60,075 bases of DNA from NCBI GenBank assembly GCA_913775725.1, contig CAJYNG010000026.1:1-60075 (forward strand), written 5' to 3'. Below are positions 1-60,075 of this stretch, piece by piece. The DNA is from an uncultured Stenotrophomonas sp. (GTDB taxonomy: Bacteria > Pseudomonadota > Gammaproteobacteria > Xanthomonadales > Xanthomonadaceae). Positions within the stretch are counted from its first letter, which is position 1. Each line of letters opens with the position of its first letter. Position numbers and translations under genes: made by a program. Below the pieces are notes generated by a model. That model did no database searches. It was not told the origin of the DNA and worked only from the letters and a program-made list of their open reading frames with translations.

Positions 1-265
1 CGTAGTCAGCATGGCCCGGGCAATCGACGTGGGCGTAGTGACGGACCGGGGATTCGTATTCGACGTGCGCGGTCGAGATCGTGATACCACGAGCCTTTTC
101 TTCCGGCGCGGCGTCGATCGAGGAGTAGTCCTTGAACTCGCCACCGAAGCGCTCGGCACCGATCTTGGTCAGTGCGGCGGTCAGCGTGGTCTTGCCGTGG
201 TCGACGTGACCGATGGTGCCGACGTTGACGTGCGGCTTGGTGCGCTCGAACTTACCCTTGGCCAT
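1..265 (-). CDS. tuf: Elongation factor Tu, N-terminal 88 residues (cut by window edge)
   Basis: EF-Tu delivers aminoacyl-tRNA to the ribosome as a GTP complex. The visible part has the G1 motif GHVDHGKT (residues 19-26), the switch threonine in RGITIS (T62) and the G3 motif DCPGH (81-85). The start is the ATG at 265-263, giving [16 protein letters not shown], the standard N-terminus. The rest lies before base 1. It is the last gene visible behind tRNA-Tyr, tRNA-Gly and tRNA-Thr on the same strand, the classic tRNA-tufB transcription unit, so it is probably transcribed with them from the promoter at 672-700. Identity is certain; which of the usual two tuf copies this is rests on the tRNA context. 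Confidence 0.97.
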
Positions 266-306
266 GGCTGCTTATCTCGAATTCGTCTGAGAGGTGATGC
301 TTAAGA

Positions 307-382
<76 letters not shown>

Positions 383-431
383 CGAGTTTTGCATTATGAC
401 ATGAACTCGATAATATTCAAAGTTCATTCAA

Positions 432-505
<74 letters not shown>

Positions 506-529
506 GCCGGGAATGTCACAACGTGAAAC

Positions 530-615
530 TGGTGGAGGGAGGTGGATTCGAACCACCGAAGGCGTAAGCCAGCAGATTTACAGTCTGCCCCCGTTGGCCG
601 CTTGGGTATCCCTCC
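530..615 (-). tRNA. tyrU: tRNA-Tyr (anticodon GTA)
   Basis: Class II tRNA of 86 bases with a long variable arm and encoded CCA: acceptor GGAGGGA/TCCCTCC, anticodon loop CTGTAAA. It is the first tRNA of the tuf operon, about 50 bases downstream of the predicted transcription start. Confidence 0.96.
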
Positions 616-671
616 TTACCACCCCATTCCGTTGCCGCCGAAGCGTTGCGGTGTGTGGTGGTGAGCCGCTT

Positions 672-700
672 ATTCTGCTGATGGGATGGGGGGCTGTCAA
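672..700 (-). promoter_or_regulatory. Sigma-70 promoter of the tRNA-tuf operon
   Basis: On the minus strand TTGACA (700-695) and CAGAAT (677-672) are separated by exactly 17 bases. A GC-rich stretch follows the -10, as is common in stringently controlled stable-RNA promoters. The predicted start is near 665, about 50 bases before tRNA-Tyr. Confidence 0.72.
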
Positions 701-752
701 CGCTTTTTTCCACTTTTTTCACACGCTGTCGCAAACCCATTGATACGCAAGG

Positions 753-1769
753 TTATTGCCCCGGGACCGGCAGGGTCTCGTTGGCGAAAATTGCGACATG
801 AGGGACGCCGTCGCCGCCGATCCAGCCTCGATACATGCCCTGGGTGTTGAACGGCGTGGCCATTTTCCCGTCCGCGGCGAGCACGATCGCACCGCCGTCG
901 CCGCCCATCTGCGGAATCGTCTCGTTGATCACGCCCTTGCCTGCCTGCTCCGGGCTCTGTCCCTGGTAGCGCATGCGCGCGCAGATCTCGTGTGCGGCAG
1001 CAGTGCGGATGTAGTACTCGCCCCAGCCGGTGCCCGATACCGCACAACGCGCATCGGCCCAGGTGCCTGCACCGATGATCGGCGAGTCACCCACCCGGCC
1101 ATAGCGCTTGTTGGTCATGCCGCCCGTAGAGGTGCCGGCGGCCAGCTGACCCTGTGCATCCAGGGCGACCGCACCGACGGTCCCGAAGTGCTTTGCGGTC
1201 TCCAGATCGGCATGCGCCTGGCCACCGGCCTCTTCCTTCAGTGCACGCTGCAGCTGCTGCCAGCGCTTCTCTGTACGGAAGTAGGAGGGATCGACCAGAG
1301 AAATACCCTGCTCGACCGCGAAGGCTTCGGCGCCCTGCCCGACCATCATCACGTGCCTGGACTTCTGCATCACGGTCTGCGCCAGCAGGATCGGGTTGCG
1401 CACCCGCTGCACGCCCGCCACCGCGCCCGCCGCCTGGCTCGCGCCATCCATGACAGCCGCATCCAGCTCGTTGTGGCCATCGTGGGTGAACACTGCGCCC
1501 TTGCCGGCGTTGAAGGTGGGATCGTCCTCCAGCACGGTGATCGCGGCGGTGACTGCGGCCAGCGCGGGGCGACCCGCCGCCAGCTCCGCATGTCCCTTCA
1601 ACAGGGCCGCCCGCAGCGCGTCACGTGCGGCCTTTTCCGCGGCCGGCGACAGGTCCCTGCGCTCGACGCCGGCGCCGCCGTGGATGACCAGCAGCGGTGA
1701 GGTGGCCGGCGCGGCCTGGGCAAGCATGGGCAGGGACAACAGTGCGGACAGCGCCAGGCGCAGATTCAT
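753..1769 (-). CDS. Exported isoaspartyl peptidase / L-asparaginase (Ntn-hydrolase)
   Basis: Enzyme of the plant-type asparaginase (IaaA) family that cleaves beta-aspartyl peptides and L-asparagine. 338 residues. An N-terminal signal peptide (residues 1-19, ending AQA) sends it to the periplasm. HGGAG is at 30-34. The self-cleavage site GTVGAVALD puts the catalytic threonine at T197, and GTSTGG follows near 213. The precursor should split before T197 into alpha and beta subunits. It lies next to an exported cyanophycinase on the same strand. Cyanophycinase releases beta-Asp-Arg dipeptides, which IaaA-type enzymes can hydrolyse. Family certain; the cyanophycin role is inferred from context. 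Confidence 0.93.
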   Translation of the reverse strand: MNLRLALSALLSLPMLAQAAPATSPLLVIHGGAGVERRDLSPAAEKAARDALRAALLKGHAELAAGRPALAAVTAAITVLEDDPTFNAGKGAVFTHDGHNELDAAVMDGASQAAGAVAGVQRVRNPILLAQTVMQKSRHVMMVGQGAEAFAVEQGISLVDPSYFRTEKRWQQLQRALKEEAGGQAHADLETAKHFGTVGAVALDAQGQLAAGTSTGGMTNKRYGRVGDSPIIGAGTWADARCAVSGTGWGEYYIRTAAAHEICARMRYQGQSPEQAGKGVINETIPQMGGDGGAIVLAADGKMATPFNTQGMYRGWIGGDGVPHVAIFANETLPVPGQ

Positions 1770-1808
1770 CGGGTACGTCTCCAGCAGGTGGGCAAGGGAG
1801 GCATCATC

Positions 1809-1875
1809 GTAGAGCCGAGCCCATGCTCGGCTGATGCCTCGATTGAAAGGCAGCCGAGCGTGGGCTCGGCTCTAC
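1809..1875. repeat. SMAG-type GTAG palindrome pair
   Basis: Two ~24 bp palindromic units with core GAGCCGAGC...GCTCGGCT face each other. The left begins GTAG and the right ends CTAC. It sits between the isoaspartyl peptidase and the cyanophycinase. The family matches the GTAG REP elements described in Stenotrophomonas maltophilia. Confidence 0.85.
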
Positions 1876-1907
1876 AGCATCCCCTGCGTGGCCACAGGAT
1901 CGCCGGG

Positions 1908-2927
1908 TCATTGGCGCACGACTTCGATTTCGCCGTCGCTGATATCGGCCACCGCCTGATAGTCGGCGTCGGCCTGGAAGTCGTCCAACCGCATGCGGCT
2001 GCCGCTGGCGACCACGGTCACCGGGACGGCATGGAAGCGCAGCGGCTCCCCCTCCACCAGACGGTCGGCATCGCGGCCGGGGCTGACCACCCAGACCTTG
2101 CCCTCGCCGTCAGCACTGTAGACCTGTGCCTGGCCATCGGGCTCCACGCACAGGGCGGTGTCCTCATCGACACCAATGCCGACGATGTCGGGATCACCGC
2201 TGTCCTGGGCGGCGCGCGCCACGAACACGATCAGGCGGCCGAGCCGATCGCGCTTGTCGAAGTGGGTATCGGTGACCACGCGCTGCAGGTAGGGCATCTG
2301 CAGGAAACCACTGTCCATGGTCACCGCGCTGCCCATCGGGTCGGCCAGCGCACCCGCGGAGGTGACGCTGCCGCCGTCCATCGCGCCGTAGGCATAGCCA
2401 CCGAGGATGGCGAGCCCAGCACTGGTACCGGCAATCGGCTTGCCGGCGCGTACATGGGCGTTCAGCGCGCGGTTGAGCGCAGTGCCCTTCCAGAAGCGGA
2501 TGTAGCGCGACTGGTCACCACCGGCAATGAAGATGGCATCAGCTGCGGCAACCACGCGCAGCACGGCCGGATCGTCGGCGCCGCGGCGGCTGTCGAAGAC
2601 CAGCGTCTGCACTGCGGTGGTACCGCCGATCTCGCGGTACAGGCGGTCCTGCAGCTCATCACTGCCAGAAGCGCGCAGGATCAGCACGCGGCCATTGCCA
2701 GCCTGCTTCAGCCACCAGTGGAAGGCTTCCGGCACCCATTCGCCACCGCCCATCAGCATCATGGCTGGCGCGCGCGGGCCAGGCCGGGGGGCGTCGAGAT
2801 CCCCGGCTTCGTAATAGGCGAAGCCCGGGCCCTGCAGGTCCTGCGCAAGGGCGGCCAACGGTACGGCCAACACCAGCAGCGCCAGCCAGGCGAAGGGGGC
2901 ACGCAGGGTCCGATGGAGGCGTCGCAT
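1908..2927 (-). CDS. Exported cyanophycinase-like peptidase (family S51)
   Basis: 339 residues. Cyanophycinases are serine peptidases that degrade the Asp-Arg storage polymer cyanophycin to beta-Asp-Arg. A signal peptide is clear (hydrophobic core then ALA-Q), so the enzyme acts outside the cytoplasm. Family marks: MMLMGGGEW near residue 60, FIAGGDQSRY near 135, and the nucleophile elbow GTSAGLAILGG near 170. The start is taken as the ATG at 2927, which follows AGGGAG by 6 bases; the frame stays open to a TTG at 2945. It lies between the exported isoaspartyl peptidase (same strand) and a divergent TonB receptor. The substrate is inferred from the family; a broader S51 peptidase remains possible. 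Confidence 0.87.
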   Translation of the reverse strand: MRRLHRTLRAPFAWLALLVLAVPLAALAQDLQGPGFAYYEAGDLDAPRPGPRAPAMMLMGGGEWVPEAFHWWLKQAGNGRVLILRASGSDELQDRLYREIGGTTAVQTLVFDSRRGADDPAVLRVVAAADAIFIAGGDQSRYIRFWKGTALNRALNAHVRAGKPIAGTSAGLAILGGYAYGAMDGGSVTSAGALADPMGSAVTMDSGFLQMPYLQRVVTDTHFDKRDRLGRLIVFVARAAQDSGDPDIVGIGVDEDTALCVEPDGQAQVYSADGEGKVWVVSPGRDADRLVEGEPLRFHAVPVTVVASGSRMRLDDFQADADYQAVADISDGEIEVVRQ

Positions 2928-3097
2928 CTTGATCTCCCTGAACAAAATCGACTTGCAAGCGTTTTCACTCTTTGCCAGATAGGGACCCAGTAGTCAAGGG
3001 CATAAAAAAGGCGTTAAATGCGCGCGCCCATTCCGGAAATCTGAATGGGGGACAGGGCCCCTCCTCTGCGGGCCGGCTTCATTTCCGAGAATTCCTC

Positions 3098-5830
3098 ATG
3101 CGTAGAAAGGCGATGGCGTGGTCGATCCAGCTGGCGTTGATGGGCGTGGCTGCTTCCGCGGCGGCCCAGGCACCGGCTTCCTCTTCGGTTCAACAGCTGG
3201 ATGCGGTGCAGGTCACCGGTTCGCGTATTCCGCGCGCCCAGGTGGAAGGCCCCGCCCCGATCACGGTGATCAGCGCCGAGCAGATCCGCTCCAGCGGCTT
3301 CACTACCGTGCCCGACGTGCTGCGGTCGATGACCCAGAACGGCGGTGAGACGCAGAGCCAGCAATCCTCCAGCGGCGCCGACTTCTCGCCAGGCGCCCAG
3401 CAGGTGGACCTGCGCGGCCTCGGCCCGAACCACACGCTGGTACTGGTCAATGGCCGCCGCATCGCCGACTTCCCGATGCCGTTCAAGGGCCGCAGCAACT
3501 TCACCGACGTCTCCAACATCCCGCTGGGGATGATCGAGCGCATCGAAGTGCTGACCGGCAGCGCCTCGGCCATCTACGGCTCGGACGCGATCGCCGGCGT
3601 GGTCAACTTCATCCTGAAGAAGAAGGCCGACGGCACCACGATCGACATGCGCATGGGCACCACCAGCGAAGGCGGTGGCGAATCGTTCGACATGAGCCTG
3701 GCCAGCGGTTTCAGCCGCGGCAATTTCAACGCGGTGTACAGCGTCGAGCTGCAGTCGCAGAGCCCGCTGTGGGCGTACGAGCGCGACATCCAGGATTCGA
3801 CCCAGGACGCGCCGACTGAGCGTGCACGTGCCGCTCGTCGCTCCTATCTGCGTACGGACGGTGACGACGCCTACCTGGATCCGGGCGCGGCCACCTGCGA
3901 AGCGCTCGCCGGGCAGAACCAGGGCAGCACGTACCACGCCTACCGCCCCCGCTCTGGCTGGTACTGCGGCAGTGATACGTCGATCGGCTACGGCACCATT
4001 CTCAGCAAGCGCCGCGGCGCCAACGGTTATGCGTCGCTGAGCTACGACTTCGACAACGGCCAGCAGTGGTTCGCCGACGTGCAGCTGGGATACCACACCA
4101 TGTCGCTGATGCGTGACGTTACCACCTGGGGCCACATGAGTGCCGATGGCAACGAATCCGGCTACTTCAACAATGAAGCCACCCAGCAGATCGAATCCTG
4201 GAACCGGCAGTTCTCGCCGGAGGAGATGGGCGGCCTGCGCAACGGCATGGTACGCAGCACGCAGAAGACCTTCAGCGTGACAACCGGCTTCAAGGGCAAC
4301 CTGACCGGCAACTGGGACTACGAAGCTGCCCTGAGCCACTCGCAGTACCAGTCCCGGATCAGCTGGGCGAAGATCATCGCCGCCAAGGCCAATGACCTGT
4401 TCCTGGGCCCGCAACTGGGCGTGGACGACGACGGCTACCCGATCTACAACGCCGATCCGTCGCGCCTGTACCGGCCGCTGACCCGCGCCGAGTACGATTC
4501 GATCGCCGCGCGCACCACGTATTCGCCGAAGTCGCGCACCGAGACGGCCGCGTTCACGCTGACCAATTCCGCGCTGTTCGGCCTGCCGGGCGGTGACGCC
4601 GGCTTCGCCGCGACCGTGGAAGTGGGCCAGCAGGCGTATGCGCTGAACCCCGATCCGCTGGCCACCCAGTACTACTACTACAGCTGGAAGGATTCGGACG
4701 GTCAAGGTTCGCGCAATCGCTGGGCCACCGCGGCCGAGCTGCGCATGCCGCTGCACGAGACGGTCAACCTGAGCGTGGCAGGCCGCTACGACCAGTACCG
4801 CTATTCCGGCCACACCATCGGCAAGGCGACCTGGAGCGGCGGCCTGGAGTGGCGCCCGATCGACACCCTGTTGGTGCGTGGCTCGTATGGCACCGCGTTC
4901 CGCGCGCCGGACCTGCACTACGTGTTCGCCGGCCCCGGCAATGACGAGACCAATGCCGTGGATCTATACGACTGTCGCTCCAACGGCACGGATTGTGACA
5001 ACGACATCAACATCATCCGCAGCCGCACAGGCAACCGCCAGCTCGATCCGGAAACCAGCACCTCGTGGAGTGCGGGCTTCGTCTGGTCGCCGGCGATCGG
5101 CCTGGACCTGTCGGTGGACTGGTTCGACATCGATATGCGCAAGCAGGTGCAGGACATGGACGTCCGCACGATCCTGGCCAGTGAAGCGAACTGCCGCCTG
5201 GGTACTGCCGACATCAACTCGCCGACCTGCGTGGATGCACTCAGCCGGGTAACGCGCACCAATGACGGCACTCTGTATGGGGTTCGCGTGAACCCGATCA
5301 ACGTCGCCCGCGAGTCCACCTCCGGCATCGACGTCGGCCTGCGCTACCGCCTGCAGACCGGCATCGGCGACTTCATCCTCAACGGCACCCACACCTGGGT
5401 GAAGAAGCATGACTTCCAGCGCTACCCCGGCGACCCGGTCGAAGATCAGTTCGCGGTCAACAGCGGCTTCGACATCCCGCGTACCAAGACCAGCCTGAGC
5501 GTGACCTGGGAGAAGGATGCGTGGTCTGCCACGGTCTATGGTTCGCGCCTGGGCAAGCTGCCGACCTCGGACAGCTACGACCAGCTCTTCGACTGGGACA
5601 GCGGTGACAGCCCGTACGTCAAGGGGACCTACCGCTACAACGCGTCGCTGCAGTACCGCTTCGACGACCACTCGCGCCTGTCGCTGTCGATGGTCAATGT
5701 CTTCAACAAGATGCCGCCGAAGGACGCCACGTACACCGCGTATCCGTACTACGACGTGTCCTGGTTCGACAGCGTCGGCCGCACCATCAACCTGCAGTAC
5801 ACCCACAAGTTCGGTGGCAGCGCGCTGTAA
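3098..5830 (+). CDS. TonB-dependent outer-membrane receptor
   Basis: 910 residues. Signal peptide (MRRKAMAWSIQ... AAAQA), then the plug domain with the TonB-box-like start VQQLDAVQVTGSRIPRA, the PITVISAEQIRSSGF segment and VDLRGLGPNHTLVLVNGRR. A ~700-residue beta-barrel rich in aromatic residues follows, ending LQYTHKFGGSAL. The start at 3098 is chosen because the signal peptide begins there; the frame is open upstream to 2972 but that part looks non-coding. It diverges from the cyanophycinase across a 170-base promoter region. By context it may import the peptides released by the two exported hydrolases; the ligand cannot be read from sequence. Confidence 0.95.
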   Translation: MRRKAMAWSIQLALMGVAASAAAQAPASSSVQQLDAVQVTGSRIPRAQVEGPAPITVISAEQIRSSGFTTVPDVLRSMTQNGGETQSQQSSSGADFSPGAQQVDLRGLGPNHTLVLVNGRRIADFPMPFKGRSNFTDVSNIPLGMIERIEVLTGSASAIYGSDAIAGVVNFILKKKADGTTIDMRMGTTSEGGGESFDMSLASGFSRGNFNAVYSVELQSQSPLWAYERDIQDSTQDAPTERARAARRSYLRTDGDDAYLDPGAATCEALAGQNQGSTYHAYRPRSGWYCGSDTSIGYGTILSKRRGANGYASLSYDFDNGQQWFADVQLGYHTMSLMRDVTTWGHMSADGNESGYFNNEATQQIESWNRQFSPEEMGGLRNGMVRSTQKTFSVTTGFKGNLTGNWDYEAALSHSQYQSRISWAKIIAAKANDLFLGPQLGVDDDGYPIYNADPSRLYRPLTRAEYDSIAARTTYSPKSRTETAAFTLTNSALFGLPGGDAGFAATVEVGQQAYALNPDPLATQYYYYSWKDSDGQGSRNRWATAAELRMPLHETVNLSVAGRYDQYRYSGHTIGKATWSGGLEWRPIDTLLVRGSYGTAFRAPDLHYVFAGPGNDETNAVDLYDCRSNGTDCDNDINIIRSRTGNRQLDPETSTSWSAGFVWSPAIGLDLSVDWFDIDMRKQVQDMDVRTILASEANCRLGTADINSPTCVDALSRVTRTNDGTLYGVRVNPINVARESTSGIDVGLRYRLQTGIGDFILNGTHTWVKKHDFQRYPGDPVEDQFAVNSGFDIPRTKTSLSVTWEKDAWSATVYGSRLGKLPTSDSYDQLFDWDSGDSPYVKGTYRYNASLQYRFDDHSRLSLSMVNVFNKMPPKDATYTAYPYYDVSWFDSVGRTINLQYTHKFGGSAL

Positions 5831-5890
5831 GTGCGGTTACGCAGGACATGGACGACGGGGCCCGCCATTGGCGGGCCTTGTTGTTTGCGG

Positions 5891-5958
5891 CTCTGGTAGA
5901 TGCCCACCTTGGTGGGCACTGTTTCGCTGCGCGCCCACCAAGGTGGGCGACTACCAGA
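5891..5958. repeat. SMAG-type GTAG palindrome pair
   Basis: Units with cores GCCCACCTTGGTGGGC and GCCCACCAAGGTGGGC are bounded by CTCTGGTAG at the left and CTACCAGAG at the right, so the whole segment can fold as one long cruciform. It lies 60 bases after the TonB receptor stop and may end its transcript. Confidence 0.8.
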
Positions 5959-5970
5959 GCGGGCCACCCG

Positions 5971-6074
5971 GGGTTTTCCACACCGCACGTGGAAAGCGAT
6001 GGGAACTTGGTGTGGACAAGTGGGCGGAAGCATTCCGCCGCAGGTGTTTCCGAGCGTGGCTATTTTTTGTCCAC
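5971..6074. repeat. Unit 1 of a three-copy ~104 bp repeat with DnaA-box-like 9-mers
   Basis: Contains TTTTCCACA (5974-5982), TGTGGACAA (6011-6019, reverse of TTGTCCACA) and TTGTCCAC (6067-6074). TTTCCAC and GTGGAAA also form a short inverted repeat around the first box. No convincing reading frame. See finding. Confidence 0.8.
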
Positions 6075-6082
6075 GGCCCCGA

Positions 6083-6185
6083 TTGTTTTCCACACGGTAC
6101 GTGGAGAGCGATGGGAACTTGATGTGGACAAGTGGGTGCGAGCATTGCAGCGCAGGCGTTTCGAAGCGTGGTGAAATTTTGTCCA
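6083..6185. repeat. Unit 2 of the ~104 bp DnaA-box-like repeat
   Basis: Contains TTTTCCACA (6086-6094), TGTGGACAA (6123-6131) and a terminal TTTTGTCCA (6177-6185). The first two motifs are 37 bases apart, as in the other copies. The segments AGCGATGGGAACTTG and GCGCAGGCGTTTCGAAGCGTGG are close to units 1 and 3. Confidence 0.8.
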
Positions 6186-6206
6186 GGTCGCGCGGACAAG
6201 CCCCTT

Positions 6207-6267
6207 GTAGAGCCGAGCCCACGCTCGGCTCCGGCTGGCATCAGCCGATGCATGGGCTCGGCTCTAC
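6207..6267. repeat. SMAG-type pair inserted between repeat units 2 and 3
   Basis: Facing units with core GAGCCGAGC...GCTCGGCT, the left starting GTAG and the right ending CTAC. Units 1 and 2 are 112 bases apart (box to box) and units 2 and 3 are 194 apart, so about 82 bases including this element separate an otherwise regular array. Confidence 0.85.
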
Positions 6268-6276
6268 AGCGATACG

Positions 6277-6380
6277 GGGTTTTCCACACCCGACGTGGAA
6301 AGCGATGGGAGTTTGCTGTGGACAAGTGCCGGCGAGCGTCACAGCGCAAGCGTTTCGCAGCGTGGTGTTTTTTTATCCAC
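6277..6380. repeat. Unit 3 of the ~104 bp DnaA-box-like repeat
   Basis: Contains TTTTCCACA (6280-6288), TGTGGACAA (6317-6325) and TTATCCACC (6373-6381). The last motif differs from a consensus DnaA box only in its final base. It ends 15 bases before the ychF terminator. Confidence 0.8.
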
Positions 6381-6394
6381 CTGCGGAAACGCAA

Positions 6395-6417
6395 ACGCCC
6401 CGCACAAGGCGGGGCGT
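6395..6417 (-). terminator. Terminator hairpin after ychF
   Basis: Perfect 9 bp stem ACGCCCCGC/GCGGGGCGT with a 5-base loop, followed on the minus strand by TTTGCGTTT. It lies 26 bases beyond the ychF stop. Confidence 0.7.
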
Positions 6418-6442
6418 CTGGGGTCGATCCGATGCCGCTGGA

Positions 6443-7534
6443 TCAGACGTTGAAGCGGAAGTGCAGGATGTCGCCTTCCTGCACGCGGTATTCCTTGCCT
6501 TCCAGACGCAGGCGACCAGCTTCCTTGGCGCCGGCTTCGCCCTTGTACTTGATGAAGTCGTCATACGCGATGGTTTCGGCGCGGATGAAGCCCTTCTCGA
6601 AGTCGGTGTGGATGACCGCGGCGGCCTGCGGGGCGGTGGCACCCTTGCGCACGGTCCACGCACGGACTTCCTTCACGCCAGCGGTGAAGTAGGTCTGCAG
6701 GCCGAGCAGACTGTAGGCCGCGTTGATCACGCGGTTCAGGCCCGGCTCGCTCAGGCCCAGGTCGGCCAGGAAGGTATCGCGGTCTTCGTCATCAAGCTGG
6801 GACAGCTCTTCTTCGATCGCGGCCGACACCGGCACCACCTGCGCGCCTTCGGCGGCAGCGTGCGCGCGCACGGCGTCCAGGTGCGGGTTGTTCTCGAAAC
6901 CGTCTTCCAGCACGTTGGCGATGTACATCACCGGCTTCAGGGTCAGCAGGAACAGATCGCGCACCAGCGCCTTCTCTTCCTCGTCCAGGCCAACCGAACG
7001 GCCGGACTTGCCATCCGACAGCGCGGCCTGCAGCTTGGCCAGCACCGGCTTGCGCGCCGCGGCGTCCTTGTCACCCCCCTTGGCGGCGCGCTCGGCACGG
7101 TTCAGCGCCTTCTCGACGCTGTCCAGGTCGGCCAGCGCCAGCTCGGTATCGATGGTTTCGATATCCGAGATCGGGTCGACCTTGTTGTTGACGTGGATGA
7201 CGTCGGCATTCTCGAAGCAGCGCACCACGTGAGTGATCGCATCGACTTCGCGGATGTGCGCCAGGAACTTGTTGCCCAGGCCTTCACCGCTGGCGGCACC
7301 GGCCACCAGGCCGGCGATGTCGACGAACTCGACCGCGGTCGGGATGACCTTCTGCGGGTTGATGATCGCTGCCAGCTCGTTCAGGCGCGGATCCGGCACC
7401 GGCACGATGCCGACGTTCGGCTCGATGGTGCAGAACGGGAAGTTCGCCGCGGCGATACCCGCCTTGGTCAGCGCATTGAACAGGGTCGACTTGCCGACGT
7501 TGGGCAGGCCGACGATGCCGCATTTGATACCCAT
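6443..7534 (-). CDS. ychF: Ribosome-associated ATPase/GTPase YchF (OLA1 family)
   Basis: 363 residues, the usual family length. G1 motif GLPNVGKS at 9-16, and G3 DIAGLV at 72-77 where leucine replaces the usual catalytic glutamine (a HAS-type GTPase, known to prefer ATP). A coiled insertion and a C-terminal TGS domain ending HFRFNV follow. YchF binds ribosomes and affects stress responses. The start is the ATG at 7534 giving [12 protein letters not shown]; the 30 codons open upstream look non-coding. The next gene upstream on the strand is pth, and the ychF-pth neighbourhood is conserved in many proteobacteria. Confidence 0.97.
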
Positions 7535-7618
7535 GGGTGACAGCTCTCTGGGGTGAAAGTGATTGGTGAAACAGCGCGCGCGCTGCTTGGCCAATCCATC
7601 TCGGTGTCGATCATTGCG

Positions 7619-7667
7619 TGCCAACCAAGGTTGGCACCTACCGGAATCGGGAAGGTTGACACCTACC
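7619..7667. repeat. SMAG-type repeat with partial second copy
   Basis: A full unit TGCCAACC-AAGGTTGGCA ending CCTAC (7619-7641) is followed by a decayed half unit GGTTGACACCTACC (to 7667). It fills the spacer between pth and ychF. Confidence 0.7.
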
Positions 7668-7676
7668 CAATGCGGG

Positions 7677-8255
7677 TTATTTCGGGGTATGCAGCCGCTT
7701 CATCGCTTCGTTGAAATCGCCCTGCACTGCCAGCGGCAGCACATCGATCGCATCGTCGATGGCGCGCGCGATCAGCACGTCGTCGTCCTTTGACGGGCGA
7801 CCAAGCACCCAGCCCACCACGCGGTCCTTGTGGCCGGGATGGCCGATGCCCACGCGCAGGCGATGGAACTTGCCGTGGCCGAGCAGGCGCATGGTGTCGC
7901 GCAGGCCGTTCTGGCCGCCATGGCCACCGTCGAACTTCAGCCGCACCGCACCGGGCGGCAGGTCCAGCTCGTCGTGGGCCAGCAGGGTTTCTTCCGGCTC
8001 GATCTTCCAGAACCGCTGTGCGGCGGTGACCGACTTGCCGCTGAGGTTCATGAAGGTGGCGGGCTTGAGCAGCCACACCGTCTGCCCGGCGATCTCGACC
8101 TTGGCGGTCTCACCGAACAGCTTGCTGTCCACATTCCATCGCGCACCGGCCTTTTCAGCCAGGGCCTCAACGAAATGAAACCCGGCATTGTGCCGGGTCC
8201 GGGCGTGTTCCGATCCGGGGTTGCCCAGACCGACGATCAGTCGCAATCCTGCCAT
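7677..8255 (-). CDS. pth: Peptidyl-tRNA hydrolase
   Basis: 192 residues. Releases peptide from peptidyl-tRNA that dropped off the ribosome. IVGLGNPG at 7-14 holds the substrate asparagine (N12); RHNAGF at 21-26 holds the catalytic histidine (H22). [12 protein letters not shown] and the [10 protein letters not shown] segment with the catalytic aspartate follow, then [10 protein letters not shown]. The start is the ATG at 8255 ([14 protein letters not shown]); five further in-frame codons upstream are unlikely to be used. It follows rplY by 47 bases on the same strand, the common rplY-pth order, and is probably co-transcribed with it and prs. Confidence 0.97.
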
Positions 8256-8270
8256 GGTTCCTTCCAGCAC

Positions 8271-8294
8271 GGCGCCTGCCCGGAGGCAGGCGCC
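8271..8294. repeat. Perfect 10 bp hairpin between rplY and pth
   Basis: GGCGCCTGCC and GGCAGGCGCC around a 4-base loop. No T-run follows on either strand, so it is more likely an attenuator, processing site or mRNA-stability hairpin in an rplY-pth transcript than a full terminator. Confidence 0.6.
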
Positions 8295-8302
8295 GCTTGG
8301 TA

Positions 8303-8917
8303 TTACTCGGCAGCCGCTTCTTCGTCGGCCGCGTCAGCCTTGCCGGCCTTGGCGGTGACGATGGCGTCGTCGTGGTCCTTGCCCAGCGCCAGGGCCGGGA
8401 TTTCCACGCCCTTCGGCAGCTTGATGTTGGACAGGTACACCACGTCACCGGCCTTCAGCTCGCCCAGGTCGACTTCGATCGACTCCGGCAGGTCCTTCGG
8501 CAGGCAGGTGATGGTCACTTCCTTCAGTTCGTGGGTGACCACGACGTCGGCAGCCTTGCCAGCCGGCGAGGTGTCTTCGTTGATGAAGTGCAGCGGGACC
8601 GAAGCGGTCAGGGCTTCGTTCTCGTTCACGCGCTGGAAGTCCAGGTGCATGATCAGCTGCTTGTACGGGTGGCGCTGCATGTCACGCAGCAGGACCTTCT
8701 GCACCTGGCCGTCCAGGTTCAGGTCCAGGATCGAGGCATAGAACCACTCGTTCTGCTGGGCCAGCCAGATTTCGTTGTGGTCCAGGCTGATGGCGACCGG
8801 CTCGGCGTTGCCGCCGTACACGATGGCCGGGATCACACCAGCGTGACGCAGGCGGCGGCTCGCACCCTTACGCTGCAGTTCACGCTTGGTGACCTTGATT
8901 TCATGGGTCTTCGACAT
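8303..8917 (-). CDS. rplY: 50S ribosomal protein L25/general stress protein Ctc (TL5 form)
   Basis: 204 residues, the long form with an N-terminal 5S rRNA-binding L25 domain (about 1-95, MSKTHEIKVTKRELQRKGASRRLR) and a C-terminal TL5 beta domain (about 100-185). The tail is acidic and alanine-rich. It binds 5S rRNA in the large subunit. The gene lies between prs (upstream, 110 bases) and pth (downstream, 47 bases), all on the minus strand, a conserved proteobacterial order. Confidence 0.97.
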   Translation of the reverse strand: MSKTHEIKVTKRELQRKGASRRLRHAGVIPAIVYGGNAEPVAISLDHNEIWLAQQNEWFYASILDLNLDGQVQKVLLRDMQRHPYKQLIMHLDFQRVNENEALTASVPLHFINEDTSPAGKAADVVVTHELKEVTITCLPKDLPESIEVDLGELKAGDVVYLSNIKLPKGVEIPALALGKDHDDAIVTAKAGKADAADEEAAAE

Positions 8918-8964
8918 TTTCGACTACTCAGGTTGTTGCCTCGCCCTGCGGCTTGGCGGTTGAA

Positions 8965-8988
8965 GGTGCTTCCGCGACCAGAAGCACC
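8965..8988 (-). terminator. Hairpin in the prs-rplY spacer
   Basis: GGTGCTTC/GAAGCACC, an 8 bp stem with an 8-base loop, 40 bases after the prs stop. There is no T-tract, so termination would be partial at best; prs-rplY read-through is likely. Confidence 0.4.
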
Positions 8989-9027
8989 CGGGGTATGTCC
9001 CCGCCGTTGCCGGCAGGGACGAAAAAC

Positions 9028-9987
9028 TCAGTCGACGTACAACGAGCTGACGGACTCGCCGAAGGCGATGCGGCGCATCGTTTCGGCCAGCATTTCCGCC
9101 ACGCTCAGCTGGCGGATCTTGCTGCACACCCGCGCGGCGTCCTTCAGCGGGATGGTGTCGGTCACCACCAGCTCGTCGAGCTGGGAATTGGTGATGTTGT
9201 CCACCGCCGGGCCCGACAGCACCGCGTGGGTGCAGTAGGCGGCGACCTTGAGCGCACCGCGCGCCTTCAGGGCAGCGGCAGCGGCGCACAGGGTGCCGGC
9301 GGTATCGACGATGTCATCGACCATCACGCAGGTCTTGCCTTCGACGTCACCGATGATGTTCATCACGGTGGAGACGTTGGCGCGCGGGCGGCGCTTGTCG
9401 ATGATCGCCAGGTCGGCGTCATCCAGGCGCTTGGCCACCGCACGGGCGCGGACCACGCCGCCCACGTCCGGCGAGACGACGATCAGGTTCTCGGTGCCGT
9501 AGGCGCGCCAGATGTCGGCCAGCAGCAACGGGGACGCATACACGTTGTCCACCGGAATATCGAAGAAGCCCTGGATCTGGTCGGCGTGCAGGTCGACGGT
9601 CAGCACGCGATCAGCGCCAGCGGTGCTGAACATCTTCGCCGCCAGCTTGGCGGTGATCGGCACGCGCGAGGAACGCATGCGGCGATCCTGGCGCGAGTAG
9701 CCGAAGTACGGCACCACGGCGGTCACGCTGGCCACCGATGCGCGCTTGAGCGCGTCGATCAGCACCAGCAGTTCCATCAGGTTTTCCGCGCTCGGCGCAC
9801 AGGTCGGCTGGATCACGAACACGTCCTGCTTGCGGACGTTCTCTTCGATTTCCACCTGCACTTCACCATCGGAGAAGTGCGAGACCAGCGCCTTGCCCGG
9901 GCGGACCCCCAGTTCCTTGCAGATGTTCTGCGCCAGACGTTTGTTGGCGTTGCCGGAAAAGACCAGCAGGTTCGGGGACTCTTGCAT
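9028..9987 (-). CDS. prs: Ribose-phosphate pyrophosphokinase (PRPP synthase)
   Basis: 319 residues. Makes PRPP from ribose 5-phosphate and ATP for nucleotide, histidine, tryptophan and NAD synthesis. [15 protein letters not shown] near 128-142 is the metal/ATP region and [12 protein letters not shown] at 221-232 is the PRPP-binding loop. Two adjacent ATGs (9990 and 9987) are possible starts; the second is given because MQ-type starts are usual in xanthomonad homologues. A tRNA-Gln gene and ispE lie upstream on the same strand, as in many gamma-proteobacteria. Confidence 0.97.
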
Positions 9988-10126
9988 CATGATTGTCTCG
10001 GGCGGGGACGAGTGGCGGGGATCCGGGGTCGGCAAGGACCCGATGGACCCTTGCTGCTGACAACACCGCGGTTGTTTCCACGTCCCGCGCAGGTGATGCG
10101 CTGGAAGGCGCGGACACAGCCGCTAT

Positions 10127-10203
10127 TGGCAGGGGCGGTAGGATTCGAACCTACGAATGCCAGGATCAAAACCTGGTGCCTTGGGCCTCTTGGCGACGCC
10201 CCT
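10127..10203 (-). tRNA. glnX: tRNA-Gln (anticodon TTG)
   Basis: 77-base cloverleaf with encoded CCA: acceptor AGGGGCG/CGCCCCT, anticodon stem CCAGG/CCTGG around loop TTTTGAT, T-arm GGTTCGAATCC. It lies 11 bases after the ispE stop and 139 bases before prs, so it may be processed from the ispE-prs message. Confidence 0.96.
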
Positions 10204-10214
10204 GCATTGATAAA

Positions 10215-11084
10215 TCAGTGTTGCTCGAGTGCATCCAGCAGTGGCGAACGCGCAACGCCCGCTGCCACTCTTGCCCGCAACTCCTTCGGCAATTTCGACC
10301 GTCCCTGCTCTGCAGCAGACTGCGACGCGAACTCGACGAAACAACCACTTCCCGAACCGGTCAGCCGCGCCGTGCCAATGTCGCTCAACGCGGCGAGCGC
10401 TGCCTCGACGGCAGGCTCACGGCGGCGCAGCACCGGTTCGAACGCGTTCCCGACTAGGGTCCCGGAAGCGAAGTCCTCTATTTTCGCCACTGGGCTGTCG
10501 CGCGTCAAATCCGGGTCAGCAAAGAGGACCGGCGTAGGAACATGAACGCCCGGTTCAACCACCACATACCAGGCCGGGGCCAGCGTGATCGGCTGCAGGC
10601 GCTCGCCCACCCCTTCGGCCCAAGCGTTGCGGCCACGCACGAACACCGGCACGTCGGCGCCCAGGCGCAGGCCCAGTTGCGCCAGGGCGTCCTCATCCAG
10701 ACCGGCCCGCCAGAGCCGGTTCAGCGCCGCCAGCACGGTGGCGGCATCGGACGACCCGCCACCGAAGCCACCGCCGGCCGAAACATGCTTTTCGACGATG
10801 ATGTCTGCGCCTTGCGCGATATTGGCCGCATCTTTCAGAAGCCGCCCAGCGCGGACCGCCAGGTCATCCGCCTCGGCCACGCCTGCCAGGCCGTCGCCCT
10901 GCCGACGCACCTGGCCATCTTCACGCAGGCGCAGGCCAATGCGGTCACCCCAGTCCAGCAGGCGGAACACGGTCTGCAACTCGTGGTAGCCGTCGGCGCG
11001 GCGGCCGGTGATGTGCAGGAACAGATTCAGCTTGGCCGGGGCCGGCCACCAGGACCAGCCCGCGTCGTCGGCTGCCCCACTCAT
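10215..11084 (-). CDS. ispE: 4-diphosphocytidyl-2-C-methyl-D-erythritol kinase
   Basis: 289 residues. GHMP kinase that phosphorylates CDP-ME in the MEP isoprenoid pathway. [12 protein letters not shown] (16-25 region) carries the active-site lysine, the glycine-rich ATP loop [12 protein letters not shown] is at 104-115, and GADVPVF near 142 carries the catalytic aspartate. LTGSGSGCF lies near the C-terminus. The ATG at 11084 overlaps the lolB stop as ATGA, which decides the start over one six codons upstream and implies translational coupling. The lolB-ispE-tRNA-Gln-prs order is common in gamma-proteobacteria. Confidence 0.97.
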
Positions 11085-11740
11085 GGGGCGCCCTGCCCCC
11101 ACTGGTCCACCAGCAGGCGCACCTTGGCGTCGCCATTGCTGGCCTCGATCCGGCGCGGCAGCGCCGGGCGCCCGGCCTCGGCGGGATACCAGTCCAGGTA
11201 CTGCACCTGCCAGCTCATCTGCTGCATGCGGCGCGGCCGGCCTTCACCGTCGCGCTCGACCTTCTCCGGACCGGCAGCATCGCCGGCCACCAGGCCACGG
11301 ATCCACTCCGGCAGCTGGTTGACCGGGATGTCCCAGCCAGTCGCCTCCAGCAGCAGCTGCTGGGCATCCTCGCCGTCACGTGGCCCACCAGCAAGCCCTT
11401 CCAGACGCCCCGCTTCGGAATGGGTATCGCCGGTCAGCTTCCAGCTCTGCCGGGTTACCGGCGCGCTCAGCTCCACCACGTAGCGGCGACCTTCCTGCTT
11501 CCAGTCGATGCGACCGCTGCCACCGTCCTTGCCCTTGCTGACCGCGACCCGGCCCTGGAACGTCCAGTCCGGCTGTGCCTGCAGCGCGGCCACGCGCGCA
11601 GCCTCGGCCTGTGCCGCTTCGGCAGACACGGTCTCGACCACGGCCGGCGCCGGGGTCTTCTGCGTGCCCACACTGGTGCAGGCGGTCACCGCCAGGGTCA
11701 CGGCCGCCAACAGCAGCGGCCGGATCAGGGAAACACTCAT
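11081..11740 (-). CDS. lolB: Outer-membrane lipoprotein LolB
   Basis: 219 residues. LolB receives lipoproteins from LolA and inserts them in the outer membrane. Signal sequence with lipobox VTAC (cysteine near residue 21). The mature part has [26 protein letters not shown] and a LolA/B-type unclosed barrel pattern. Start and stop both overlap neighbours by ATGA, with the TPR gene upstream and ispE downstream, so the three are one translationally coupled unit. Confidence 0.9.
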
Positions 11741-13431
11741 GGATTGAATTTCTCGCGGGCGCGCAGCAGCGCGCGGTTTTCAGGGTCGAGCTTGGCCGCT
11801 TCGTCGAAGAAGTGGCGGGCCTCGTCATGCTTGCCCAGCACCCACAGCACTTCGCCGACGTGGGAAGCGATCTCCGGGTCCTTGGCCAGGGTCCAGGCCC
11901 GGCGCAGCTGCACCAGCGCCTCTTCCTTGCGGCCCAGGCGATACAGCACCCAGCCATAGCTGTCGACGATGGCGGCGTTGTCCGGTTCGGCCACGCGCGC
12001 GCGGTCGATCAATTCCAGCGCTTCCTGCAGGCGGCCGGTGCGATCGGCCAGGGTGTAACCCAGCGCGTTCAATGCCGGCACGTTCTCCGGGTCGGTCACC
12101 AGGATCTTGCGCAGATCGGCCTCGGCGCGCGGAATGTCGTCACGGCGTTCCCAGGTGAGCGCACGGGCGTACAGCAGGCCGTTGTCATCCGGGTAAGCGG
12201 CCAGGCCGCGGGCCAGCGCATCCAGTTCACCGGCACTGTCGTCGGCGCGCTGGCGCAGTTCGGCTTCCAGCAGGTAGGCGTCGCGGCGCACGTCGTCGTC
12301 GACCACCGCATCGGACTGGATCGCGTGCACCTCATCCAGTGCCAGCGGCAGGCGCCCGGCCAGGGCCTGGGCATTGGCCGCACGCAGGCGCGCTTCGCTC
12401 AGCTCATCGCCGCCGGGCACGCTGTGGTACCACTGCACCGCCTCGGGGTAACGCTTCAGATACTCGGCGATCTTGCCCAGCAGCAGACGCTGCGCGGGGT
12501 CCGGCTTGGCCGCCTGACGCGACAGTTCGTTGTAGAGGTTGGACAGCGCCGCCTTGTCGCCCTGCTTGGCCAGCAGCGAAGCGCGCATGCCCCAGGTCTG
12601 CACGTCCTGCGGGCCGAAGGCCAGTACGCGTTCGGCCGCAGCCGGCTGCCCCAGGCTGTCGTAGGCGATGGCCACCGCATTGCGCAGTTCCGGGTCCTGG
12701 CGGGTCTTCGGCTCGACGTCGTGCAGCAGCGACAATGCCTTGTCGGTCTCGCCAGTCTGCTGCAGCTGGCTGGCACGCAGCAGCGCCACGCGCGGCTCCT
12801 CGGGGAACCGCTTGACCACTTCATCGATCATGCGCCGCGCAAGTTCGGGCTTTTCCATGCGCAGGGCAAGGCGGCCGAACTCCTGCCAGGCTTCGATCTT
12901 CGGCGGAATGGCGTTGGCGTCAACCAGCTCACCCAGCACCTGCGCGGGCACCGCCGGATCGCGACCACCACCGATCAGTGCGGCCAGGGCGAACTTCCAG
13001 CCGCGCTCGTCGGGGTCGGCCAGCAGGCCCTGCAGTTCGGTGCGGGCAGCCTTCACGTCGCCCTGGCGCATGGCCAGCGCACCGGCCGCACTGCGCATGG
13101 TCAACGAGCGCGGGGCCCGCTGCTGCCACAGGGCAAGGCCCTTGGCGGCGCTGACATCATCGTTGGCGAGCATGGAAATGCGGGTCGCGCGCTCGGCCAG
13201 GCCGGCGTCGCCGTCGGTCTGCTGGGCCGCCTGCAGGTACCAGCGCGCGGCCTCGGCCAGCTTGCCGGCCTGCAGGGCGAACTCACCGGCCATCACCGGT
13301 TCCAGCGCCAGTTCCTCAGTGGCCGGGGCCCGTACGGGGGCCTTGGCCGGCACCGCCGCCAGGACCTGGGCGCAGGCCAGGGACAGCAGCAGAACACTGG
13401 GGATGCGAATCAATGCGGGCATCGTCGGCAT
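11737..13431 (-). CDS. TPR-repeat protein, exported
   Basis: 564 residues. A signal peptide (PSVLLLSLACAQVLAAVPAKA) is followed by a long series of tetratricopeptide-like helices, clearest at the C-terminus (PENVPALNALGYTLADRTGR, DNAAIVDSYGWVLYRLGRKE, DPEIASHVGEVLWVLGKHDE). Such proteins sit just upstream of lolB in many gamma-proteobacteria and may act in outer-membrane biogenesis, but no defined activity is known to me. The start at 13431 is preceded by AAGG at 8 bases; ATG 13422 is the alternative. It diverges from hemA across 54 bases. Confidence 0.85.
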   Translation of the reverse strand: MPTMPALIRIPSVLLLSLACAQVLAAVPAKAPVRAPATEELALEPVMAGEFALQAGKLAEAARWYLQAAQQTDGDAGLAERATRISMLANDDVSAAKGLALWQQRAPRSLTMRSAAGALAMRQGDVKAARTELQGLLADPDERGWKFALAALIGGGRDPAVPAQVLGELVDANAIPPKIEAWQEFGRLALRMEKPELARRMIDEVVKRFPEEPRVALLRASQLQQTGETDKALSLLHDVEPKTRQDPELRNAVAIAYDSLGQPAAAERVLAFGPQDVQTWGMRASLLAKQGDKAALSNLYNELSRQAAKPDPAQRLLLGKIAEYLKRYPEAVQWYHSVPGGDELSEARLRAANAQALAGRLPLALDEVHAIQSDAVVDDDVRRDAYLLEAELRQRADDSAGELDALARGLAAYPDDNGLLYARALTWERRDDIPRAEADLRKILVTDPENVPALNALGYTLADRTGRLQEALELIDRARVAEPDNAAIVDSYGWVLYRLGRKEEALVQLRRAWTLAKDPEIASHVGEVLWVLGKHDEARHFFDEAAKLDPENRALLRAREKFNP

Positions 13432-13485
13432 CGGGGCCTTAAAATGTCGTCCAATGGCCAGCAGCTTATCGCAAGCAACTGAACA

Positions 13486-14769
13486 ATGACCCTGTGGGTG
13501 CTCGGACTGAATCACCAGACCGCACCGGTGGAGCTGCGCGAGCGCGCGGCCTTCGCCGGTGAGGCGTTGCCGCGCGCGCTCGGTTCGCTGCGCGATACCC
13601 CGCAGATCGCCGAGGCGGTGCTGCTTTCCACCTGCAACCGCACCGAGCTGTATGCCGTGGCCGATTCGGCACAGGCGCTGGACCAGTGGCTGCACACCCA
13701 GGCCGGCGACCTGCAGGGCTACCTGTACCAGCACGCCGATGCCGAGGCCGTGCGCCACCTGTTCCGGGTTGCCACCGGCCTGGACTCGATGGTGCTGGGT
13801 GAACCGCAGATTCTCGGCCAGGTGAAGGATGCCTGGTCGACCGCGCGCGACCACGGCCTGCTCGGCCAGCGCCTGGACCGCCTGTTCCAGCAGACCTTCT
13901 CGGTGGCCAAGCGTGCGCGCACCGATACCCAGGTCGGCGCCAACCCGGTATCGGTGGCGTCGGCCGCGGTGCGCCTGGCGCAGAACGCATTCGCACGGCT
14001 GGACGATTCCACCGTGCTGCTGGTCGGTGCCGGCGAGACCATTGAACTGGCTGCACGGCACCTGAGCGAAGGCAAGGTACGCCGGCTGCTGATCGCCAAC
14101 CGCACCCTCGCCCACGCGCAGGAACTGGCCAGCCGCCATGGCGGCGTGGCCCTGCCGCTGACCGAACTGGACCGCCACCTGGGCGAGGCCGACGTGGTGT
14201 TCTCGGCCACCGCTGCGCGCGAACCGGTGATCCATCGCGAGATGGTGGCCAAGGCCCTGCGCGCGCGCCGGCACAAGCCGATGCTGCTGTTCGACCTGGC
14301 CGTACCGCGCGACATCGAGGCCGAGGTCGGCACGCTCAACGACGCCTTCCTCTACACCGTGGACGATCTCGAGCGTGCGGTGGAAGACAACCGCCGTGGC
14401 CGCCGCGAGGCCGCGGCCGAAGCCGAGGCGATCATCGACCTGCAGGTGTCGCGCTTCGTCGAGACCCAGCAGGCCAGCGCCCACCAGGCGCCGCTGCGGC
14501 AGCTGCGCGCGTTCGGCGAAGCCACCCGTGCCGAGCTGCTGGAGCGTGCACGCCAGCAATTGGCCAACGGCAAGCCGGCCGATGAAGTGCTGGAACTGCT
14601 TGCCCACGGCCTGACCAACCGCCTGCTGCATCCGCCGACGGCCGCTCTGCGTGCGGCCGCGCTGAGTGGCGATGCCGACCTGACCCGCGCCGCCGAGCGC
14701 CTGTTCCCGGCCACGCCGGGTTACCGCCACCCACCCGTGAGACCCGATGACGCCGACCCTGCGCCGTAA
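13486..14769 (+). CDS. hemA: Glutamyl-tRNA reductase
   Basis: 427 residues. Reduces Glu-tRNA(Glu) to glutamate-1-semialdehyde, the first step of C5-pathway heme synthesis. [19 protein letters not shown] is the standard N-terminus. The catalytic cysteine is C50 in [28 protein letters not shown] follows near 103-119, and the NADPH site [14 protein letters not shown] is near 180. A C-terminal dimerisation helix follows. It overlaps prfA by 23 bases; the hemA-prfA-prmC linkage is widespread, though prmC here is 27 kb away. It diverges from the TPR-lolB-ispE unit. Confidence 0.98.
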
Positions 14770-15829
14770 GCTGGAAGCGCTGGCCGAGCGCCGCGAAGAA
14801 CTGGAACGCCTGCTCGCCGAACCCGATGTGGTCGCCGACAACACTCGTTTCCGCGACCTTTCGCGCGAATTCGCCCAACTTGAACCGATCGCCATCGCGC
14901 TGGCCGATGAAGCCCGTGCCAAGGCCGACCTGGCCGCCGCCGAAGGCATGCGCGCCGACCCCGACCTGCGCGAGCTGGCCGATGAGGAAATCGCTGCTGC
15001 TCAGGCGCGCCTGCAGGAACTGGAGCAGGAACTGGCGCTGCTGCTGGTGCCACGCGACCCACGCGATGAAGGCAACCTGTTCCTGGAAGTGCGCGCGGGC
15101 ACCGGCGGCGATGAGGCCGCGATCTTTGCCGGCGACCTGTTCCGCATGTACGCCCGCTACGCCGAGCGCCAGGGCTGGAAGGTCGAGATCGAATCGGACA
15201 GCCCGGGCGAGCATGGCGGCTACAAGGAAGTGGTGGCGCGCGTGGTCGGCCGTGGCGCGTTCTCGCGCCTGAAGTTCGAATCGGGTACGCATCGTGTGCA
15301 GCGCGTGCCGGCTACCGAATCGCAGGGCCGCATCCACACCTCGGCGGCCACCGTAGCGATCATTCCCGAGGCCGATGAGGTCGATGACATCGTCATCAAC
15401 CCCGCCGATTTGAAGGTGGATACGTTCCGCTCCTCCGGCGCCGGTGGCCAGCACGTGAACAAGACCGAATCGGCCATCCGCATCACCCACGTGCCGACCG
15501 GCGTGGTGGTGGAATGCCAGACCGAGCGCAGCCAGCACGCCAACCGTGACAAGGCGATGAAGCGCCTGAAAGCGCAGCTGCTGGACGCCGAGCGCCAGCG
15601 CCAGGACGCGGCGCAGGCCGAATCGCGACGCCTGCAGGTCGGCAGCGGCGACCGCAGCCAGCGCATCCGCACCTACAACTTCCCGCAGGGCCGGATCACC
15701 GACCACCGCGTGGAAGGCCTGACGCTGTACGACCTGCCCAACATCCTGGCCGGCGACCTCGACCCGCTGCTGCAGCGGCTCAGCCACGAACACCAGGTCG
15801 ACGCCCTGGCCCAGTTGTCGGCGGGCTGA
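14747..15829 (+). CDS. prfA: Peptide chain release factor 1
   Basis: 360 residues. Terminates translation at UAA and UAG. The anticodon-like tripeptide PAT is at 188-190 ([11 protein letters not shown]) and GGQ at 233-235 ([14 protein letters not shown]), whose glutamine is normally methylated by PrmC (gene at 41.3 kb). It starts inside the end of hemA, so translation is likely coupled. Confidence 0.98.
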
Positions 15830-15834
15830 CGACG

Positions 15835-17541
15835 ATGTCGGCCTGGCAGCAGCGGCAGCACCTGCAACAGGCGATTGCACGCCAGCCCGGCGATTTCGTC
15901 GCCTGGGTGATGCTGGCCGACCTGGAACTGGAAGCCGGCGACATCGCCGCCGGCGAGCAGGCGGCACGACGTGCGCTGCAGCTGCGCCCGAATCATCCTG
16001 AAGCACTGGCACGGCTGGGTCGCGTGGCCTGGATGGCCGGCGCGCATGCCGACGCGGCGAAGCTGCTCGGCCAGGCCTCGGCGCTGGCCCCGCAGCACCC
16101 CGGCATCGCGTTGTGGCTGGGCCATGCGCTGGAAGATGCCGATGATGCCGAAGGCGCGGCGGCGGCCTATCGCCGTGCACATGCGCTGATGCCGGACGAA
16201 CCCTATATCGCTGCCCAGCGCCTGGCCTGGCAGCGTCGCCTGTGCGACTGGCAGGACGTGGACGCGTTGGCGGAACAGGTGCGCGGTGCACTGGCCTCCG
16301 GGCAGGGCGTGGTCGAACCGTTCGCCTTCCTCAGCGAAGAGGCCAGCGCTGCCGAGCAGCTGGCCTGCGCGCGTGCGCGTGCATCTGCCGTAGCCGCTTC
16401 GGTGCGCCCGTTGCCGTCAACGAAGGTGCGTGCCCAAGGCGCGCTGCGGGCCGGCTTCCTCTCCAACGGTTTCGGCGCCCATCCCACCGGACTGCTGACT
16501 GCGGCCCTGTTCGAACAGCTGCGCCATGATCCTGCACTGCAACTGCACCTGTTCGCACTGAATCGCGATGACGGCAGCCGCATCCGCAAGCGCCTGCAGG
16601 CGGCAACGCACCTGCACGACGTGTCCGGCCTGCGTCATGCCGACATCGCCACCCGCATCCGCGCGCAAGGCATTGATCTGCTGTTCGACCTGCGCGGCTG
16701 GGGCGGTGGTGGCACCCCGGAAGTGCTGGCGATGCGCCCTGCCCCGCTGCAACTGAACTGGCTGGCCTACCCCGGCACGTCGGGTGCACCGTGGATGGAT
16801 GCGGTGATCGGCGATGACGTCGCCCTGCCGGCATCACTTGAGCCGCACTACAGCGAACGCGTGCTGCGCCTGCCGCGCGCCTTCCAGCCCTCGGACAACA
16901 CGCGTGTACTTGAACCGGCACCGACGCGCACCGAGTGCGGCCTGCCCGAGCATGGCGTGGTGTTCTGCTGCTTCAACAACAGCTACAAGCTCAATCCGCG
17001 CAGTATGGGCCGCGTGTTCGCGGTACTGCAGGCAGTCCCCGGCAGCGTGCTGTGGCTGCTGTCCGGTCCCGGCCGGGCCGATACGCGCCTGCGTGCGGCC
17101 GCGCAGACTGCCGGCCTGGACCCGGCACGCCTGGTGTTCATGGCCAAGCTGCCGCATCCGCAGTACCTGGCCCGCTATCAGCGGGCCGACCTGTTCCTCG
17201 ACACGCATCCGTACAACGCGCACACCACCGCGTCCGACGCGCTGTGGGCCGGCTGCCCGGTGCTGACCTGCCCCGGCGACACCTTCGCCGCGCGCGTGGC
17301 CGGCAGCCTCAACCATCATCTGGGTCTGGTGCACATGAACGTCGCCGACGATGCCGCGTTCATCGCCACCGCCAGTGCGCTGGGCAACGATCCGGCTGCC
17401 CTGGCGGCGCTGCGCAGCGAACTGGCCCATGCGCGCGAGCACAGCGGCCTGTTCGACATGGCCGGCTTCGCCCGCGACCTGTCGGCGCTGCTGCAGAGGC
17501 TGGCCGCCGAACATGGGTGGCAGGGCGTCGACATCGCCTGA
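15835..17541 (+). CDS. TPR-containing O-GlcNAc transferase-like glycosyltransferase (OGT/SPINDLY, GT41)
   Basis: 568 residues, the same length as I recall for the crystallised Xanthomonas campestris homologue. N-terminal TPR helices span about 1-130. A GT41 catalytic region follows: RAGFLSNGFGAHPTGLL at 205-221 with the conserved active-site histidine H216, LLFDLRGWGGGGTPEV, LNWLAYPGTSGAPWMD, CCFNNSYKLNPRSM and the UDP-binding HPYNAHTTASDALWAGCP. In eukaryotes these enzymes put GlcNAc or fucose on Ser/Thr; the bacterial substrate is unknown to me. It starts 5 bases after prfA and is probably in the hemA-prfA operon, with ppk2 43 bases downstream. Confidence 0.88.
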   Translation: MSAWQQRQHLQQAIARQPGDFVAWVMLADLELEAGDIAAGEQAARRALQLRPNHPEALARLGRVAWMAGAHADAAKLLGQASALAPQHPGIALWLGHALEDADDAEGAAAAYRRAHALMPDEPYIAAQRLAWQRRLCDWQDVDALAEQVRGALASGQGVVEPFAFLSEEASAAEQLACARARASAVAASVRPLPSTKVRAQGALRAGFLSNGFGAHPTGLLTAALFEQLRHDPALQLHLFALNRDDGSRIRKRLQAATHLHDVSGLRHADIATRIRAQGIDLLFDLRGWGGGGTPEVLAMRPAPLQLNWLAYPGTSGAPWMDAVIGDDVALPASLEPHYSERVLRLPRAFQPSDNTRVLEPAPTRTECGLPEHGVVFCCFNNSYKLNPRSMGRVFAVLQAVPGSVLWLLSGPGRADTRLRAAAQTAGLDPARLVFMAKLPHPQYLARYQRADLFLDTHPYNAHTTASDALWAGCPVLTCPGDTFAARVAGSLNHHLGLVHMNVADDAAFIATASALGNDPAALAALRSELAHAREHSGLFDMAGFARDLSALLQRLAAEHGWQGVDIA

Positions 17542-17584
17542 GCCATCCCTGCGCTACGCTCGGGCCTCCTCTCCGCGTGGTGTG

Positions 17585-18370
17585 ATGATGGCCAAGCTCA
17601 AGCGCAAGGACTACGACGAACTGCTGCTGCCGCTGCAGCTGGAACTGACCGCAATGGCGCGCTGGGTGCAGCACAGCGGGCAGCGCCTGCTGGTGCTGTT
17701 CGAGGGCCGTGATACCGCAGGCAAAGGCGGCGCGATCCAGGCCATCAGCCAGCATCTCAACCCCCGCCAGTGCCGGGTGGTGGCGCTGCCCAAGCCCACC
17801 GACCGCGAAGCCACGCAGTGGTATTTCCAGCGCTACACCTCGCATCTTCCCGCCGCCGGCGAGATCGTGCTGATGGACCGCAGCTGGTACAACCGCGCCG
17901 GCGTCGAACGGGTGATGGGCTACTGCAGCGAAACCGAATACCAGCAGTTCCTGCGCCAGGCGCCGGTGTTCGAACAGCTGCTGGTGGACGACGGCATCCT
18001 GCTGTTCAAGTACTGGCTGTGCGTGGACCAGGAGCAGCAGGAAAAGCGCTTCGCCGAGCGCCACCTCGATCCGCTGAAGGGCTGGAAGCTCTCCCCGGTC
18101 GACCTGAAATCGCGCAGCAAGTACAGCGCGTACACCGAGGCCCGCGAGGCAATGCTGCGCGCGACGCATCGTGAGGCGGCGCCGTGGACGCTGGTGGATT
18201 TCAACGACCAGCGGTTGGGGCGGCTGACGCTGGCACGCAACCTGCTGGACCGGCTGCCGGACACGCGGGTGGATGCACCGTTGCCGGAGCTGCCGAAGTT
18301 GAAGGGCAAGCTGCATCGCGAACACTACGATGTGCTGAAGCCGATCGAGGACTTCCCGGTCGAGGAATAG
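17585..18370 (+). CDS. ppk2: Polyphosphate kinase 2
   Basis: 261 residues, single-domain PPK2. Uses polyphosphate to phosphorylate nucleotides. Walker A EGRDTAGKGG at 40-49, LPKPTDREATQWYFQRY at 68-84, Walker B IVLMDRSWYNRAG at 94-106, and the lid segment around RHLDPLKGWKLSPVD. Alternative starts are an ATG three bases downstream and a GTG three bases upstream. It follows the OGT gene by 43 bases on the same strand. Whether it favours NDP or NMP cannot be fixed from sequence by eye. Confidence 0.93.
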   Translation: MMAKLKRKDYDELLLPLQLELTAMARWVQHSGQRLLVLFEGRDTAGKGGAIQAISQHLNPRQCRVVALPKPTDREATQWYFQRYTSHLPAAGEIVLMDRSWYNRAGVERVMGYCSETEYQQFLRQAPVFEQLLVDDGILLFKYWLCVDQEQQEKRFAERHLDPLKGWKLSPVDLKSRSKYSAYTEAREAMLRATHREAAPWTLVDFNDQRLGRLTLARNLLDRLPDTRVDAPLPELPKLKGKLHREHYDVLKPIEDFPVEE

Positions 18371-18560
18371 CGTGGGTCGGCAGGGTTGCACCCTGCACCT
18401 GCCGAAGCCAGAGCAACAGCAACGGCGGGTATTCCGTGGGGTGGTGGGGCGGTGCCGGAGTGCGGGGACGCCGCAAGTACGTCCCTGTAGGCTTGGCAGC
18501 CGCATCCATGCGGCTGACACCCCGCACTCCGACACCGCCCCACCTCTGACAGATTTCTTC
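18371..18560. repeat. Composite inverted-repeat element, copy 1
   Basis: Starts GGTCGGCAGGG... with ACAGCAACGGCGGGT. A 24 bp inverted repeat (arms 18444-18467 and 18520-18543, one mismatch) encloses a loop with GGACGCCGCAAGTACGTCC and a GCAGCCGCATCCATGCGGCTG palindrome. No gene. Copy 2 lies inverted at 18661-18885. Confidence 0.75.
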
Positions 18561-18660
18561 GATCTGATGGATCCACGCCATGCGTGGATGAATCCCAATC
18601 GAAATCGAAAATCTCGATATCTGTGAGATCTGAGCCGAGCATGGCTCGGCTCTACAGAAG
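18561..18660. repeat. Palindromes between the two composite elements
   Basis: Holds the perfect 19-base palindrome ATCCACGCCATGCGTGGAT (18571-18589), also found at 40231, and a SMAG-type unit AGCCGAGCATGGCTCGGCT ending CTAC (18633-18655). No coding signal. Confidence 0.7.
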
Positions 18661-18885
18661 AGCGGCCAGATCGCGGAGATCTTTCGAAGGCGGGGTGGGT
18701 CCGGTGGCGGGAGTGTCCGCGGCATGGATGCCGCGGCCAAGCCCCCATGGACGGGTTTACGGCGTCTCCCGCCACCGGACCCACCCCGCCATCCCTCAGG
18801 AGACCCGCCGTTGCTTCGGCTGTTGCTCCTGCTGTTGCCTTGACTCGTAGCGGGTGCAGGGCCGCAGGCCCTGCCGACCAACCCC
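18661..18885. repeat. Composite inverted-repeat element, copy 2 (opposite orientation)
   Basis: A perfect 25 bp inverted repeat (18689-18713 and 18766-18790) encloses a loop with GGCATGGATGCCGCGGCCAAG and TTTACGGCGTC, the reverse counterpart of the copy 1 loop. ACCCGCCGTTGC (18809) and GCAGGGCCGCAGGCCCTGCC further right mirror the left end of copy 1. It ends at the stop codon of the thioredoxin-like lipoprotein. Confidence 0.75.
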
Positions 18886-19455
18886 CTACTTGGCAGCCGC
18901 GATCTGCTTTTCGATGTCGGCGGCGGTCACCGGGCCGAGGAAGGTGTGCGCCAGCTTGCCCTGGGGGTCCAGCAGGTGCGTCAGCGGCAGACCACGCGGC
19001 GTGGCGAAGTCCGCCGGCGGGTCGAACGGGTCCACGATCACGATCGGATAGGTCACCGGATGCTTGGTCAGGAACGACTGCATCTCCGGCACCTCGATAT
19101 CCTCATAGGCCAGGCCGACCACCTCGATGTTGCTGCGCATCGCATGCAGCGCCGACAGCTCTGGCATTTCCTTGCGGCACGGGGCACACCAGGTCGCCCA
19201 GAAATTCACGATCACCCACTTGCCGCGGTGCGCGGCCAGGTCGTAGTCGCTGCCATCCACAGCTTTCATCTTCAGCGTCGGGAACTCGGCGGTGGTGCGC
19301 TCGGCCGGGGTTTCCTCGACCGGCGCCGGAGAGGTCGGCGTCGGTGCCTGTGCCGGCGGCTGGCTGCTGGCCGGGGTCGGCTCCTGCGCCGGCTTGCAGG
19401 CCGACAGGGCCAGCAGCAGGGCCAGCGGGAGCAGCAACGGGGTCTTGCGGGTCAT
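18886..19455 (-). CDS. TlpA-type thioredoxin-fold lipoprotein
   Basis: 189 residues. Lipobox LSAC with C20, a proline-rich linker (about 21-55), then a TlpA/ResA-like thioredoxin domain with active site WCAPC (C90, C93) and a cis-proline loop near RGLPLTHLLDP. It is probably anchored to a membrane on the periplasmic side and reduces disulfides. The ATG at 19455 overlaps the stop of the yihY gene as ATGA, which fixes the start and suggests coupling. The client protein is not evident from the neighbours. Confidence 0.88.
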   Translation of the reverse strand: MTRKTPLLLPLALLLALSACKPAQEPTPASSQPPAQAPTPTSPAPVEETPAERTTAEFPTLKMKAVDGSDYDLAAHRGKWVIVNFWATWCAPCRKEMPELSALHAMRSNIEVVGLAYEDIEVPEMQSFLTKHPVTYPIVIVDPFDPPADFATPRGLPLTHLLDPQGKLAHTFLGPVTAADIEKQIAAAK

Positions 19456-20726
19456 GGCATGTCTCCGGAATCGGTGTAGATGTCGCTGACCTTGCGCTTG
19501 AGGCGTTCGCGCAGGGGCAGCCGCAGATCGTCCAGCGCCGCCAGTGCGGCGCGGCCCAGGCTGTCGTCGCGGTACGGCAGGTGCTGCTCGGCTACCGGGA
19601 TGCGCAGCTGGGTGCATTCGTACAGATCGGCCAGGCTCACCTGGTTCAGGTCGCGCGACAGCAGCCACTCGCCGCGCTCGTCACGGCGCAGCAGGCCGAT
19701 CTCCTGCAGGTTGCAGGCCAGGTCATGCAGCAGGGAGTCGGTCAGCATCGGCTCCAGCCGCAGGATTTCATCGTCGGCCAGGCCCCTGCCCTTGGCACGT
19801 GCGTGGTGGAAGCGGCCGAGCAGGCGCAGCAGGCCGTAGAACTCGTAGCCCTGCGGCAGGCGCAGTTCCACCGGCTGGTAGCGGAAGGCGGCCATCGACG
19901 AGGACAGCGACGCGCCCAGCAGCACCGCCACCCAGCACAGGTAGATCCACAGCAGCAGGATCGGCACGAAGGCGACCGTGCCATAGAGCTTCTGGTAGGA
20001 CTGGAAGCTGCCCAGGTAGGCGCCGATACCCCACTTCACCAGTTCCAGGATCACTGCGGCCAGGATCGCGCCGGGCACTGCGTGCCGCCATTTCACCGTG
20101 TGATGTGGCACCACCCGGAACATCAGCGTGATGCAGACGAACTCGATCAGGATCGGCGCCACCCGCAGCGCAAGCTCGGCCAGCCAGCGGCCCTCCTGGG
20201 TACCGAACAATGGCATCGCGAACACCCGCGCCGACACCGCCAGCGAAGCAGCGGCGAGCATCGCGCCCAGGGTCAGCACGGTCCAGTAGACCAGGAAACG
20301 GGTCAGTTTGGGCCGGGTCGAGCCGACCCGCCAGATCTGGTTGAAGGTCTCTTCAACACTGTTGAGCGTGATCAGCAGCGAGACAACCAGCGCAATGAAG
20401 CCGGCGGCGGTGAGCTGGCCGGCACTGGCCGAGAACTGCCGCAGGTAGCCTTCTGCCGCGCGCGCGGCGTTGGGCACGAAGTTGGAAAAGACGTAATCGC
20501 TGAGCTGATCGCTCCAGCGGTCGAAGACGGGGAAGGCCGAGAGCACGCCGAACACCACGATCGCCAGCGGCACCAGCGCGAACACCGTGGTGTAGGCCAG
20601 CGCCGCCGCTGCCTGGAACAGGCGGTCGTCGAGGAAGCGATGCCACAGGAAGCGGCCGAAACTGATGGCCCGTGCGCGATCCCGCGCGCGCTCCATCCAC
20701 AGGTTGAGCGTATCCAAAGGTTCCAT
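19452..20726 (-). CDS. yihY: YihY/UPF0761 family inner-membrane protein
   Basis: 424 residues. The YihY/BrkB-like core covers about residues 30-290 with six hydrophobic segments (AALAYTTVFALVPLAIVVFGVLS, AAGFIALVVSLLITLNSVEE, FLVYWTVLTLGAMLAAASL and others). A ~130-residue cytosolic C-terminal winged-helix-like part follows, as in the long versions of the family. Once called ribonuclease BN, a name now withdrawn; function unknown. It diverges from wrbA across 77 bases and is coupled by ATGA to the TlpA-like gene. The start is the ATG at 20726 (MEPLDTLNLWMERA). Confidence 0.9.
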   Translation of the reverse strand: MEPLDTLNLWMERARDRARAISFGRFLWHRFLDDRLFQAAAALAYTTVFALVPLAIVVFGVLSAFPVFDRWSDQLSDYVFSNFVPNAARAAEGYLRQFSASAGQLTAAGFIALVVSLLITLNSVEETFNQIWRVGSTRPKLTRFLVYWTVLTLGAMLAAASLAVSARVFAMPLFGTQEGRWLAELALRVAPILIEFVCITLMFRVVPHHTVKWRHAVPGAILAAVILELVKWGIGAYLGSFQSYQKLYGTVAFVPILLLWIYLCWVAVLLGASLSSSMAAFRYQPVELRLPQGYEFYGLLRLLGRFHHARAKGRGLADDEILRLEPMLTDSLLHDLACNLQEIGLLRRDERGEWLLSRDLNQVSLADLYECTQLRIPVAEQHLPYRDDSLGRAALAALDDLRLPLRERLKRKVSDIYTDSGDMP

Positions 20727-20803
20727 CGGTGGAAGGGTACCCGATGCGGAATGCTGGCAGGATAGCCATACTGGCGACCACACGACGAGGAGAAGCGGGC
20801 ACG

Positions 20804-21397
20804 ATGGGCGAGATTCTGGTGCTGTACTACAGCCGGGGCGGTTCGGTGGCACGGCTGGCGCGCCAGATCGCGCGGGGCATTGGCGAAGTGCCGGGCATGA
20901 CCGCGCGCCTGCGCACGGTGCCGCCGGTGGCCGCCGTGACCCAGACCGCACAGCCGCCGGTGCCCGACGATGGCGCCCCCTACGTGAGCGTGCAGGACCT
21001 GGTCGAATGCCAGGGCCTGCTGCTCGGCAGCCCCACCCGCTTCGGCAACATGGCCGCGCCGGTCAAGCATTTCCTGGACGGGCTCGGCGCCGAATGGGTC
21101 AACGGCACCCTGTCCGGCAAGCCGGCCGGCGTGTTCACGTCCACCGCCTCGATGCATGGCGGCCAGGAATCGACCCTGCTGTCGATGCAGGTGCCGCTGC
21201 TGCACCACGGCTGCGTGATCGTCGGCATCCCGTTCACCGAACCGGCGTTGAGCCACACCACCAGTGGCGGCACGCCCTATGGCGCCAGCCACGTGGCCGG
21301 CGCCGCCGATGACCCGCAGCCGACCGACGACGAGGCCGTGCTGGCCCGCGCGCTGGGCCGCCGTGTGGCCGACATCGCGCAGCGGTTGGCCCGATGA
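20804..21397 (+). CDS. wrbA: WrbA-type NAD(P)H:quinone oxidoreductase
   Basis: 197 residues. Flavodoxin fold with FMN phosphate loop YYSRGGSVARLA near residue 9, GSPTRFGNMAAPVKHFLDG near 77, and FTSTASMHGGQESTLLSM, the WrbA signature. Reduces quinones by two electrons. The start at 20804 is preceded by GAGGAGAAG. The next gene, a DUF2069 membrane protein, overlaps it by ATGA. Confidence 0.94.
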   Translation: MGEILVLYYSRGGSVARLARQIARGIGEVPGMTARLRTVPPVAAVTQTAQPPVPDDGAPYVSVQDLVECQGLLLGSPTRFGNMAAPVKHFLDGLGAEWVNGTLSGKPAGVFTSTASMHGGQESTLLSMQVPLLHHGCVIVGIPFTEPALSHTTSGGTPYGASHVAGAADDPQPTDDEAVLARALGRRVADIAQRLAR

Positions 21398-21729
21398 GCC
21401 GCCCGCCGCGCACGGTCCTGCTGCTGGCCCTGATGGGGCTGGCCGCGCTGTTCGCCGGCTGGTTCATCAATGACAAGCACTGGCTGGCCACCCAGCTGGT
21501 GTTTACCGCGCCGCCACTGGCACTGGCCGTTGCCCTGCGACTGGGCTGGCGCAAGGCCGGTTTCTGGGCCTCGGTGCTGGCCCTGGGCTGGTTCAGCCAT
21601 GGGGTGATGAGCGCCTGGAGCCACCCGGAAACACGCTGGCTGGCGCTGATCGAGACCGCCCTGGCGCTGCTGGTGATCTTCAGCGCCAGCCTGCCGGGGC
21701 TGCGCGCCCGCTTCGACAAGCGACGCTGA
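21394..21729 (+). CDS. DUF2069 small membrane protein
   Basis: 111 residues with four hydrophobic segments (TVLLLALMGLAALFAGWF, ATQLVFTAPPLALAVAL, GFWASVLALGWFSHGVMSAW, WLALIETALALLVIFSAS). It resembles the DUF2069 family, which often follows wrbA. Start ATG overlaps the wrbA stop (ATGA), so the pair is one unit. Function unknown. Confidence 0.85.
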   Translation: MSRPPRTVLLLALMGLAALFAGWFINDKHWLATQLVFTAPPLALAVALRLGWRKAGFWASVLALGWFSHGVMSAWSHPETRWLALIETALALLVIFSASLPGLRARFDKRR

Positions 21730-21799
21730 CGCTGCGGCCGCCGGGCCGTATCATCTGTGTTCCTGGCCCCGCGCCGCTGTACCTGTCCTGGTTTCGCGC

Positions 21800-22294
21800 A
21801 TGCACATGATGGAAGAGCTCCTGGTCGTCACCACCGGTGGCACGATCGACAAGATCTACTTCGACGACAAGTCGGACTACCAGATCGGCGACCCCCAGAT
21901 CGGCATGATCCTGCGCGAGCTGGGCGTGACGTTCCGCTTCAACGTGATTCCGATCCTGCGCAAGGATTCGCTGCACATCAACGATGAGGACCGCGAGCTG
22001 ATCCGCGCCACCATCGCCGCGCAGCCAACCCGGCACGTGCTGGTGACCCACGGCACCGATTCGATGGTGCAGACCGGCCAGGTGCTGGCGACGATTCCGG
22101 AAAAGACCATCGTGATGACCGGCGCGCTGAGCCCGGCACGCTTCCGCGGCTCGGATGCGGAGTTCAACATCGGCTGTGCGATCGGTGCGGTGCAGTCGCT
22201 GCCGACCGGCGTGTACATCGCCATGAACGGGCGGATCTTCGATCCGCAGCACGTGCGCAAGAACGTAGCGGCGAACCGCTTCGAATCGGTCTGA
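21800..22294 (+). CDS. Single-domain asparaginase-like protein
   Basis: 164 residues, about half the usual ~330. It has the N-terminal asparaginase domain with TTGGTIDK (11-18) and HGTDSM (84-89), which in full enzymes hold the two catalytic threonines and the Asp-Lys pair. The C-terminal domain, which normally contributes to the active site, is absent and the frame ends cleanly with FESV. The following 190 bases are repeats, not a broken continuation. Homologues of this size are annotated as asparaginase-domain proteins in xanthomonads, so it is probably a genuine short form. Activity uncertain. Confidence 0.85.
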   Translation: MHMMEELLVVTTGGTIDKIYFDDKSDYQIGDPQIGMILRELGVTFRFNVIPILRKDSLHINDEDRELIRATIAAQPTRHVLVTHGTDSMVQTGQVLATIPEKTIVMTGALSPARFRGSDAEFNIGCAIGAVQSLPTGVYIAMNGRIFDPQHVRKNVAANRFESV

Positions 22295-22303
22295 GGAACC
22301 GCG

Positions 22304-22427
22304 TGCCGACCAAGGTCGGCACCTACCCAAAGCGCTGCCTTGTAGTGCCGAGCCATGCTCGGCAACCGCGCGCCAGCGCGGCACAACGGTCCGCAGCCGG
22401 AGCAACCGAGCATGGGCTCGGCTCTAC
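22304..22427. repeat. Cluster of three SMAG-type units
   Basis: TGCCGACCAAGGTCGGCA ending CCTAC (22304-22326), GTAGTGCCGAGCCATGCTCG (22342-22364) and a facing GAGCATGGGCTCGGCTCTAC unit ending 22427. It fills the spacer between the convergent asparaginase-like gene and the subtilase. Confidence 0.8.
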
Positions 22428-22437
22428 AGAAGCAAAA

Positions 22438-22461
22438 ACGCCCCGGCCGGAGCCGGGGCGT
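22438..22461 (-). terminator. Rho-independent terminator of the subtilase gene
   Basis: Perfect 10 bp stem ACGCCCCGGC/GCCGGGGCGT with loop CGGA, followed on the minus strand by TTTTTGC. It lies 22 bases beyond the subtilase stop. Confidence 0.85.
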
Positions 22462-22483
22462 GCCCATGGAGAGGGACTTGGGC

Positions 22484-24223
22484 TCAGTACTGGGCGTTGA
22501 GGGTCACGCCCGAGAAGGTGCTGTACGCCTTCACCCGCACATACCAGGTGCCGGCAGCGGGACTGTTGATGGTGCAGGTCTCGCTGTTGCCGCTCAGGTA
22601 CGGACGGCAGGTATAGGCGGTATCGGTCGGGGCACTGCCCTGGCGCACATACAGGTCGGCATCGCCGCTGCCGCCACTGATCGCCACGCGCAGCTGGCTG
22701 CTGCCGGCCGGAACCGCCACGGTGTAGCTCAGTTCGGCACCGGTCGCGGCGCCCAGGCCGGTCACCGGTACGTTGTTCTGCAGCACGTTGCCGCCCGGGT
22801 TCGGGCCACCGCCATTGATCGCCGCAGCCACGGCCGCGTTGGCGTCGATGATGCCGGCGCCGCAGCCACCCGAGCAGGCACCCGGCAGCGGCCGTGCGGT
22901 GCTCTTGATGATGCTCTCCACCTGCGCCGGGCTCAGCGGGCTCGGGGCTACGGATTGCATCAGCGCGACCACGCCGGCCACGTGCGGTGCCGCCATCGAG
23001 GTGCCGTTGTACGAAGCGTAGCTGGCACTGCCCGGGGTGGTGGTGCCGCTGTTGAGGGTGGACAGGATGCTCTGGCCCGGGCCGGAGATGTCGATACCAG
23101 CACCGTAGTTGGAGAAGCTGGCGCGCGCGCCGGCCGAAGTGGTTGCCGCCACCGCGATCACGTTCGGGCAGTTGGCCGGCACCGACGAGGACACGTTGGT
23201 GTTGCTGTTGCCGGCGGCGACCACCACGGTGGTGCCACGGCCGACCGCGCCATTGATCGCGTTCTGGTAGGTGGTCGAGCAGCTGCCGCCGCCACCCAGC
23301 GAGAGGTTGATGACCTCGGCCGGGTTGGCATTGGCCGGCACGCCGCTGACGGTGCCACCGGAGGCCCACACGATCGCGTCGGCGATATCGGAGGTGTAGC
23401 CGCCGCACTTTCCGAGCACGCGTACCGGTACGACCTTGGCGTTGAACGCGGTACCGGCGACACCGTTGGCGTTGTTGGTCACCGCCGCCACGGTGCCAGC
23501 GACGTGGGTGCCATGCCAGCTGGAATTGGAACCCGGATAGCCGGGCTGGCACTCGTTGTCACCGTACCAGTCGCCTTCATCGTTCGGATTGTTGTCACGG
23601 CCACCGCCATCGCGCGCCATCGCGGCGTCGCTGATGAAGTCGTAGCCGGGCAGGATGTTGGCGTTGAGGTCGGGATGGTTGGTGATGCCGGTATCGATCA
23701 CGGCCACCACTACGCCGGTGCCGGTGGACTTGTCCCAGGCCGGCTGGATGTTGATGCCGGCGTTGGAGGTGCCAAAGCCCCACTGCTCGCTGAAACGAGT
23801 GTCGTTCGGCGTCAGCGTCGCGCGCATGATCTGGTCGACTTCGACGTATTCCACGTTCGGATCGGCGGCGAGCTTGCGCATCAGCAGCTCGGATTCGGCC
23901 TGGTCGAGCGGACGGTCGGTCTTGACCAGGGTCGGGCCCACGGCCAGCTTGCGGACCTGCTGCAGGCCCAGCGCACGGCCTTGGCTGCTGGCCACACCGG
24001 CGGCGGCGCTCTTCAGCGAAGAGGCCAATGCGGTGGTGTTGGCCACCGGGGCGCTGCCGTCGCGGTACTTCACGATGAAACGCTGGTGGGTCGGCGCGGA
24101 CTGCAGGCCGCTGAGCTGGACATCACCGGCCAGCGCAGGCGTGGCCAGCAGCAGCGATGACAGAACGGACGCACCAAGGACCACCCACACTCGACGCACA
24201 CGCGGTTGCGTTACCTGGGACAT
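22484..24223 (-). CDS. Secreted subtilisin-like serine protease (S8) with PPC domain
   Basis: 579 residues. Signal peptide (VWVVLGASVLSSLLLATPALA, about 12-32), inhibitor I9 propeptide (about 45-135, ending near YVEVDQIMRA), and an S8 catalytic domain with D177 in VAVIDTGI, H237 in WHGTHVAGT, oxyanion N339 in VVAAGNSN and S409 in NGTSMAAPHVAG. A C-terminal pre-peptidase PPC domain (about 480-579) is normally removed. This is the organisation of the Stenotrophomonas extracellular proteases known as StmPr. Start ATG 24223 follows AAAGGGAAA. Family certain; which StmPr paralogue is not determined. Confidence 0.95.
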   Translation of the reverse strand: MSQVTQPRVRRVWVVLGASVLSSLLLATPALAGDVQLSGLQSAPTHQRFIVKYRDGSAPVANTTALASSLKSAAAGVASSQGRALGLQQVRKLAVGPTLVKTDRPLDQAESELLMRKLAADPNVEYVEVDQIMRATLTPNDTRFSEQWGFGTSNAGINIQPAWDKSTGTGVVVAVIDTGITNHPDLNANILPGYDFISDAAMARDGGGRDNNPNDEGDWYGDNECQPGYPGSNSSWHGTHVAGTVAAVTNNANGVAGTAFNAKVVPVRVLGKCGGYTSDIADAIVWASGGTVSGVPANANPAEVINLSLGGGGSCSTTYQNAINGAVGRGTTVVVAAGNSNTNVSSSVPANCPNVIAVAATTSAGARASFSNYGAGIDISGPGQSILSTLNSGTTTPGSASYASYNGTSMAAPHVAGVVALMQSVAPSPLSPAQVESIIKSTARPLPGACSGGCGAGIIDANAAVAAAINGGGPNPGGNVLQNNVPVTGLGAATGAELSYTVAVPAGSSQLRVAISGGSGDADLYVRQGSAPTDTAYTCRPYLSGNSETCTINSPAAGTWYVRVKAYSTFSGVTLNAQY

Positions 24224-24555
24224 CGTATTTCCCTTTCTAGTGGTGTGAATGCCGGAATCGGCAGAAGCACCGGCCCGAACCATGGGCTGGCTTTCGTTGG
24301 CGAGGTTCGAAGTCCGGCGAGTCAGCGGATCCCCCTATCGATCCGCCGTGCAGATGACGCTAATGACCAAAACCGGACACCACAAGATTTTCAGTGTCTT
24401 TTCAGCAAGATGAAATGTCTGATCTGAGACTTCCCGGGTCGAGGGTTTGTGAAGGTGAAGGAACTTTCTCGCGCCCTGCACGCACCTGACTGGGTCATCA
24501 CGTGTCCTGCGATGACTTTGCCGACATCGGCGTCCACCGATTTGGGGTCGGAGTC

Positions 24556-24596
24556 GGGGTCAGATCCCTTTTCCCTCGGAAAAGGGATCTGACCCC
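24556..24596. repeat. GGGGTCAG-type palindrome, copy A
   Basis: Perfect 19 bp arms: GGGGTCAGATCCCTTTTCC and its reverse around a 3-base loop. Related copies are at 27029 and 40262. The rest of the 468-base spacer 24224-24691 shows no coding signal; it holds the subtilase promoter region, this palindrome, a terminator and a SMAG unit. Confidence 0.85.
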
Positions 24597-24617
24597 ACCC
24601 ACCTGACCAAAACGCAG

Positions 24618-24642
24618 AAAGCCCGTCACAGGGACGGGCTTT
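24618..24642 (-). terminator. Terminator after ilvE
   Basis: 10 bp stem AAAGCCCGTC/GACGGGCTTT with a 5-base loop; on the minus strand TTTCTGCGTTTTGG follows. It is 50 bases past the ilvE stop. Confidence 0.75.
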
Positions 24643-24650
24643 CCAGAAAC

Positions 24651-24675
24651 GTAGTCGAGCATGGCTCGACGCTAC
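24651..24675. repeat. SMAG-type single unit
   Basis: GTAGTCGAGCATGGCTCGAC followed by GCTAC; one palindromic unit with GTAG at one end and CTAC at the other, 16 bases after the ilvE stop. Confidence 0.75.
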
Positions 24676-24691
24676 AGTTCGGCGTGGGCGA

Positions 24692-25786
24692 TCAGCCCAG
24701 CTTGACCAGCCAGTTGTGGCGGTCCGGCAGGCGGCCGTACTGGATGTCGGTCAGTTCCTTGCGCAACGACATGGTCACTTCGCCCGCCGGGGCGTTGATG
24801 TCGCCCACCGAGAAGCCCTCGCCCTTGAGCTGGCCGATCGGGGTGACCACCGCCGCGGTACCGCAGGCGAACACTTCGGCGATGTCACCGGAGGCAACAC
24901 CGTTCTTCCACTCGTCGATGCTGACCTTGCGCTCTTCGACCTTCATGCCGCGATCGCGGGCCAGCTGCAGGATGCTCTCGCGGGTGATGCCCTCGAGGAT
25001 GCTGCCCGAGAGCTGCGGGGTGACCAGCGTGCCGTCCTTGTAGACCAGGAACACGTTCATGCCACCCAGTTCTTCCAGGTACTTGCCTTCGACCGGGTCG
25101 AGGAACAGCACCTGCGAGCAGCCCTGTGCCTGCGCCTTCTGCTGCGGCAGCAGCGACGCCGCGTAGTTGCCACCGCACTTGGCGGCGCCGGTGCCGCCCT
25201 TGGCCGCACGTGCGTACTCGGTCGACAGCCAGATCGACACCGGAGCGACGCCCTTGGCGAAGTACGGGCCGGCCGGGCTGGCGATGACGTAGTAACCGGC
25301 CTTGTGTGCACCGCGCACGCCGAGGAAGGCTTCGTCGCCGATCATGAACGGACGGAAGTACAGGCTCGACTCATCGGCCGACGGCACCCAGGCGCTGTCG
25401 ACGGCGATCAGCTGCTTCAGCGATTCGACGAAGATTTCCACCGGCAGTTCCGGCAGCGCCAGGCGCTGTGCCGAACGCTGCAGTCGACGGCCGTTGGCAT
25501 CCGGGCGGAAGGTCCAGATCGAACCGTCGGCATGGCGGTAGGCCTTGATGCCTTCGAAGATTTCCTGGCCGTAATGCAGCACGGCTGCAGCCGGGTCCAG
25601 CTGCAGCGGGCCGTAGGCGCGCACATTGGCGTTGTGCCAGCCGGTGTCCTTGTCCCAGCGCACTTCCACCATGTGGTCGGTGAAGTGCAGGCCGAAGCCC
25701 GGCTTCTCCAGGATCTGGGCGCGCTCTTCAGCGCTGCGCGGGTGGTCCGAACGGGTGACGGCGAAGCTGGGAATGGACTGGGACAC
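24692..25786 (-). CDS. ilvE: Branched-chain amino acid aminotransferase (class IV PLP, BCAT2-like)
   Basis: 364 residues, the longer eukaryote-like form. Transfers amino groups between branched-chain keto acids and glutamate in Ile, Leu and Val synthesis or breakdown. The PLP lysine is K203 in AAKCGGNYAASL. Supporting motifs: LHYGQEIFEGIKAYR near 70, YFRPFMIG near 143, EELGGMNVFLVY, LSGSILEGITRESIL and ACGTAAVVTPIG. A single gene with its own terminator. The gene symbol follows the function. Confidence 0.95.
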   Translation of the reverse strand: MSQSIPSFAVTRSDHPRSAEERAQILEKPGFGLHFTDHMVEVRWDKDTGWHNANVRAYGPLQLDPAAAVLHYGQEIFEGIKAYRHADGSIWTFRPDANGRRLQRSAQRLALPELPVEIFVESLKQLIAVDSAWVPSADESSLYFRPFMIGDEAFLGVRGAHKAGYYVIASPAGPYFAKGVAPVSIWLSTEYARAAKGGTGAAKCGGNYAASLLPQQKAQAQGCSQVLFLDPVEGKYLEELGGMNVFLVYKDGTLVTPQLSGSILEGITRESILQLARDRGMKVEERKVSIDEWKNGVASGDIAEVFACGTAAVVTPIGQLKGEGFSVGDINAPAGEVTMSLRKELTDIQYGRLPDRHNWLVKLG

Positions 25787-25845
25787 CGGAGATTTCCTGT
25801 TCTGGTTGCGGGTAATGCCGGGCCCGCGTCACTGCGGGCCGTGGG

Positions 25846-26397
25846 TCAAAGCATGCCGGTCTCGAGCCGGGCCGCCTCGGACATCATGTGCTGGTTCCAC
25901 GGCGGGTCGAACACCAGGTCGACGTCGGCCTCGGCCACCGTCGGGATCATTTCGAGTTTGCTGCGCACGTCGTCGACCAGGATCTCGCCCATGCCGCAGC
26001 CCGGTGCGGTCAGGGTCATCTTCACGTCGATCTCGCGCTTGCCTTCGTCCAGGTGCTTGATCTCGACTTCGTAGACCAGGCCCAGTTCAACGATGTTCAC
26101 CGGAATTTCCGGATCGAAGCAGGTGCGCAGCTGCTGCCACACCAGCTGTTCCACCTGTTCATCGGTAGCGTCGGCCGGCAGCTCCAGCGGTGCCGGCGCC
26201 TCCTTGCCGATGGCGTCGCCGTCCTTGCCGGCGATACGGAACAGGTTGCCCTCGACAAACACCGAGTAACTGCCGCCCAGCGCCTGGGTGATGTACCCAT
26301 AGCTGCCGGCGGGCAGGGTCACGGTGTCGCCCTGCGGGACCATCACGGCCTCGCAATCGCGTTCGAAGTGGACAGGTTCGCTGCTACGGGAATACAT
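25846..26397 (-). CDS. sufT: Fe-S cluster assembly protein SufT (MIP18/DUF59)
   Basis: 183 residues. A short N-terminal part resembles the stand-alone SufT form (VMVPQGDTVTLPAGSYGYITQALGGSYSVFV). The DUF59/MIP18 domain runs from about 85 to 175 with PVNIVELGLVYEVEI and the cysteine motif LTAPGCGMG. It acts in maturation of iron-sulfur proteins. Start ATG at 26397 (MYSRSSEPVHFERD); the earlier in-frame codons look non-coding. No other suf genes are adjacent. Confidence 0.9.
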   Translation of the reverse strand: MYSRSSEPVHFERDCEAVMVPQGDTVTLPAGSYGYITQALGGSYSVFVEGNLFRIAGKDGDAIGKEAPAPLELPADATDEQVEQLVWQQLRTCFDPEIPVNIVELGLVYEVEIKHLDEGKREIDVKMTLTAPGCGMGEILVDDVRSKLEMIPTVAEADVDLVFDPPWNQHMMSEAARLETGML

Positions 26398-26519
26398 GGG
26401 GACCGATATGGGGCCGTGGCCGCAGCCACGCAAGACGGCATTCTAGCCCAGCCGCCCTGCCGCCGCCGGTGCACTGCGGCAAACCACAGTATCCTGTGGG
26501 TGATCTTCAGGGAGCTTCG

Positions 26520-26939
26520 ATGTCCTCCAATGCCGCGCGTGCCAGGACCGTGACCTGGCTCTGGCCCATCATGCTGTTGCTGGGCCTGTTTGTTGCTCCC
26601 CTCGCCTGGATGGTGCTGGCGCTGATGACCGGCCGGCAGCTCGGCTGGATGGCGGTACTGACCGCCCTGGAACTGGTGTTCATGCTGCGCATGGGAACGC
26701 TGGGCCCGGGCCGGCTGCGCATCGCTCTGGTCGTGCTGGGCACCCTGCTGGTGGCCGCCGTGGCCAACTGGACCATCGCCAGCGCCTGGATGGGCGGCTC
26801 GATCGGGCTGGACCTGTGGGATGCCACGATGCGGATGGGGCCGCACCTGGCCTGGACCCTGATCACCCTCGCCAATGGCGCGATGGAATGGCTGTGGCTG
26901 GCCCTGGGCTTGGCCGTGGGCGCCTGGCTGGCGCGCTGA
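26520..26939 (+). CDS. Four-helix hypothetical membrane protein
   Basis: 139 residues with four hydrophobic segments (WPIMLLLGLFVAPLAWMVLALM, WMAVLTALELVFMLRMG, LRIALVVLGTLLVAAVANW, AWTLITLANGAMEWLWLALGLAVGAWLA). The start at 26520 is 7 bases after AGGGAG. I do not recognise a family. It diverges from sufT across 122 bases and is followed by repeats, so it stands alone. Confidence 0.75.
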   Translation: MSSNAARARTVTWLWPIMLLLGLFVAPLAWMVLALMTGRQLGWMAVLTALELVFMLRMGTLGPGRLRIALVVLGTLLVAAVANWTIASAWMGGSIGLDLWDATMRMGPHLAWTLITLANGAMEWLWLALGLAVGAWLAR

Positions 26940-26951
26940 GCGCACCGACAG

Positions 26952-27003
26952 GTAGTGCCGGCCGCTGGCCGGCAGACGCGTGCGGACCAAGGTCCGCACC
27001 TAC
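26952..27003. repeat. SMAG-type pair with unlike cores
   Basis: GTAGTGCCGGCCGCTGGCC... (26952-26974) faces TGCGGACCAAGGTCCGCA ending CCTAC (26981-27003). The pair combines two sequence subfamilies seen separately elsewhere in the window. Confidence 0.8.
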
Positions 27004-27028
27004 CCGATGCAGCCGCCGCTCCGGCAAA

Positions 27029-27067
27029 GGGGTCAGAGCCCTTTCCTGCGGAAAGGGATCCGACCCC
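27029..27067. repeat. GGGGTCAG-type palindrome, copy B
   Basis: GGGGTCAGAGCCCTTTCC and GGAAAGGGATCCGACCCC, two mismatches between the arms. It lies directly downstream of the pntB stop codon. Confidence 0.8.
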
Positions 27068-27072
27068 GGTCC

Positions 27073-28533
27073 TCAATGCCCGCCGTCAAGCGCCTTCAGT
27101 TCGCTCACCAGCGAGGCTGCCGCTTCCGCACCATCGCCGTACAGCATGCGCGTGTTGTCGGCGTAGAACAGCGCATTCTCGATGCCGGCAAAGCCGGTGC
27201 CCTTGCCGCGCTTGATCACCACCACGTTGCGCGCGTTCACCACGTCCAGCACCGGCATGCCGTAGATCGGGCTGGCCGGATCGGTGCGTGCGACCGGATT
27301 GACCACGTCGTTGGCGCCGATCACCAGCACCACGTCGGTGTTGGCGAACTCCGGGTTGATGTCGTCCATGTCGGCGATCAGGTCGTAGGGCACGCCCGCC
27401 TCGGCCAGCAGCACGTTCATGTGCCCGGGCATGCGCCCCGCCACCGGGTGGATCGCGAACTTCACCTTGACCCCACGCTGGCCCAGCCGCTGCGCCAGTT
27501 CCCAGATCTTGTGCTGCGCCTGGGCCACGGCCATGCCGTACCCCGGCACGATCACCACGCGCTCGGCAAAGGCCATCATCGCGGCGACGTCGGCCGCCTC
27601 GATCGGCTTCTGCGAACCGCTGATCGCCTGCGCTTCGCCACCGGCACCACCGCCGAAGTTGGAGAACAGCACGTTGCGGATCGGGCGGTTCATCGCCTTG
27701 GCCATCAACCGGGTCAGCAGGATGCCCGCCGCGCCGACCATCATGCCGGCGATGATCAGCGCCTCGTTGCCCAGCACGTAGCCTTCGAAGGACACCGCCA
27801 GGCCGGTGAACGCGTTGTACAGCGAGATCACCACCGGCATGTCGGCACCGCCGATCGGCAGCGTCATCAGCACGCCCAGCGCCAGTGCCAGCACGAAGAA
27901 GGCGACGATGGACCAGGTACTGAGCGTGCTGGCCGCGATGATCGCCAGCACCACCACCGCCAGCGCCACCAGCAGGTTCATCACCTGCTGGCCGGGCCAG
28001 GTCACGCGCTTGTCCAGGCGCCCATCCAGCTTGGCCCAGGCGATCACCGAGCCGGACAGCGACACCGCGCCGATGGCCGCGCCGACCACCGCCAACAGCA
28101 GCACCGTGCCCGATGGCTGGCGCGCGGCCAGGTCAGCCAGCGCCTGTGCACTCCAGTGGCTGGTATCGCGGTTGGCAAGGAAGGCGTAGCGCAGCAGTTC
28201 CACCGCGCCGATCGCCGCCGCCGAGCCGCCACCCATGCCGTTGTACAGCGCCACCATCTGCGGCATGTCGGTGATGGCAACCTTGCCGGCCGACCACCAG
28301 GCCAGGCCGGCGCCGAGCAGCAACGCCACCAGGATCAGCGGCACGTTGTGCAGTTCGGGCAGGAAGAAGGTCGCCGCCGTGGCCAGCAGCATGCCCAGCC
28401 CGGCCCAGCGGATGCCGCTGCGTGCGGTCAGCGGCGAGGCCATGCGCTGCAGGCCCAGCAGGAACAGCGTGGCGGCGACGAGGTAGCTGGCCTTGACCAG
28501 CCAATCGAGCAGTTCGACGGTGCTGATGTTCAA
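27073..28533 (-). CDS. pntB: NAD(P) transhydrogenase subunit beta
   Basis: 486 residues. Proton-pumping transhydrogenase that uses the proton gradient to reduce NADP+ with NADH. An N-terminal membrane domain with about nine helices (about 1-290) is followed by the NADP(H)-binding domain III with VVIVPGYGMAVAQAQH, HPVAGRMPGHMNVLLAEA, DVVLVIGANDVVNP and IKRGKGTGFAGIEN. Its start overlaps the pntAB stop as ATGA, so the two are coupled. The pntAA subunit lies 1.9 kb upstream on the same strand, beyond three genes on the opposite strand. Confidence 0.97.
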   Translation of the reverse strand: MNISTVELLDWLVKASYLVAATLFLLGLQRMASPLTARSGIRWAGLGMLLATAATFFLPELHNVPLILVALLLGAGLAWWSAGKVAITDMPQMVALYNGMGGGSAAAIGAVELLRYAFLANRDTSHWSAQALADLAARQPSGTVLLLAVVGAAIGAVSLSGSVIAWAKLDGRLDKRVTWPGQQVMNLLVALAVVVLAIIAASTLSTWSIVAFFVLALALGVLMTLPIGGADMPVVISLYNAFTGLAVSFEGYVLGNEALIIAGMMVGAAGILLTRLMAKAMNRPIRNVLFSNFGGGAGGEAQAISGSQKPIEAADVAAMMAFAERVVIVPGYGMAVAQAQHKIWELAQRLGQRGVKVKFAIHPVAGRMPGHMNVLLAEAGVPYDLIADMDDINPEFANTDVVLVIGANDVVNPVARTDPASPIYGMPVLDVVNARNVVVIKRGKGTGFAGIENALFYADNTRMLYGDGAEAAASLVSELKALDGGH

Positions 28534-28850
28534 GCCTGCGGCTCCTTCGGCTCGTCCTTGCCGCCCTTGGGCGCACTCGGCTTGAACATTTCCAGCATGC
28601 GCGCGGTGACCACGTAGCCACCGGCGGCGTTGCCGGCGCCGAGCACCACGGCGAGGAAGCCCAGGGCTTTCTCCAGCGGTGTCTGCGCGTGCCCCAGCAC
28701 CACCATCGCGCCGATCAGCACGATGCCGTGGATGAAGTTGGAACCCGACATCAGCGGGGTATGCAGGATCACCGGCACCCGCGAAATGATCACGTGGCCG
28801 GCAATGGCTGCCAGCATGAAGATGTACAGCGCTACGAACCCGTCACTCAC
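28530..28850 (-). CDS. pntAB: NAD(P) transhydrogenase subunit alpha part 2
   Basis: 106 residues with three membrane helices (ALYIFMLAAIAGHVIISRVP, FIHGIVLIGAMVVLGHA, ALGFLAVVLGAGNAAGGYVVT): the membrane part that in E. coli is the C-terminus of PntA. The GTG at 28850 is preferred: AGGAG at 28863-28859 lies 8 bases before it, while the TTG two codons earlier is only 2 bases from that site. Couples by ATGA to pntB. Splitting of alpha into AA and AB is normal in many alpha- and gamma-proteobacteria. Confidence 0.92.
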   Translation of the reverse strand: MSDGFVALYIFMLAAIAGHVIISRVPVILHTPLMSGSNFIHGIVLIGAMVVLGHAQTPLEKALGFLAVVLGAGNAAGGYVVTARMLEMFKPSAPKGGKDEPKEPQA

Positions 28851-28948
28851 TGGCAACGCTCCTGCTCTGTCTTCGTCGTCCCATCATAACCACGGGCTGA
28901 ACCCGGTGCGCGCCTGGCGTCAACCGAAGCCGCGCTCACGCGTTGTCG

Positions 28949-29533
28949 ATGGTGACCCCGAGCGAGGAACCGTACCCTGTGCTGGTGAGCAGCCCCGTCC
29001 CCCCGAGCGCCGAGACCGATGCCCTGCCGGCGTCGCTGGAAGCGTTCCTGGCCAGCGTTGGCCCGCGTGCATTCCGCTTCGCCGAAGCTGGCCTGCGCCA
29101 GCGCGAAGATGCCATGGACGCGGTGCAGGACGCGCTGCTGCGCATGCTGGACTACGCCGACAAGCCGGCGGCCGAATGGGCGCCGCTGTTCTGGAGCATC
29201 CTGCGCCGGCGCGTGATCGACGTGCAGCGCCGGCGCCGCTTCCGCCTGCCGTTCTGGCGCGACAACCAAGACGCGGAAGGCGGCGAGATCGATTGGGCCG
29301 ATCCCGGCCCGGACCCGGCACAGGCGCATGAACAGCGCCAGCAGTACCAGCAGCTGGTGGACGCGTTGCGCCGCCTGCCCGCCCGCCAGCGCGAGGCCTT
29401 CACCCTGCGCGTGCTGCAGGACCTGGACGGGGCCACCACCGCCCGCGCCATGGGCTGCAGCGAAGGCGCGGTAAAAACCCATCTGGCACGCGCCCGCCAG
29501 GCGCTGCAGGATTACCTGGAGATCCACCCGTGA
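28949..29533 (+). CDS. ECF-type RNA polymerase sigma factor
   Basis: 194 residues. Sigma-70 region 2 around FAEAGLRQREDAMDAVQDALLRMLDYADKPAAEWAPLF and RRRVIDVQRRRRFR. Region 4 (about 140-190) has LPARQREAFTLRVLQDLDGATTARAMGCSEGAVKTHLARARQAL, a helix-turn-helix. Divergent from pntAB. No good ribosome site precedes the ATG at 28949; a GTG near 28979 is the alternative. The next gene overlaps it (GTGA) and has one membrane helix, so it is the likely anti-sigma partner. Target promoters unknown. Confidence 0.87.
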   Translation: MVTPSEEPYPVLVSSPVPPSAETDALPASLEAFLASVGPRAFRFAEAGLRQREDAMDAVQDALLRMLDYADKPAAEWAPLFWSILRRRVIDVQRRRRFRLPFWRDNQDAEGGEIDWADPGPDPAQAHEQRQQYQQLVDALRRLPARQREAFTLRVLQDLDGATTARAMGCSEGAVKTHLARARQALQDYLEIHP

Positions 29534-29856
29534 ACCGCTCCCTGCCTTCCGATGACACCCTGCGCAGCCTGCACGCGCAGTCGCTGCACGCGCTGTCGCC
29601 GGCAACGCTGGCCCGGCTGCGCCAGGCTCGCCACGGCGCCACGGCCGCCCATCGCGGGCGCTGGCGCTGGTGGCTGGCCAGTGCCTGTTCGCTGGTGGTG
29701 GCACTGGGTATCGGCCTGCAGTTCAGCGGCCATGGCACGCTGACGGGCCCTGCGCCGGCACCTGTGCTGGCCTCGGTGGAAGACAACAGCGCGCTCTACG
29801 ACGAGAATCCCGATCTGTACCTGTGGCTGGGCGATACCGACCTGGCGATGGAGTGA
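29530..29856 (+). CDS. DUF3619-like single-pass membrane protein, possible anti-sigma factor
   Basis: 108 residues. A cytosolic N-terminus of about 45 residues with LHAQSLHALSPATLARLRQARH, one membrane helix (WWLASACSLVVALGIGLQF) and a short periplasmic part ending NPDLYLWLGDTDLAME. GTG start overlapping the sigma stop as GTGA. Topology and coupling suggest an anti-sigma factor; there is no zinc (ZAS) motif, so this is inference. Confidence 0.78.
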   Translation: MNRSLPSDDTLRSLHAQSLHALSPATLARLRQARHGATAAHRGRWRWWLASACSLVVALGIGLQFSGHGTLTGPAPAPVLASVEDNSALYDENPDLYLWLGDTDLAME

Positions 29857-29859
29857 ATC

Positions 29860-30321
29860 ATGTCCCGACTGCACACCCTGCCGCTGCTGCTGACCCTGTC
29901 GCTGCTGCCGGCCCTCCCGGCACTGGCGCAGAGCGCCGCGCCCCCCCCTGCCGCACGCCCCGCGCCGGCCGCGCCGCTGCCGGCCTGGGAACAGTTGAGT
30001 GAAGCACAGCGGGAATCCCTGCTGGCGCCGCTGCGCGACCGCTGGAACAGCGCCGATGCCGGCCAGCGCCAGCGCATGCTCTCGCATGGCCAGCGCTGGC
30101 AGTCGATGAGCCCTGAGGAACGCGACAAGGCCCGACGTGGCCTGCGCCGCTTCGAGCACATGAGCCCGGAACAGCGTGAGCAGGCCCGGGCCCTGTTCGG
30201 CCAGATGCGGGAACTGCCGCCCGCGCAGCGCGACGCACTGCGCGAGCGCTGGTCGCAGATGACGCCGGAACAACGCAAGGACTGGGTGCGCGAGAACCCG
30301 CCGCCGGCGAAGCCGAGGTAA
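29860..30321 (+). CDS. DUF3106 exported protein
   Basis: 153 residues. Signal peptide ending PALAQ, a proline/alanine-rich linker, then repeated helices with the pattern (S/T)PEQR near 103, 126 and 142 and LSEAQRESLLAPLRDRWN, typical of DUF3106. It starts 3 bases after the DUF3619 gene and closes the sigma operon. It may be a periplasmic sensor for the sigma system; no biochemical role known to me. Confidence 0.82.
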   Translation: MSRLHTLPLLLTLSLLPALPALAQSAAPPPAARPAPAAPLPAWEQLSEAQRESLLAPLRDRWNSADAGQRQRMLSHGQRWQSMSPEERDKARRGLRRFEHMSPEQREQARALFGQMRELPPAQRDALRERWSQMTPEQRKDWVRENPPPAKPR

Positions 30322-30340
30322 AGGCAGCGTTCAACCCTTT

Positions 30341-30407
30341 GTAGAGCCGAGCTCACGCTCGGCTGCTTTATCGCGCCTGCGCAAGCCGAGCATGGGCTCG
30401 GCTCTAC
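30341..30407. repeat. SMAG-type GTAG palindrome pair
   Basis: Facing units with core GAGCCGAGC...GCTCGGCT between the convergent DUF3106 and pntAA genes; the left begins GTAG and the right ends CTAC. Confidence 0.85.
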
Positions 30408-30423
30408 AGGAGGCATATCAGGT

Positions 30424-31503
30424 TCACGCCTGCCAGCGCGTCTTGGCCAGCAACTCGTCTTCCCAGTCGAAACCGAGCTGGCCTTCGCGCACGAACAGCG
30501 CGACGAAATTGAGCAGGTTGCGCGCATACATCTCGCTGGCCTGCGTTGCACCGCGGCTGGCCAGGCCCAGCGGGCCATCGATGGTCACGCCCTGATGCTC
30601 GATGCACTGCCCCGGCTGGGTCAGTGCGCAGTTGCCGCCGCTCTCCGCCGCCAGGTCCACGATCACGCTGCCGGTAGCCATGCCTTCCACCATTGCCGCA
30701 GTCACGATCGTCGGCGCCGGTCGCCCCGGCACCGCTGCAGTGCAGATCACCACATCCACGCTGCGCAGGTGGTCGGCCAGCCGGCGCTGCTGCTCGGCGC
30801 GTTCCTCATCGGTCAACGCGCGCGCATAGCCGCCTTCGCCGGCCGCACTCACGCCAAGATCGAGGAAGCGCGCGCCCAGTGACTGGATCTGCTCACGGGT
30901 TTCCGGGCGCACGTCGAAACCTTCCACCTGTGCGCCCAACCGGCGCGCGGTGGCAATGGCCTGCAGGCCGGCCACGCCGGCACCGATCACCAGTACCTTG
31001 GCCGGGCGCACGGTACCGGCCGCAGTGGTCAGCATCGGGAAGAAGCGTGGTGCGCGTTCGGCGGCGATCAGCGCGGCCTTGTAACCGGCCATGCCGGCCT
31101 GCGAACTGAGCACGTCCATCGCCTGCGCACGGGTAGTGCGCGGCAGCTGCTGCAGCGGGAACAGGTACAGGCGGTCGTCGCTGGCCAACGCGGCCAGGGC
31201 CGGATCGCTGGCCGGGGTCAACAGACCGACCACACTGGCAGCGGGCTTGAGCTGTTCCAGGACCGACGCCGGCGGCGCCTGCACGCACAGCAGGATATCG
31301 ATCTCGCCCCAACGGCCCGCGTCGAACACACGTGCGCCGGCATCGTCATAGGCCGCATCGGTGAAGCCTGCGGCCAGACCAGCGCCGGCCTCGTACCAGA
31401 CGGTAATGCCGAGGGCACCGAGCTTGCGCGCGGTTTCCGGCGTCAACGCCACGCGCCGTTCGCCCGGCGCGGTCTCCTTGATCCCCAGCAACGCCACGGC
31501 CAT
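30424..31503 (-). CDS. pntAA: NAD(P) transhydrogenase subunit alpha part 1
   Basis: 359 residues: the NAD(H)-binding domain I only. GIKETAPGERRVALTPETARKLGALG at the N-terminus, LSSQAGMAGYKAALIAAE near 134, dinucleotide loop VLVIGAGVAGLQAIATARRLGAQVEGFDVRPETREQIQSLGA near 171, and GGYARALTDEE. It matches the soluble PntAA of split transhydrogenases. In most genomes pntAA runs directly into pntAB; here three genes on the opposite strand lie between them. Confidence 0.96.
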   Translation of the reverse strand: MAVALLGIKETAPGERRVALTPETARKLGALGITVWYEAGAGLAAGFTDAAYDDAGARVFDAGRWGEIDILLCVQAPPASVLEQLKPAASVVGLLTPASDPALAALASDDRLYLFPLQQLPRTTRAQAMDVLSSQAGMAGYKAALIAAERAPRFFPMLTTAAGTVRPAKVLVIGAGVAGLQAIATARRLGAQVEGFDVRPETREQIQSLGARFLDLGVSAAGEGGYARALTDEERAEQQRRLADHLRSVDVVICTAAVPGRPAPTIVTAAMVEGMATGSVIVDLAAESGGNCALTQPGQCIEHQGVTIDGPLGLASRGATQASEMYARNLLNFVALFVREGQLGFDWEDELLAKTRWQA

Positions 31504-31554
31504 GCAGGTCCCCGCTGATCGGTGAGTTTTCCCGATCCTAGCAGGCGGCTCCGC

Positions 31555-33873
31555 TCAGTGCAGGGTGGCGCTGCCCGGGTCCAGCCGATCGATCACGCCC
31601 TGCATGGCGCTGTCGAAGGCGCCGTCATCCACATGGGCGCGCAGGCGGCCCAGCCGTACCATCACCGCCAGTTCTTCCGGCGAGGCCACGCAGAAGCGCA
31701 CGCCGCGGCGGTTGACGAACAGCAGGCGCGAGGAGATCGGGCTGACCCAGGACAGTTTGCCGGCCTGCACCTTGCCGTCCTTGTCGACGAAGTCCAGCCA
31801 GTTGCCGATTTCCATGCGGCGGAAGCGGTCGGCGTCGGCGTTGTCGAAATCGTCGGCGTCGATCTGCCCGCCCAGCTCGACCGCGGGCGATTCAGCCACC
31901 GGCGGCGCCGGCAAGGCAACCTGCGGCAGTTCCGGCAGCGCGCGCTGCAGTTCCGGACGCGATTCGGCGATGCCCTGCAGGGTGTCATGCAAGGCGTCGA
32001 TGGCGCCGGTGGCGGCATCGCCGTGCACGCCGACACTGGCAAATACCTTGGCCAGCACCGGCTGCCAGGCCTGCAGCCACGGCTTGCCGACGATCTGGCG
32101 GCGGGCCTCGGCCACTTCCTCCAGCAGGCCGTCAGCCAGGCTCAGGGCCTCGCCCACCGACGCGCCCTCCTCGCCCTCGCGCAGCAGCGCCAGGGTCAGG
32201 TGGTGCTGCCACGGCTGGCGCAGGAATTCAGCGATGGCCGGCGGCAGAGTGGCATCACCGATGCGGCGGTCCAGCTCGGCACCGGCACGGCTGCGGGCCA
32301 TTTCCAGTTTTTCCTGGCCGCGCTGCGTTTCGGCGGCGCGACGCTCGGCGATTTCCACGCGGCGGCGATGCTGCACGAGGAACTCACGGAATTCTTCCTC
32401 CAGGGTCAGGAAGATCGCCAGGTTCTCGTTGAACTCGGCCACCAGGCGCTCGATGATCTCTTCCACCTTGGCCATCAGCATGCGCTCGGCCTGGCTTTCG
32501 CCGGTATTGCCCTCGCAGGCTTCGGCCAGCGAGTTGAGCAGCTTGCGGGCCGGGTGGGTCTTCTGCACGAACATGCGGCGGTCGAGCATGGCGACCTTGA
32601 CGAACGGCACCACCAGGCGGCCGATCAGCTCGCGCGAGCGACCTTCCAGCTCGCGCTCATCCAGCATCACGTCGAACAGCATGCCCACCAGATCAATCGC
32701 GTCCTCGTCCTGCGGGTCCAGCCGGGTCTGGCCCGGATCGACACCGAGACGGGTGGCGCTGGACAGCACTTCGCTCTTCAACCGCTGCGCCAGGGATTCG
32801 CCGTCCTCGCCGATGGCCGCACGCAGCGTCGCACTGGGCGTGGCCTGCAGCAGCGACAGCACCGACATCATCTCGCGCTGGCTCAACGGGCGGTGCTGGC
32901 CAACCGCGACCTGCGCGGCCGAGGTGGCGTCCTCGCGAACGTGGCGGGTCTGCTGCAGCAGCTCATGCAGGGCCTCCAGCAACATGCCCTGCTGGCCGGT
33001 ATACGCCTCGCCGCTGCCGGCATCCTCGCCCCCGAGGTGCTGCTGCATGTGGCCACGGCGCTCGGACCAGCGCGCGGCGAAACGCTGCGCCCAGGCCGGC
33101 GCGGCCTGTTCATCATCGCTGAATTCGGATTCGAAGCCCGCGTGGCGCGGCTCGACCAGATCGTCCGCCCCCGGCGCCATGCGCGGGTCGGGCGCGGCCG
33201 ACAGCGGACGCCGCGGCGCCCCCATCTGCGACATCACGCCAGCGGCGGCCAACTGCTCGTCCAGCTTCTCGTAGATGCGGCCCACCGGCGCGCGCAGGTC
33301 GCGCTCGCACAGCTTGATCAGCACCAGGTGCACTTCCGGCGCCAGCTCACAGCCGGCAAAGGCCTCGTGGATGGCCACGCCCAGGTGTTCGGGGCTGACC
33401 GGGTTGTGGTCGGCATCCAGCTCGGCGCCGCCGATCAAGCGGCCCAGGCGCCGGTCCAGCCGCGCCAGCACCGGCTTGAAGTCGCGCAGCAGCACGGTGG
33501 CGAAATTACGCACCGCCAGCCGCGACTCCAGTACATGTTCAGCCAGCAGGCTCAGGCCATCCTCGGCCGGCCCGGACAGGGTGGCCTCGGCCGACAGCGG
33601 CTCGCCACTGGCCAGTGCATCCCAGGCCCGCTGCAGGTGGCCGGCGAAGGCGGCGGCGATGTCCTCACGGCGGCGGCGCAGCTCGCGCATCGCATCCAGG
33701 AACAGCAGCTGCGACGAGCCAGCATTGCCGGCCCGGTCGAACAGTGCATCGTCGAAACGCGCCAGTGCGGCCCCGAAAGCCTGGCACAGCGCCGGCAGGA
33801 CCATGTCCCGGGCACGCTGAAGCTGGACCGGGTCACGGCCCGGCGATCCCATCGGTGTGGGCGCGCTCATCAT
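31555..33873 (-). CDS. DUF1631 family protein
   Basis: 772 residues from the first of two adjacent ATGs. Largely helical, with many charged heptad-like stretches (LEEEFREFLVQHRRRVEIAERRAAETQRGQEK) and the blocks RARDMVLPALCQAFGAALARFDDALFDRA near the N-terminus and FVDKDGKVQAGKLSWVSPISSRLLFVNRRGVRF at the C-terminus, the latter resembling a PilZ-like strand pattern. It looks like the DUF1631 family of gamma-proteobacteria. Function unknown; a cyclic-di-GMP-related role is only a guess. It is 52 bases upstream of pntAA on the same strand. Confidence 0.8.
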   Translation of the reverse strand: MMSAPTPMGSPGRDPVQLQRARDMVLPALCQAFGAALARFDDALFDRAGNAGSSQLLFLDAMRELRRRREDIAAAFAGHLQRAWDALASGEPLSAEATLSGPAEDGLSLLAEHVLESRLAVRNFATVLLRDFKPVLARLDRRLGRLIGGAELDADHNPVSPEHLGVAIHEAFAGCELAPEVHLVLIKLCERDLRAPVGRIYEKLDEQLAAAGVMSQMGAPRRPLSAAPDPRMAPGADDLVEPRHAGFESEFSDDEQAAPAWAQRFAARWSERRGHMQQHLGGEDAGSGEAYTGQQGMLLEALHELLQQTRHVREDATSAAQVAVGQHRPLSQREMMSVLSLLQATPSATLRAAIGEDGESLAQRLKSEVLSSATRLGVDPGQTRLDPQDEDAIDLVGMLFDVMLDERELEGRSRELIGRLVVPFVKVAMLDRRMFVQKTHPARKLLNSLAEACEGNTGESQAERMLMAKVEEIIERLVAEFNENLAIFLTLEEEFREFLVQHRRRVEIAERRAAETQRGQEKLEMARSRAGAELDRRIGDATLPPAIAEFLRQPWQHHLTLALLREGEEGASVGEALSLADGLLEEVAEARRQIVGKPWLQAWQPVLAKVFASVGVHGDAATGAIDALHDTLQGIAESRPELQRALPELPQVALPAPPVAESPAVELGGQIDADDFDNADADRFRRMEIGNWLDFVDKDGKVQAGKLSWVSPISSRLLFVNRRGVRFCVASPEELAVMVRLGRLRAHVDDGAFDSAMQGVIDRLDPGSATLH

Positions 33874-34204
33874 TCGGGAAGGCTCCCCACCTTCTCTGGT
33901 ACGACAGACAGCATGGACATCGCGACGACCGGCACACCCCATGTACCGGTACGTCGATGGTAGGCCGGCCAGCCCGTCACGGACAGTGAAACAGTCCTCA
34001 CTTCAAACCTCATGACCGGCGGCCCGGCAAGATAGATATCGTAAGCCGTGCGAGGCCCACGAGGCGAGAGGAAGCGGTCGTCCCTTTCCCGCCAGTGGCA
34101 TGATGTTCATCACAGTTTGATATTCAGGGGCGGGACGCGACACAGACGGCGTCATTGACCACCCCGACTATAATCAAACACCCGTGATGACCGGTTCAGA
34201 CTCC
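33874..34204 (+). promoter_or_regulatory. 331-base spacer with a perfect -10 for the nitroreductase operon
   Basis: No gene is seen. TATAAT at 34169-34174 is the only strong promoter element; the -35 is unclear (a TTGACC at 34153 is too close). A start near 34181 would place the GTG at 34184 and ATG at 34187 at the very 5' end of the message and leaves a ~24-base leader for the ATG at 34205. Confidence 0.5.
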
Positions 34205-34786
34205 ATGCCCGACCCTGCTGCCCTGCTTGCCCTGGATGCCCGCCGCTCGGTGCCCTCGCGGCAACTGGGCGAGCCCGGACCGGATCCGGCCACCCTGCAG
34301 CGCATGCTGGCCTCGGCCGTGCGCGTGCCCGACCACGGCAAGCGCGTACCGTTCCGCTTCCTGAAGATCGCCGGCGATGCACGTCACACTCTGGGCGACT
34401 TCCTGGCCGAGCGCAGCCGCCAGCGCGACCCGCATGCCGGCGAGGCGGTATTCGAGAAGGACCGCCAGCGTTTCAGCCATGCGCCGCTGGTGATCGTGGT
34501 GGTGGCCAGCCCGCGTCCGGACCCGAAGGTGCCCGAACAGGAACAGCTGATGACCGCCGGCTGCGTCTGCTTCGCCCTGCTGCAGGCCGCGCAGGCGCTG
34601 GGCTTCGGTGCGCAGTGGCTGACCGCATGGATGGCCTTCGACCCGGTCGTGCAGGCACATCTGGGCCTGGCCGAAGGCGAAGGCATCGCCGGCTTCATCC
34701 ACATCGGCACGCCCAAGGCCGATGTACCCGAGCGCGAGCGCCCCGATCCGGCCGCCCTGCTGCGCGACTGGACGCCACCGGCATGA
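34205..34786 (+). CDS. YdjA-like nitroreductase (FMN-dependent)
   Basis: 193 residues. Nitroreductase fold of the small YdjA class: ARRSVPSRQLGEPGPDPATLQRMLASAVRVPDHGKRVPFRF at the N-terminus, then AGCVCFALLQAAQALGFGAQWLTAWMAF with the second FMN-contact region, and IAGFIHIGTPKADVPERERPD at the C-terminus. The start at 34205 is preferred because the promoter's -10 lies too close to the two earlier starts (34184, 34187), which would otherwise give 200 or 199 residues. First gene of a four-gene operon; the stop overlaps the exonuclease start (ATGA). Confidence 0.88.
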   Translation: MPDPAALLALDARRSVPSRQLGEPGPDPATLQRMLASAVRVPDHGKRVPFRFLKIAGDARHTLGDFLAERSRQRDPHAGEAVFEKDRQRFSHAPLVIVVVASPRPDPKVPEQEQLMTAGCVCFALLQAAQALGFGAQWLTAWMAFDPVVQAHLGLAEGEGIAGFIHIGTPKADVPERERPDPAALLRDWTPPA

Positions 34787-35718
34787 GCCTGCCGGCACCA
34801 CCGCCGTCGCTGTACCTGGTCGACGCCAGCATCTACGTGTTCCGCGCCTGGCACTCGCTACCGGACCAGTTCCAGGACGCGCAGGGCTGGCCCACCAATG
34901 CGGTGCACGGCTTCGCCCGTTTCCTGCTGGACCTGCTGGAGCGCGAGCGCCCGCGGCACATCGCCATCGCCTTCGACGAAGCGCTCGACAGCGGTTTCCG
35001 TCACCGGCTGTATCCGGCCTACAAGGCCAACCGCGACCCGGCGCCGGAGGCGCTCAAGCGCCAGTTCGTGCACTGCAAGGCGCTGTGCGCGGCGTTGGGC
35101 CTTGCAGTGCTGGCCCACCACGAATACGAAGCCGATGACCTGATCGGCAGCGCGCTGCACGTCCACCGTGGCAGCCACCGCGGGGTGATCATCTCCGCCG
35201 ACAAGGACCTGTCGCAGCTGCTGCTGGATCACGACGAGCAGTGGGACTACGCACGCAACCAGCGCTGGGACGTAGCCGGGGTGAAGGCGCGGCACGGCGT
35301 GCACGCGCACCAGATTGCCGACTACCTGGCACTGTGCGGCGATGCGGTGGACAACATTCCCGGTGTCAGTGGTGTCGGCAGCAAGTCCGCCGCCGTGCTG
35401 CTGGCCCATTTCGGCAGCATGGATGCGCTGTACGAACGCCTGGACGAAGTGCCGTTCCTGCGCCTGCGCGGCGCCGCACAGATGGCGGTGCGCCTGCGCG
35501 AGCAGCGCGAGCACGCCCAGCTCTGGCGCCAGCTGACCACCATCGCGCTGGACGCGCCGCTGGAAGGCAGCCAGCCCGGTCTGCTGCGCCAGGCGGCCGA
35601 CCCGGAGCTGCTCGGTGGCCTTTGCCAGACCCTGCGCTTCGGCCCGATGACCCGCCGCCGGCTGTTCGAAGCCGCTGGCGTGGCCGACCCTCTTCCCACC
35701 CACAGCGAGCCCGCATGA
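34783..35718 (+). CDS. Stand-alone 5'-3' exonuclease/flap endonuclease
   Basis: 311 residues. Homologous to the N-terminal nuclease domain of DNA polymerase I: YLVDASIYVFRAWHSLP with the first metal aspartate, AIAFDEALDSGFRHRLYPAYKANRDPAPEALKRQ, YEADDLIGSALH with paired aspartates, IISADKDLSQLL, and the helix-hairpin-helix DAVDNIPGVSGVGSKSAAVLLAHFGS. No polymerase domain. It may process flaps or RNA primers. Its start overlaps the nitroreductase stop and its stop overlaps the Nudix start, both as ATGA. Comparable to E. coli XNI but with a fuller set of acidic residues. Confidence 0.92.
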   Translation: MSLPAPPPSLYLVDASIYVFRAWHSLPDQFQDAQGWPTNAVHGFARFLLDLLERERPRHIAIAFDEALDSGFRHRLYPAYKANRDPAPEALKRQFVHCKALCAALGLAVLAHHEYEADDLIGSALHVHRGSHRGVIISADKDLSQLLLDHDEQWDYARNQRWDVAGVKARHGVHAHQIADYLALCGDAVDNIPGVSGVGSKSAAVLLAHFGSMDALYERLDEVPFLRLRGAAQMAVRLREQREHAQLWRQLTTIALDAPLEGSQPGLLRQAADPELLGGLCQTLRFGPMTRRRLFEAAGVADPLPTHSEPA

Positions 35719-36269
35719 GCCAGCGCAACACCGAAGCCCCGCGTGTCGTCTATGAAGGCAAGTACCAGCGCATGCTGGTGCGCGGCACCTGGGAATACAG
35801 CGAACGTACCCATGCCGGTGGCCTGGCGGCGATCATCATCGCCGTCACCCCGGAGGACAAGGTGCTGTTCGTCGAGCAGTTCCGCGTGCCGCTGCAGGCA
35901 CCCACCATCGAGATGCCGGCCGGCCTGGTCGGCGACATCCACGCCGGCGAATCGATCGAAGTCTCGGCCGTGCGCGAACTGGAAGAAGAAACCGGCTGGA
36001 CCGCCGATCACGCCGAAGTGCTGATGATCGGCCCCACCTCCTCCGGCGCCAGCAGCGAGAAGATCGCCTTCGTGCGCGCTACCGGCCTGCGCCGGATCGG
36101 CGAAGGCGGCGGCGATGACAGCGAGGACATCACCGTGCACGAAATTCCACGCAATGAGGCTGCAGCCTGGCTGGTGCAGAAGATGGGCGAAGGCTACGAG
36201 CTGGACGCCAAGCTCTGGGCCGGGCTGTGGATGATCGAGCATCACCTGGACGGACGCCCACGTGGCTGA
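35715..36269 (+). CDS. Nudix hydrolase, ADP-ribose pyrophosphatase-like
   Basis: 184 residues. A complete Nudix box GDIHAG-E-SIEVSAV-RELEEETGW at 73-95 preceded by VEQFRVPLQAPTIEMPAGLV, the layout of ADP-ribose diphosphatases (NudF-like). It probably hydrolyses ADP-ribose or a related nucleotide sugar. It overlaps both neighbours: ATGA with the exonuclease and 8 bases with the amidohydrolase. The exact substrate cannot be fixed by eye. Confidence 0.9.
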   Translation: MSQRNTEAPRVVYEGKYQRMLVRGTWEYSERTHAGGLAAIIIAVTPEDKVLFVEQFRVPLQAPTIEMPAGLVGDIHAGESIEVSAVRELEEETGWTADHAEVLMIGPTSSGASSEKIAFVRATGLRRIGEGGGDDSEDITVHEIPRNEAAAWLVQKMGEGYELDAKLWAGLWMIEHHLDGRPRG

Positions 36270-37059
36270 CGCTGACCTGCATGCACTGCCGGCGCTGCTG
36301 GGCGCCGATGATCCGGCAATCTACGCGATTCACCGGGCGCAGGGCGCGTCGCCGTACCTGCTGCTGGCCGACCATGCCGGCCAGCAGGTGCCGCGTGCAT
36401 TGGAAGACCTTGGCCTGGCGCAGGCCGAACTTGACCGCCATATCGGCTGGGACATCGGCATTGCCGGCACCACCCGTGCACTGGCCGAACGGCTGGATGC
36501 CTGGGCGATCGAACAGACCTATTCGCGGCTGCTGATCGACTGCAACCGTCCGCTGGACTCGCCGACGCTGATTCCGGAAGTGAGCGACCACACCGTGGTG
36601 CCGGGCAATGCCGGGCTGTCGGCGGCGCAGCGGCAGCAGCGCATCGATGCGATCCACACGCCCTACCACGCGCGCATCGACGCGGAACTGGACGCACGCC
36701 GCGATGCCGGCCGCCCCACCCTGCTGGTGATGATGCACAGCTTCACCCCGGCGATGAACGGCGCGCAGCGGCCGTGGCACGCCGGCGTGCTGTATCACCA
36801 GGACACGCGCTTTGCGCATGCGCTGCTGCAGGCACTGCGCGAGGAAGGCGATCTGGTGGTGGGTGACAACGAACCGTATTCGGTCAGCAGTACCAGCGAC
36901 TACGCGGTGCCGGTGCATGGCGAAGGCCGTCGGCTGGTGCATGTGGAACTGGAGATCCGCCAGGATCTGATCGTCGATGTGGCTGGGCAGCTGGCGTGGG
37001 CGGATCGGCTGGCGCGGATCTTCAGCGCGTTGCAGCCGCAGTTGCTGGCGTTCGGTTGA
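36262..37059 (+). CDS. N-formylglutamate amidohydrolase family protein
   Basis: 265 residues with a GTG start inside the Nudix gene. Family marks: YLLLADHAGQQVPRALEDLG near 32 (metal/histidine region), HIGWDIGIAG near 60, QTYSRLLIDCNRP near 84, LLVMMHSFTPAMNGAQRPWHAGVLY near 153, VGDNEPYS. The family removes formyl groups from N-formylglutamate in histidine breakdown, but no hut genes are near, so the true substrate may differ. Last gene of the four-gene operon. Confidence 0.87.
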   Translation: MADADLHALPALLGADDPAIYAIHRAQGASPYLLLADHAGQQVPRALEDLGLAQAELDRHIGWDIGIAGTTRALAERLDAWAIEQTYSRLLIDCNRPLDSPTLIPEVSDHTVVPGNAGLSAAQRQQRIDAIHTPYHARIDAELDARRDAGRPTLLVMMHSFTPAMNGAQRPWHAGVLYHQDTRFAHALLQALREEGDLVVGDNEPYSVSSTSDYAVPVHGEGRRLVHVELEIRQDLIVDVAGQLAWADRLARIFSALQPQLLAFG

Positions 37060-37084
37060 ACGCGCGTGGATCCATCCCGGATCG

Positions 37085-37157
37085 GTAGTGCCGGCCGCTG
37101 GCCGGCAACCTCAGGGTGGTTGGATCAAGGTGTTTGCCGGCCAGCGGCCGGTACTAC
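37085..37157. repeat. SMAG-type pair (GCCGGCCGCTGGCCGGC core)
   Basis: GTAGTGCCGGCCGCTGGCC at the left and a facing GCCAGCGGCCGGTACTAC ending at 37157. The terminal CTAC (GTAG on the minus strand) supplies the TAG stop codon of the convergent gene ending at 37154. Confidence 0.85.
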
Positions 37158-37825
37158 CCCAACGTTGGAACCTCCATCCACGGGAACGGCTTGTAGCCGC
37201 GCACCTGCAGCGTTGCGCCGATTGCGGCGAAGTCATCCTTGATCGCCTGCGCGCGACGACGATCCAGCGCTTCACCCAGCACCAGCGGCAACGCGCGGCA
37301 GCGCGCCAGCGCCTCGCCCACCGGAATCTCCAGCAAGTGCGCCACGCGTTGCGCTGCTGCTTTGATCTGCCCCTCCGGGCACGCCCTCAGCGTCAGATCG
37401 AAGGACGCGAAGATGCCCGTGCCCACCCCCGCCTCGCGCGCAGCCGCCTGTTCCGCAGCTCCCGCTTCACCCAGGGCTTCGTCGATACCCTCGACCTGCT
37501 GGAACGCGTCGTACTCGGCGTAGTACGCCAGCGCCTGCGCATAGTCCTGCAGCGACGACAGCGGGCGTTGCCGCTTCTGCACATCCAGCACGTCGGCAAA
37601 CGTGGACGGTTCCAGATACGGGAACAGCCCCATCGCTGCCGAAGTGGCCGATCGCTCACCATCGTCATCCAGTGCTTCATCACTGGATGACGGCAACCAC
37701 AACCGTGCCGCCAGCAGGTCCTCGCCACTGGCCATCACCCAGCCGAAGGCGTTCCACACCGCATCGTCATCGTTGCAGGCGGCGAAGGCATGCAGGGTCT
37801 GTTGCAGGTCCAGCAGTTCGATCAT
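37154..37825 (-). CDS. Hypothetical protein coupled to an MFS exporter
   Basis: 223 residues, soluble. The N-terminal half (MIELLDLQQTLHAFAACNDDDAVWNAFGWVMASGEDLL) is acidic and helical. The C-terminal ~80 residues (FDLTLRACPEGQIKAAAQRVAHLLEIPVGEALARCRALPLVLGEALDRRRAQAIKDDFAAIGATLQV) look like a ribosomal-L7/L12-C-like or ferredoxin-like fold in which a cluster of residues reduces to ILxxIGxxLGxAK-type repeats. I do not recognise a named family. Start ATG overlaps the MFS stop (ATGA). Its stop codon lies inside a SMAG repeat. Confidence 0.7.
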   Translation of the reverse strand: MIELLDLQQTLHAFAACNDDDAVWNAFGWVMASGEDLLAARLWLPSSSDEALDDDGERSATSAAMGLFPYLEPSTFADVLDVQKRQRPLSSLQDYAQALAYYAEYDAFQQVEGIDEALGEAGAAEQAAAREAGVGTGIFASFDLTLRACPEGQIKAAAQRVAHLLEIPVGEALARCRALPLVLGEALDRRRAQAIKDDFAAIGATLQVRGYKPFPWMEVPTLG

Positions 37826-39240
37826 GCGTCTGTGCTCAGGCAGGCGGTCGCTGCCGAGTCTACCGGCGCCGGGCGCAGGCCCAGCGCGATCAACACGCCG
37901 AGCACAGCGAACAGCGCGGCGCCGTACTGTGCATTGACCATGCCCTGCAGGGCATCGGGACTGGTTGCTGCCTGCGTGCCACGCGCGGCGTTGGCGATCA
38001 TCACCAGTACCGCCAATCCCAAGGCGCCGCCGATCTGCTGTGCGGTGGCCGCCATGCCGGACGCAACACCTTGCTGCGGACCCGGCACGCCCTGCCCCGC
38101 TACGATCCACATTGCTGTCCAGCTCATGCCCTGGCCCACACTGAGCACCACGATTCCGGGCAGCAGTGGCCAGTAGCTGGCGCCGTGCGGCATCGCCAGC
38201 GCCACCGCGGCGATGCCGATGGCACCGGCGGCGAAGCCCCAGGCCAGCACCTGCCGTGGCGAACGGCGCCGCAGCATGCGTTCGGCAATACGGATGCCGA
38301 AGGTGCACACCAATGTCGGCAGCAGGAAGGCCATGCCGGCCTGCAGCGGGCTCCAGCCATAGCCATCCTGGAAGTAGAGCGCCAGGAAGTAGTACTGCAC
38401 GCCATAGCTGCTCATGAAGGCGAAGGTCAGGCCCAGTGCCGCGCGCAGGCCGGGCAGGCGCAACAGCGAAAACTGCATCAGCGGGTCACGGCTGCGCTTT
38501 TCGATCTGTACGAACACCGTCAACAGTACGGCGGAAAGCAGCAGGCAGATCAGCGTGGCCGGCGCCGTCCAGCCCCACTCCGGCCCTTGCACCAGGGTGG
38601 TGACCAGCAGGCTGCCGCCGGCGGTGACCGTCAGGCAGCCGGCCAGGTCGAACGAGCGCCCCTGCACTCGGGGGCCATCGGCCGGCAGCCACGCACCGGC
38701 GGCGACGGCGCAGGCGGTGGCCAGTGGCACGATCACCGCCAGCACCGCCGGCCAGCCGAACGCCTGGGTCAATACGCCACCCAGCAGCGTGCCCAGCGCC
38801 AGGCCGACCGCGCTGGCCATGCTCCAGATCGCCAGTGCGCGGTTGCGCACCGGGCCTTCGGTGTAGAGCGTGTTGATCAATGCCAGCGTGGCCGGGAACA
38901 ACAGCGCCGCGCCGATGCCCTGCGCCGCACGCGCGATGATCAGCAGGGTGGCATTCGGCGCCAGCGCACCGAGCAGCGACGCCAGCGCGAACAGCAGCAT
39001 GCCCAGCCGATAGAAACGGCGGCGGCCGATCAGGTCGGCGGCGCGGCCACCCAGCAGCAGGCTGCCGCCGAAGGCGACGGTGTAGGCACTGACCACCCAT
39101 TGCAGCTGCTGCGCATTGATCTGCAGCGCGCGCCCCATGTCGTGCAGGGCGACGAAGATGATGGTGGCATCCAGGGCGATGATCAGCTGTGCGGTGGCCA
39201 GCAGGGTCAGCGCCCAGCGCGGGTATTTGAGGGGAGGCAT
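37822..39240 (-). CDS. MFS multidrug exporter, DHA2 (EmrB/QacA) type
   Basis: 472 residues with 14 predicted membrane segments. Motif A-like GGRAADLIGRRRFYRLG near 64, motif C-like WSMASAVGLALGTLLGGVLTQAFGW near 143, and the DHA2-style N-terminus LIIALDATIIFVALHDMGRALQ. Probably exports drugs or solvents by proton antiport. Divergent from a LysR gene with a palindromic operator between them, so it is the likely regulated target. A soluble gene of unknown role is coupled downstream. Confidence 0.92.
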   Translation of the reverse strand: MPPLKYPRWALTLLATAQLIIALDATIIFVALHDMGRALQINAQQLQWVVSAYTVAFGGSLLLGGRAADLIGRRRFYRLGMLLFALASLLGALAPNATLLIIARAAQGIGAALLFPATLALINTLYTEGPVRNRALAIWSMASAVGLALGTLLGGVLTQAFGWPAVLAVIVPLATACAVAAGAWLPADGPRVQGRSFDLAGCLTVTAGGSLLVTTLVQGPEWGWTAPATLICLLLSAVLLTVFVQIEKRSRDPLMQFSLLRLPGLRAALGLTFAFMSSYGVQYYFLALYFQDGYGWSPLQAGMAFLLPTLVCTFGIRIAERMLRRRSPRQVLAWGFAAGAIGIAAVALAMPHGASYWPLLPGIVVLSVGQGMSWTAMWIVAGQGVPGPQQGVASGMAATAQQIGGALGLAVLVMIANAARGTQAATSPDALQGMVNAQYGAALFAVLGVLIALGLRPAPVDSAATACLSTDA

Positions 39241-39273
39241 CGGCGGATTGGATCGGTGGGGGAGCGCAGTCTC

Positions 39274-39293
39274 ATTGATGCAACCGAATCAAT
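39274..39293. promoter_or_regulatory. LysR-type operator between MFS and LysR genes
   Basis: ATTGAT-N8-ATCAAT, an exact inverted repeat containing a T-N11-A LysR box, in the 90-base divergent spacer. Confidence 0.65.
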
Positions 39294-39330
39294 AAACCCC
39301 CTGCCCACCATTTCTGTCATGATTTTCCGC

Positions 39331-40230
39331 ATGAATGCAGCCTCGATGGACCTCAATGCGGTGCGCATGCTGGTGCAGGTGGCCGAAGCGCGCAGTTTCA
39401 CCGTGGCCGCCGGCCAACTGGGCCTGAGCCAGTCTGGCCTGTCCCGCGCGATCGGGCGGCTGGAAGTATCGCTGGGGGTGAAGCTGCTGCAGCGGAACAC
39501 CCGCAACGTGGCGCTGACCCCGGATGGCCGCCAGTTCGTGGAACAGGTGGCACCGCTGCTGGCCGGCCTGGACGACGCCGAGCGGCAACTGGCCGACCGC
39601 CCGTGCACGCCCTCGGGCACGTTGAAGATCAGTGCACCGTCGATGTTCGGGCGCAAAGTACTGGTGCCGATGCTGGCGCCGTTGCTGCAACAGCATCCGC
39701 AGCTGCAGGTGGACGCGGTGCTCAGCGACCGCCTGGTCGATCTGGTCGAGGAAGGCTTCGATGCCGCGCTGCGCACCGGCGTCATCGCCGACCAGCGCAT
39801 CGTCGCGCGGCCATTGCGGCCGCTGCGCTGGGTGACGGTGGCCAGCCCCGCCTATCTGGCCCGCTGTGGCGCACCGGACGATGTGGCCGCGCTGCAGGAT
39901 CACGCGTGCCTGGCGGTGCGCAACCTACGCAGTGGCCGGCTGGTGGACTGGCAGTTCCTGCAGGACGGGCAACTGCGCGAGGTCACGCCACCGACGCGGA
40001 TGGTGTTCGACAGCGGCGATCCGCTGGTGGAAGCCGCCATCGCCGGTATCGGCATCGTGCAGGTGATGGATTTTGCGGTGGCCGATGCGCTGGCCGACGG
40101 CCGCCTGCAGCGCGTGCTGCAGCCGTTCGAGGGCCGCAGCCGCGAACTGTCGTTGATCTATCCACCGTCGCGCCAGCATTCGCCGAAGCTGCAGGTGCTG
40201 GCCGACGCCTTGCTGGCGGGCGACTGGTAG
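39331..40230 (+). CDS. LysR-family regulator of the adjacent MFS exporter
   Basis: 299 residues from ATG 39331; ATGs at 39319 and 39346 are alternatives. N-terminal winged HTH: AVRMLVQVAEARSFTVAAGQLGLSQSGLSRAIGRLEVSLGVKLLQRNTRNVALTPDG. A periplasmic-binding-like effector domain follows (about 95-299, LKISAPSMFGRKVLVPMLAPLLQQHP). It belongs to the CrgA/AaeR-like subgroup by pattern. The stop codon TAG is part of a GTAG repeat (40227). Confidence 0.92.
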   Translation: MNAASMDLNAVRMLVQVAEARSFTVAAGQLGLSQSGLSRAIGRLEVSLGVKLLQRNTRNVALTPDGRQFVEQVAPLLAGLDDAERQLADRPCTPSGTLKISAPSMFGRKVLVPMLAPLLQQHPQLQVDAVLSDRLVDLVEEGFDAALRTGVIADQRIVARPLRPLRWVTVASPAYLARCGAPDDVAALQDHACLAVRNLRSGRLVDWQFLQDGQLREVTPPTRMVFDSGDPLVEAAIAGIGIVQVMDFAVADALADGRLQRVLQPFEGRSRELSLIYPPSRQHSPKLQVLADALLAGDW

Positions 40231-40249
40231 ATCCACGCCATGCGTGGAT
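40227..40249. repeat. GTAG palindrome overlapping the LysR stop codon
   Basis: GTAG followed by the perfect palindrome ATCCACGCCATGCGTGGAT. TAG of GTAG is the stop of the LysR gene. The same 19-base palindrome occurs at 18571-18589. Confidence 0.75.
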
Positions 40250-40261
40250 GGGTTCCTGACT

Positions 40262-40300
40262 GGGGTCAGAGCCCTTTCCGTGGGAAAGGGCTCTGACCCC
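40262..40300. repeat. GGGGTCAG-type palindrome, copy C
   Basis: Perfect 18 bp arms, GGGGTCAGAGCCCTTTCC and its reverse around a 3-base loop, 7 bases after the pip stop (minus strand), so it could act in 3'-end formation for pip and the convergent LysR gene. Confidence 0.85.
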
Positions 40301-40306
40301 GGGGCA

Positions 40307-41248
40307 TTACGCGAAGCTATCGGTGGCGCGCACCAGTGCGTCCACGTTCTCTGCTTCGAACGCCGAATGGCCCGAAGCCGGGGTGATGTCCAGCTTTGCC
40401 TTCGGCCACACCTTGGTCAGGTCCCAGGCGTTGGCCAGCGGGCAGACCACGTCGTAGCGGCCGTGCACGATCACACCCGGAATATCGGCGATGCGGTGCG
40501 CGTCGCGCAGCAGCTGGTCTTCCACCTCGAAGAAACCGCCGTTGACGAAGTAGTGGTTCTCGATGCGGGCGAACGCCAGCGCGAAGTGCGGATCTTCGTG
40601 GCTGTTGATGAAGTCATCATCAACATGCAGGAAGCTGGTCGCACCTTCCCACACCGCCCACGCCTTGGCCGCTTCCAGGCGGGTGGTTTCGTCGTCGCTG
40701 GTCAGGCGGCGGTGGAAGGCCGAGATCAGATCATGACGCTCCACCGACGGGATCGGCTTGAGGTAGTGCTCCCACGCATCCGGGAACAGGCGGTTGGCGC
40801 CTTCCTGGTAGAACCATTCCAGCTCCCAGCGACGCAGCATGAAGATGCCGCGCAGGACCAGCTCGGTCACGCGCTGCGGATGGGTTTCGGCATAGGCCAG
40901 CGCCAGGGTCGAACCCCAGCTGCCACCGAACACCTGCCAGCGATCGACCTTGAGGTGCTCGCGCAGCTTTTCGATATCGGCAACGAGGTCCCAGGTGGTG
41001 TTGTCCACCAGATCCGCGTGCGGGGTGGAACGGCCGGCACCGCGCTGGTCGAACAGGATGATGCGGTACTTGGACGGGTCGTGGAACTGGCGCATCTTGT
41101 CGCTGCAGCCGCCGCCCGGGCCACCGTGCAGCATCACCACCGGCTTGCCGTCCGGGTTGCCGCACTGTTCGAAGTACAGCGTGTGGCGGTCGTCGACCTT
41201 CAGGGTGCCGACGTCGTAGGGGGTGATGGCGGGGTACAGCGTACGCAT
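40307..41248 (-). CDS. pip: Proline iminopeptidase (alpha/beta hydrolase, S33)
   Basis: 313 residues. Cleaves N-terminal proline from peptides. Oxyanion motif HGGPGGG at 41-47, LFDQRGAGRS at 65-74, nucleophile S110 in GGSWGS, aspartate in VHGRYDVVCP near 266 and histidine in ASGHSAFE near 294. The sequence is very close to the Xanthomonas/Serratia type. No signal peptide, so cytosolic. Single gene. Confidence 0.96.
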   Translation of the reverse strand: MRTLYPAITPYDVGTLKVDDRHTLYFEQCGNPDGKPVVMLHGGPGGGCSDKMRQFHDPSKYRIILFDQRGAGRSTPHADLVDNTTWDLVADIEKLREHLKVDRWQVFGGSWGSTLALAYAETHPQRVTELVLRGIFMLRRWELEWFYQEGANRLFPDAWEHYLKPIPSVERHDLISAFHRRLTSDDETTRLEAAKAWAVWEGATSFLHVDDDFINSHEDPHFALAFARIENHYFVNGGFFEVEDQLLRDAHRIADIPGVIVHGRYDVVCPLANAWDLTKVWPKAKLDITPASGHSAFEAENVDALVRATDSFA

Positions 41249-41296
41249 GCTTGCAGCTCCAGGGTGATGCCCTGCCGGGGCAGGAGAACCTCCATT

Positions 41297-42154
41297 CTAG
41301 GCCGGACGCCGGCCCAGGGTGATGCGGTCGCGCTGCTCCAGATCCTGCACGGTCTGCACCTCGGCAAAACCCGCTGCGACAAACAGCGCGCGGATCGCCT
41401 CGCCCTGATCCCAACCATGCTCGATCAGCAACCAGCCGCCGGGCAGCAGGTGGGCCTGGCCACCGTCGACGATGCGGCGGATGTCATCCAGGCCATCCAC
41501 GCCGGAGGCCAGCGCGGTAGCCGGTTCAAAACGCAGGTCGCCCTGTTCCAGATGAGGGTCATCGCTGGCGATGTAGGGCGGGTTGCTGGCAATCAGGTCG
41601 AAGCGTGCACCCTGCAGCGGCGCATACCAGTCGTGCCCGCCCTCGCCGAAGCGGACGTTGCGCAGTTCATGGCGGGCCGCGTTGCGCGCAGCCACGGCCA
41701 ACGCGCCCGGGCTGGCATCGGTGGCCAGCACCTGCGCCTGCGGCCGTTCGCTGGCCAGTGCCAGGGCGATCGCACCGCTGCCGGTGCCCAGGTCAGCCAG
41801 TTGCAGCGATTGGTCTGGCGGCAGCCGCTCCAGCGCCAGCTCGACCAGCAGCTCGGTTTCCGGACGCGGGATCAGCGTGGCCGGGTCGACCTCCAGGTCC
41901 AGTGTCCAGAATCCGCGTCGACCGGTCAGATAGGCGACCGGCTCACCGGCCACGCGACGGGCCAGCAACGCTTCGAAGGCGGCCTGGTCGGCAGCGGCCA
42001 GCGGATCGGTGGCATGTGCGAACAGCCAGCTGCGGGGGCGGTCCAGTACGTGCAGCAGCAGCAGTTCGGCTTCGTGGCGGGCTTCGACGCCGCCCAGGCG
42101 GGCACTGGCCTCGGCCACGATCTGGCGCAGGGTGGGTTCGGTTTGGAAAGACAT
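41297..42154 (-). CDS. prmC: Release factor glutamine methyltransferase
   Basis: 285 residues. Methylates the GGQ glutamine of release factors. SAM-binding [14 protein letters not shown] at 121-134, catalytic NPPYIAS at 191-197, and the N-terminal helical domain with [12 protein letters not shown] at 94-105. Start ATG 42154 ([11 protein letters not shown]). In E. coli it follows prfA; here prfA is 26 kb away. pip lies 48 bases downstream on the same strand. Confidence 0.95.
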
Positions 42155-42163
42155 TCCGCAATT

Positions 42164-42222
42164 GTAGAGCCGAGCCCATGCTCGGCCGCTCCACCCGCAG
42201 CCGAGCATGGGCTCGGCTCTAC
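42164..42222. repeat. SMAG-type GTAG palindrome pair (last copy in the window)
   Basis: Facing units with core GAGCCGAGC...GCTCGGCT, 10 bases upstream of the prmC start. No further GTAG palindrome was found to the right of this one. Confidence 0.85.
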
Positions 42223-42366
42223 AAAAGCTGGAATTCGTTCAGGTTCTGCGGGAGGGAATAAGGAGGGGCTATCGGCCCCATTCCGTGCCTCGGGGAGATT
42301 TCCCTTGTCACACAGGCAGTCGCAGGATGAGGGCGGCAAGGTTCAGTGCCGGCTCATGGCCTTTTG

Positions 42367-42381
42367 ATAGACTCCATCTAT
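42367..42381 (+). promoter_or_regulatory. OxyR-like site upstream of ahpC
   Basis: ATAG-N7-CTAT, the OxyR half-motif, with a second ATAG-N7-CAAT at 42385-42399 that is imperfect and not at the usual 22-base register. It lies about 95 bases before ahpC, as expected for peroxide control of ahpC in xanthomonads. Confidence 0.55.
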
Positions 42382-42476
42382 CAAATAGATGCAATCAATG
42401 GATTGTTCTTATCGCGAGCGAATCGGTAACCTAGCTCCTGTTGATTCACCCACTCCCCTTCACCAGAGGAAAAATG

Positions 42477-43040
42477 ATGTCCCTCATCAACACCCAGATC
42501 CAGCCGTTCGAAGCCAACGCTTACCACAATGGCGAGTTCATCAAGGTTTCCGACAACAGCCTGAAGGGCCAGTGGTCCGTCCTGATCTTCATGCCGGCCG
42601 CCTTCACCTTCAACTGCCCGACCGAGATCGAGGACGCGGCTGACCATTACGCCGAGTTCAAGAAGGCCGGCGCAGAGGTCTACATCGTCACCACCGATAC
42701 CCACTTCTCGCACAAGGTGTGGCACGAAACCTCGCCGGCCGTCGGCAAGGCCCAGTTCCCGCTGGTCGGCGACCCGACCCACCAGCTGACCCGCGCCTTC
42801 GGCGTGCACATTGAAGAAGAAGGCCTGGCCCTGCGCGGCACCTTCATCATCAACCCGGAAGGCGTGATCAAGACCCTGGAGATCCACTCCAACGAGATCG
42901 CCCGTGACGTCGCCGAGACCCTGCGCAAGCTGAAGGCTGCCCAGTTCACCGCCGCCAACCCGAACCAGGTCTGCCCGGCCAAGTGGAAGGAAGGCGAGAA
43001 GACCCTGACCCCGTCGCTGGACCTGGTCGGCAAGATCTAA
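42477..43040 (+). CDS. ahpC: Alkyl hydroperoxide reductase, peroxiredoxin subunit
   Basis: 187 residues, as in E. coli. Typical 2-Cys peroxiredoxin: peroxidatic C47 in FTFNCPTE, resolving C166 in QVCPAKW. Reduces organic peroxides, hydrogen peroxide and peroxynitrite and is recycled by AhpF. The ATG at 42477 is chosen over 42474 because AGAGGA then has a 6-base spacing. Preceded by an OxyR-like site; ahpF follows after a 226-base spacer with a 19 bp inverted repeat. Confidence 0.97.
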
Positions 43041-43114
43041 AGCAGTACCGGCCTGCCGTGGCCCCACGCCACGGCGCGCCCTTCATCCCCGTGCCGGCCC
43101 CCCCCGCCGGCGTG

Positions 43115-43193
43115 GGGGTGAACCCAAGACAGCCAACGCACGCCAGCCTTGGCCAGCCAGCCCCTTCCACGGTCGCTGTCTTGGGTTCACCCC
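43115..43193. repeat. 19 bp perfect inverted repeat between ahpC and ahpF
   Basis: GGGGTGAACCCAAGACAGC (43115-43133) and its exact reverse complement (43175-43193) around a 41-base loop. It could separate ahpC and ahpF expression as an attenuator or stabilise the ahpC message; no T-run follows. Confidence 0.8.
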
Positions 43194-43266
43194 TACCCCC
43201 TGCTGGTCCGCTACCTTCTACAGCGGTGCCACGCCCCCTGTTTGCCTGAAGCCAGGAGAAGACCCG

Positions 43267-44832
43267 ATGTTGGACGCCAACCTGCAGTCGCAGCTGAAGA
43301 CCTATCTGGAGCGCGTGACCCGCCCGATCCAGATCACCGCGCACGCCGACGAGGGCGCCAAGTCGCAGGAAATGCTGGAACTGCTGCAGACCCTGGACAG
43401 CCTGTCGGACAAGATCTCGCTGCAGGTACTGCGCGATGGCCAGGGCCGCGTGCCGTCGTTCGATCTGGGCACGCCGGGCCAGGACATCCACCTGACCTTC
43501 GCCGGCCTGCCGATGGGCCACGAGTTCACCTCGCTGGTGCTGGCGCTGCTGCAGGTGGGCGGTCATCCGTCCAAGGCCACCGCCGAGCTGATCGAACAGG
43601 TGCAGAACCTGGAAGGCGAGTACAAGTTCGAAACCTACTTCTCGCTGTCCTGCCAGAACTGTCCGGACGTGGTGCAGGCGCTGAACCTGGCCGCGGTGCT
43701 CAACCCGCGCATCCAGCACGTGGCCATCGACGGTGCCCTGTTCCAGGACGAAGTCGAGAAGCGCGAGATCATGTCGGTGCCGACCGTGTACCTCAACGGT
43801 GAAGTCTTCGACCAGGGCCGCATGACCCTCGAGCAGATCGTGGCCAAGCTGGATACCAATGCCGGCAAGCGCGATGCCGAGAAGATCGCCGCCAAGGACG
43901 CTTTCGACGTGCTGGTAGTGGGCGGTGGCCCGGCCGGCGCGGCAGCAGCGATCTACGCCGCACGCAAGGGCATCCGTACCGGCATCGCCGCCGAGCGTTT
44001 CGGTGGCCAGGTGCTGGACACCATGGCGATCGAGAACTTCATTTCGGTGAAGGAGACCGAAGGCCCGAAGCTGGCCACGGCGCTGGAACAGCACGTGCGC
44101 GAGTACGAGGTGGACATCATGAATCTGCAGCGCGCCAGCGCGCTGGTGCCGGCCGGTGAAGACGGCCTGGTGCAGGTGCAGCTGGAAAACGGCGCAGTGC
44201 TGAAGTCGCGTTCGGTGATCCTGTCCACCGGCGCGCGCTGGCGGCAGATGAACGTGCCGGGCGAAGACCAGTACCGCAACAAGGGCGTGGCCTACTGCCC
44301 GCATTGCGATGGTCCGCTGTTCAAGGGCAAGCGCGTGGCGGTGATCGGCGGTGGCAACTCCGGCGTGGAAGCGGCCATCGACCTGGCCGGCGTCGTCGCC
44401 CAGGTGACCCTGATCGAATTCGACAGCCAGCTGCGCGCCGATGCCGTTCTGCAGCGCAAGCTGCACAGCCTGCCGAACGTCAAGGTGATCACCAGCGCGT
44501 TGACCACCGAGGTGGTCGGCGATGGCGAAAAGGTCACCGGCCTGCGCTACAAGGACCGCACCACCGACGCGTCGCACGACCTGGCGCTGGAAGGCATCTT
44601 CGTGCAGATCGGCCTGCTGCCGAACACCGATTGGCTCAAGGGCACGGTCGAGCTGTCGCCGCGTGGCGAGATCATCGTCGACGCCAAGGGCCAGACCAGC
44701 ATCCCGGGCGTGTTCGCCGCCGGTGACGTGACCACCGTGCCGTACAAGCAGATCGTCATCGCCGTGGGCGAGGGGGCCAAGGCCTCGCTGGCGGCCTTCG
44801 ATCACCTGATCCGCACCTCGGCGCCAGCCTGA
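43267..44832 (+). CDS. ahpF: Alkyl hydroperoxide reductase, flavoprotein subunit
   Basis: 521 residues. N-terminal double-thioredoxin domain with SCQNC (C129, C132), FAD-binding GGGPAG at 219-224, redox-active CPHC (C344, C347), NAD-binding [15 protein letters not shown] near 358, and [12 protein letters not shown] at the C-terminus. Passes electrons from NADH to AhpC. Its own spacer after ahpC may hold a separate promoter. A strong bidirectional hairpin follows. Confidence 0.98.
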
Positions 44833-44851
44833 TCGCCAGGCGCCGCACATG

Positions 44852-44887
44852 AAAACGCCGCCATTCCCTGAGGGATGGCGGCGTTTT
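44852..44887. terminator. Bidirectional terminator between ahpF and sstT
   Basis: 13 bp stem AAAACGCCGCCAT/ATGGCGGCGTTTT, with A-run and T-run on the two sides, so it can stop both convergent genes. Confidence 0.85.
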
Positions 44888-44910
44888 CATTGCCGGCGGT
44901 AACGCCGCGA

Positions 44911-46122
44911 TCAGGCGCCGCGTTGTTCCATTGCCTGGCACGCTGCAGCGGTGAACAGCACGTCGGTGGAGGAGTTCAGCGCGGTTTCCGCCGAGTCCTG
45001 CAGCACGCCGATAATGAAACCGACCGCCACCACTTGCATGGCGATCTCGCTGGGGATGCCGAACAGGCTGCAGGCCAGCGGAATCAGCAGCAGCGAGCCG
45101 CCGGCCACGCCTGATGCGCCACAAGCGCAAACCGCCGCCACCACGCTGAGCAGCACCGCGGTCGGTAGGTCCACCGGGATACCCAGGGTGTGCACGGCGG
45201 CCAGGGTCAGCACGGTGATGGTGATCGCCGCGCCGGCCATGTTGATGGTCGCGCCCAGCGGGATCGACACCGAATAGGTATCCTCATGCAGGCCGAGTTT
45301 TTCCGACAGCGCCAGGTTGACCGGGATGTTGGCCGCCGAGCTGCGGGTGAAGAACGCGGTGATGCCGCTCTCGCGCAGGCACAGCAAGGTCAGCGGGTAG
45401 GGGTTGCGGCGGATCTTCCAGAACACGATCAGCGGGTTCATCACCAGCGCCACGAACAGCATGCAGCCGATCAGCACGCCGAGCAGGTGCAGATAGCCGA
45501 GCAGCGCGTCCAGGCCCGATTGCGCCAGGGTGGCGCTGACCAGGCCGAAGATACCCAGCGGGGCGAAGCGGATCACCACGCGCACGATCAGGGTCACGCC
45601 GTTGGACAGGTCCTCGACCACGGTGCGGGTGGTGTCGTTGGCATGGCGCAGGGCCACGCCCAGGCCGATGGCCCAGGTCAGCACGCCGATGAAGTTGGCG
45701 TTGAGCAGCGCGTTGACCGGGTTGTCCACGGCGCTGAGCAGCAGGTTCTGCAACACCTCGCCGATACCGCCGGGGGCGCTCAGCGTGGCGTCGCTGGCGC
45801 TCAGTGCCAGGTTGGACGGGAACAGCATGCTTGCCGTCACGGCCACCACCGCTGCGGCGAAGGTGCCCAGCAGGTACAGCCAGAGGATCGGGCGGATGTG
45901 GGTTTCCTGGCCATGGCGGTGGTTGGCGATCGAAGCCATCACCAGGATGAACACCAGCACCGGCGCCACGGCCTTCAGGGCGCTGACGAAGACCTTGCCG
46001 AGGAACGCCAGGTCGCGGGCCACGGCCGGGGCGAGCAGGGCGAGGAGAATGCCGGCCACCAGGCCGATGCAGATCTGCGTCACCAGGCCGGTGCGGTTGA
46101 TGAGGCGGAGGATGGGGGTCAT
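44911..46122 (-). CDS. sstT: Serine/threonine:sodium symporter SstT
   Basis: 403 residues, DAACS family. About nine membrane segments. [38 protein letters not shown] near 50-88, [19 protein letters not shown] near 267 and [31 protein letters not shown] near 295 are the SstT signature loops; [16 protein letters not shown] lies at the C-terminus. Takes up serine and threonine with sodium. The gene sits at the point where the window changes from Stenotrophomonas-like to Pseudomonas-like. I cannot say by eye to which side it belongs. Confidence 0.94.
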
Positions 46123-46218
46123 GTGCAGCGCAATCCAGTTACGTGAAAGCGCGCGACTTTATCACAGACCCGCAGGGCATATCGTGGCAACGGGCCTGTC
46201 CCGCGATCACCGGCCGAT
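46123..46218. other. Spacer at the probable genome-type junction
   Basis: The 96 bases between sstT and the nhaR-like gene. The right part (GGCAACGGGCCTGTCCCGCGATCACC, split here as GGCAACGGGCCTG and TCCCGCGATCACC) is the style of P. putida intergenic sequence. No repeat, tRNA or attachment core is visible. Confidence 0.45.
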
Positions 46219-47112
46219 CTACCAGTGAAACAACTCCCGCCGCGCGCCCTCGGTGATCGCCAGGATCCCCGGGTGCTTGACCTTGCGCTCTACCGAAATG
46301 GCGTAGAACGACTCGTTCACCGCCTCGGTCTGGCCGATCAGCCTCACGCCGTACTGGCGGCAGACCTCCTCGGCGATCACGCTGGGGGCGACGAAGATGC
46401 CGCTGCCCGACTGGCCGAAGGCCTGCATCAGCGCGCTGTCGTCGAACTCGCCGACGATGCGCGGCTGCACCTGCTGCTCGGCCAGCCAGCGCAGCAGCCG
46501 GCTACGCACCACGGTCTCCTGGCCGGGGATCAGCAACGGTGCGTCGTCCAGGCAGGCGGGGAAGGGCCGGTCGAGGCGATCGGCCAGCGTGGGCGTGGCG
46601 AAGAAGCTCAGGCCGCATTCGCCGAGTTTCTGGCTGTAGCCCTTGATGTCCAGGTGGCTGGGCATGGGGCTATCGGAGATCACCAGGTCCAGGCGCTGGA
46701 TCGCCAGGTCCGCCAGCAACCGTTCGAGCTTGTCCTCGCGGCAGCTGATGCGCAGCACCTCGTCCAGCTCCATGGTCGGCGCCAGCAGGCGGTAGACGAT
46801 GGACTTGGGCACCACGTCGGCCACTCCCACGCGAAACAGGATCTGCTCCTGCGGCCCGGCCCGCAGCATGGCCTCCAGTTCGCCGCCGATCTGGAACATC
46901 TGTTCAGCGTAGACCAGCGCCTGGCGCCCGGTCTCGGTCAGCTCCAGCTGGCGGCCGACGCGCTGGAACAGCTCGAGGTTCCAGGTCTGCTCAAACAGGC
47001 TGATCTGACCGCTGATGGTCTGCGGGGTGAGGTTCAACTGCTCGCTGGCGCGGGCGATGCTGCCGGTCTTGGCCACGGCCCAGAAATAGTGGAGCTGGCG
47101 GTAGTTGAGCAT
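46219..47112 (-). CDS. nhaR: LysR-family regulator, NhaR-like
   Basis: 297 residues. N-terminus MLNYRQLHYFWAVAKTGSIARASEQLNLTPQTISGQISLFEQTW is that of NhaR-type regulators, which sense sodium/pH and act on antiporter genes. Effector domain from about 93, with GVADVVPKSIVYRLLAP, DLVISDSPMPSHLDIKGYSQKLGECGLSFFA. It is the first gene with clear Pseudomonas character. A second sodium gene, nhaB, lies 9 kb to the right; whether it is a target is unknown. Confidence 0.9.
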   Translation of the reverse strand: MLNYRQLHYFWAVAKTGSIARASEQLNLTPQTISGQISLFEQTWNLELFQRVGRQLELTETGRQALVYAEQMFQIGGELEAMLRAGPQEQILFRVGVADVVPKSIVYRLLAPTMELDEVLRISCREDKLERLLADLAIQRLDLVISDSPMPSHLDIKGYSQKLGECGLSFFATPTLADRLDRPFPACLDDAPLLIPGQETVVRSRLLRWLAEQQVQPRIVGEFDDSALMQAFGQSGSGIFVAPSVIAEEVCRQYGVRLIGQTEAVNESFYAISVERKVKHPGILAITEGARRELFHW

Positions 47113-47244
47113 GGCCTTTCTCGGTTCGGGAAAACCGAAGTATACACGCTGAAAAAACGAATTTTCCGGATGTTTCAGCCCCTCTAGAATGCCATTCCAT
47201 CAGGCGCATGACGCGCCGCCCGGCATTCGACAAGCGAGGACCCC

Positions 47245-47484
47245 ATGCTACAACTCAAATCCATTGGTACACCGCTGGTGCTGGCACTGGCCCTGCTCGC
47301 CATGTCCGGTTGCGACCAGGCCGAGAAATCCGCCCAGCAGATGCTCGACCAGGCCGCCGAAACCGCCAAGCAGGCCATCGACAAGACCAACGACGCCGCC
47401 CAGCAGGCCCTGAGCGACGCCATCGGCGGCGATGCCGAGAAGGCCAAGGCCGAAGACGACAAGAAAGACACCCAGGACATCTGA
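47245..47484 (+). CDS. Small helical lipoprotein
   Basis: 79 residues. Lipobox AMSGC (cysteine near 23) followed by an amphipathic, alanine/lysine-rich helix (QAEKSAQQMLDQAAETAKQAIDKTNDAAQQAL) and an acidic end. It resembles small envelope lipoproteins of Pseudomonas. Preceded by GCGAGGA. It sits 15 bases before the TerC gene and may be co-transcribed. Function unknown. Confidence 0.8.
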   Translation: MLQLKSIGTPLVLALALLAMSGCDQAEKSAQQMLDQAAETAKQAIDKTNDAAQQALSDAIGGDAEKAKAEDDKKDTQDI

Positions 47485-47499
47485 GAGCAGGACTGACCA

Positions 47500-48255
47500 A
47501 TGGAATATTTGCTGGAACTCGCCGCAAGCCCCACCGCCTGGGTTGCCCTCGCCACCCTGGTGGCCATGGAGGTCGTGCTTGGCATCGACAACCTGATCTT
47601 CATCTCCATCCTCACCAACAAGCTGCCTGAGCAATACCGCTCCAAGGCACGCCGTATCGGTATCAGCATGGCCCTGGTCATGCGCCTGGCGCTGCTCAGT
47701 ACCGTGGCCTGGATCGTTCAGCTGACGGAGCCTGTGGTCGAGGTGTTCGGCCACACATTCTCGTGGAAGGACATGATCCTCATCGCCGGTGGCCTGTTCC
47801 TGCTGTGGAAGGCGACCAAGGAGATCCATGAAAGCGTCGACCCTCACGGCGCCAAGGAAGAGTCCAAGGTTGGCAGCACCGTGACCATCGGCTTCACCGC
47901 GGCGATTTTCCAGATACTGCTGCTGGACATCGTCTTCTCGATCGACAGCATCATCACCGCCGTGGGCATGACCGAGCACCTGCCGATCATGATCATCGCC
48001 GTGATCAGCGCCGTCATCGTGATGCTGGTAGCCGCCGACCCGCTGGCCAAGTTCATCAACGACAACCCGACCGTGGTGATGCTGGCCCTGGGCTTCCTGA
48101 TCATGATCGGCATGACCCTGATCGCCGAAGGTTTCGGCGCACATGTGCCGAAAGGTTATGTGTATGCGGCCATGGCGTTCTCCACGGCGATCGAGATCCT
48201 CAACATCCTGGCGCGTCGGGCACGCTTGAAGCGTGAGGCGGCCGAGGGCAACTGA
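47500..48255 (+). CDS. TerC-family integral membrane protein
   Basis: 251 residues with seven membrane helices. The two TerC acidic signatures are present: [16 protein letters not shown] near 26-41 and [18 protein letters not shown] near 144-161, whose glutamate and aspartates are thought to handle metal ions. The family includes tellurite-resistance TerC and manganese exporters such as Alx/MeeF; with no ter genes nearby a metal-export role is more likely (inference). A hairpin terminator follows. Confidence 0.92.
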
Positions 48256-48281
48256 GCCGCAAGCTACAAATGATAATAAGC

Positions 48282-48305
48282 AAGAGGGAGCCTGGGCTCC
48301 CTCTT
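48282..48305 (+). terminator. Terminator after the TerC gene
   Basis: 11 bp perfect stem AAGAGGGAGCC/GGCTCCCTCTT with a very short loop, ending CTTGTCGTT; also usable by the small gene on the other strand. Confidence 0.75.
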
Positions 48306-48336
48306 GTCGTTCATGGCTCGAAGTGTGTAGATGCTG

Positions 48337-48516
48337 TCAATGAGCCCCGGCATGGCGTCGGACACGGCGCATGGGCTGGGCGTTGGCCAGTGCATGGGGT
48401 GGCAGGTGATGAGGGTGGGAATGCCGGCGCACGATGCGCAACACCCCCCAGAGCATGGCCGCCGCAACGCTGAGCCACATGCCGACCAGCATTAGAATTG
48501 CCATTGTCAGGCTCAT
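48337..48516 (-). CDS. 59-residue single-pass membrane peptide
   Basis: MSLTMAILMLVGMWLSVAAAMLWGVL forms one hydrophobic helix, followed by a basic, histidine-rich tail (RIVRRHSHPHHLPPHALANAQPMRRVRRH). The start at 48516 is preceded by a strong AAGGAGG at 6-7 bases, the main support that it is real. Convergent with the TerC gene. Function unknown; the histidines might bind metal, given the TerC neighbour. Confidence 0.65.
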   Translation of the reverse strand: MSLTMAILMLVGMWLSVAAAMLWGVLRIVRRHSHPHHLPPHALANAQPMRRVRRHAGAH

Positions 48517-48720
48517 GTGTGCCTCCTTATCTCTGGCGAGCCAGACTCGCCATCCAGACACAGCTTTAGTCTAGCCCGTCGCCTGTGACGTTCCATTGAC
48601 CGAAGGTCTAGTCCTTGGGTTGTTTTGTTCCAAGCCCGCGCCGGGCTATACCCGCAGGCGCCAGCGTCCTATGATCGGCTTCTTGGTCGGGCGCTGCCTG
48701 CCTGACCGCGGAACAAGCGA

Positions 48721-49413
48721 GTGTCCACGTTGCAAAAGCTCTCCAAGTTTCGGGCCCTGGGCCCACGTCGCCTGCTGGCCGCCTGCCTGGTGGTGGCGAC
48801 CCTTTCCGGTTGCGCAAGCTCGCCGCCGGCCGTGCTCAAGGGCCTGGCGCAGCGGGTCGAGATCAGCAGCGTGCCGTTCTATCGCGGCAACGCCAACCAC
48901 AGCGGCTCGATGGCCCTGGCCGCGGTGCTGTCGCAACAGGGCGCGCCGATTACCCCGGGCCTGCTCGACAAGGCGCTGGGCCTGCCCCAGGCCGCCGAAT
49001 CGCTGGATACCGGCATCCCCCGGGTTGCCCGCGAATATGGCCGGGTGGTGTACCCGCTGGACAAGCACCTGGACGCCTTGCTCGCGCAGGTGGCCGCCGG
49101 TTATCCGGTGCTGCTGCGCTACCAGGAAGGTTCGGCCTGGTGGAGCGAGACGCGCTACGCCGTGTTGATCGGCTATGACCGCTACAAGCAGCGGGTGCTG
49201 TTGCGTTCGGGCATGCATCGACGGCAGTTGATGGCCTTCGATGATTTCGAATCGGCGTGGGCCAAGGAGGGCAGTTGGGCGGTGCTGCTGCAGTCGCCAC
49301 GGCAGCTGCCGGCCGAGGTGGATCGCCAGCGCTGGTTGCGGGCGGCGGATGAGCTGGCCCGTTCAGGGCAGGAGATTGCCGCCAGGCAGGCGGTTGCCAG
49401 CCTGGGCCAGTGA
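48721..49413 (+). CDS. C39-peptidase-like lipoprotein lacking catalytic residues
   Basis: 230 residues with a GTG start. Lipobox LSGC (cysteine near 31), then a C39-like fold. Where active C39 enzymes have a QxxCGPAAL motif this protein has NANHSGSMALAAVL (about 57-70), and where the catalytic histidine would be (HxVVxxGYD) it has RYAVLIGYD. It should therefore be inactive as a peptidase. A C-terminal helical segment (LRAADELARSGQEIAARQAVASLGQ) may be a TPR half-repeat. Probably an envelope binding or scaffold protein. Confidence 0.75.
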   Translation: MSTLQKLSKFRALGPRRLLAACLVVATLSGCASSPPAVLKGLAQRVEISSVPFYRGNANHSGSMALAAVLSQQGAPITPGLLDKALGLPQAAESLDTGIPRVAREYGRVVYPLDKHLDALLAQVAAGYPVLLRYQEGSAWWSETRYAVLIGYDRYKQRVLLRSGMHRRQLMAFDDFESAWAKEGSWAVLLQSPRQLPAEVDRQRWLRAADELARSGQEIAARQAVASLGQ

Positions 49414-49493
49414 TGGCTTGGCCAGTTGCAGGACGCCGCCTGCAGTTCAAACGTGCCTCTACCGATCGAATGAGAGCATTGTCGCGAAAGGGC

Positions 49494-49895
49494 TTATTGG
49501 ATCGCCGTCTCGTGCAGGCAGCGCCACACCACCCCACGGTCGCTGCATTCGAGCAATGCCAGCGACCAGCGTGCCAGTGTCACGTCCTGCGCGCGGTGGG
49601 TTTCCTTGTAGCGCACCGCCACATTCACCCCGGCCTGCCACACCACTTGCACATCGCCGACCGTGATCTGCAGCCCGGGCCGTGTGCCTGCGGCCCCCTT
49701 GAACAACTGCTCGACCTGCTGGCGGCCCACTAGCCTGCCTGTCGTGCCCACCATGCTGAAATCGTCGGCGAACACCGCCATCAGGCCGCCGAGCACCGAC
49801 TGGGTCTCGGCCGCCGACCGAGTGAAGATCATCTGGATCAGTTCGTGGACGTGATGAATGCTGCGTTCGGCGCGGGCAATCGCGTGTTCAGGCAT
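49494..49895 (-). CDS. SnoaL/DUF4440-like protein
   Basis: 133 residues with an NTF2-like cone pattern: ERSIHHVHELIQMIFTRSA..., LMAVFADDFSMVGTTGRLVGRQQVEQLFKGAAGTRPGLQITVGDVQVVWQAG and ARWSLALLECSDRGVVWRCLHETAIQ. The family includes small isomerases and binding proteins. It overlaps the MFS gene upstream by 8 bases, so they share an operon under the divergent LysR regulator. Confidence 0.7.
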   Translation of the reverse strand: MPEHAIARAERSIHHVHELIQMIFTRSAAETQSVLGGLMAVFADDFSMVGTTGRLVGRQQVEQLFKGAAGTRPGLQITVGDVQVVWQAGVNVAVRYKETHRAQDVTLARWSLALLECSDRGVVWRCLHETAIQ

Positions 49896-51243
49896 GGGCG
49901 TGGTTCTCCTTGGGCAGTGTGTTCAGTACCAACAATGGCAGCAGCCCCAGCAGCGCGGCCAGAGCAAAGGTCAGGCGATAGGCCGAAGACGCGTCCAGGT
50001 CCACCAGCAGCAGGTTGAAGATCATCAGCAGCAAGGCTGCGCCGACGCTGAAGGCCATCTGTCGATTGAGGTTCCACAGTACGCTGGCCTGCTGCATCCG
50101 CTCGCCGCTGAAATCGAGCAGCGCGGTCGTCTGGGCGGTGTTGGCGCCGACGCCGCCGCCGATACCCATGAGGCCGTAGGCCGCGACCAGCGCGGCGCTA
50201 TCCGTCGACGTGGCGACCCATATCAGCAGGCTGATACCCAGGCTGTGCAGAAGCAGGCCGAGCAGCAGCAGGCGGACGGCACCGACGCGGTTGTACAGGC
50301 GGCCGGTCACCAGCATGGCGGCCAAGGCTCCGGTGGCATAGACCAGCATGAACAGGCCGGTGGCCTGGGCGCTCAGTTTCAACACGTCCTGCAGGTAGAA
50401 GATGTTCAGCAGGTTGACCCCAGTGAACACACCGGGGATCGCATGGTAGACCTGCATCGAGACCCGCAGACGAGGGCTGCCGAGCAGCTTGAGTTCGACG
50501 ATGCCGCCGGCCGAGCGTCGGTAGTGGGCGCGGTACAGCAGGGCGCAGGACACGCTGGCCAGCAGGCAGGCGATGGTCAGCGCGAGGCCATGGCCAGCGC
50601 CGTACAGCGACAGACCCAGCAGCAGGCCGGCGAGGGTGGCGCTGACCAGCAGCAATCCCTTGAAGTCCGGGCGGGAGGCTGTCGGGCCGGGCGTCTGGTC
50701 AATCCAGGCCCAGGCCAGCGCCGCCGTCAGCAGGGCCAGCGGAATGTTGCAGTGGAAGACCCACGGCCAGCGGCCATGGTCGACGATCATCCCGCCGAGG
50801 GTCGGCGACAGCGCCGGCGCCAGTAGCGCCACGGCCATCACCAGGGTGGACACGCGGGCGCGCTCCGGGCCCTGGAACCGCTCGAAGGTCAGCGCTTGCC
50901 CCACAGGGATCAGCAGGCCACCGGCCATCCCCTGGAGCAGACGCCAGGCGATCAGCGCGGCGAAGCTTGCGGCTTCCCCACAGCCCCAAACTGCCACGCT
51001 GAACCCCAGCATCGCGGCGCACAGCAGGCGCCGCGCGCCCCAGTGGTTCGCCAGCCAGGTGCTCACCGGCACGGCCAGGGTCAGCCCGAGCATGTAGGCG
51101 TTGCCGACCCAGGCGCTGCTGGCATTGCCAATGGCGAACTGGTCCGTGATCCGCGGCAACGCCACGGTCGGCATGAACAGGTTGATGCAGTCGATGAAGA
51201 AGCCCATCAGGAAGATCGTTGCCACGCGATATCGGTACGTCAT
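49888..51243 (-). CDS. MFS exporter, DHA2-like
   Basis: 451 residues with about 14 membrane segments. Start MTYRYRVATIFLMGFFIDCINLFMPTVALPRITDQFAIG, motif A region LANHWGARRLLCAAMLG near 64, motif C-like ALLAPALSPTLGGMIVDHGRWPWVF near 128. Probably a drug or metabolite exporter. It diverges from a LysR gene across 90 bases and overlaps the SnoaL-like gene downstream, a typical LysR-controlled efflux unit. Confidence 0.9.
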   Translation of the reverse strand: MTYRYRVATIFLMGFFIDCINLFMPTVALPRITDQFAIGNASSAWVGNAYMLGLTLAVPVSTWLANHWGARRLLCAAMLGFSVAVWGCGEAASFAALIAWRLLQGMAGGLLIPVGQALTFERFQGPERARVSTLVMAVALLAPALSPTLGGMIVDHGRWPWVFHCNIPLALLTAALAWAWIDQTPGPTASRPDFKGLLLVSATLAGLLLGLSLYGAGHGLALTIACLLASVSCALLYRAHYRRSAGGIVELKLLGSPRLRVSMQVYHAIPGVFTGVNLLNIFYLQDVLKLSAQATGLFMLVYATGALAAMLVTGRLYNRVGAVRLLLLGLLLHSLGISLLIWVATSTDSAALVAAYGLMGIGGGVGANTAQTTALLDFSGERMQQASVLWNLNRQMAFSVGAALLLMIFNLLLVDLDASSAYRLTFALAALLGLLPLLVLNTLPKENHAHA

Positions 51244-51333
51244 TGCCACTCCTTTTCGGCGCGCAGCGTAGGTGCCGTGGACTGTCCCCGTCGATATCGC
51301 TACCCTTGAAACTCTGTTTGATGGAAGTGAACA

Positions 51334-52236
51334 ATGCCGCGCACGGCCCTCCACACCCAGCTCAACCGGGTGCAGACGTTTCTGGCGGTGGTCGATTTCG
51401 GCTCCTTTACCAAGGCGGCGGACTTTCTCGGCATCAGCAAAGCCATGGCCAGCCAGCACGTCAAGGCGCTGGAGCAGGCCCTGGGAGTGACGCTGCTGGC
51501 GCGCAGCACCCGTTCCATCGCCCTGACCGAAACCGGCCAAGGTTTCTACGAAGACTTCAAGGTGATCGTCAGCGATGTCGAAGGCGCCTTCGACAGTGTG
51601 CTGCGCCGGCACAATGGCGTATCAGGCCGACTGCGCATCAGTACCACCGGGGAGTACGGCGAGCGCTTCATCCTGCCGCTGATCCCGGTGTTCGCCGAGC
51701 GCTACCCAGCGTTGTCGATCAGCTACGAGACCGACTCGTCGCTGAGCGACCTGATTGCCGAACGGCTCGACCTGGTGGTGCGCCTCGGTGCCCTGATGGA
51801 CTCGAACCTGCGCAGTCGCAAGCTGGCTGACTACGATATTCTGCTGGTGGCCTCACCGCCCTTTCTCGCTCGCCATGCCATCACCGAGCCTGCCGACCTT
51901 GCGCAGGTACCCTGGATCGCCAATAGCAACCTGCGCAGCCCGACCAGTTGGACCTTGCACGCAACGCGCAGTGGCAGTGCGAGCGTGGTGGGCAAGGCGG
52001 TCTACCAGTCCAATGCGTCCCACGCCATCCGGGCGATGGCCTGCGCCGCGCTGGGCGTGGCAGTGCTGCCTGCCTGGCTGGTCGAGGAGGATCTGGACGC
52101 CGGCAGGTTGCGGCGCGTGTTGCCGGACTACAGCCTGCCGGCGCAGCCCATCAGCGTCGTCTACCCGAACAGCAGCCATGTGCCGCACAAGACCCGGGTG
52201 TTCATCGACTTCCTGTGCGAGCACCTGGGGCGCTAG
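51334..52236 (+). CDS. LysR-family regulator of the divergent MFS unit
   Basis: 300 residues. HTH: NRVQTFLAVVDFGSFTKAADFLGISKAMASQHVKALEQALGVTLLARSTRSIALTETG. Effector domain with LRISTTGEYGERFILPLIPVFAERYPALSISYE, and AMACAALGVAVLPAWLVEEDL near 230. CrgA-like subgroup by pattern. It ends one base before the stop of the TetR gene on the other strand. Confidence 0.92.
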   Translation: MPRTALHTQLNRVQTFLAVVDFGSFTKAADFLGISKAMASQHVKALEQALGVTLLARSTRSIALTETGQGFYEDFKVIVSDVEGAFDSVLRRHNGVSGRLRISTTGEYGERFILPLIPVFAERYPALSISYETDSSLSDLIAERLDLVVRLGALMDSNLRSRKLADYDILLVASPPFLARHAITEPADLAQVPWIANSNLRSPTSWTLHATRSGSASVVGKAVYQSNASHAIRAMACAALGVAVLPAWLVEEDLDAGRLRRVLPDYSLPAQPISVVYPNSSHVPHKTRVFIDFLCEHLGR

Positions 52237-52237
52237 T

Positions 52238-52858
52238 TCATGGCTCCAGGCCGATACCGCGCAGGATGACGCCGGTGACGGTCTGCACCGCTTGCTCGAA
52301 CGCCACGTCGGACAGCGACTCGCCGCCATTGAGCAGGTTGACCTGGTAGCCGAAGTCGGCGTAGTGCTGGGTCGTGGCCCAGATCATGTACAGCAGCGCA
52401 GACGGCTCCACCGGCAGGATGCGGCGTTCCTCGACCCAACTGCGGATCTTCGCTTGCTTGAGCTGCGCCCAGGGCACCAGGATTTCGTCCAGGCTGGCGC
52501 CGAGCAGCGGGGCGCCGTGGAGCATCTCCTCGGCCCAGATCTTCGAGCCCAGCGGCCTTGAGCGCGAGTGGCCCATCTTGGCGCGGATGTAGCTGGTCAG
52601 CACCACCCTGGGGTCGTCAAAGCGCTCGAAGCACAGGGCGTCCTGCTTCCACACATCCAGCAGGTCCTGCAGCACGGCGCGGTACAGCTCGTCCTTGGTG
52701 CTGAAGTAGTAGTGCAGGTTGGAGCGCGGCAGTTGCGCCAGCTCGGCGATATCGCCCATGGAGGTGGCGCCGTAGCCCTTGTCGGCGAACACCTGCTCGG
52801 CGGCTTGCAGGATCTTCTCGACGTTGCGCCGGCGGATCTCGATCTTGTGGTTGGCCAT
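52238..52858 (-). CDS. TetR-family regulator, RutR-like
   Basis: 206 residues. TetR HTH: NVEKILQAAEQVFADKGYGATSMGDIAELAQLPRSNLHYYFSTKDELYRAV. The C-terminal domain has RPLGSKIWAEEMLHGAP and VEPSALLYMIWATTQHYADFGYQV, the pattern of RutR/YcdC-type regulators that respond to pyrimidines or related bases. The ATG at 52858 is taken as start. No rut or pyd genes are in view. Next to it on the other strand is the remnant of a hydrolase gene. Confidence 0.85.
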   Translation of the reverse strand: MANHKIEIRRRNVEKILQAAEQVFADKGYGATSMGDIAELAQLPRSNLHYYFSTKDELYRAVLQDLLDVWKQDALCFERFDDPRVVLTSYIRAKMGHSRSRPLGSKIWAEEMLHGAPLLGASLDEILVPWAQLKQAKIRSWVEERRILPVEPSALLYMIWATTQHYADFGYQVNLLNGGESLSDVAFEQAVQTVTGVILRGIGLEP

Positions 52859-52997
52859 GGGCTGTCCGTGGTGACCTGAACAGGGCAAGGCTAACAGCTT
52901 TGCCAGGGCCAAGGTTAACGGCCTCGCGCTCCTGCAGAGAAACGTGTAAACCCTGGCTGCTCGGCAGCAGGGTCAATGCCTGGCGCAGGCGCTCGAC

Positions 52998-53153
52998 GAT
53001 CGACTCGGTGCGCTGCTGACGATGCGGGGGCACGCCGACGCGTTGCAGGGCGTAATCCTGCCGGGTTGCGGGCATTTCGTGGTGGAGGAAGGGCCGGTGT
53101 CGTTCAACGAGCACCTGCTGGCGCTCCTGGAGGAGGTCGAGGTCAACCGCTGA
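52998..53153 (+). pseudogene. C-terminal remnant of an alpha/beta hydrolase gene
   Basis: The plus strand reads DDRLGALLTMRGHADALQGV and then ILPGCGHFVVEEGPVSFNEH, followed by LLALLEEVEVNR and a stop. This is the catalytic-histidine end of an epoxide-hydrolase/haloacetate-dehalogenase-type protein. Upstream the frame is closed by a TAA at 52947 and no nucleophile or aspartate part exists. The rest of the gene has been lost, perhaps with the present TetR gene as its former neighbour. Confidence 0.65.
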
Positions 53154-53385
53154 TCGCGGTCCTGGCCCTGGCGGCGTCGGTCACCACCTGCGGGCGGCCG
53201 GCGCGCGACACCGCCAGTTTGCGCTGCTCGTACTCTTCCAGACTCAGGCCCTGACGTTGCAGCGCTTCGAGTTGCAACTGGCGAGTTTCCTCGGCGGTAT
53301 AGGGGCGCTGCTCGGGATGACTGGCACAGCCGCTCAGCACGGCGATGGCCAGGGCAGCGAGGAGGTGGCGGGCGGTGGTGTTCAT
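53143..53385 (-). CDS. Small lipoprotein
   Basis: 80 residues. Signal with lipobox LSGC (cysteine near 20), then SHPEQRPYTAEETRQLQLEALQRQGLSLEEYEQRKLAVSRAGRP, a charged helix pair. It overlaps the end of the hydrolase remnant by 11 bases. I do not recognise a named family. Confidence 0.72.
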   Translation of the reverse strand: MNTTARHLLAALAIAVLSGCASHPEQRPYTAEETRQLQLEALQRQGLSLEEYEQRKLAVSRAGRPQVVTDAARARTAISG

Positions 53386-53539
53386 CGGGGCGGTTCCGTG
53401 AGCCTGGGGTTCGAGGGTGTCGAATCGATGAGCTCAGGTTATTGGCCACGTTGACGCTTTGGAAATTGCTGCGCTCGATAGTGACTATTGAAGGATAAGC
53501 ATATCCTGCCGCTACGGGCTTGCGCTGTCTGGTCCGTCC

Positions 53540-54241
53540 TCAGCGCGGCATGTAGCCCAGTTGCCAGGCCCGTGGAATGAACACCGTCACCAGCGCCAGC
53601 AGGCAGGCCAGGGCGCAACTGGCCGCCAACGCCTGCAAGCCAAGCCGCTGTTGCAGCCAGGCGCCGAGCGCGGCGCCCAGCAGCATGCCGCTCCAGGGTA
53701 CCAGTTGCACTCGCCAGCCATCGCGCCGCTCACCCAGCAGCCAACGTCCCAGGCCACGGCCGAAGCGCGACAACGCGCCGGTGACGTAGGTCAGGCCGAT
53801 CGGCAGGCCGTTCACCTGTTCGACCACGGCATTGAGCATGCCCATGGCCAGGGTGGCTGCGATCAGCGCGGGGAAGGTGATCGACGCCGGCCAGGCCGCG
53901 GCGAAGGCCAACAGGGTGGCGACGATCAGCAGCAAGGGCGCGGCGCGCCGGTTTAGGCGCCGGGCCAGCAGGACACCCAGGGTATTGCCCAGCACGAAAC
54001 CGAGGATCGCCAAGGCCAGACGCAGGATCAGCGCCAGGTCCGCCTGGCTGATGGCCACCGCCAGGCGCGTGGTGTTGCCGCTCATGAACGAGACGAAGTC
54101 GCCCAACGCCAGCAGGCCGATGGCATCGGTCATGCCGGCCAGCACCGAAAGCCCGGCCACCAGCCCCAGGCCGACCCGCCCGCGCAAGGCCTGCAGGCGG
54201 ACGCGGCGTGCACTGTGCAGGGAGGGGGCGGTGGGCAGCAT
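53540..54241 (-). CDS. DUF1275 (YoaK-like) membrane protein
   Basis: 233 residues with about six hydrophobic segments. The DUF1275 signature GMTDAIGLLALGDFVSFMSGNTTRLAVAIS is near 35-65, then VNGLPIGLTYVTGALSRFGRGLG near 145. Function unknown. It follows the GNAT gene by 32 bases on the same strand and is probably co-transcribed with it. Start ATG 54241. Confidence 0.88.
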   Translation of the reverse strand: MLPTAPSLHSARRVRLQALRGRVGLGLVAGLSVLAGMTDAIGLLALGDFVSFMSGNTTRLAVAISQADLALILRLALAILGFVLGNTLGVLLARRLNRRAAPLLLIVATLLAFAAAWPASITFPALIAATLAMGMLNAVVEQVNGLPIGLTYVTGALSRFGRGLGRWLLGERRDGWRVQLVPWSGMLLGAALGAWLQQRLGLQALAASCALACLLALVTVFIPRAWQLGYMPR

Positions 54242-54273
54242 GGGACGGGTCTCCGGGGCAGGGGGCTCTGATC

Positions 54274-54747
54274 TTATACCCGGACCATGGCCTTGCGCAT
54301 GGGGATGCAGGACAGTTCGAGGCCAAAGGGCGACTGGTAGGTCGATTGTGCCTCGCCGACGTAGCCGCAGCGGCGATAGAACGCGGCGGCGTTGAGGGTG
54401 GCATCCAGATGGACCGTTTCCAGGCCCTCGGCCCGGGCGATGCCTTCGAGGTGTTCGACCATCCTGCGGGCGATGCCCTGGCCCATGAACGACGGCAGTA
54501 CGAACAGTGCGCCCAGTTCGCCGCTGTGCAGGTCGAGCATGCCGGTGGCGGCGATCGTGCCGTCCACGCAGGCAAGGTGGAAATGGTCGGCGACCAGGGC
54601 TGCGTAGCCCTCGGTGAACGGTACGTCGGCCCAGGCCTGGGCCAGCGTGTCGCCGTAAGCCTCGGCGCACTGGTGCAGGATTGCCTGGCGGCGGATGGTG
54701 TAGGTTTCCAGTGCGTCGTGGCGGCTGGCACGGCGAATGTCGAGCAT
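54274..54747 (-). CDS. GNAT N-acetyltransferase
   Basis: 157 residues. Acetyl-CoA loop LFVLPSFMGQGIARRMVEHLEGIARAEGLETVHLDATLNAAAFYRRCGY near 80-130, the core of GNAT motifs A and B. MLDIRRASRHDALETYTIRRQAI is the N-terminal motif C region. Substrate unknown. The frame is open further upstream, but the ATG at 54747 follows GGGAGGGAA and starts the fold. Confidence 0.88.
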   Translation of the reverse strand: MLDIRRASRHDALETYTIRRQAILHQCAEAYGDTLAQAWADVPFTEGYAALVADHFHLACVDGTIAATGMLDLHSGELGALFVLPSFMGQGIARRMVEHLEGIARAEGLETVHLDATLNAAAFYRRCGYVGEAQSTYQSPFGLELSCIPMRKAMVRV

Positions 54748-54889
54748 GGGTTCCCTCCCGGTTGAACCTGGATGATAACAAGGGCATGCGGGAAAACGCT
54801 CATTGGCGCGGCGCAATGGGATTGTGCTGTTCAATCACCGTGGCAGGTCGCATGCTGCGGGTCCCGCAAGCACAGTGTCGAGGCAGGCT

Positions 54890-55624
54890 ATGGATACGCC
54901 CGTGGTAATGCTCAATGGCCTGATCGGCTGCTTGGATCACCCGACGTTTCAGCGCACCCTGCGACCCAGGAAGGTGTTCGCCCCGGACCTGCTCGGCTAT
55001 GGCAGCTTGGACGACACGCCATCGACGCTGGTCGACATCGACGCCCAGGTCGAGCACCTGCGGCAGATCCTGCTGGCGCGCAACTTGCCCTATGTGCACC
55101 TGCTCGGCCACTCCGTGGGTGGCGTGGTGGCGATGCTGTTCGCCCGGCGCTATCCAGCCAGCGTGGCGAGCGTGATCAGTGTCGAGGGCAACTTCACCTT
55201 GAAGGATGCATTCTGGTCGGCATCGGTGGCGCGCATGGCCCCAGTCGAGGCTGAGGCATTGCTGCTAGGTTATCGTGACGATGCCTCTACCTGGCTGGCC
55301 CGCTCCGGCATCGTGGCCAATCCTGGGCGCCTGGCCCTGGCGGACCAGTGGCTGGCCCACCAGGGCGCGGGTACGCTGCAGGCCATGGCGCGCTCGGTGG
55401 TCGCGGTGACCGGCTTACCAGGTTATCTGGTGGAGCTGCGCACGTTGTTCGCCACGAAACCGGTGCACCTGGTCGCCGGCGAACACTCACGGGCTGGCTG
55501 GGATGTACCGCACTGGGCCGAGGAGCAGGCGGCCAGTTTTACCGTGCTGCCGCGTGCGGGGCACCTGATGATGCTCGAAGACCCGCAAGGCTTCGCCAAC
55601 GCCATCGCCCGCCTGCTCGACTGA
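54890..55624 (+). CDS. Alpha/beta-hydrolase
   Basis: 244 residues. MDTPVVMLNGLIGCLDHPTF, nucleophile elbow LLGHSVGGVVAMLFARR near 70, aspartate candidate in VHLVAGEHSRAGWD near 195 and histidine in RAGHLMMLEDPQGFA near 225. No signal peptide. The substrate is not predictable. Start ATG 54890 after GAGGCAGG. Convergent with the reductase, 6 bases apart. Confidence 0.87.
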   Translation: MDTPVVMLNGLIGCLDHPTFQRTLRPRKVFAPDLLGYGSLDDTPSTLVDIDAQVEHLRQILLARNLPYVHLLGHSVGGVVAMLFARRYPASVASVISVEGNFTLKDAFWSASVARMAPVEAEALLLGYRDDASTWLARSGIVANPGRLALADQWLAHQGAGTLQAMARSVVAVTGLPGYLVELRTLFATKPVHLVAGEHSRAGWDVPHWAEEQAASFTVLPRAGHLMMLEDPQGFANAIARLLD

Positions 55625-55630
55625 CCGAGC

Positions 55631-56245
55631 TCAGAACGATCCTGTCTGTACCTCGCCGCTGCGCACGTAATGCGCCAGCAGTACCCCGTTGGGCGTGCTG
55701 CTCGATTCCACCAGCTTGAAGGCTGCAGCCTGTGCGTCATCACCGAACAGGCGCTTGCCGCGCCCCAGCAGCAGGGGATGGATCAACAGGCGCAGTTCGT
55801 CCACCAGCCCGGCCGCCAGCAGCTGGCGTACCAGTTCACCGCTGCCTTGGGTCAGCAGCGCCGGGCCGTCCTGTTGCTTGAGCGCGCGCACCGCGCCTGT
55901 CACATCGGCACCCAACGTGTGGCTGTTTTGCCACTCGATGGATGTGGGGTGGTGGGTGGCGACATGCTTGGCCACGCCATTGAACAGGTTGGCCAACGGA
56001 CGATCCGGCGCCTCGGGCCCGACTTCTGGCCAGAACCCGGCGAAGATGTCGTAGGTGCGCCGCCCCAGCAGCAGTTCGAACGGTTGGCTGAACAGGGTTT
56101 GCATGGCCTGGCCGAAGGCCTCGTCGGCCAACGGCGGGATCCAGCCGCCATGGGTGAAGCCGCCGCTGGTGTCCTCCTGCGGACCGCCGGGGGCCTGCAT
56201 GACGCCGTCGAGGGTGATGAAGGCGGCGACGATGAGCTTGCGCAT
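55631..56245 (-). CDS. Dihydrofolate-reductase-like (RibD C-terminal domain) protein
   Basis: 204 residues. MRKLIVAAFITLDGVMQAPGGPQEDTSGGF is the typical start of this family; LLLGRRTYDIFAGFWPE near 58 and the NADPH-site segment ALLTQGSGELVRQLLAAGLVDELRLLIHPLLLGRGKRLF near 130-165 complete the fold. Probably an NADPH-dependent reductase of unknown substrate; not the folate enzyme itself. Confidence 0.88.
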   Translation of the reverse strand: MRKLIVAAFITLDGVMQAPGGPQEDTSGGFTHGGWIPPLADEAFGQAMQTLFSQPFELLLGRRTYDIFAGFWPEVGPEAPDRPLANLFNGVAKHVATHHPTSIEWQNSHTLGADVTGAVRALKQQDGPALLTQGSGELVRQLLAAGLVDELRLLIHPLLLGRGKRLFGDDAQAAAFKLVESSSTPNGVLLAHYVRSGEVQTGSF

Positions 56246-56379
56246 GGGATGAATCTCCTCGGGTGGGTGTGCTGGATAGTCGAACGGGGTTGGCGAGAAT
56301 CGACAGCAGTGCTGAACGATAGTCAGGGCTCGACGGATGGGGGCGCGGGAGGAGAGAAAACGGGAAAAGGCGCGGTCGC

Positions 56380-56409
56380 CTGCAGGAGCGGCTAAAGCCA
56401 CTCCTGCAG
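56380..56409. repeat. Pseudomonas-type REP
   Basis: CTGCAGGAGCGGCT and AGCCACTCCTGCAG around AA, one mismatch. The CAGGAGCGGC core is the form of REP elements abundant in the P. putida group. It lies 10 bases after the nhaB stop. Confidence 0.75.
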
Positions 56410-56418
56410 AGGGTTCGG

Positions 56419-57921
56419 CTACAGCCAGTAGGTCACCGCCCACCAGCCCAGGCCACCCATGACCACGGTGTAGGGCAAGGCCATCCACACCATGCGTCCA
56501 TAGGACAGTCGAACCAGCGGCGCGATCGCCGAGGTCAGCAAGAACAGGAACGCCGCCTGGCCATTGGGCGTGGCCACGCTGGGCAGGTTGGTGCCGGTGT
56601 TGATCGCCACCGCCAGGGTTTCGAAGTGCTCGCGGCTCATTGCGCCATTGACGAACGCCTGCTTGACCTCGGTGATGTAGATGGTGGCGACGAACACGTT
56701 GTCGCTGATCGCCGACAGCAGGCCGTTGGCCAAGTACAGCATGCCTGGCTGCTGCTCGCTGGGCAGGGCCAGCACCCAGGCGATCAGTGGGCTGAACAGT
56801 TGCTGCTGGTGGATCACCGCGACCACGGCGAAGAACACCACCAGCAGCGCGGTGAACGGCATGGCGTCCTGGAACGCGCGGCCCAGGCGGTGCTCGTCGG
56901 TGATGCCGGTGAAGGCGGTGATCAGCACGATGACCATCAGGCCGATCAAGCCGACCTCGGCGATGTGCAGGCCCAGGCAGACGATCAGGATCAACGCGGC
57001 CAAGCCTTGCACCACCAGGGCGATGCGCTGGGCCGGAGTGCGCGCGGCGTCGTCCTCGGCGGCGTAGGCGGCCAGTACCTGGCGCACACGCTCGGGCATC
57101 AGCGTGCCGTAGCCGAACAGGCGCAGCTTCTCCAGCAGCACGCAGGTCACCAGGCCTGCCGCCAGTACCGGCATCGACACCGGCGCGACCTTGAGAAAGA
57201 AGTCGGCGAAGTGCCAACCCATTTCATGGCCGATCAGCAGGTTCTGCGGCTCGCCTACCAGGGTGCACACGCCACCCAGCGCCGTGCCCACCGCGCCGTG
57301 CATCAGCAGGCTGCGCAGAAAGGCGCGGAACTGGTCGAGGTCGTCGCGGTGCAGTTGTTCGACCTGGTGGTCGCTGTCCAGCGCCGACTCCTCCCGTGGG
57401 TTGGTGCCCGAGGCGACCCGGTGGTACACCGCATAGAATCCCACCGCGGCGCTGATAATCACTGCGGTTACGGTCAGCGCGTCGAGGAACGCCGAGAGAA
57501 ACGCCGAGAGCACGCAGAACAGCAGGCTCAGTATCGCCTTGGAACGCACCCCCAGCAGGATCCGCGAGAACAGATACAGCAGCAGCTCCTTCATGAAGTG
57601 AATGCCGGCGACCATGAACATCAGCAGCAGGATTACCGGGAAGTTGTGCTGCAGCTCTTCGTACAGGGCCTCGGGCGTGGTCATGCGCAGCAGCAGCGCC
57701 TCGACCAGCAGCAGGCCGCCGGGCATTAGGGGGTAGCACTTGAGCGCCATCCCCAGGGTGAAGATGAACTGGATCACCAGCACCCAGCCGGTAACCACCG
57801 GGCCAAGGGTCGCCAGCAGCAACGGGTTGAGCACCAGGAACAGGCAGATGATGGCCTTGTACCAACGCGGCGACTGGCCCAGGAAACCATGGGCGAGGGT
57901 GCCGGTCAGGGAACGGGACAT
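56419..57921 (-). CDS. nhaB: Na+/H+ antiporter NhaB
   Basis: 500 residues with about 12 membrane segments. [36 protein letters not shown] is the NhaB N-terminus; [28 protein letters not shown] near 143, [27 protein letters not shown] near 217 and [28 protein letters not shown] near 400 are family landmarks. Exports sodium for protons at neutral to alkaline pH. Starts ATG 57921; divergent from the isomerase gene. Confidence 0.96.
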
Positions 57922-58072
57922 GAATTTGTATCCTTTTGATTCAGCAGTGGCGCAAGGTGCCGTATCGCGCCTCGGGGTGCAAGTCATCCAGTCCGGCTTT
58001 TGGCACATGTGCAGCCTTGCGGGTACGCTAAGATCCGGCGTTGTGAACCCTTTTCCCACAGGAGTGCCGCTC

Positions 58073-58885
58073 GTGACCGAATACACCGCGTTCAAGGTCG
58101 AACTGACCGACAACATCGCCCACGTGCAGATCAACCGCCCGGACAAGATCAACGCGATGAACGCCGCCTTCTGGGAAGAACTGGTCGAGATCTTCCAATG
58201 GATCGACGACACCGACGCGGTGCGCGTGGTGGTCATCAGCGGCGCTGGCAAGCACTTCTCCTCCGGTATCGACCTGACGATGCTGGCCACCCTGGCGCAG
58301 CAACTGGGCAAGGACGTCGGCCGCAACGCCCGGGTGATGCGCCGCACCATCCTGCGCCTGCAAGGCTCGTTCAACGCCGTGGACAACTGCCGCAAGCCGG
58401 TGCTGGCGGCGATCCAGGGCTACTGCATCGGTGGCGCCATCGATATGGTTTCGGCCTGCGACATGCGCTACTGCGCCGCTGACGCGCAGTTCTCGATCAA
58501 GGAGATCGACATGGGCATGGCCGCCGATGTCGGCACCTTGCAACGTTTGCCGCGTATCATCGGCGACGGCATCATGCGCGAGCTGGCCTACACCGGCCGC
58601 CGGGTCGACGCCCAGGAGGCGCTGCGCATCGGCCTGGTCAACCGCGTCTATGATGACCAGGCGGCGCTGCTCGACGGGGTCTTTGCCATCGCCCGCGAGA
58701 TTGCCGCAAAATCGCCGATCGCCGTGGCCGGCACCAAGGAGATGATCAGCTACATGCGTGACCATCGCATCGACGATGGCCTGGAGTACATCGCCACCTG
58801 GAACGCCGCCATGCTGCAGTCCGAAGACCTGCGTGTGGCCATGGCCGCGCACATGAGCAAACAGCAACCGACGTTCGCCGACTGA
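58073..58885 (+). CDS. Delta(3,5)-delta(2,4)-dienoyl-CoA isomerase-like crotonase
   Basis: 270 residues with a GTG start, GGAG 8 bases before. Crotonase fold: [15 protein letters not shown] is oxyanion part one, and [49 protein letters not shown] carries the aspartate, glutamate and aspartate set seen in eukaryotic ECH1 dienoyl-CoA isomerases. It would shift double bonds during oxidation of unsaturated fatty acids with odd-position bonds. Usually annotated simply as enoyl-CoA hydratase. nudC follows 36 bases downstream. Confidence 0.9.
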
Positions 58886-58921
58886 CTGGACAGTGGCGGG
58901 CGCCATCAAGGGACCCGAACC

Positions 58922-59752
58922 ATGTCAGCACGCTGGACAACCGCAGTACTCGACCCGCAGATCACCGGGGGGCTGGCCGTCGCCCGCAGCCCGGAAGGGT
59001 TCCTGGTGGACGCCAACGGCGCGCTGTTCCCCCGCGACTGGCTCAAGCGCCAGGACCTGGACGTGCTGTGCGAGCATGGTATCGGCCATTTCGATGGCCA
59101 GCCGGTGTTCCTGTTGGAACTGCGCGGGGCCGGTGAGGTGCCGGGTTGCCACTGGCAGGGGCTACGCCGGTTCATGCTCGAGGGCGACTTCGATACCTAC
59201 AAGGTGCTCGGTTACGCAGCGCAGATCGGTACCTGGGCTCGCGAGCACCGTTTCTGCGGCAGTTGCGGGCAGGCCATGACGCAGATTCGCTGGGAGCGGG
59301 CGATGTATTGCCAGCCCTGCGACTTGCGCAGCTATCCGCGGATTTCACCGAGCATGATCGTGCTGATTACTCGCGGGGACGAGGTGCTTCTGGCCCGTTC
59401 GCCGCGCTTCGTCACCGGGGTCTACAGCACCCTGGCGGGGTTCGCGGAGCCTGGGGAGTCGGCCGAGGACTGCCTGGTGCGCGAGGTGCGTGAGGAGGTG
59501 GCGGTGGAGGTGAAAAACATCCAGTACGTTGGTAGCCAGTGCTGGCCGTTTCCGCATTCGATGATGCTGGGGTTTCATGCCGAGTATGCTGGGGGGGAGA
59601 TTGTCATGCAGGCGGATGAGATCGAGGATGCGCGGTGGTTCAATGTGCATGAGTTGCCGCCTTTGCCGGCGGGGCGGTCGATTGCTCGGTATCTGATAGA
59701 TCTGTATGTTGCTCGGCGGTTGGGGTTGCCTGAGCCGGTTTTGCCTGCCTGA
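58922..59752 (+). CDS. nudC: NAD+ diphosphatase / RNA-decapping NudC
   Basis: 276 residues. Zinc ribbon C112, C115, C130, C133 (CGSCG and CQPC). Nudix box [23 protein letters not shown] at 173-195, and the NudC motif [11 protein letters not shown] near 205, where the usual SQPW proline is cysteine. Hydrolyses NAD(H) and removes NAD caps from RNA. Codon use changes over the last ~50 codons, which become rich in G- and T-ending codons and poor in C. Probably in one operon with the isomerase gene. Confidence 0.96.
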
Positions 59753-59800
59753 GTTGGTTTTAGTTGGTTTTAGTTGGGTTGGTTGGTTTTGGAAGTTGTA
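59753..59800 (+). repeat. GT-rich low-complexity tract after nudC
   Basis: Repeated TTGGTTTTAG and GGGTTGGTTGG, continuing the GT-rich end of nudC. Cytosine is almost absent. No T-run hairpin is seen. Confidence 0.6.
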
Positions 59801-59814
59801 GGCGCATTCATTTG

Positions 59815-60075
59815 CGATGTCGACGCTTATTCACCTTTCCGCCCTTACGGCGGGTCACTTTTTGTCAAACGCCCGGAGCGCCGGCCGGACAAAAGTAACC
59901 AAAAAACGCTGCGCTCCGTTCATCCGGCCCTCCGCTTCGCTCCGGGTCCCCTCACTCCGGCCTTGCTCCCGGGAGGACCGCGCTGCAGGGCCCATCCTGG
60001 GCCCCAGCGCTTGACGGGCATCCATGCCCGTCACCTCCCTGCGCAAGACCTCCGTTCGGCCTCCTGAAGTCGCGA
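59815..60075. repeat. Pseudomonas-type dispersed intergenic sequence
   Basis: Contains CCGCCCTTACGGCGGGTCAC, AAAAGTAACCAAAAAACGCT and the palindromes GGGCCCATCCTGGGCCC and GACGGGCATCCATGCCCGTC, a combination commonly found between Pseudomonas genes. No convincing gene; reading frames here are interrupted by the palindromes. Confidence 0.55.

Follow-up and report, generated by a model that had tools for sequence, protein, structure and literature searches.

Known routes to a change of lineage within a contig

Homologous replacement after natural transformation produces a switch of lineage inside a conserved housekeeping gene, at the point of highest identity. The DNA analyzed here, referred to below as the window, is a stretch of 60,075 bp that makes up the whole of contig C26 in an assembly (G000) of 4.56 Mb and 28 contigs. 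It resembles such a replacement in that its switch also lies in a conserved housekeeping gene at the highest identity, and it differs in that it has only one boundary, the contig terminates in a repeat specific to the donor, and the recipient flank was not recovered. As far as the available part of its description extends, the "interspecies translocation" misassembly of mixed or metagenome assemblies is similar to the window in several respects: the lineage changes at sequence common to both partners, the foreign side keeps its native order, a second contig is chimeric, and marker-gene contamination is low. The difference on the same partial description is that the run shared at the join of the window (no more than ~115 bp, estimated from relatives) is below the 127-bp overlap found at contig ends. 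The available portion of the GUNC report (PMC8201837) states that nonredundant contamination is detected with lower sensitivity by marker-gene estimates, CheckM included, and that GTDB contains chimeric genomes. The window is like the chimerism treated in that portion of the report in having a mixed lineage of a kind whose extent can be underestimated by methods based on single-copy markers, CheckM among them; GUNC scores the lineage homogeneity of contigs (PMC8201837), whereas here chimerism was judged by alignment rather than by a GUNC score.

Lineage of the two arms

The earlier note had proposed that two genomes, one of Stenotrophomonas and one of the Pseudomonas putida group, are joined in this window, and alignment proved this to be so. 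The features of the left part are as follows.

1..44282, + strand: Stenotrophomonas chromosomal arm (alignment to congeners)
1..265, - strand: left contig end, in a tuf (EF-Tu) gene (translation)
42441..43040, + strand: ORF containing ahpC, Stenotrophomonas type (TIGR03137, 310.8 bits; cutoff, 272)

Bases 1 to 6,000 were 93% identical to three congeners (G005, G381, and G322) in a search of 61 genomes of the genus. A foreign source for these first 6 kb, which had no match in the G007 and G004 stretches, was rejected on the basis of this identity. From ~6 to 44 kb, G007 and G004 aligned in long colinear pieces at ~89 to 94% identity and also gave small repeat-like pieces at 78 to 86%. The ahpC gene of the window had ~75% DNA identity to the Pseudomonas copies. 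The ahpCF region was matched by all 12 congeners searched, with the matches stopping at 44,813 to 44,829, and the sstT region was matched at 75 to 77% in three of the 12 (G003, G006, and G011), away from ahpF. None of the 12 congeners matched across the join among the matches listed (one genome per species).

The right part begins inside ahpF and contains the following features.

44398..60075, + strand: Pseudomonas chromosomal arm in the order of G202 (L165, L166; alignment)
44911..46122, - strand: sstT, Pseudomonas (NF010151, 670 bits)
46219..47112, - strand: nhaR, Pseudomonas (NF008284, 278 bits)
49414..49501, no strand: apparent second break relative to P. peradeniyensis, contiguous in G202 (alignment)
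52978..53025, no strand: point at which ~2.3 kb of G202 and P. peradeniyensis sequence is absent from the window (flanking matches)
56419..58395, - strand: ORF containing nhaB (PF06450, 736.5 bits)
58922..59752, + strand: nudC-type NAD(+) diphosphatase gene (NF001299, 324 bits)

G202 was the one genome found to be contiguous across 49.4 kb when 199 Pseudomonas genomes, drawn evenly from a larger group, were searched. It aligned to the window from 43,263 to 52,923 at 91.7% identity and from 53,011 to 59,739 at 93.6%, and its ahpF adjoins sstT. The SstT protein of the window was 99% identical to that of P. peradeniyensis, and 78 of the best 80 of 242 relatives carried Pseudomonas titles. A Pseudomonas-type sstT was also seen in records titled Pantoea sp. 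Cy-639 (L023) and Paucimonas sp. MAG Fux382_bin17 (L070), whose proteins are 94% and 87% identical, respectively, to that of the window; these two records look misnamed or contaminated.

The matches of the right arm to P. peradeniyensis were pieces scattered over different contigs. A second join at 49.4 kb, where the two halves fall on separate P. peradeniyensis contigs, was considered and rejected because G202 is contiguous there, covering positions 1 to 1401 of a 1,401-bp query across the point at 92% identity. Near 53.0 kb, the flanking matches overlap by 15 bp (53,011 to 53,025). Another genome, G025 (titled P. soli via locus L019), likewise lacks the ~2.3-kb stretch, its two matches being 55 bp apart, and the absence can therefore be a natural deletion; it may also be another assembly slip. 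Except near 53.0 kb, these alignments show the usual Pseudomonas order throughout the right arm, the 3' part of ahpF included. A plasmid or phage source for the right arm was rejected because no record covered 80% of the query; the best plasmid match extended over 7% of it at 76.5% identity, and one phage match extended over 4%.

Position of the join

43267..44832, + strand: ahpF, mosaic ORF (Stenotrophomonas in the 5' part and Pseudomonas in the 3' part, frame kept; TIGR03140 AhpF, 799.5 bits)
44283..44397, no strand: crossover interval, where the two lineages are almost identical (diagnostic bases)

The join had been placed near sstT, in the interval from 44,890 to 46,218. That position was rejected because the identity profiles of the two genera cross sharply within ahpF; the switch lies between 44,283 and 44,397, ~500 to 600 bp to the left of the proposed interval, which is Pseudomonas throughout, with its sstT side in G202 order. 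When 7 Stenotrophomonas and 37 Pseudomonas ahpF sequences were compared, the last Stenotrophomonas-diagnostic base was 44,283 and the first Pseudomonas-diagnostic base was 44,397. Strict limits were set with G202 added (7 versus 38 sequences): base 44,282 agrees with 7/7 Stenotrophomonas and 0/38 Pseudomonas sequences, and base 44,398 agrees with 0/7 and 38/38, respectively. A tighter right limit at 44,392, where the window agrees with G202 and with none of the seven Stenotrophomonas sequences, was dropped because 37 of the 38 Pseudomonas sequences differ there too. Bases 44,304 and 44,313 are unlike all 7 Stenotrophomonas and 36 of the 38 Pseudomonas sequences, indicating that neither parent is exactly represented among the sequences compared.

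The 113-bp segment from 44,284 to 44,396 ranks first of 146 along ahpF in cross-genus identity, at 0.93 against a mean of 0.77. The longest run common to any of the 7 × 38 pairs is 95 bp (44,302 to 44,396), and the run shared by the actual parents at the join is at most ~115 bp, as judged from these relatives. Since the reading frame is kept across the switch, the ORF scores as a full AhpF. Family searches of the neighbors of the join identified ahpF, sstT, and nhaR, along with a YkoY/TerC-like protein that scored below the cutoff.

Contig ends and missing continuations

59782..60075, + strand: dispersed Pseudomonas repeat containing the contig end (copies in Pseudomonas genomes)

This terminal repeat has many copies in Pseudomonas genomes among the matches listed. 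No second copy was found in assembly G000, and no copy was present in the Stenotrophomonas stretches L096 to L098 and L172 to L177. If the Pseudomonas block sat alone in a Stenotrophomonas genome, the repeat would be unique and the contig would have no reason to stop there. When the G202 DNA that lies past the contig end was searched for in G000, only short weak matches elsewhere were obtained. At the other end of the contig, the translation of bases 1 to 265 is what we take to be EF-Tu, and this segment has a second match in many congeners among the matches listed; thus, both ends of the contig lie in repeated sequence.

The genes that come after ahpF in the congener G007 are oxyR, rnk, and the transaldolase gene (tal). 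The family scores of OxyR (324.1 bits; cutoff, 329) and transaldolase (380.5 bits; cutoff, 396.2) in G007 were both just under threshold. A gre-like identity for the gene after oxyR was rejected since the family search returned a nucleoside diphosphate kinase regulator, rnk. Substantial matches to the oxyR-rnk-tal stretch were found in all eight congeners among the 13 genomes searched, the transaldolase part being on another contig in G006. In G000 the same search returned a single 34-bp match, and in G014, which belongs to another family, it returned none.

Properties of the assembly and of its other contigs

The quality figures listed for the assembly are 99.82% completeness and 2.72% contamination, and the shortest of its 28 contigs is 13.8 kb. 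A search of the assembly for a 16S rRNA gene found none; the control search gave a signal in 9 of 14 known genomes from outside the genus. An exact 127-bp sequence is common to each of 10 pairs of contig ends, which accounts for 20 of the 56 ends of the assembly (L119 to L147 and L184 to L208), and the other 36 ends, including both ends of C26, are without a 127-bp partner. One further pair of ends, on C8 and C12, has 99 bp in common. End overlaps of 127 bp are left by a de Bruijn assembler such as SPAdes run with k = 127, and the 127-bp and 99-bp overlaps are likely a fingerprint of the k values of the assembler. Taken together, the 127-bp overlaps, the missing 16S rRNA gene, and the lack of short contigs suggest a length-filtered draft or a metagenome bin.

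Contig C13 (L119), which holds the next Stenotrophomonas genes, is itself spliced. Its first part (C13:1-3,100) is 92 to 97% identical to another genus of the family, g15 (G232, G283, G309, and G335 among 119 genomes), and congeners reach 84 to 85% over the glnS portion of C13 among the matches listed. The contig turns to Stenotrophomonas inside glnS, between 3,104 and 3,175, as determined with three g15 and three Stenotrophomonas sequences. The matching 5' part of the Stenotrophomonas glnS sits on C4 (L120), and C4:1-37 is the same as C13:3,117-3,153. C4 departs from Stenotrophomonas glnS at ~1.2 kb and has a G+C content of 49 to 62% over its first 16 kb. C4 starts inside the Stenotrophomonas glnS, and in C4:1-8,000 the N-terminal part of that gene and the DNA upstream of it, at ~55 to 58% G+C, would come from another source. 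When C4:1,000-8,000 was searched against 20 relatives, one 67% match and short chance matches were all that was obtained, and a plasmid source for the low-G+C part was rejected since there was no match in the plasmid collection. C4 probably carries a further lineage switch; it is regarded as probable rather than proven because no source was found for its low-G+C DNA.

Origin of the join

On the alignments presented above, the contig is ~44 kb of Stenotrophomonas DNA joined in the middle of ahpF to ~16 kb of Pseudomonas DNA, and it is almost certainly an inter-genus chimera that arose during assembly or library preparation. Our confidence that an artifact of some kind is responsible is very high, and, as the earlier note had argued, an artifact is judged to be much likelier than a transfer. 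The read set would have contained three or more genera, two of them represented by a Stenotrophomonas and a strain of the Pseudomonas putida group. The step between these two genomes may have been made by the assembler or by a chimeric molecule, via the ahpF stretch in which they are nearly identical, and the path would then have run on in Pseudomonas until the Pseudomonas repeat halted it. A length filter would have removed the short contigs, among them the true ahpF-oxyR-tal piece.

Several observations count for a chimera: the switch falls at the ahpF stretch that is most alike in the two genera; the right arm is in G202 order, with ahpF beside sstT; none of the 12 congeners searched matches across the join; both the Pseudomonas continuation and the oxyR-rnk-tal stretch are missing from the assembly; C13 switches from g15 to Stenotrophomonas within glnS, and contig ends overlap by 127 bp; and no 16S rRNA gene was found in an assembly whose shortest contig is 13.8 kb. 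The end in a Pseudomonas repeat that is single copy in G000 counts for a chimera and against a transfer. Counting against a chimera are the clean in-frame switch, which is also expected of real homologous recombination, the good quality figures, the 36 of 56 contig ends that have no 127-bp partner, and the failure to find the one Pseudomonas repeat searched on any other contig. A further point against it is that the parents, judged from relatives, share a run of fewer than 127 bp in ahpF. A simple node at k = 127 therefore cannot be the join, and because C4 and C13 likewise share only 37 bp, an earlier and smaller k, gap closing, or chimeric molecules have to be invoked. This need for a step besides the final graph is what favors the variant in which template switching during PCR or whole-genome amplification of a mixed sample created the chimeric molecules in the laboratory. 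Such molecules would be expected to be outnumbered unless hardly any reads come from the true junction, and we consider this variant, which lies within the odds of the chimera as a whole, unlikely.

Real homologous recombination, in which a Pseudomonas segment of 15.7 kb or more, carrying core genes, entered at ahpF and replaced or displaced oxyR-rnk-tal, would account for a switch that keeps the frame and falls where homology is highest, for the finding of no second ahpCF in G000 among the matches listed, and for the absence of oxyR-rnk-tal, as though replaced. Against this, the contig ends in Pseudomonas with no second crossover and no Stenotrophomonas DNA beyond the block, the end repeat is single copy here and would not halt an assembler if the block had integrated alone, the neighboring Pseudomonas DNA was not found in G000, and C13 is spliced in the same manner to yet another genus; we therefore regard recombination as very improbable. 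The idea of a single unusual genome spanning the entire contig, with markers that mislead, could draw on the similar G+C content on the two sides of the join (~0.62 to 0.70). It is refuted, and its probability is negligible, since each arm is ~89 to 95% identical to its own genus over kilobases and the profiles cross sharply. The preferred reading of an inter-genus chimera gives the join no importance as biology; its value is as a data-quality case, in which contigs of a genome with good marker-gene figures are spliced across genera within conserved genes (ahpF and glnS). Anyone mining this genome would be led to report an inter-genus transfer, a hybrid AhpF enzyme, or the loss of the oxyR and transaldolase genes, and it is unlikely that any of these is real.

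Repeat markers

The join had originally been proposed on the basis of dispersed repeats. By our own definition of a GTAG-tagged hairpin, 18 such palindromes are present in the window, at 12 loci between 1.81 and 42.2 kb, and the part to the right of the join has none, in line with what had been noted; 20 first-order Markov sequences used as a null gave a mean of 0.5 and a maximum of 1 per whole window. The two sequences described from the right part were also on that side as exact matches: GGCGGGTCACTTTTTG occurs once in the window, at 59,849, and CTGCAGGAGCGGC occurs once, at 56,380, with an inverted partner carrying one mismatch at 56,397. A further 24 matches to CTGCAGGAGCGGC with two mismatches are spread across the window.

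Copies of the REP classes SM9, SM8, and SM4 are among the GTAG palindromes of the window, and these are listed as Stenotrophomonas classes in the available part of one source (PMC3686654); the left arm was named Stenotrophomonas because it contains them. However, the available part of another source (PMC3733652) records GTAG-tagged REPs in Pseudomonas too, and under uniform placement the p value for all 12 loci falling on the same side is ~0.026, so that the repeat argument is weak alone and was rejected as proof by itself. A facing pair of GTAG palindromes lies at 42,163 to 42,234; related copies are found at dispersed sites in this genome and in several congeners.
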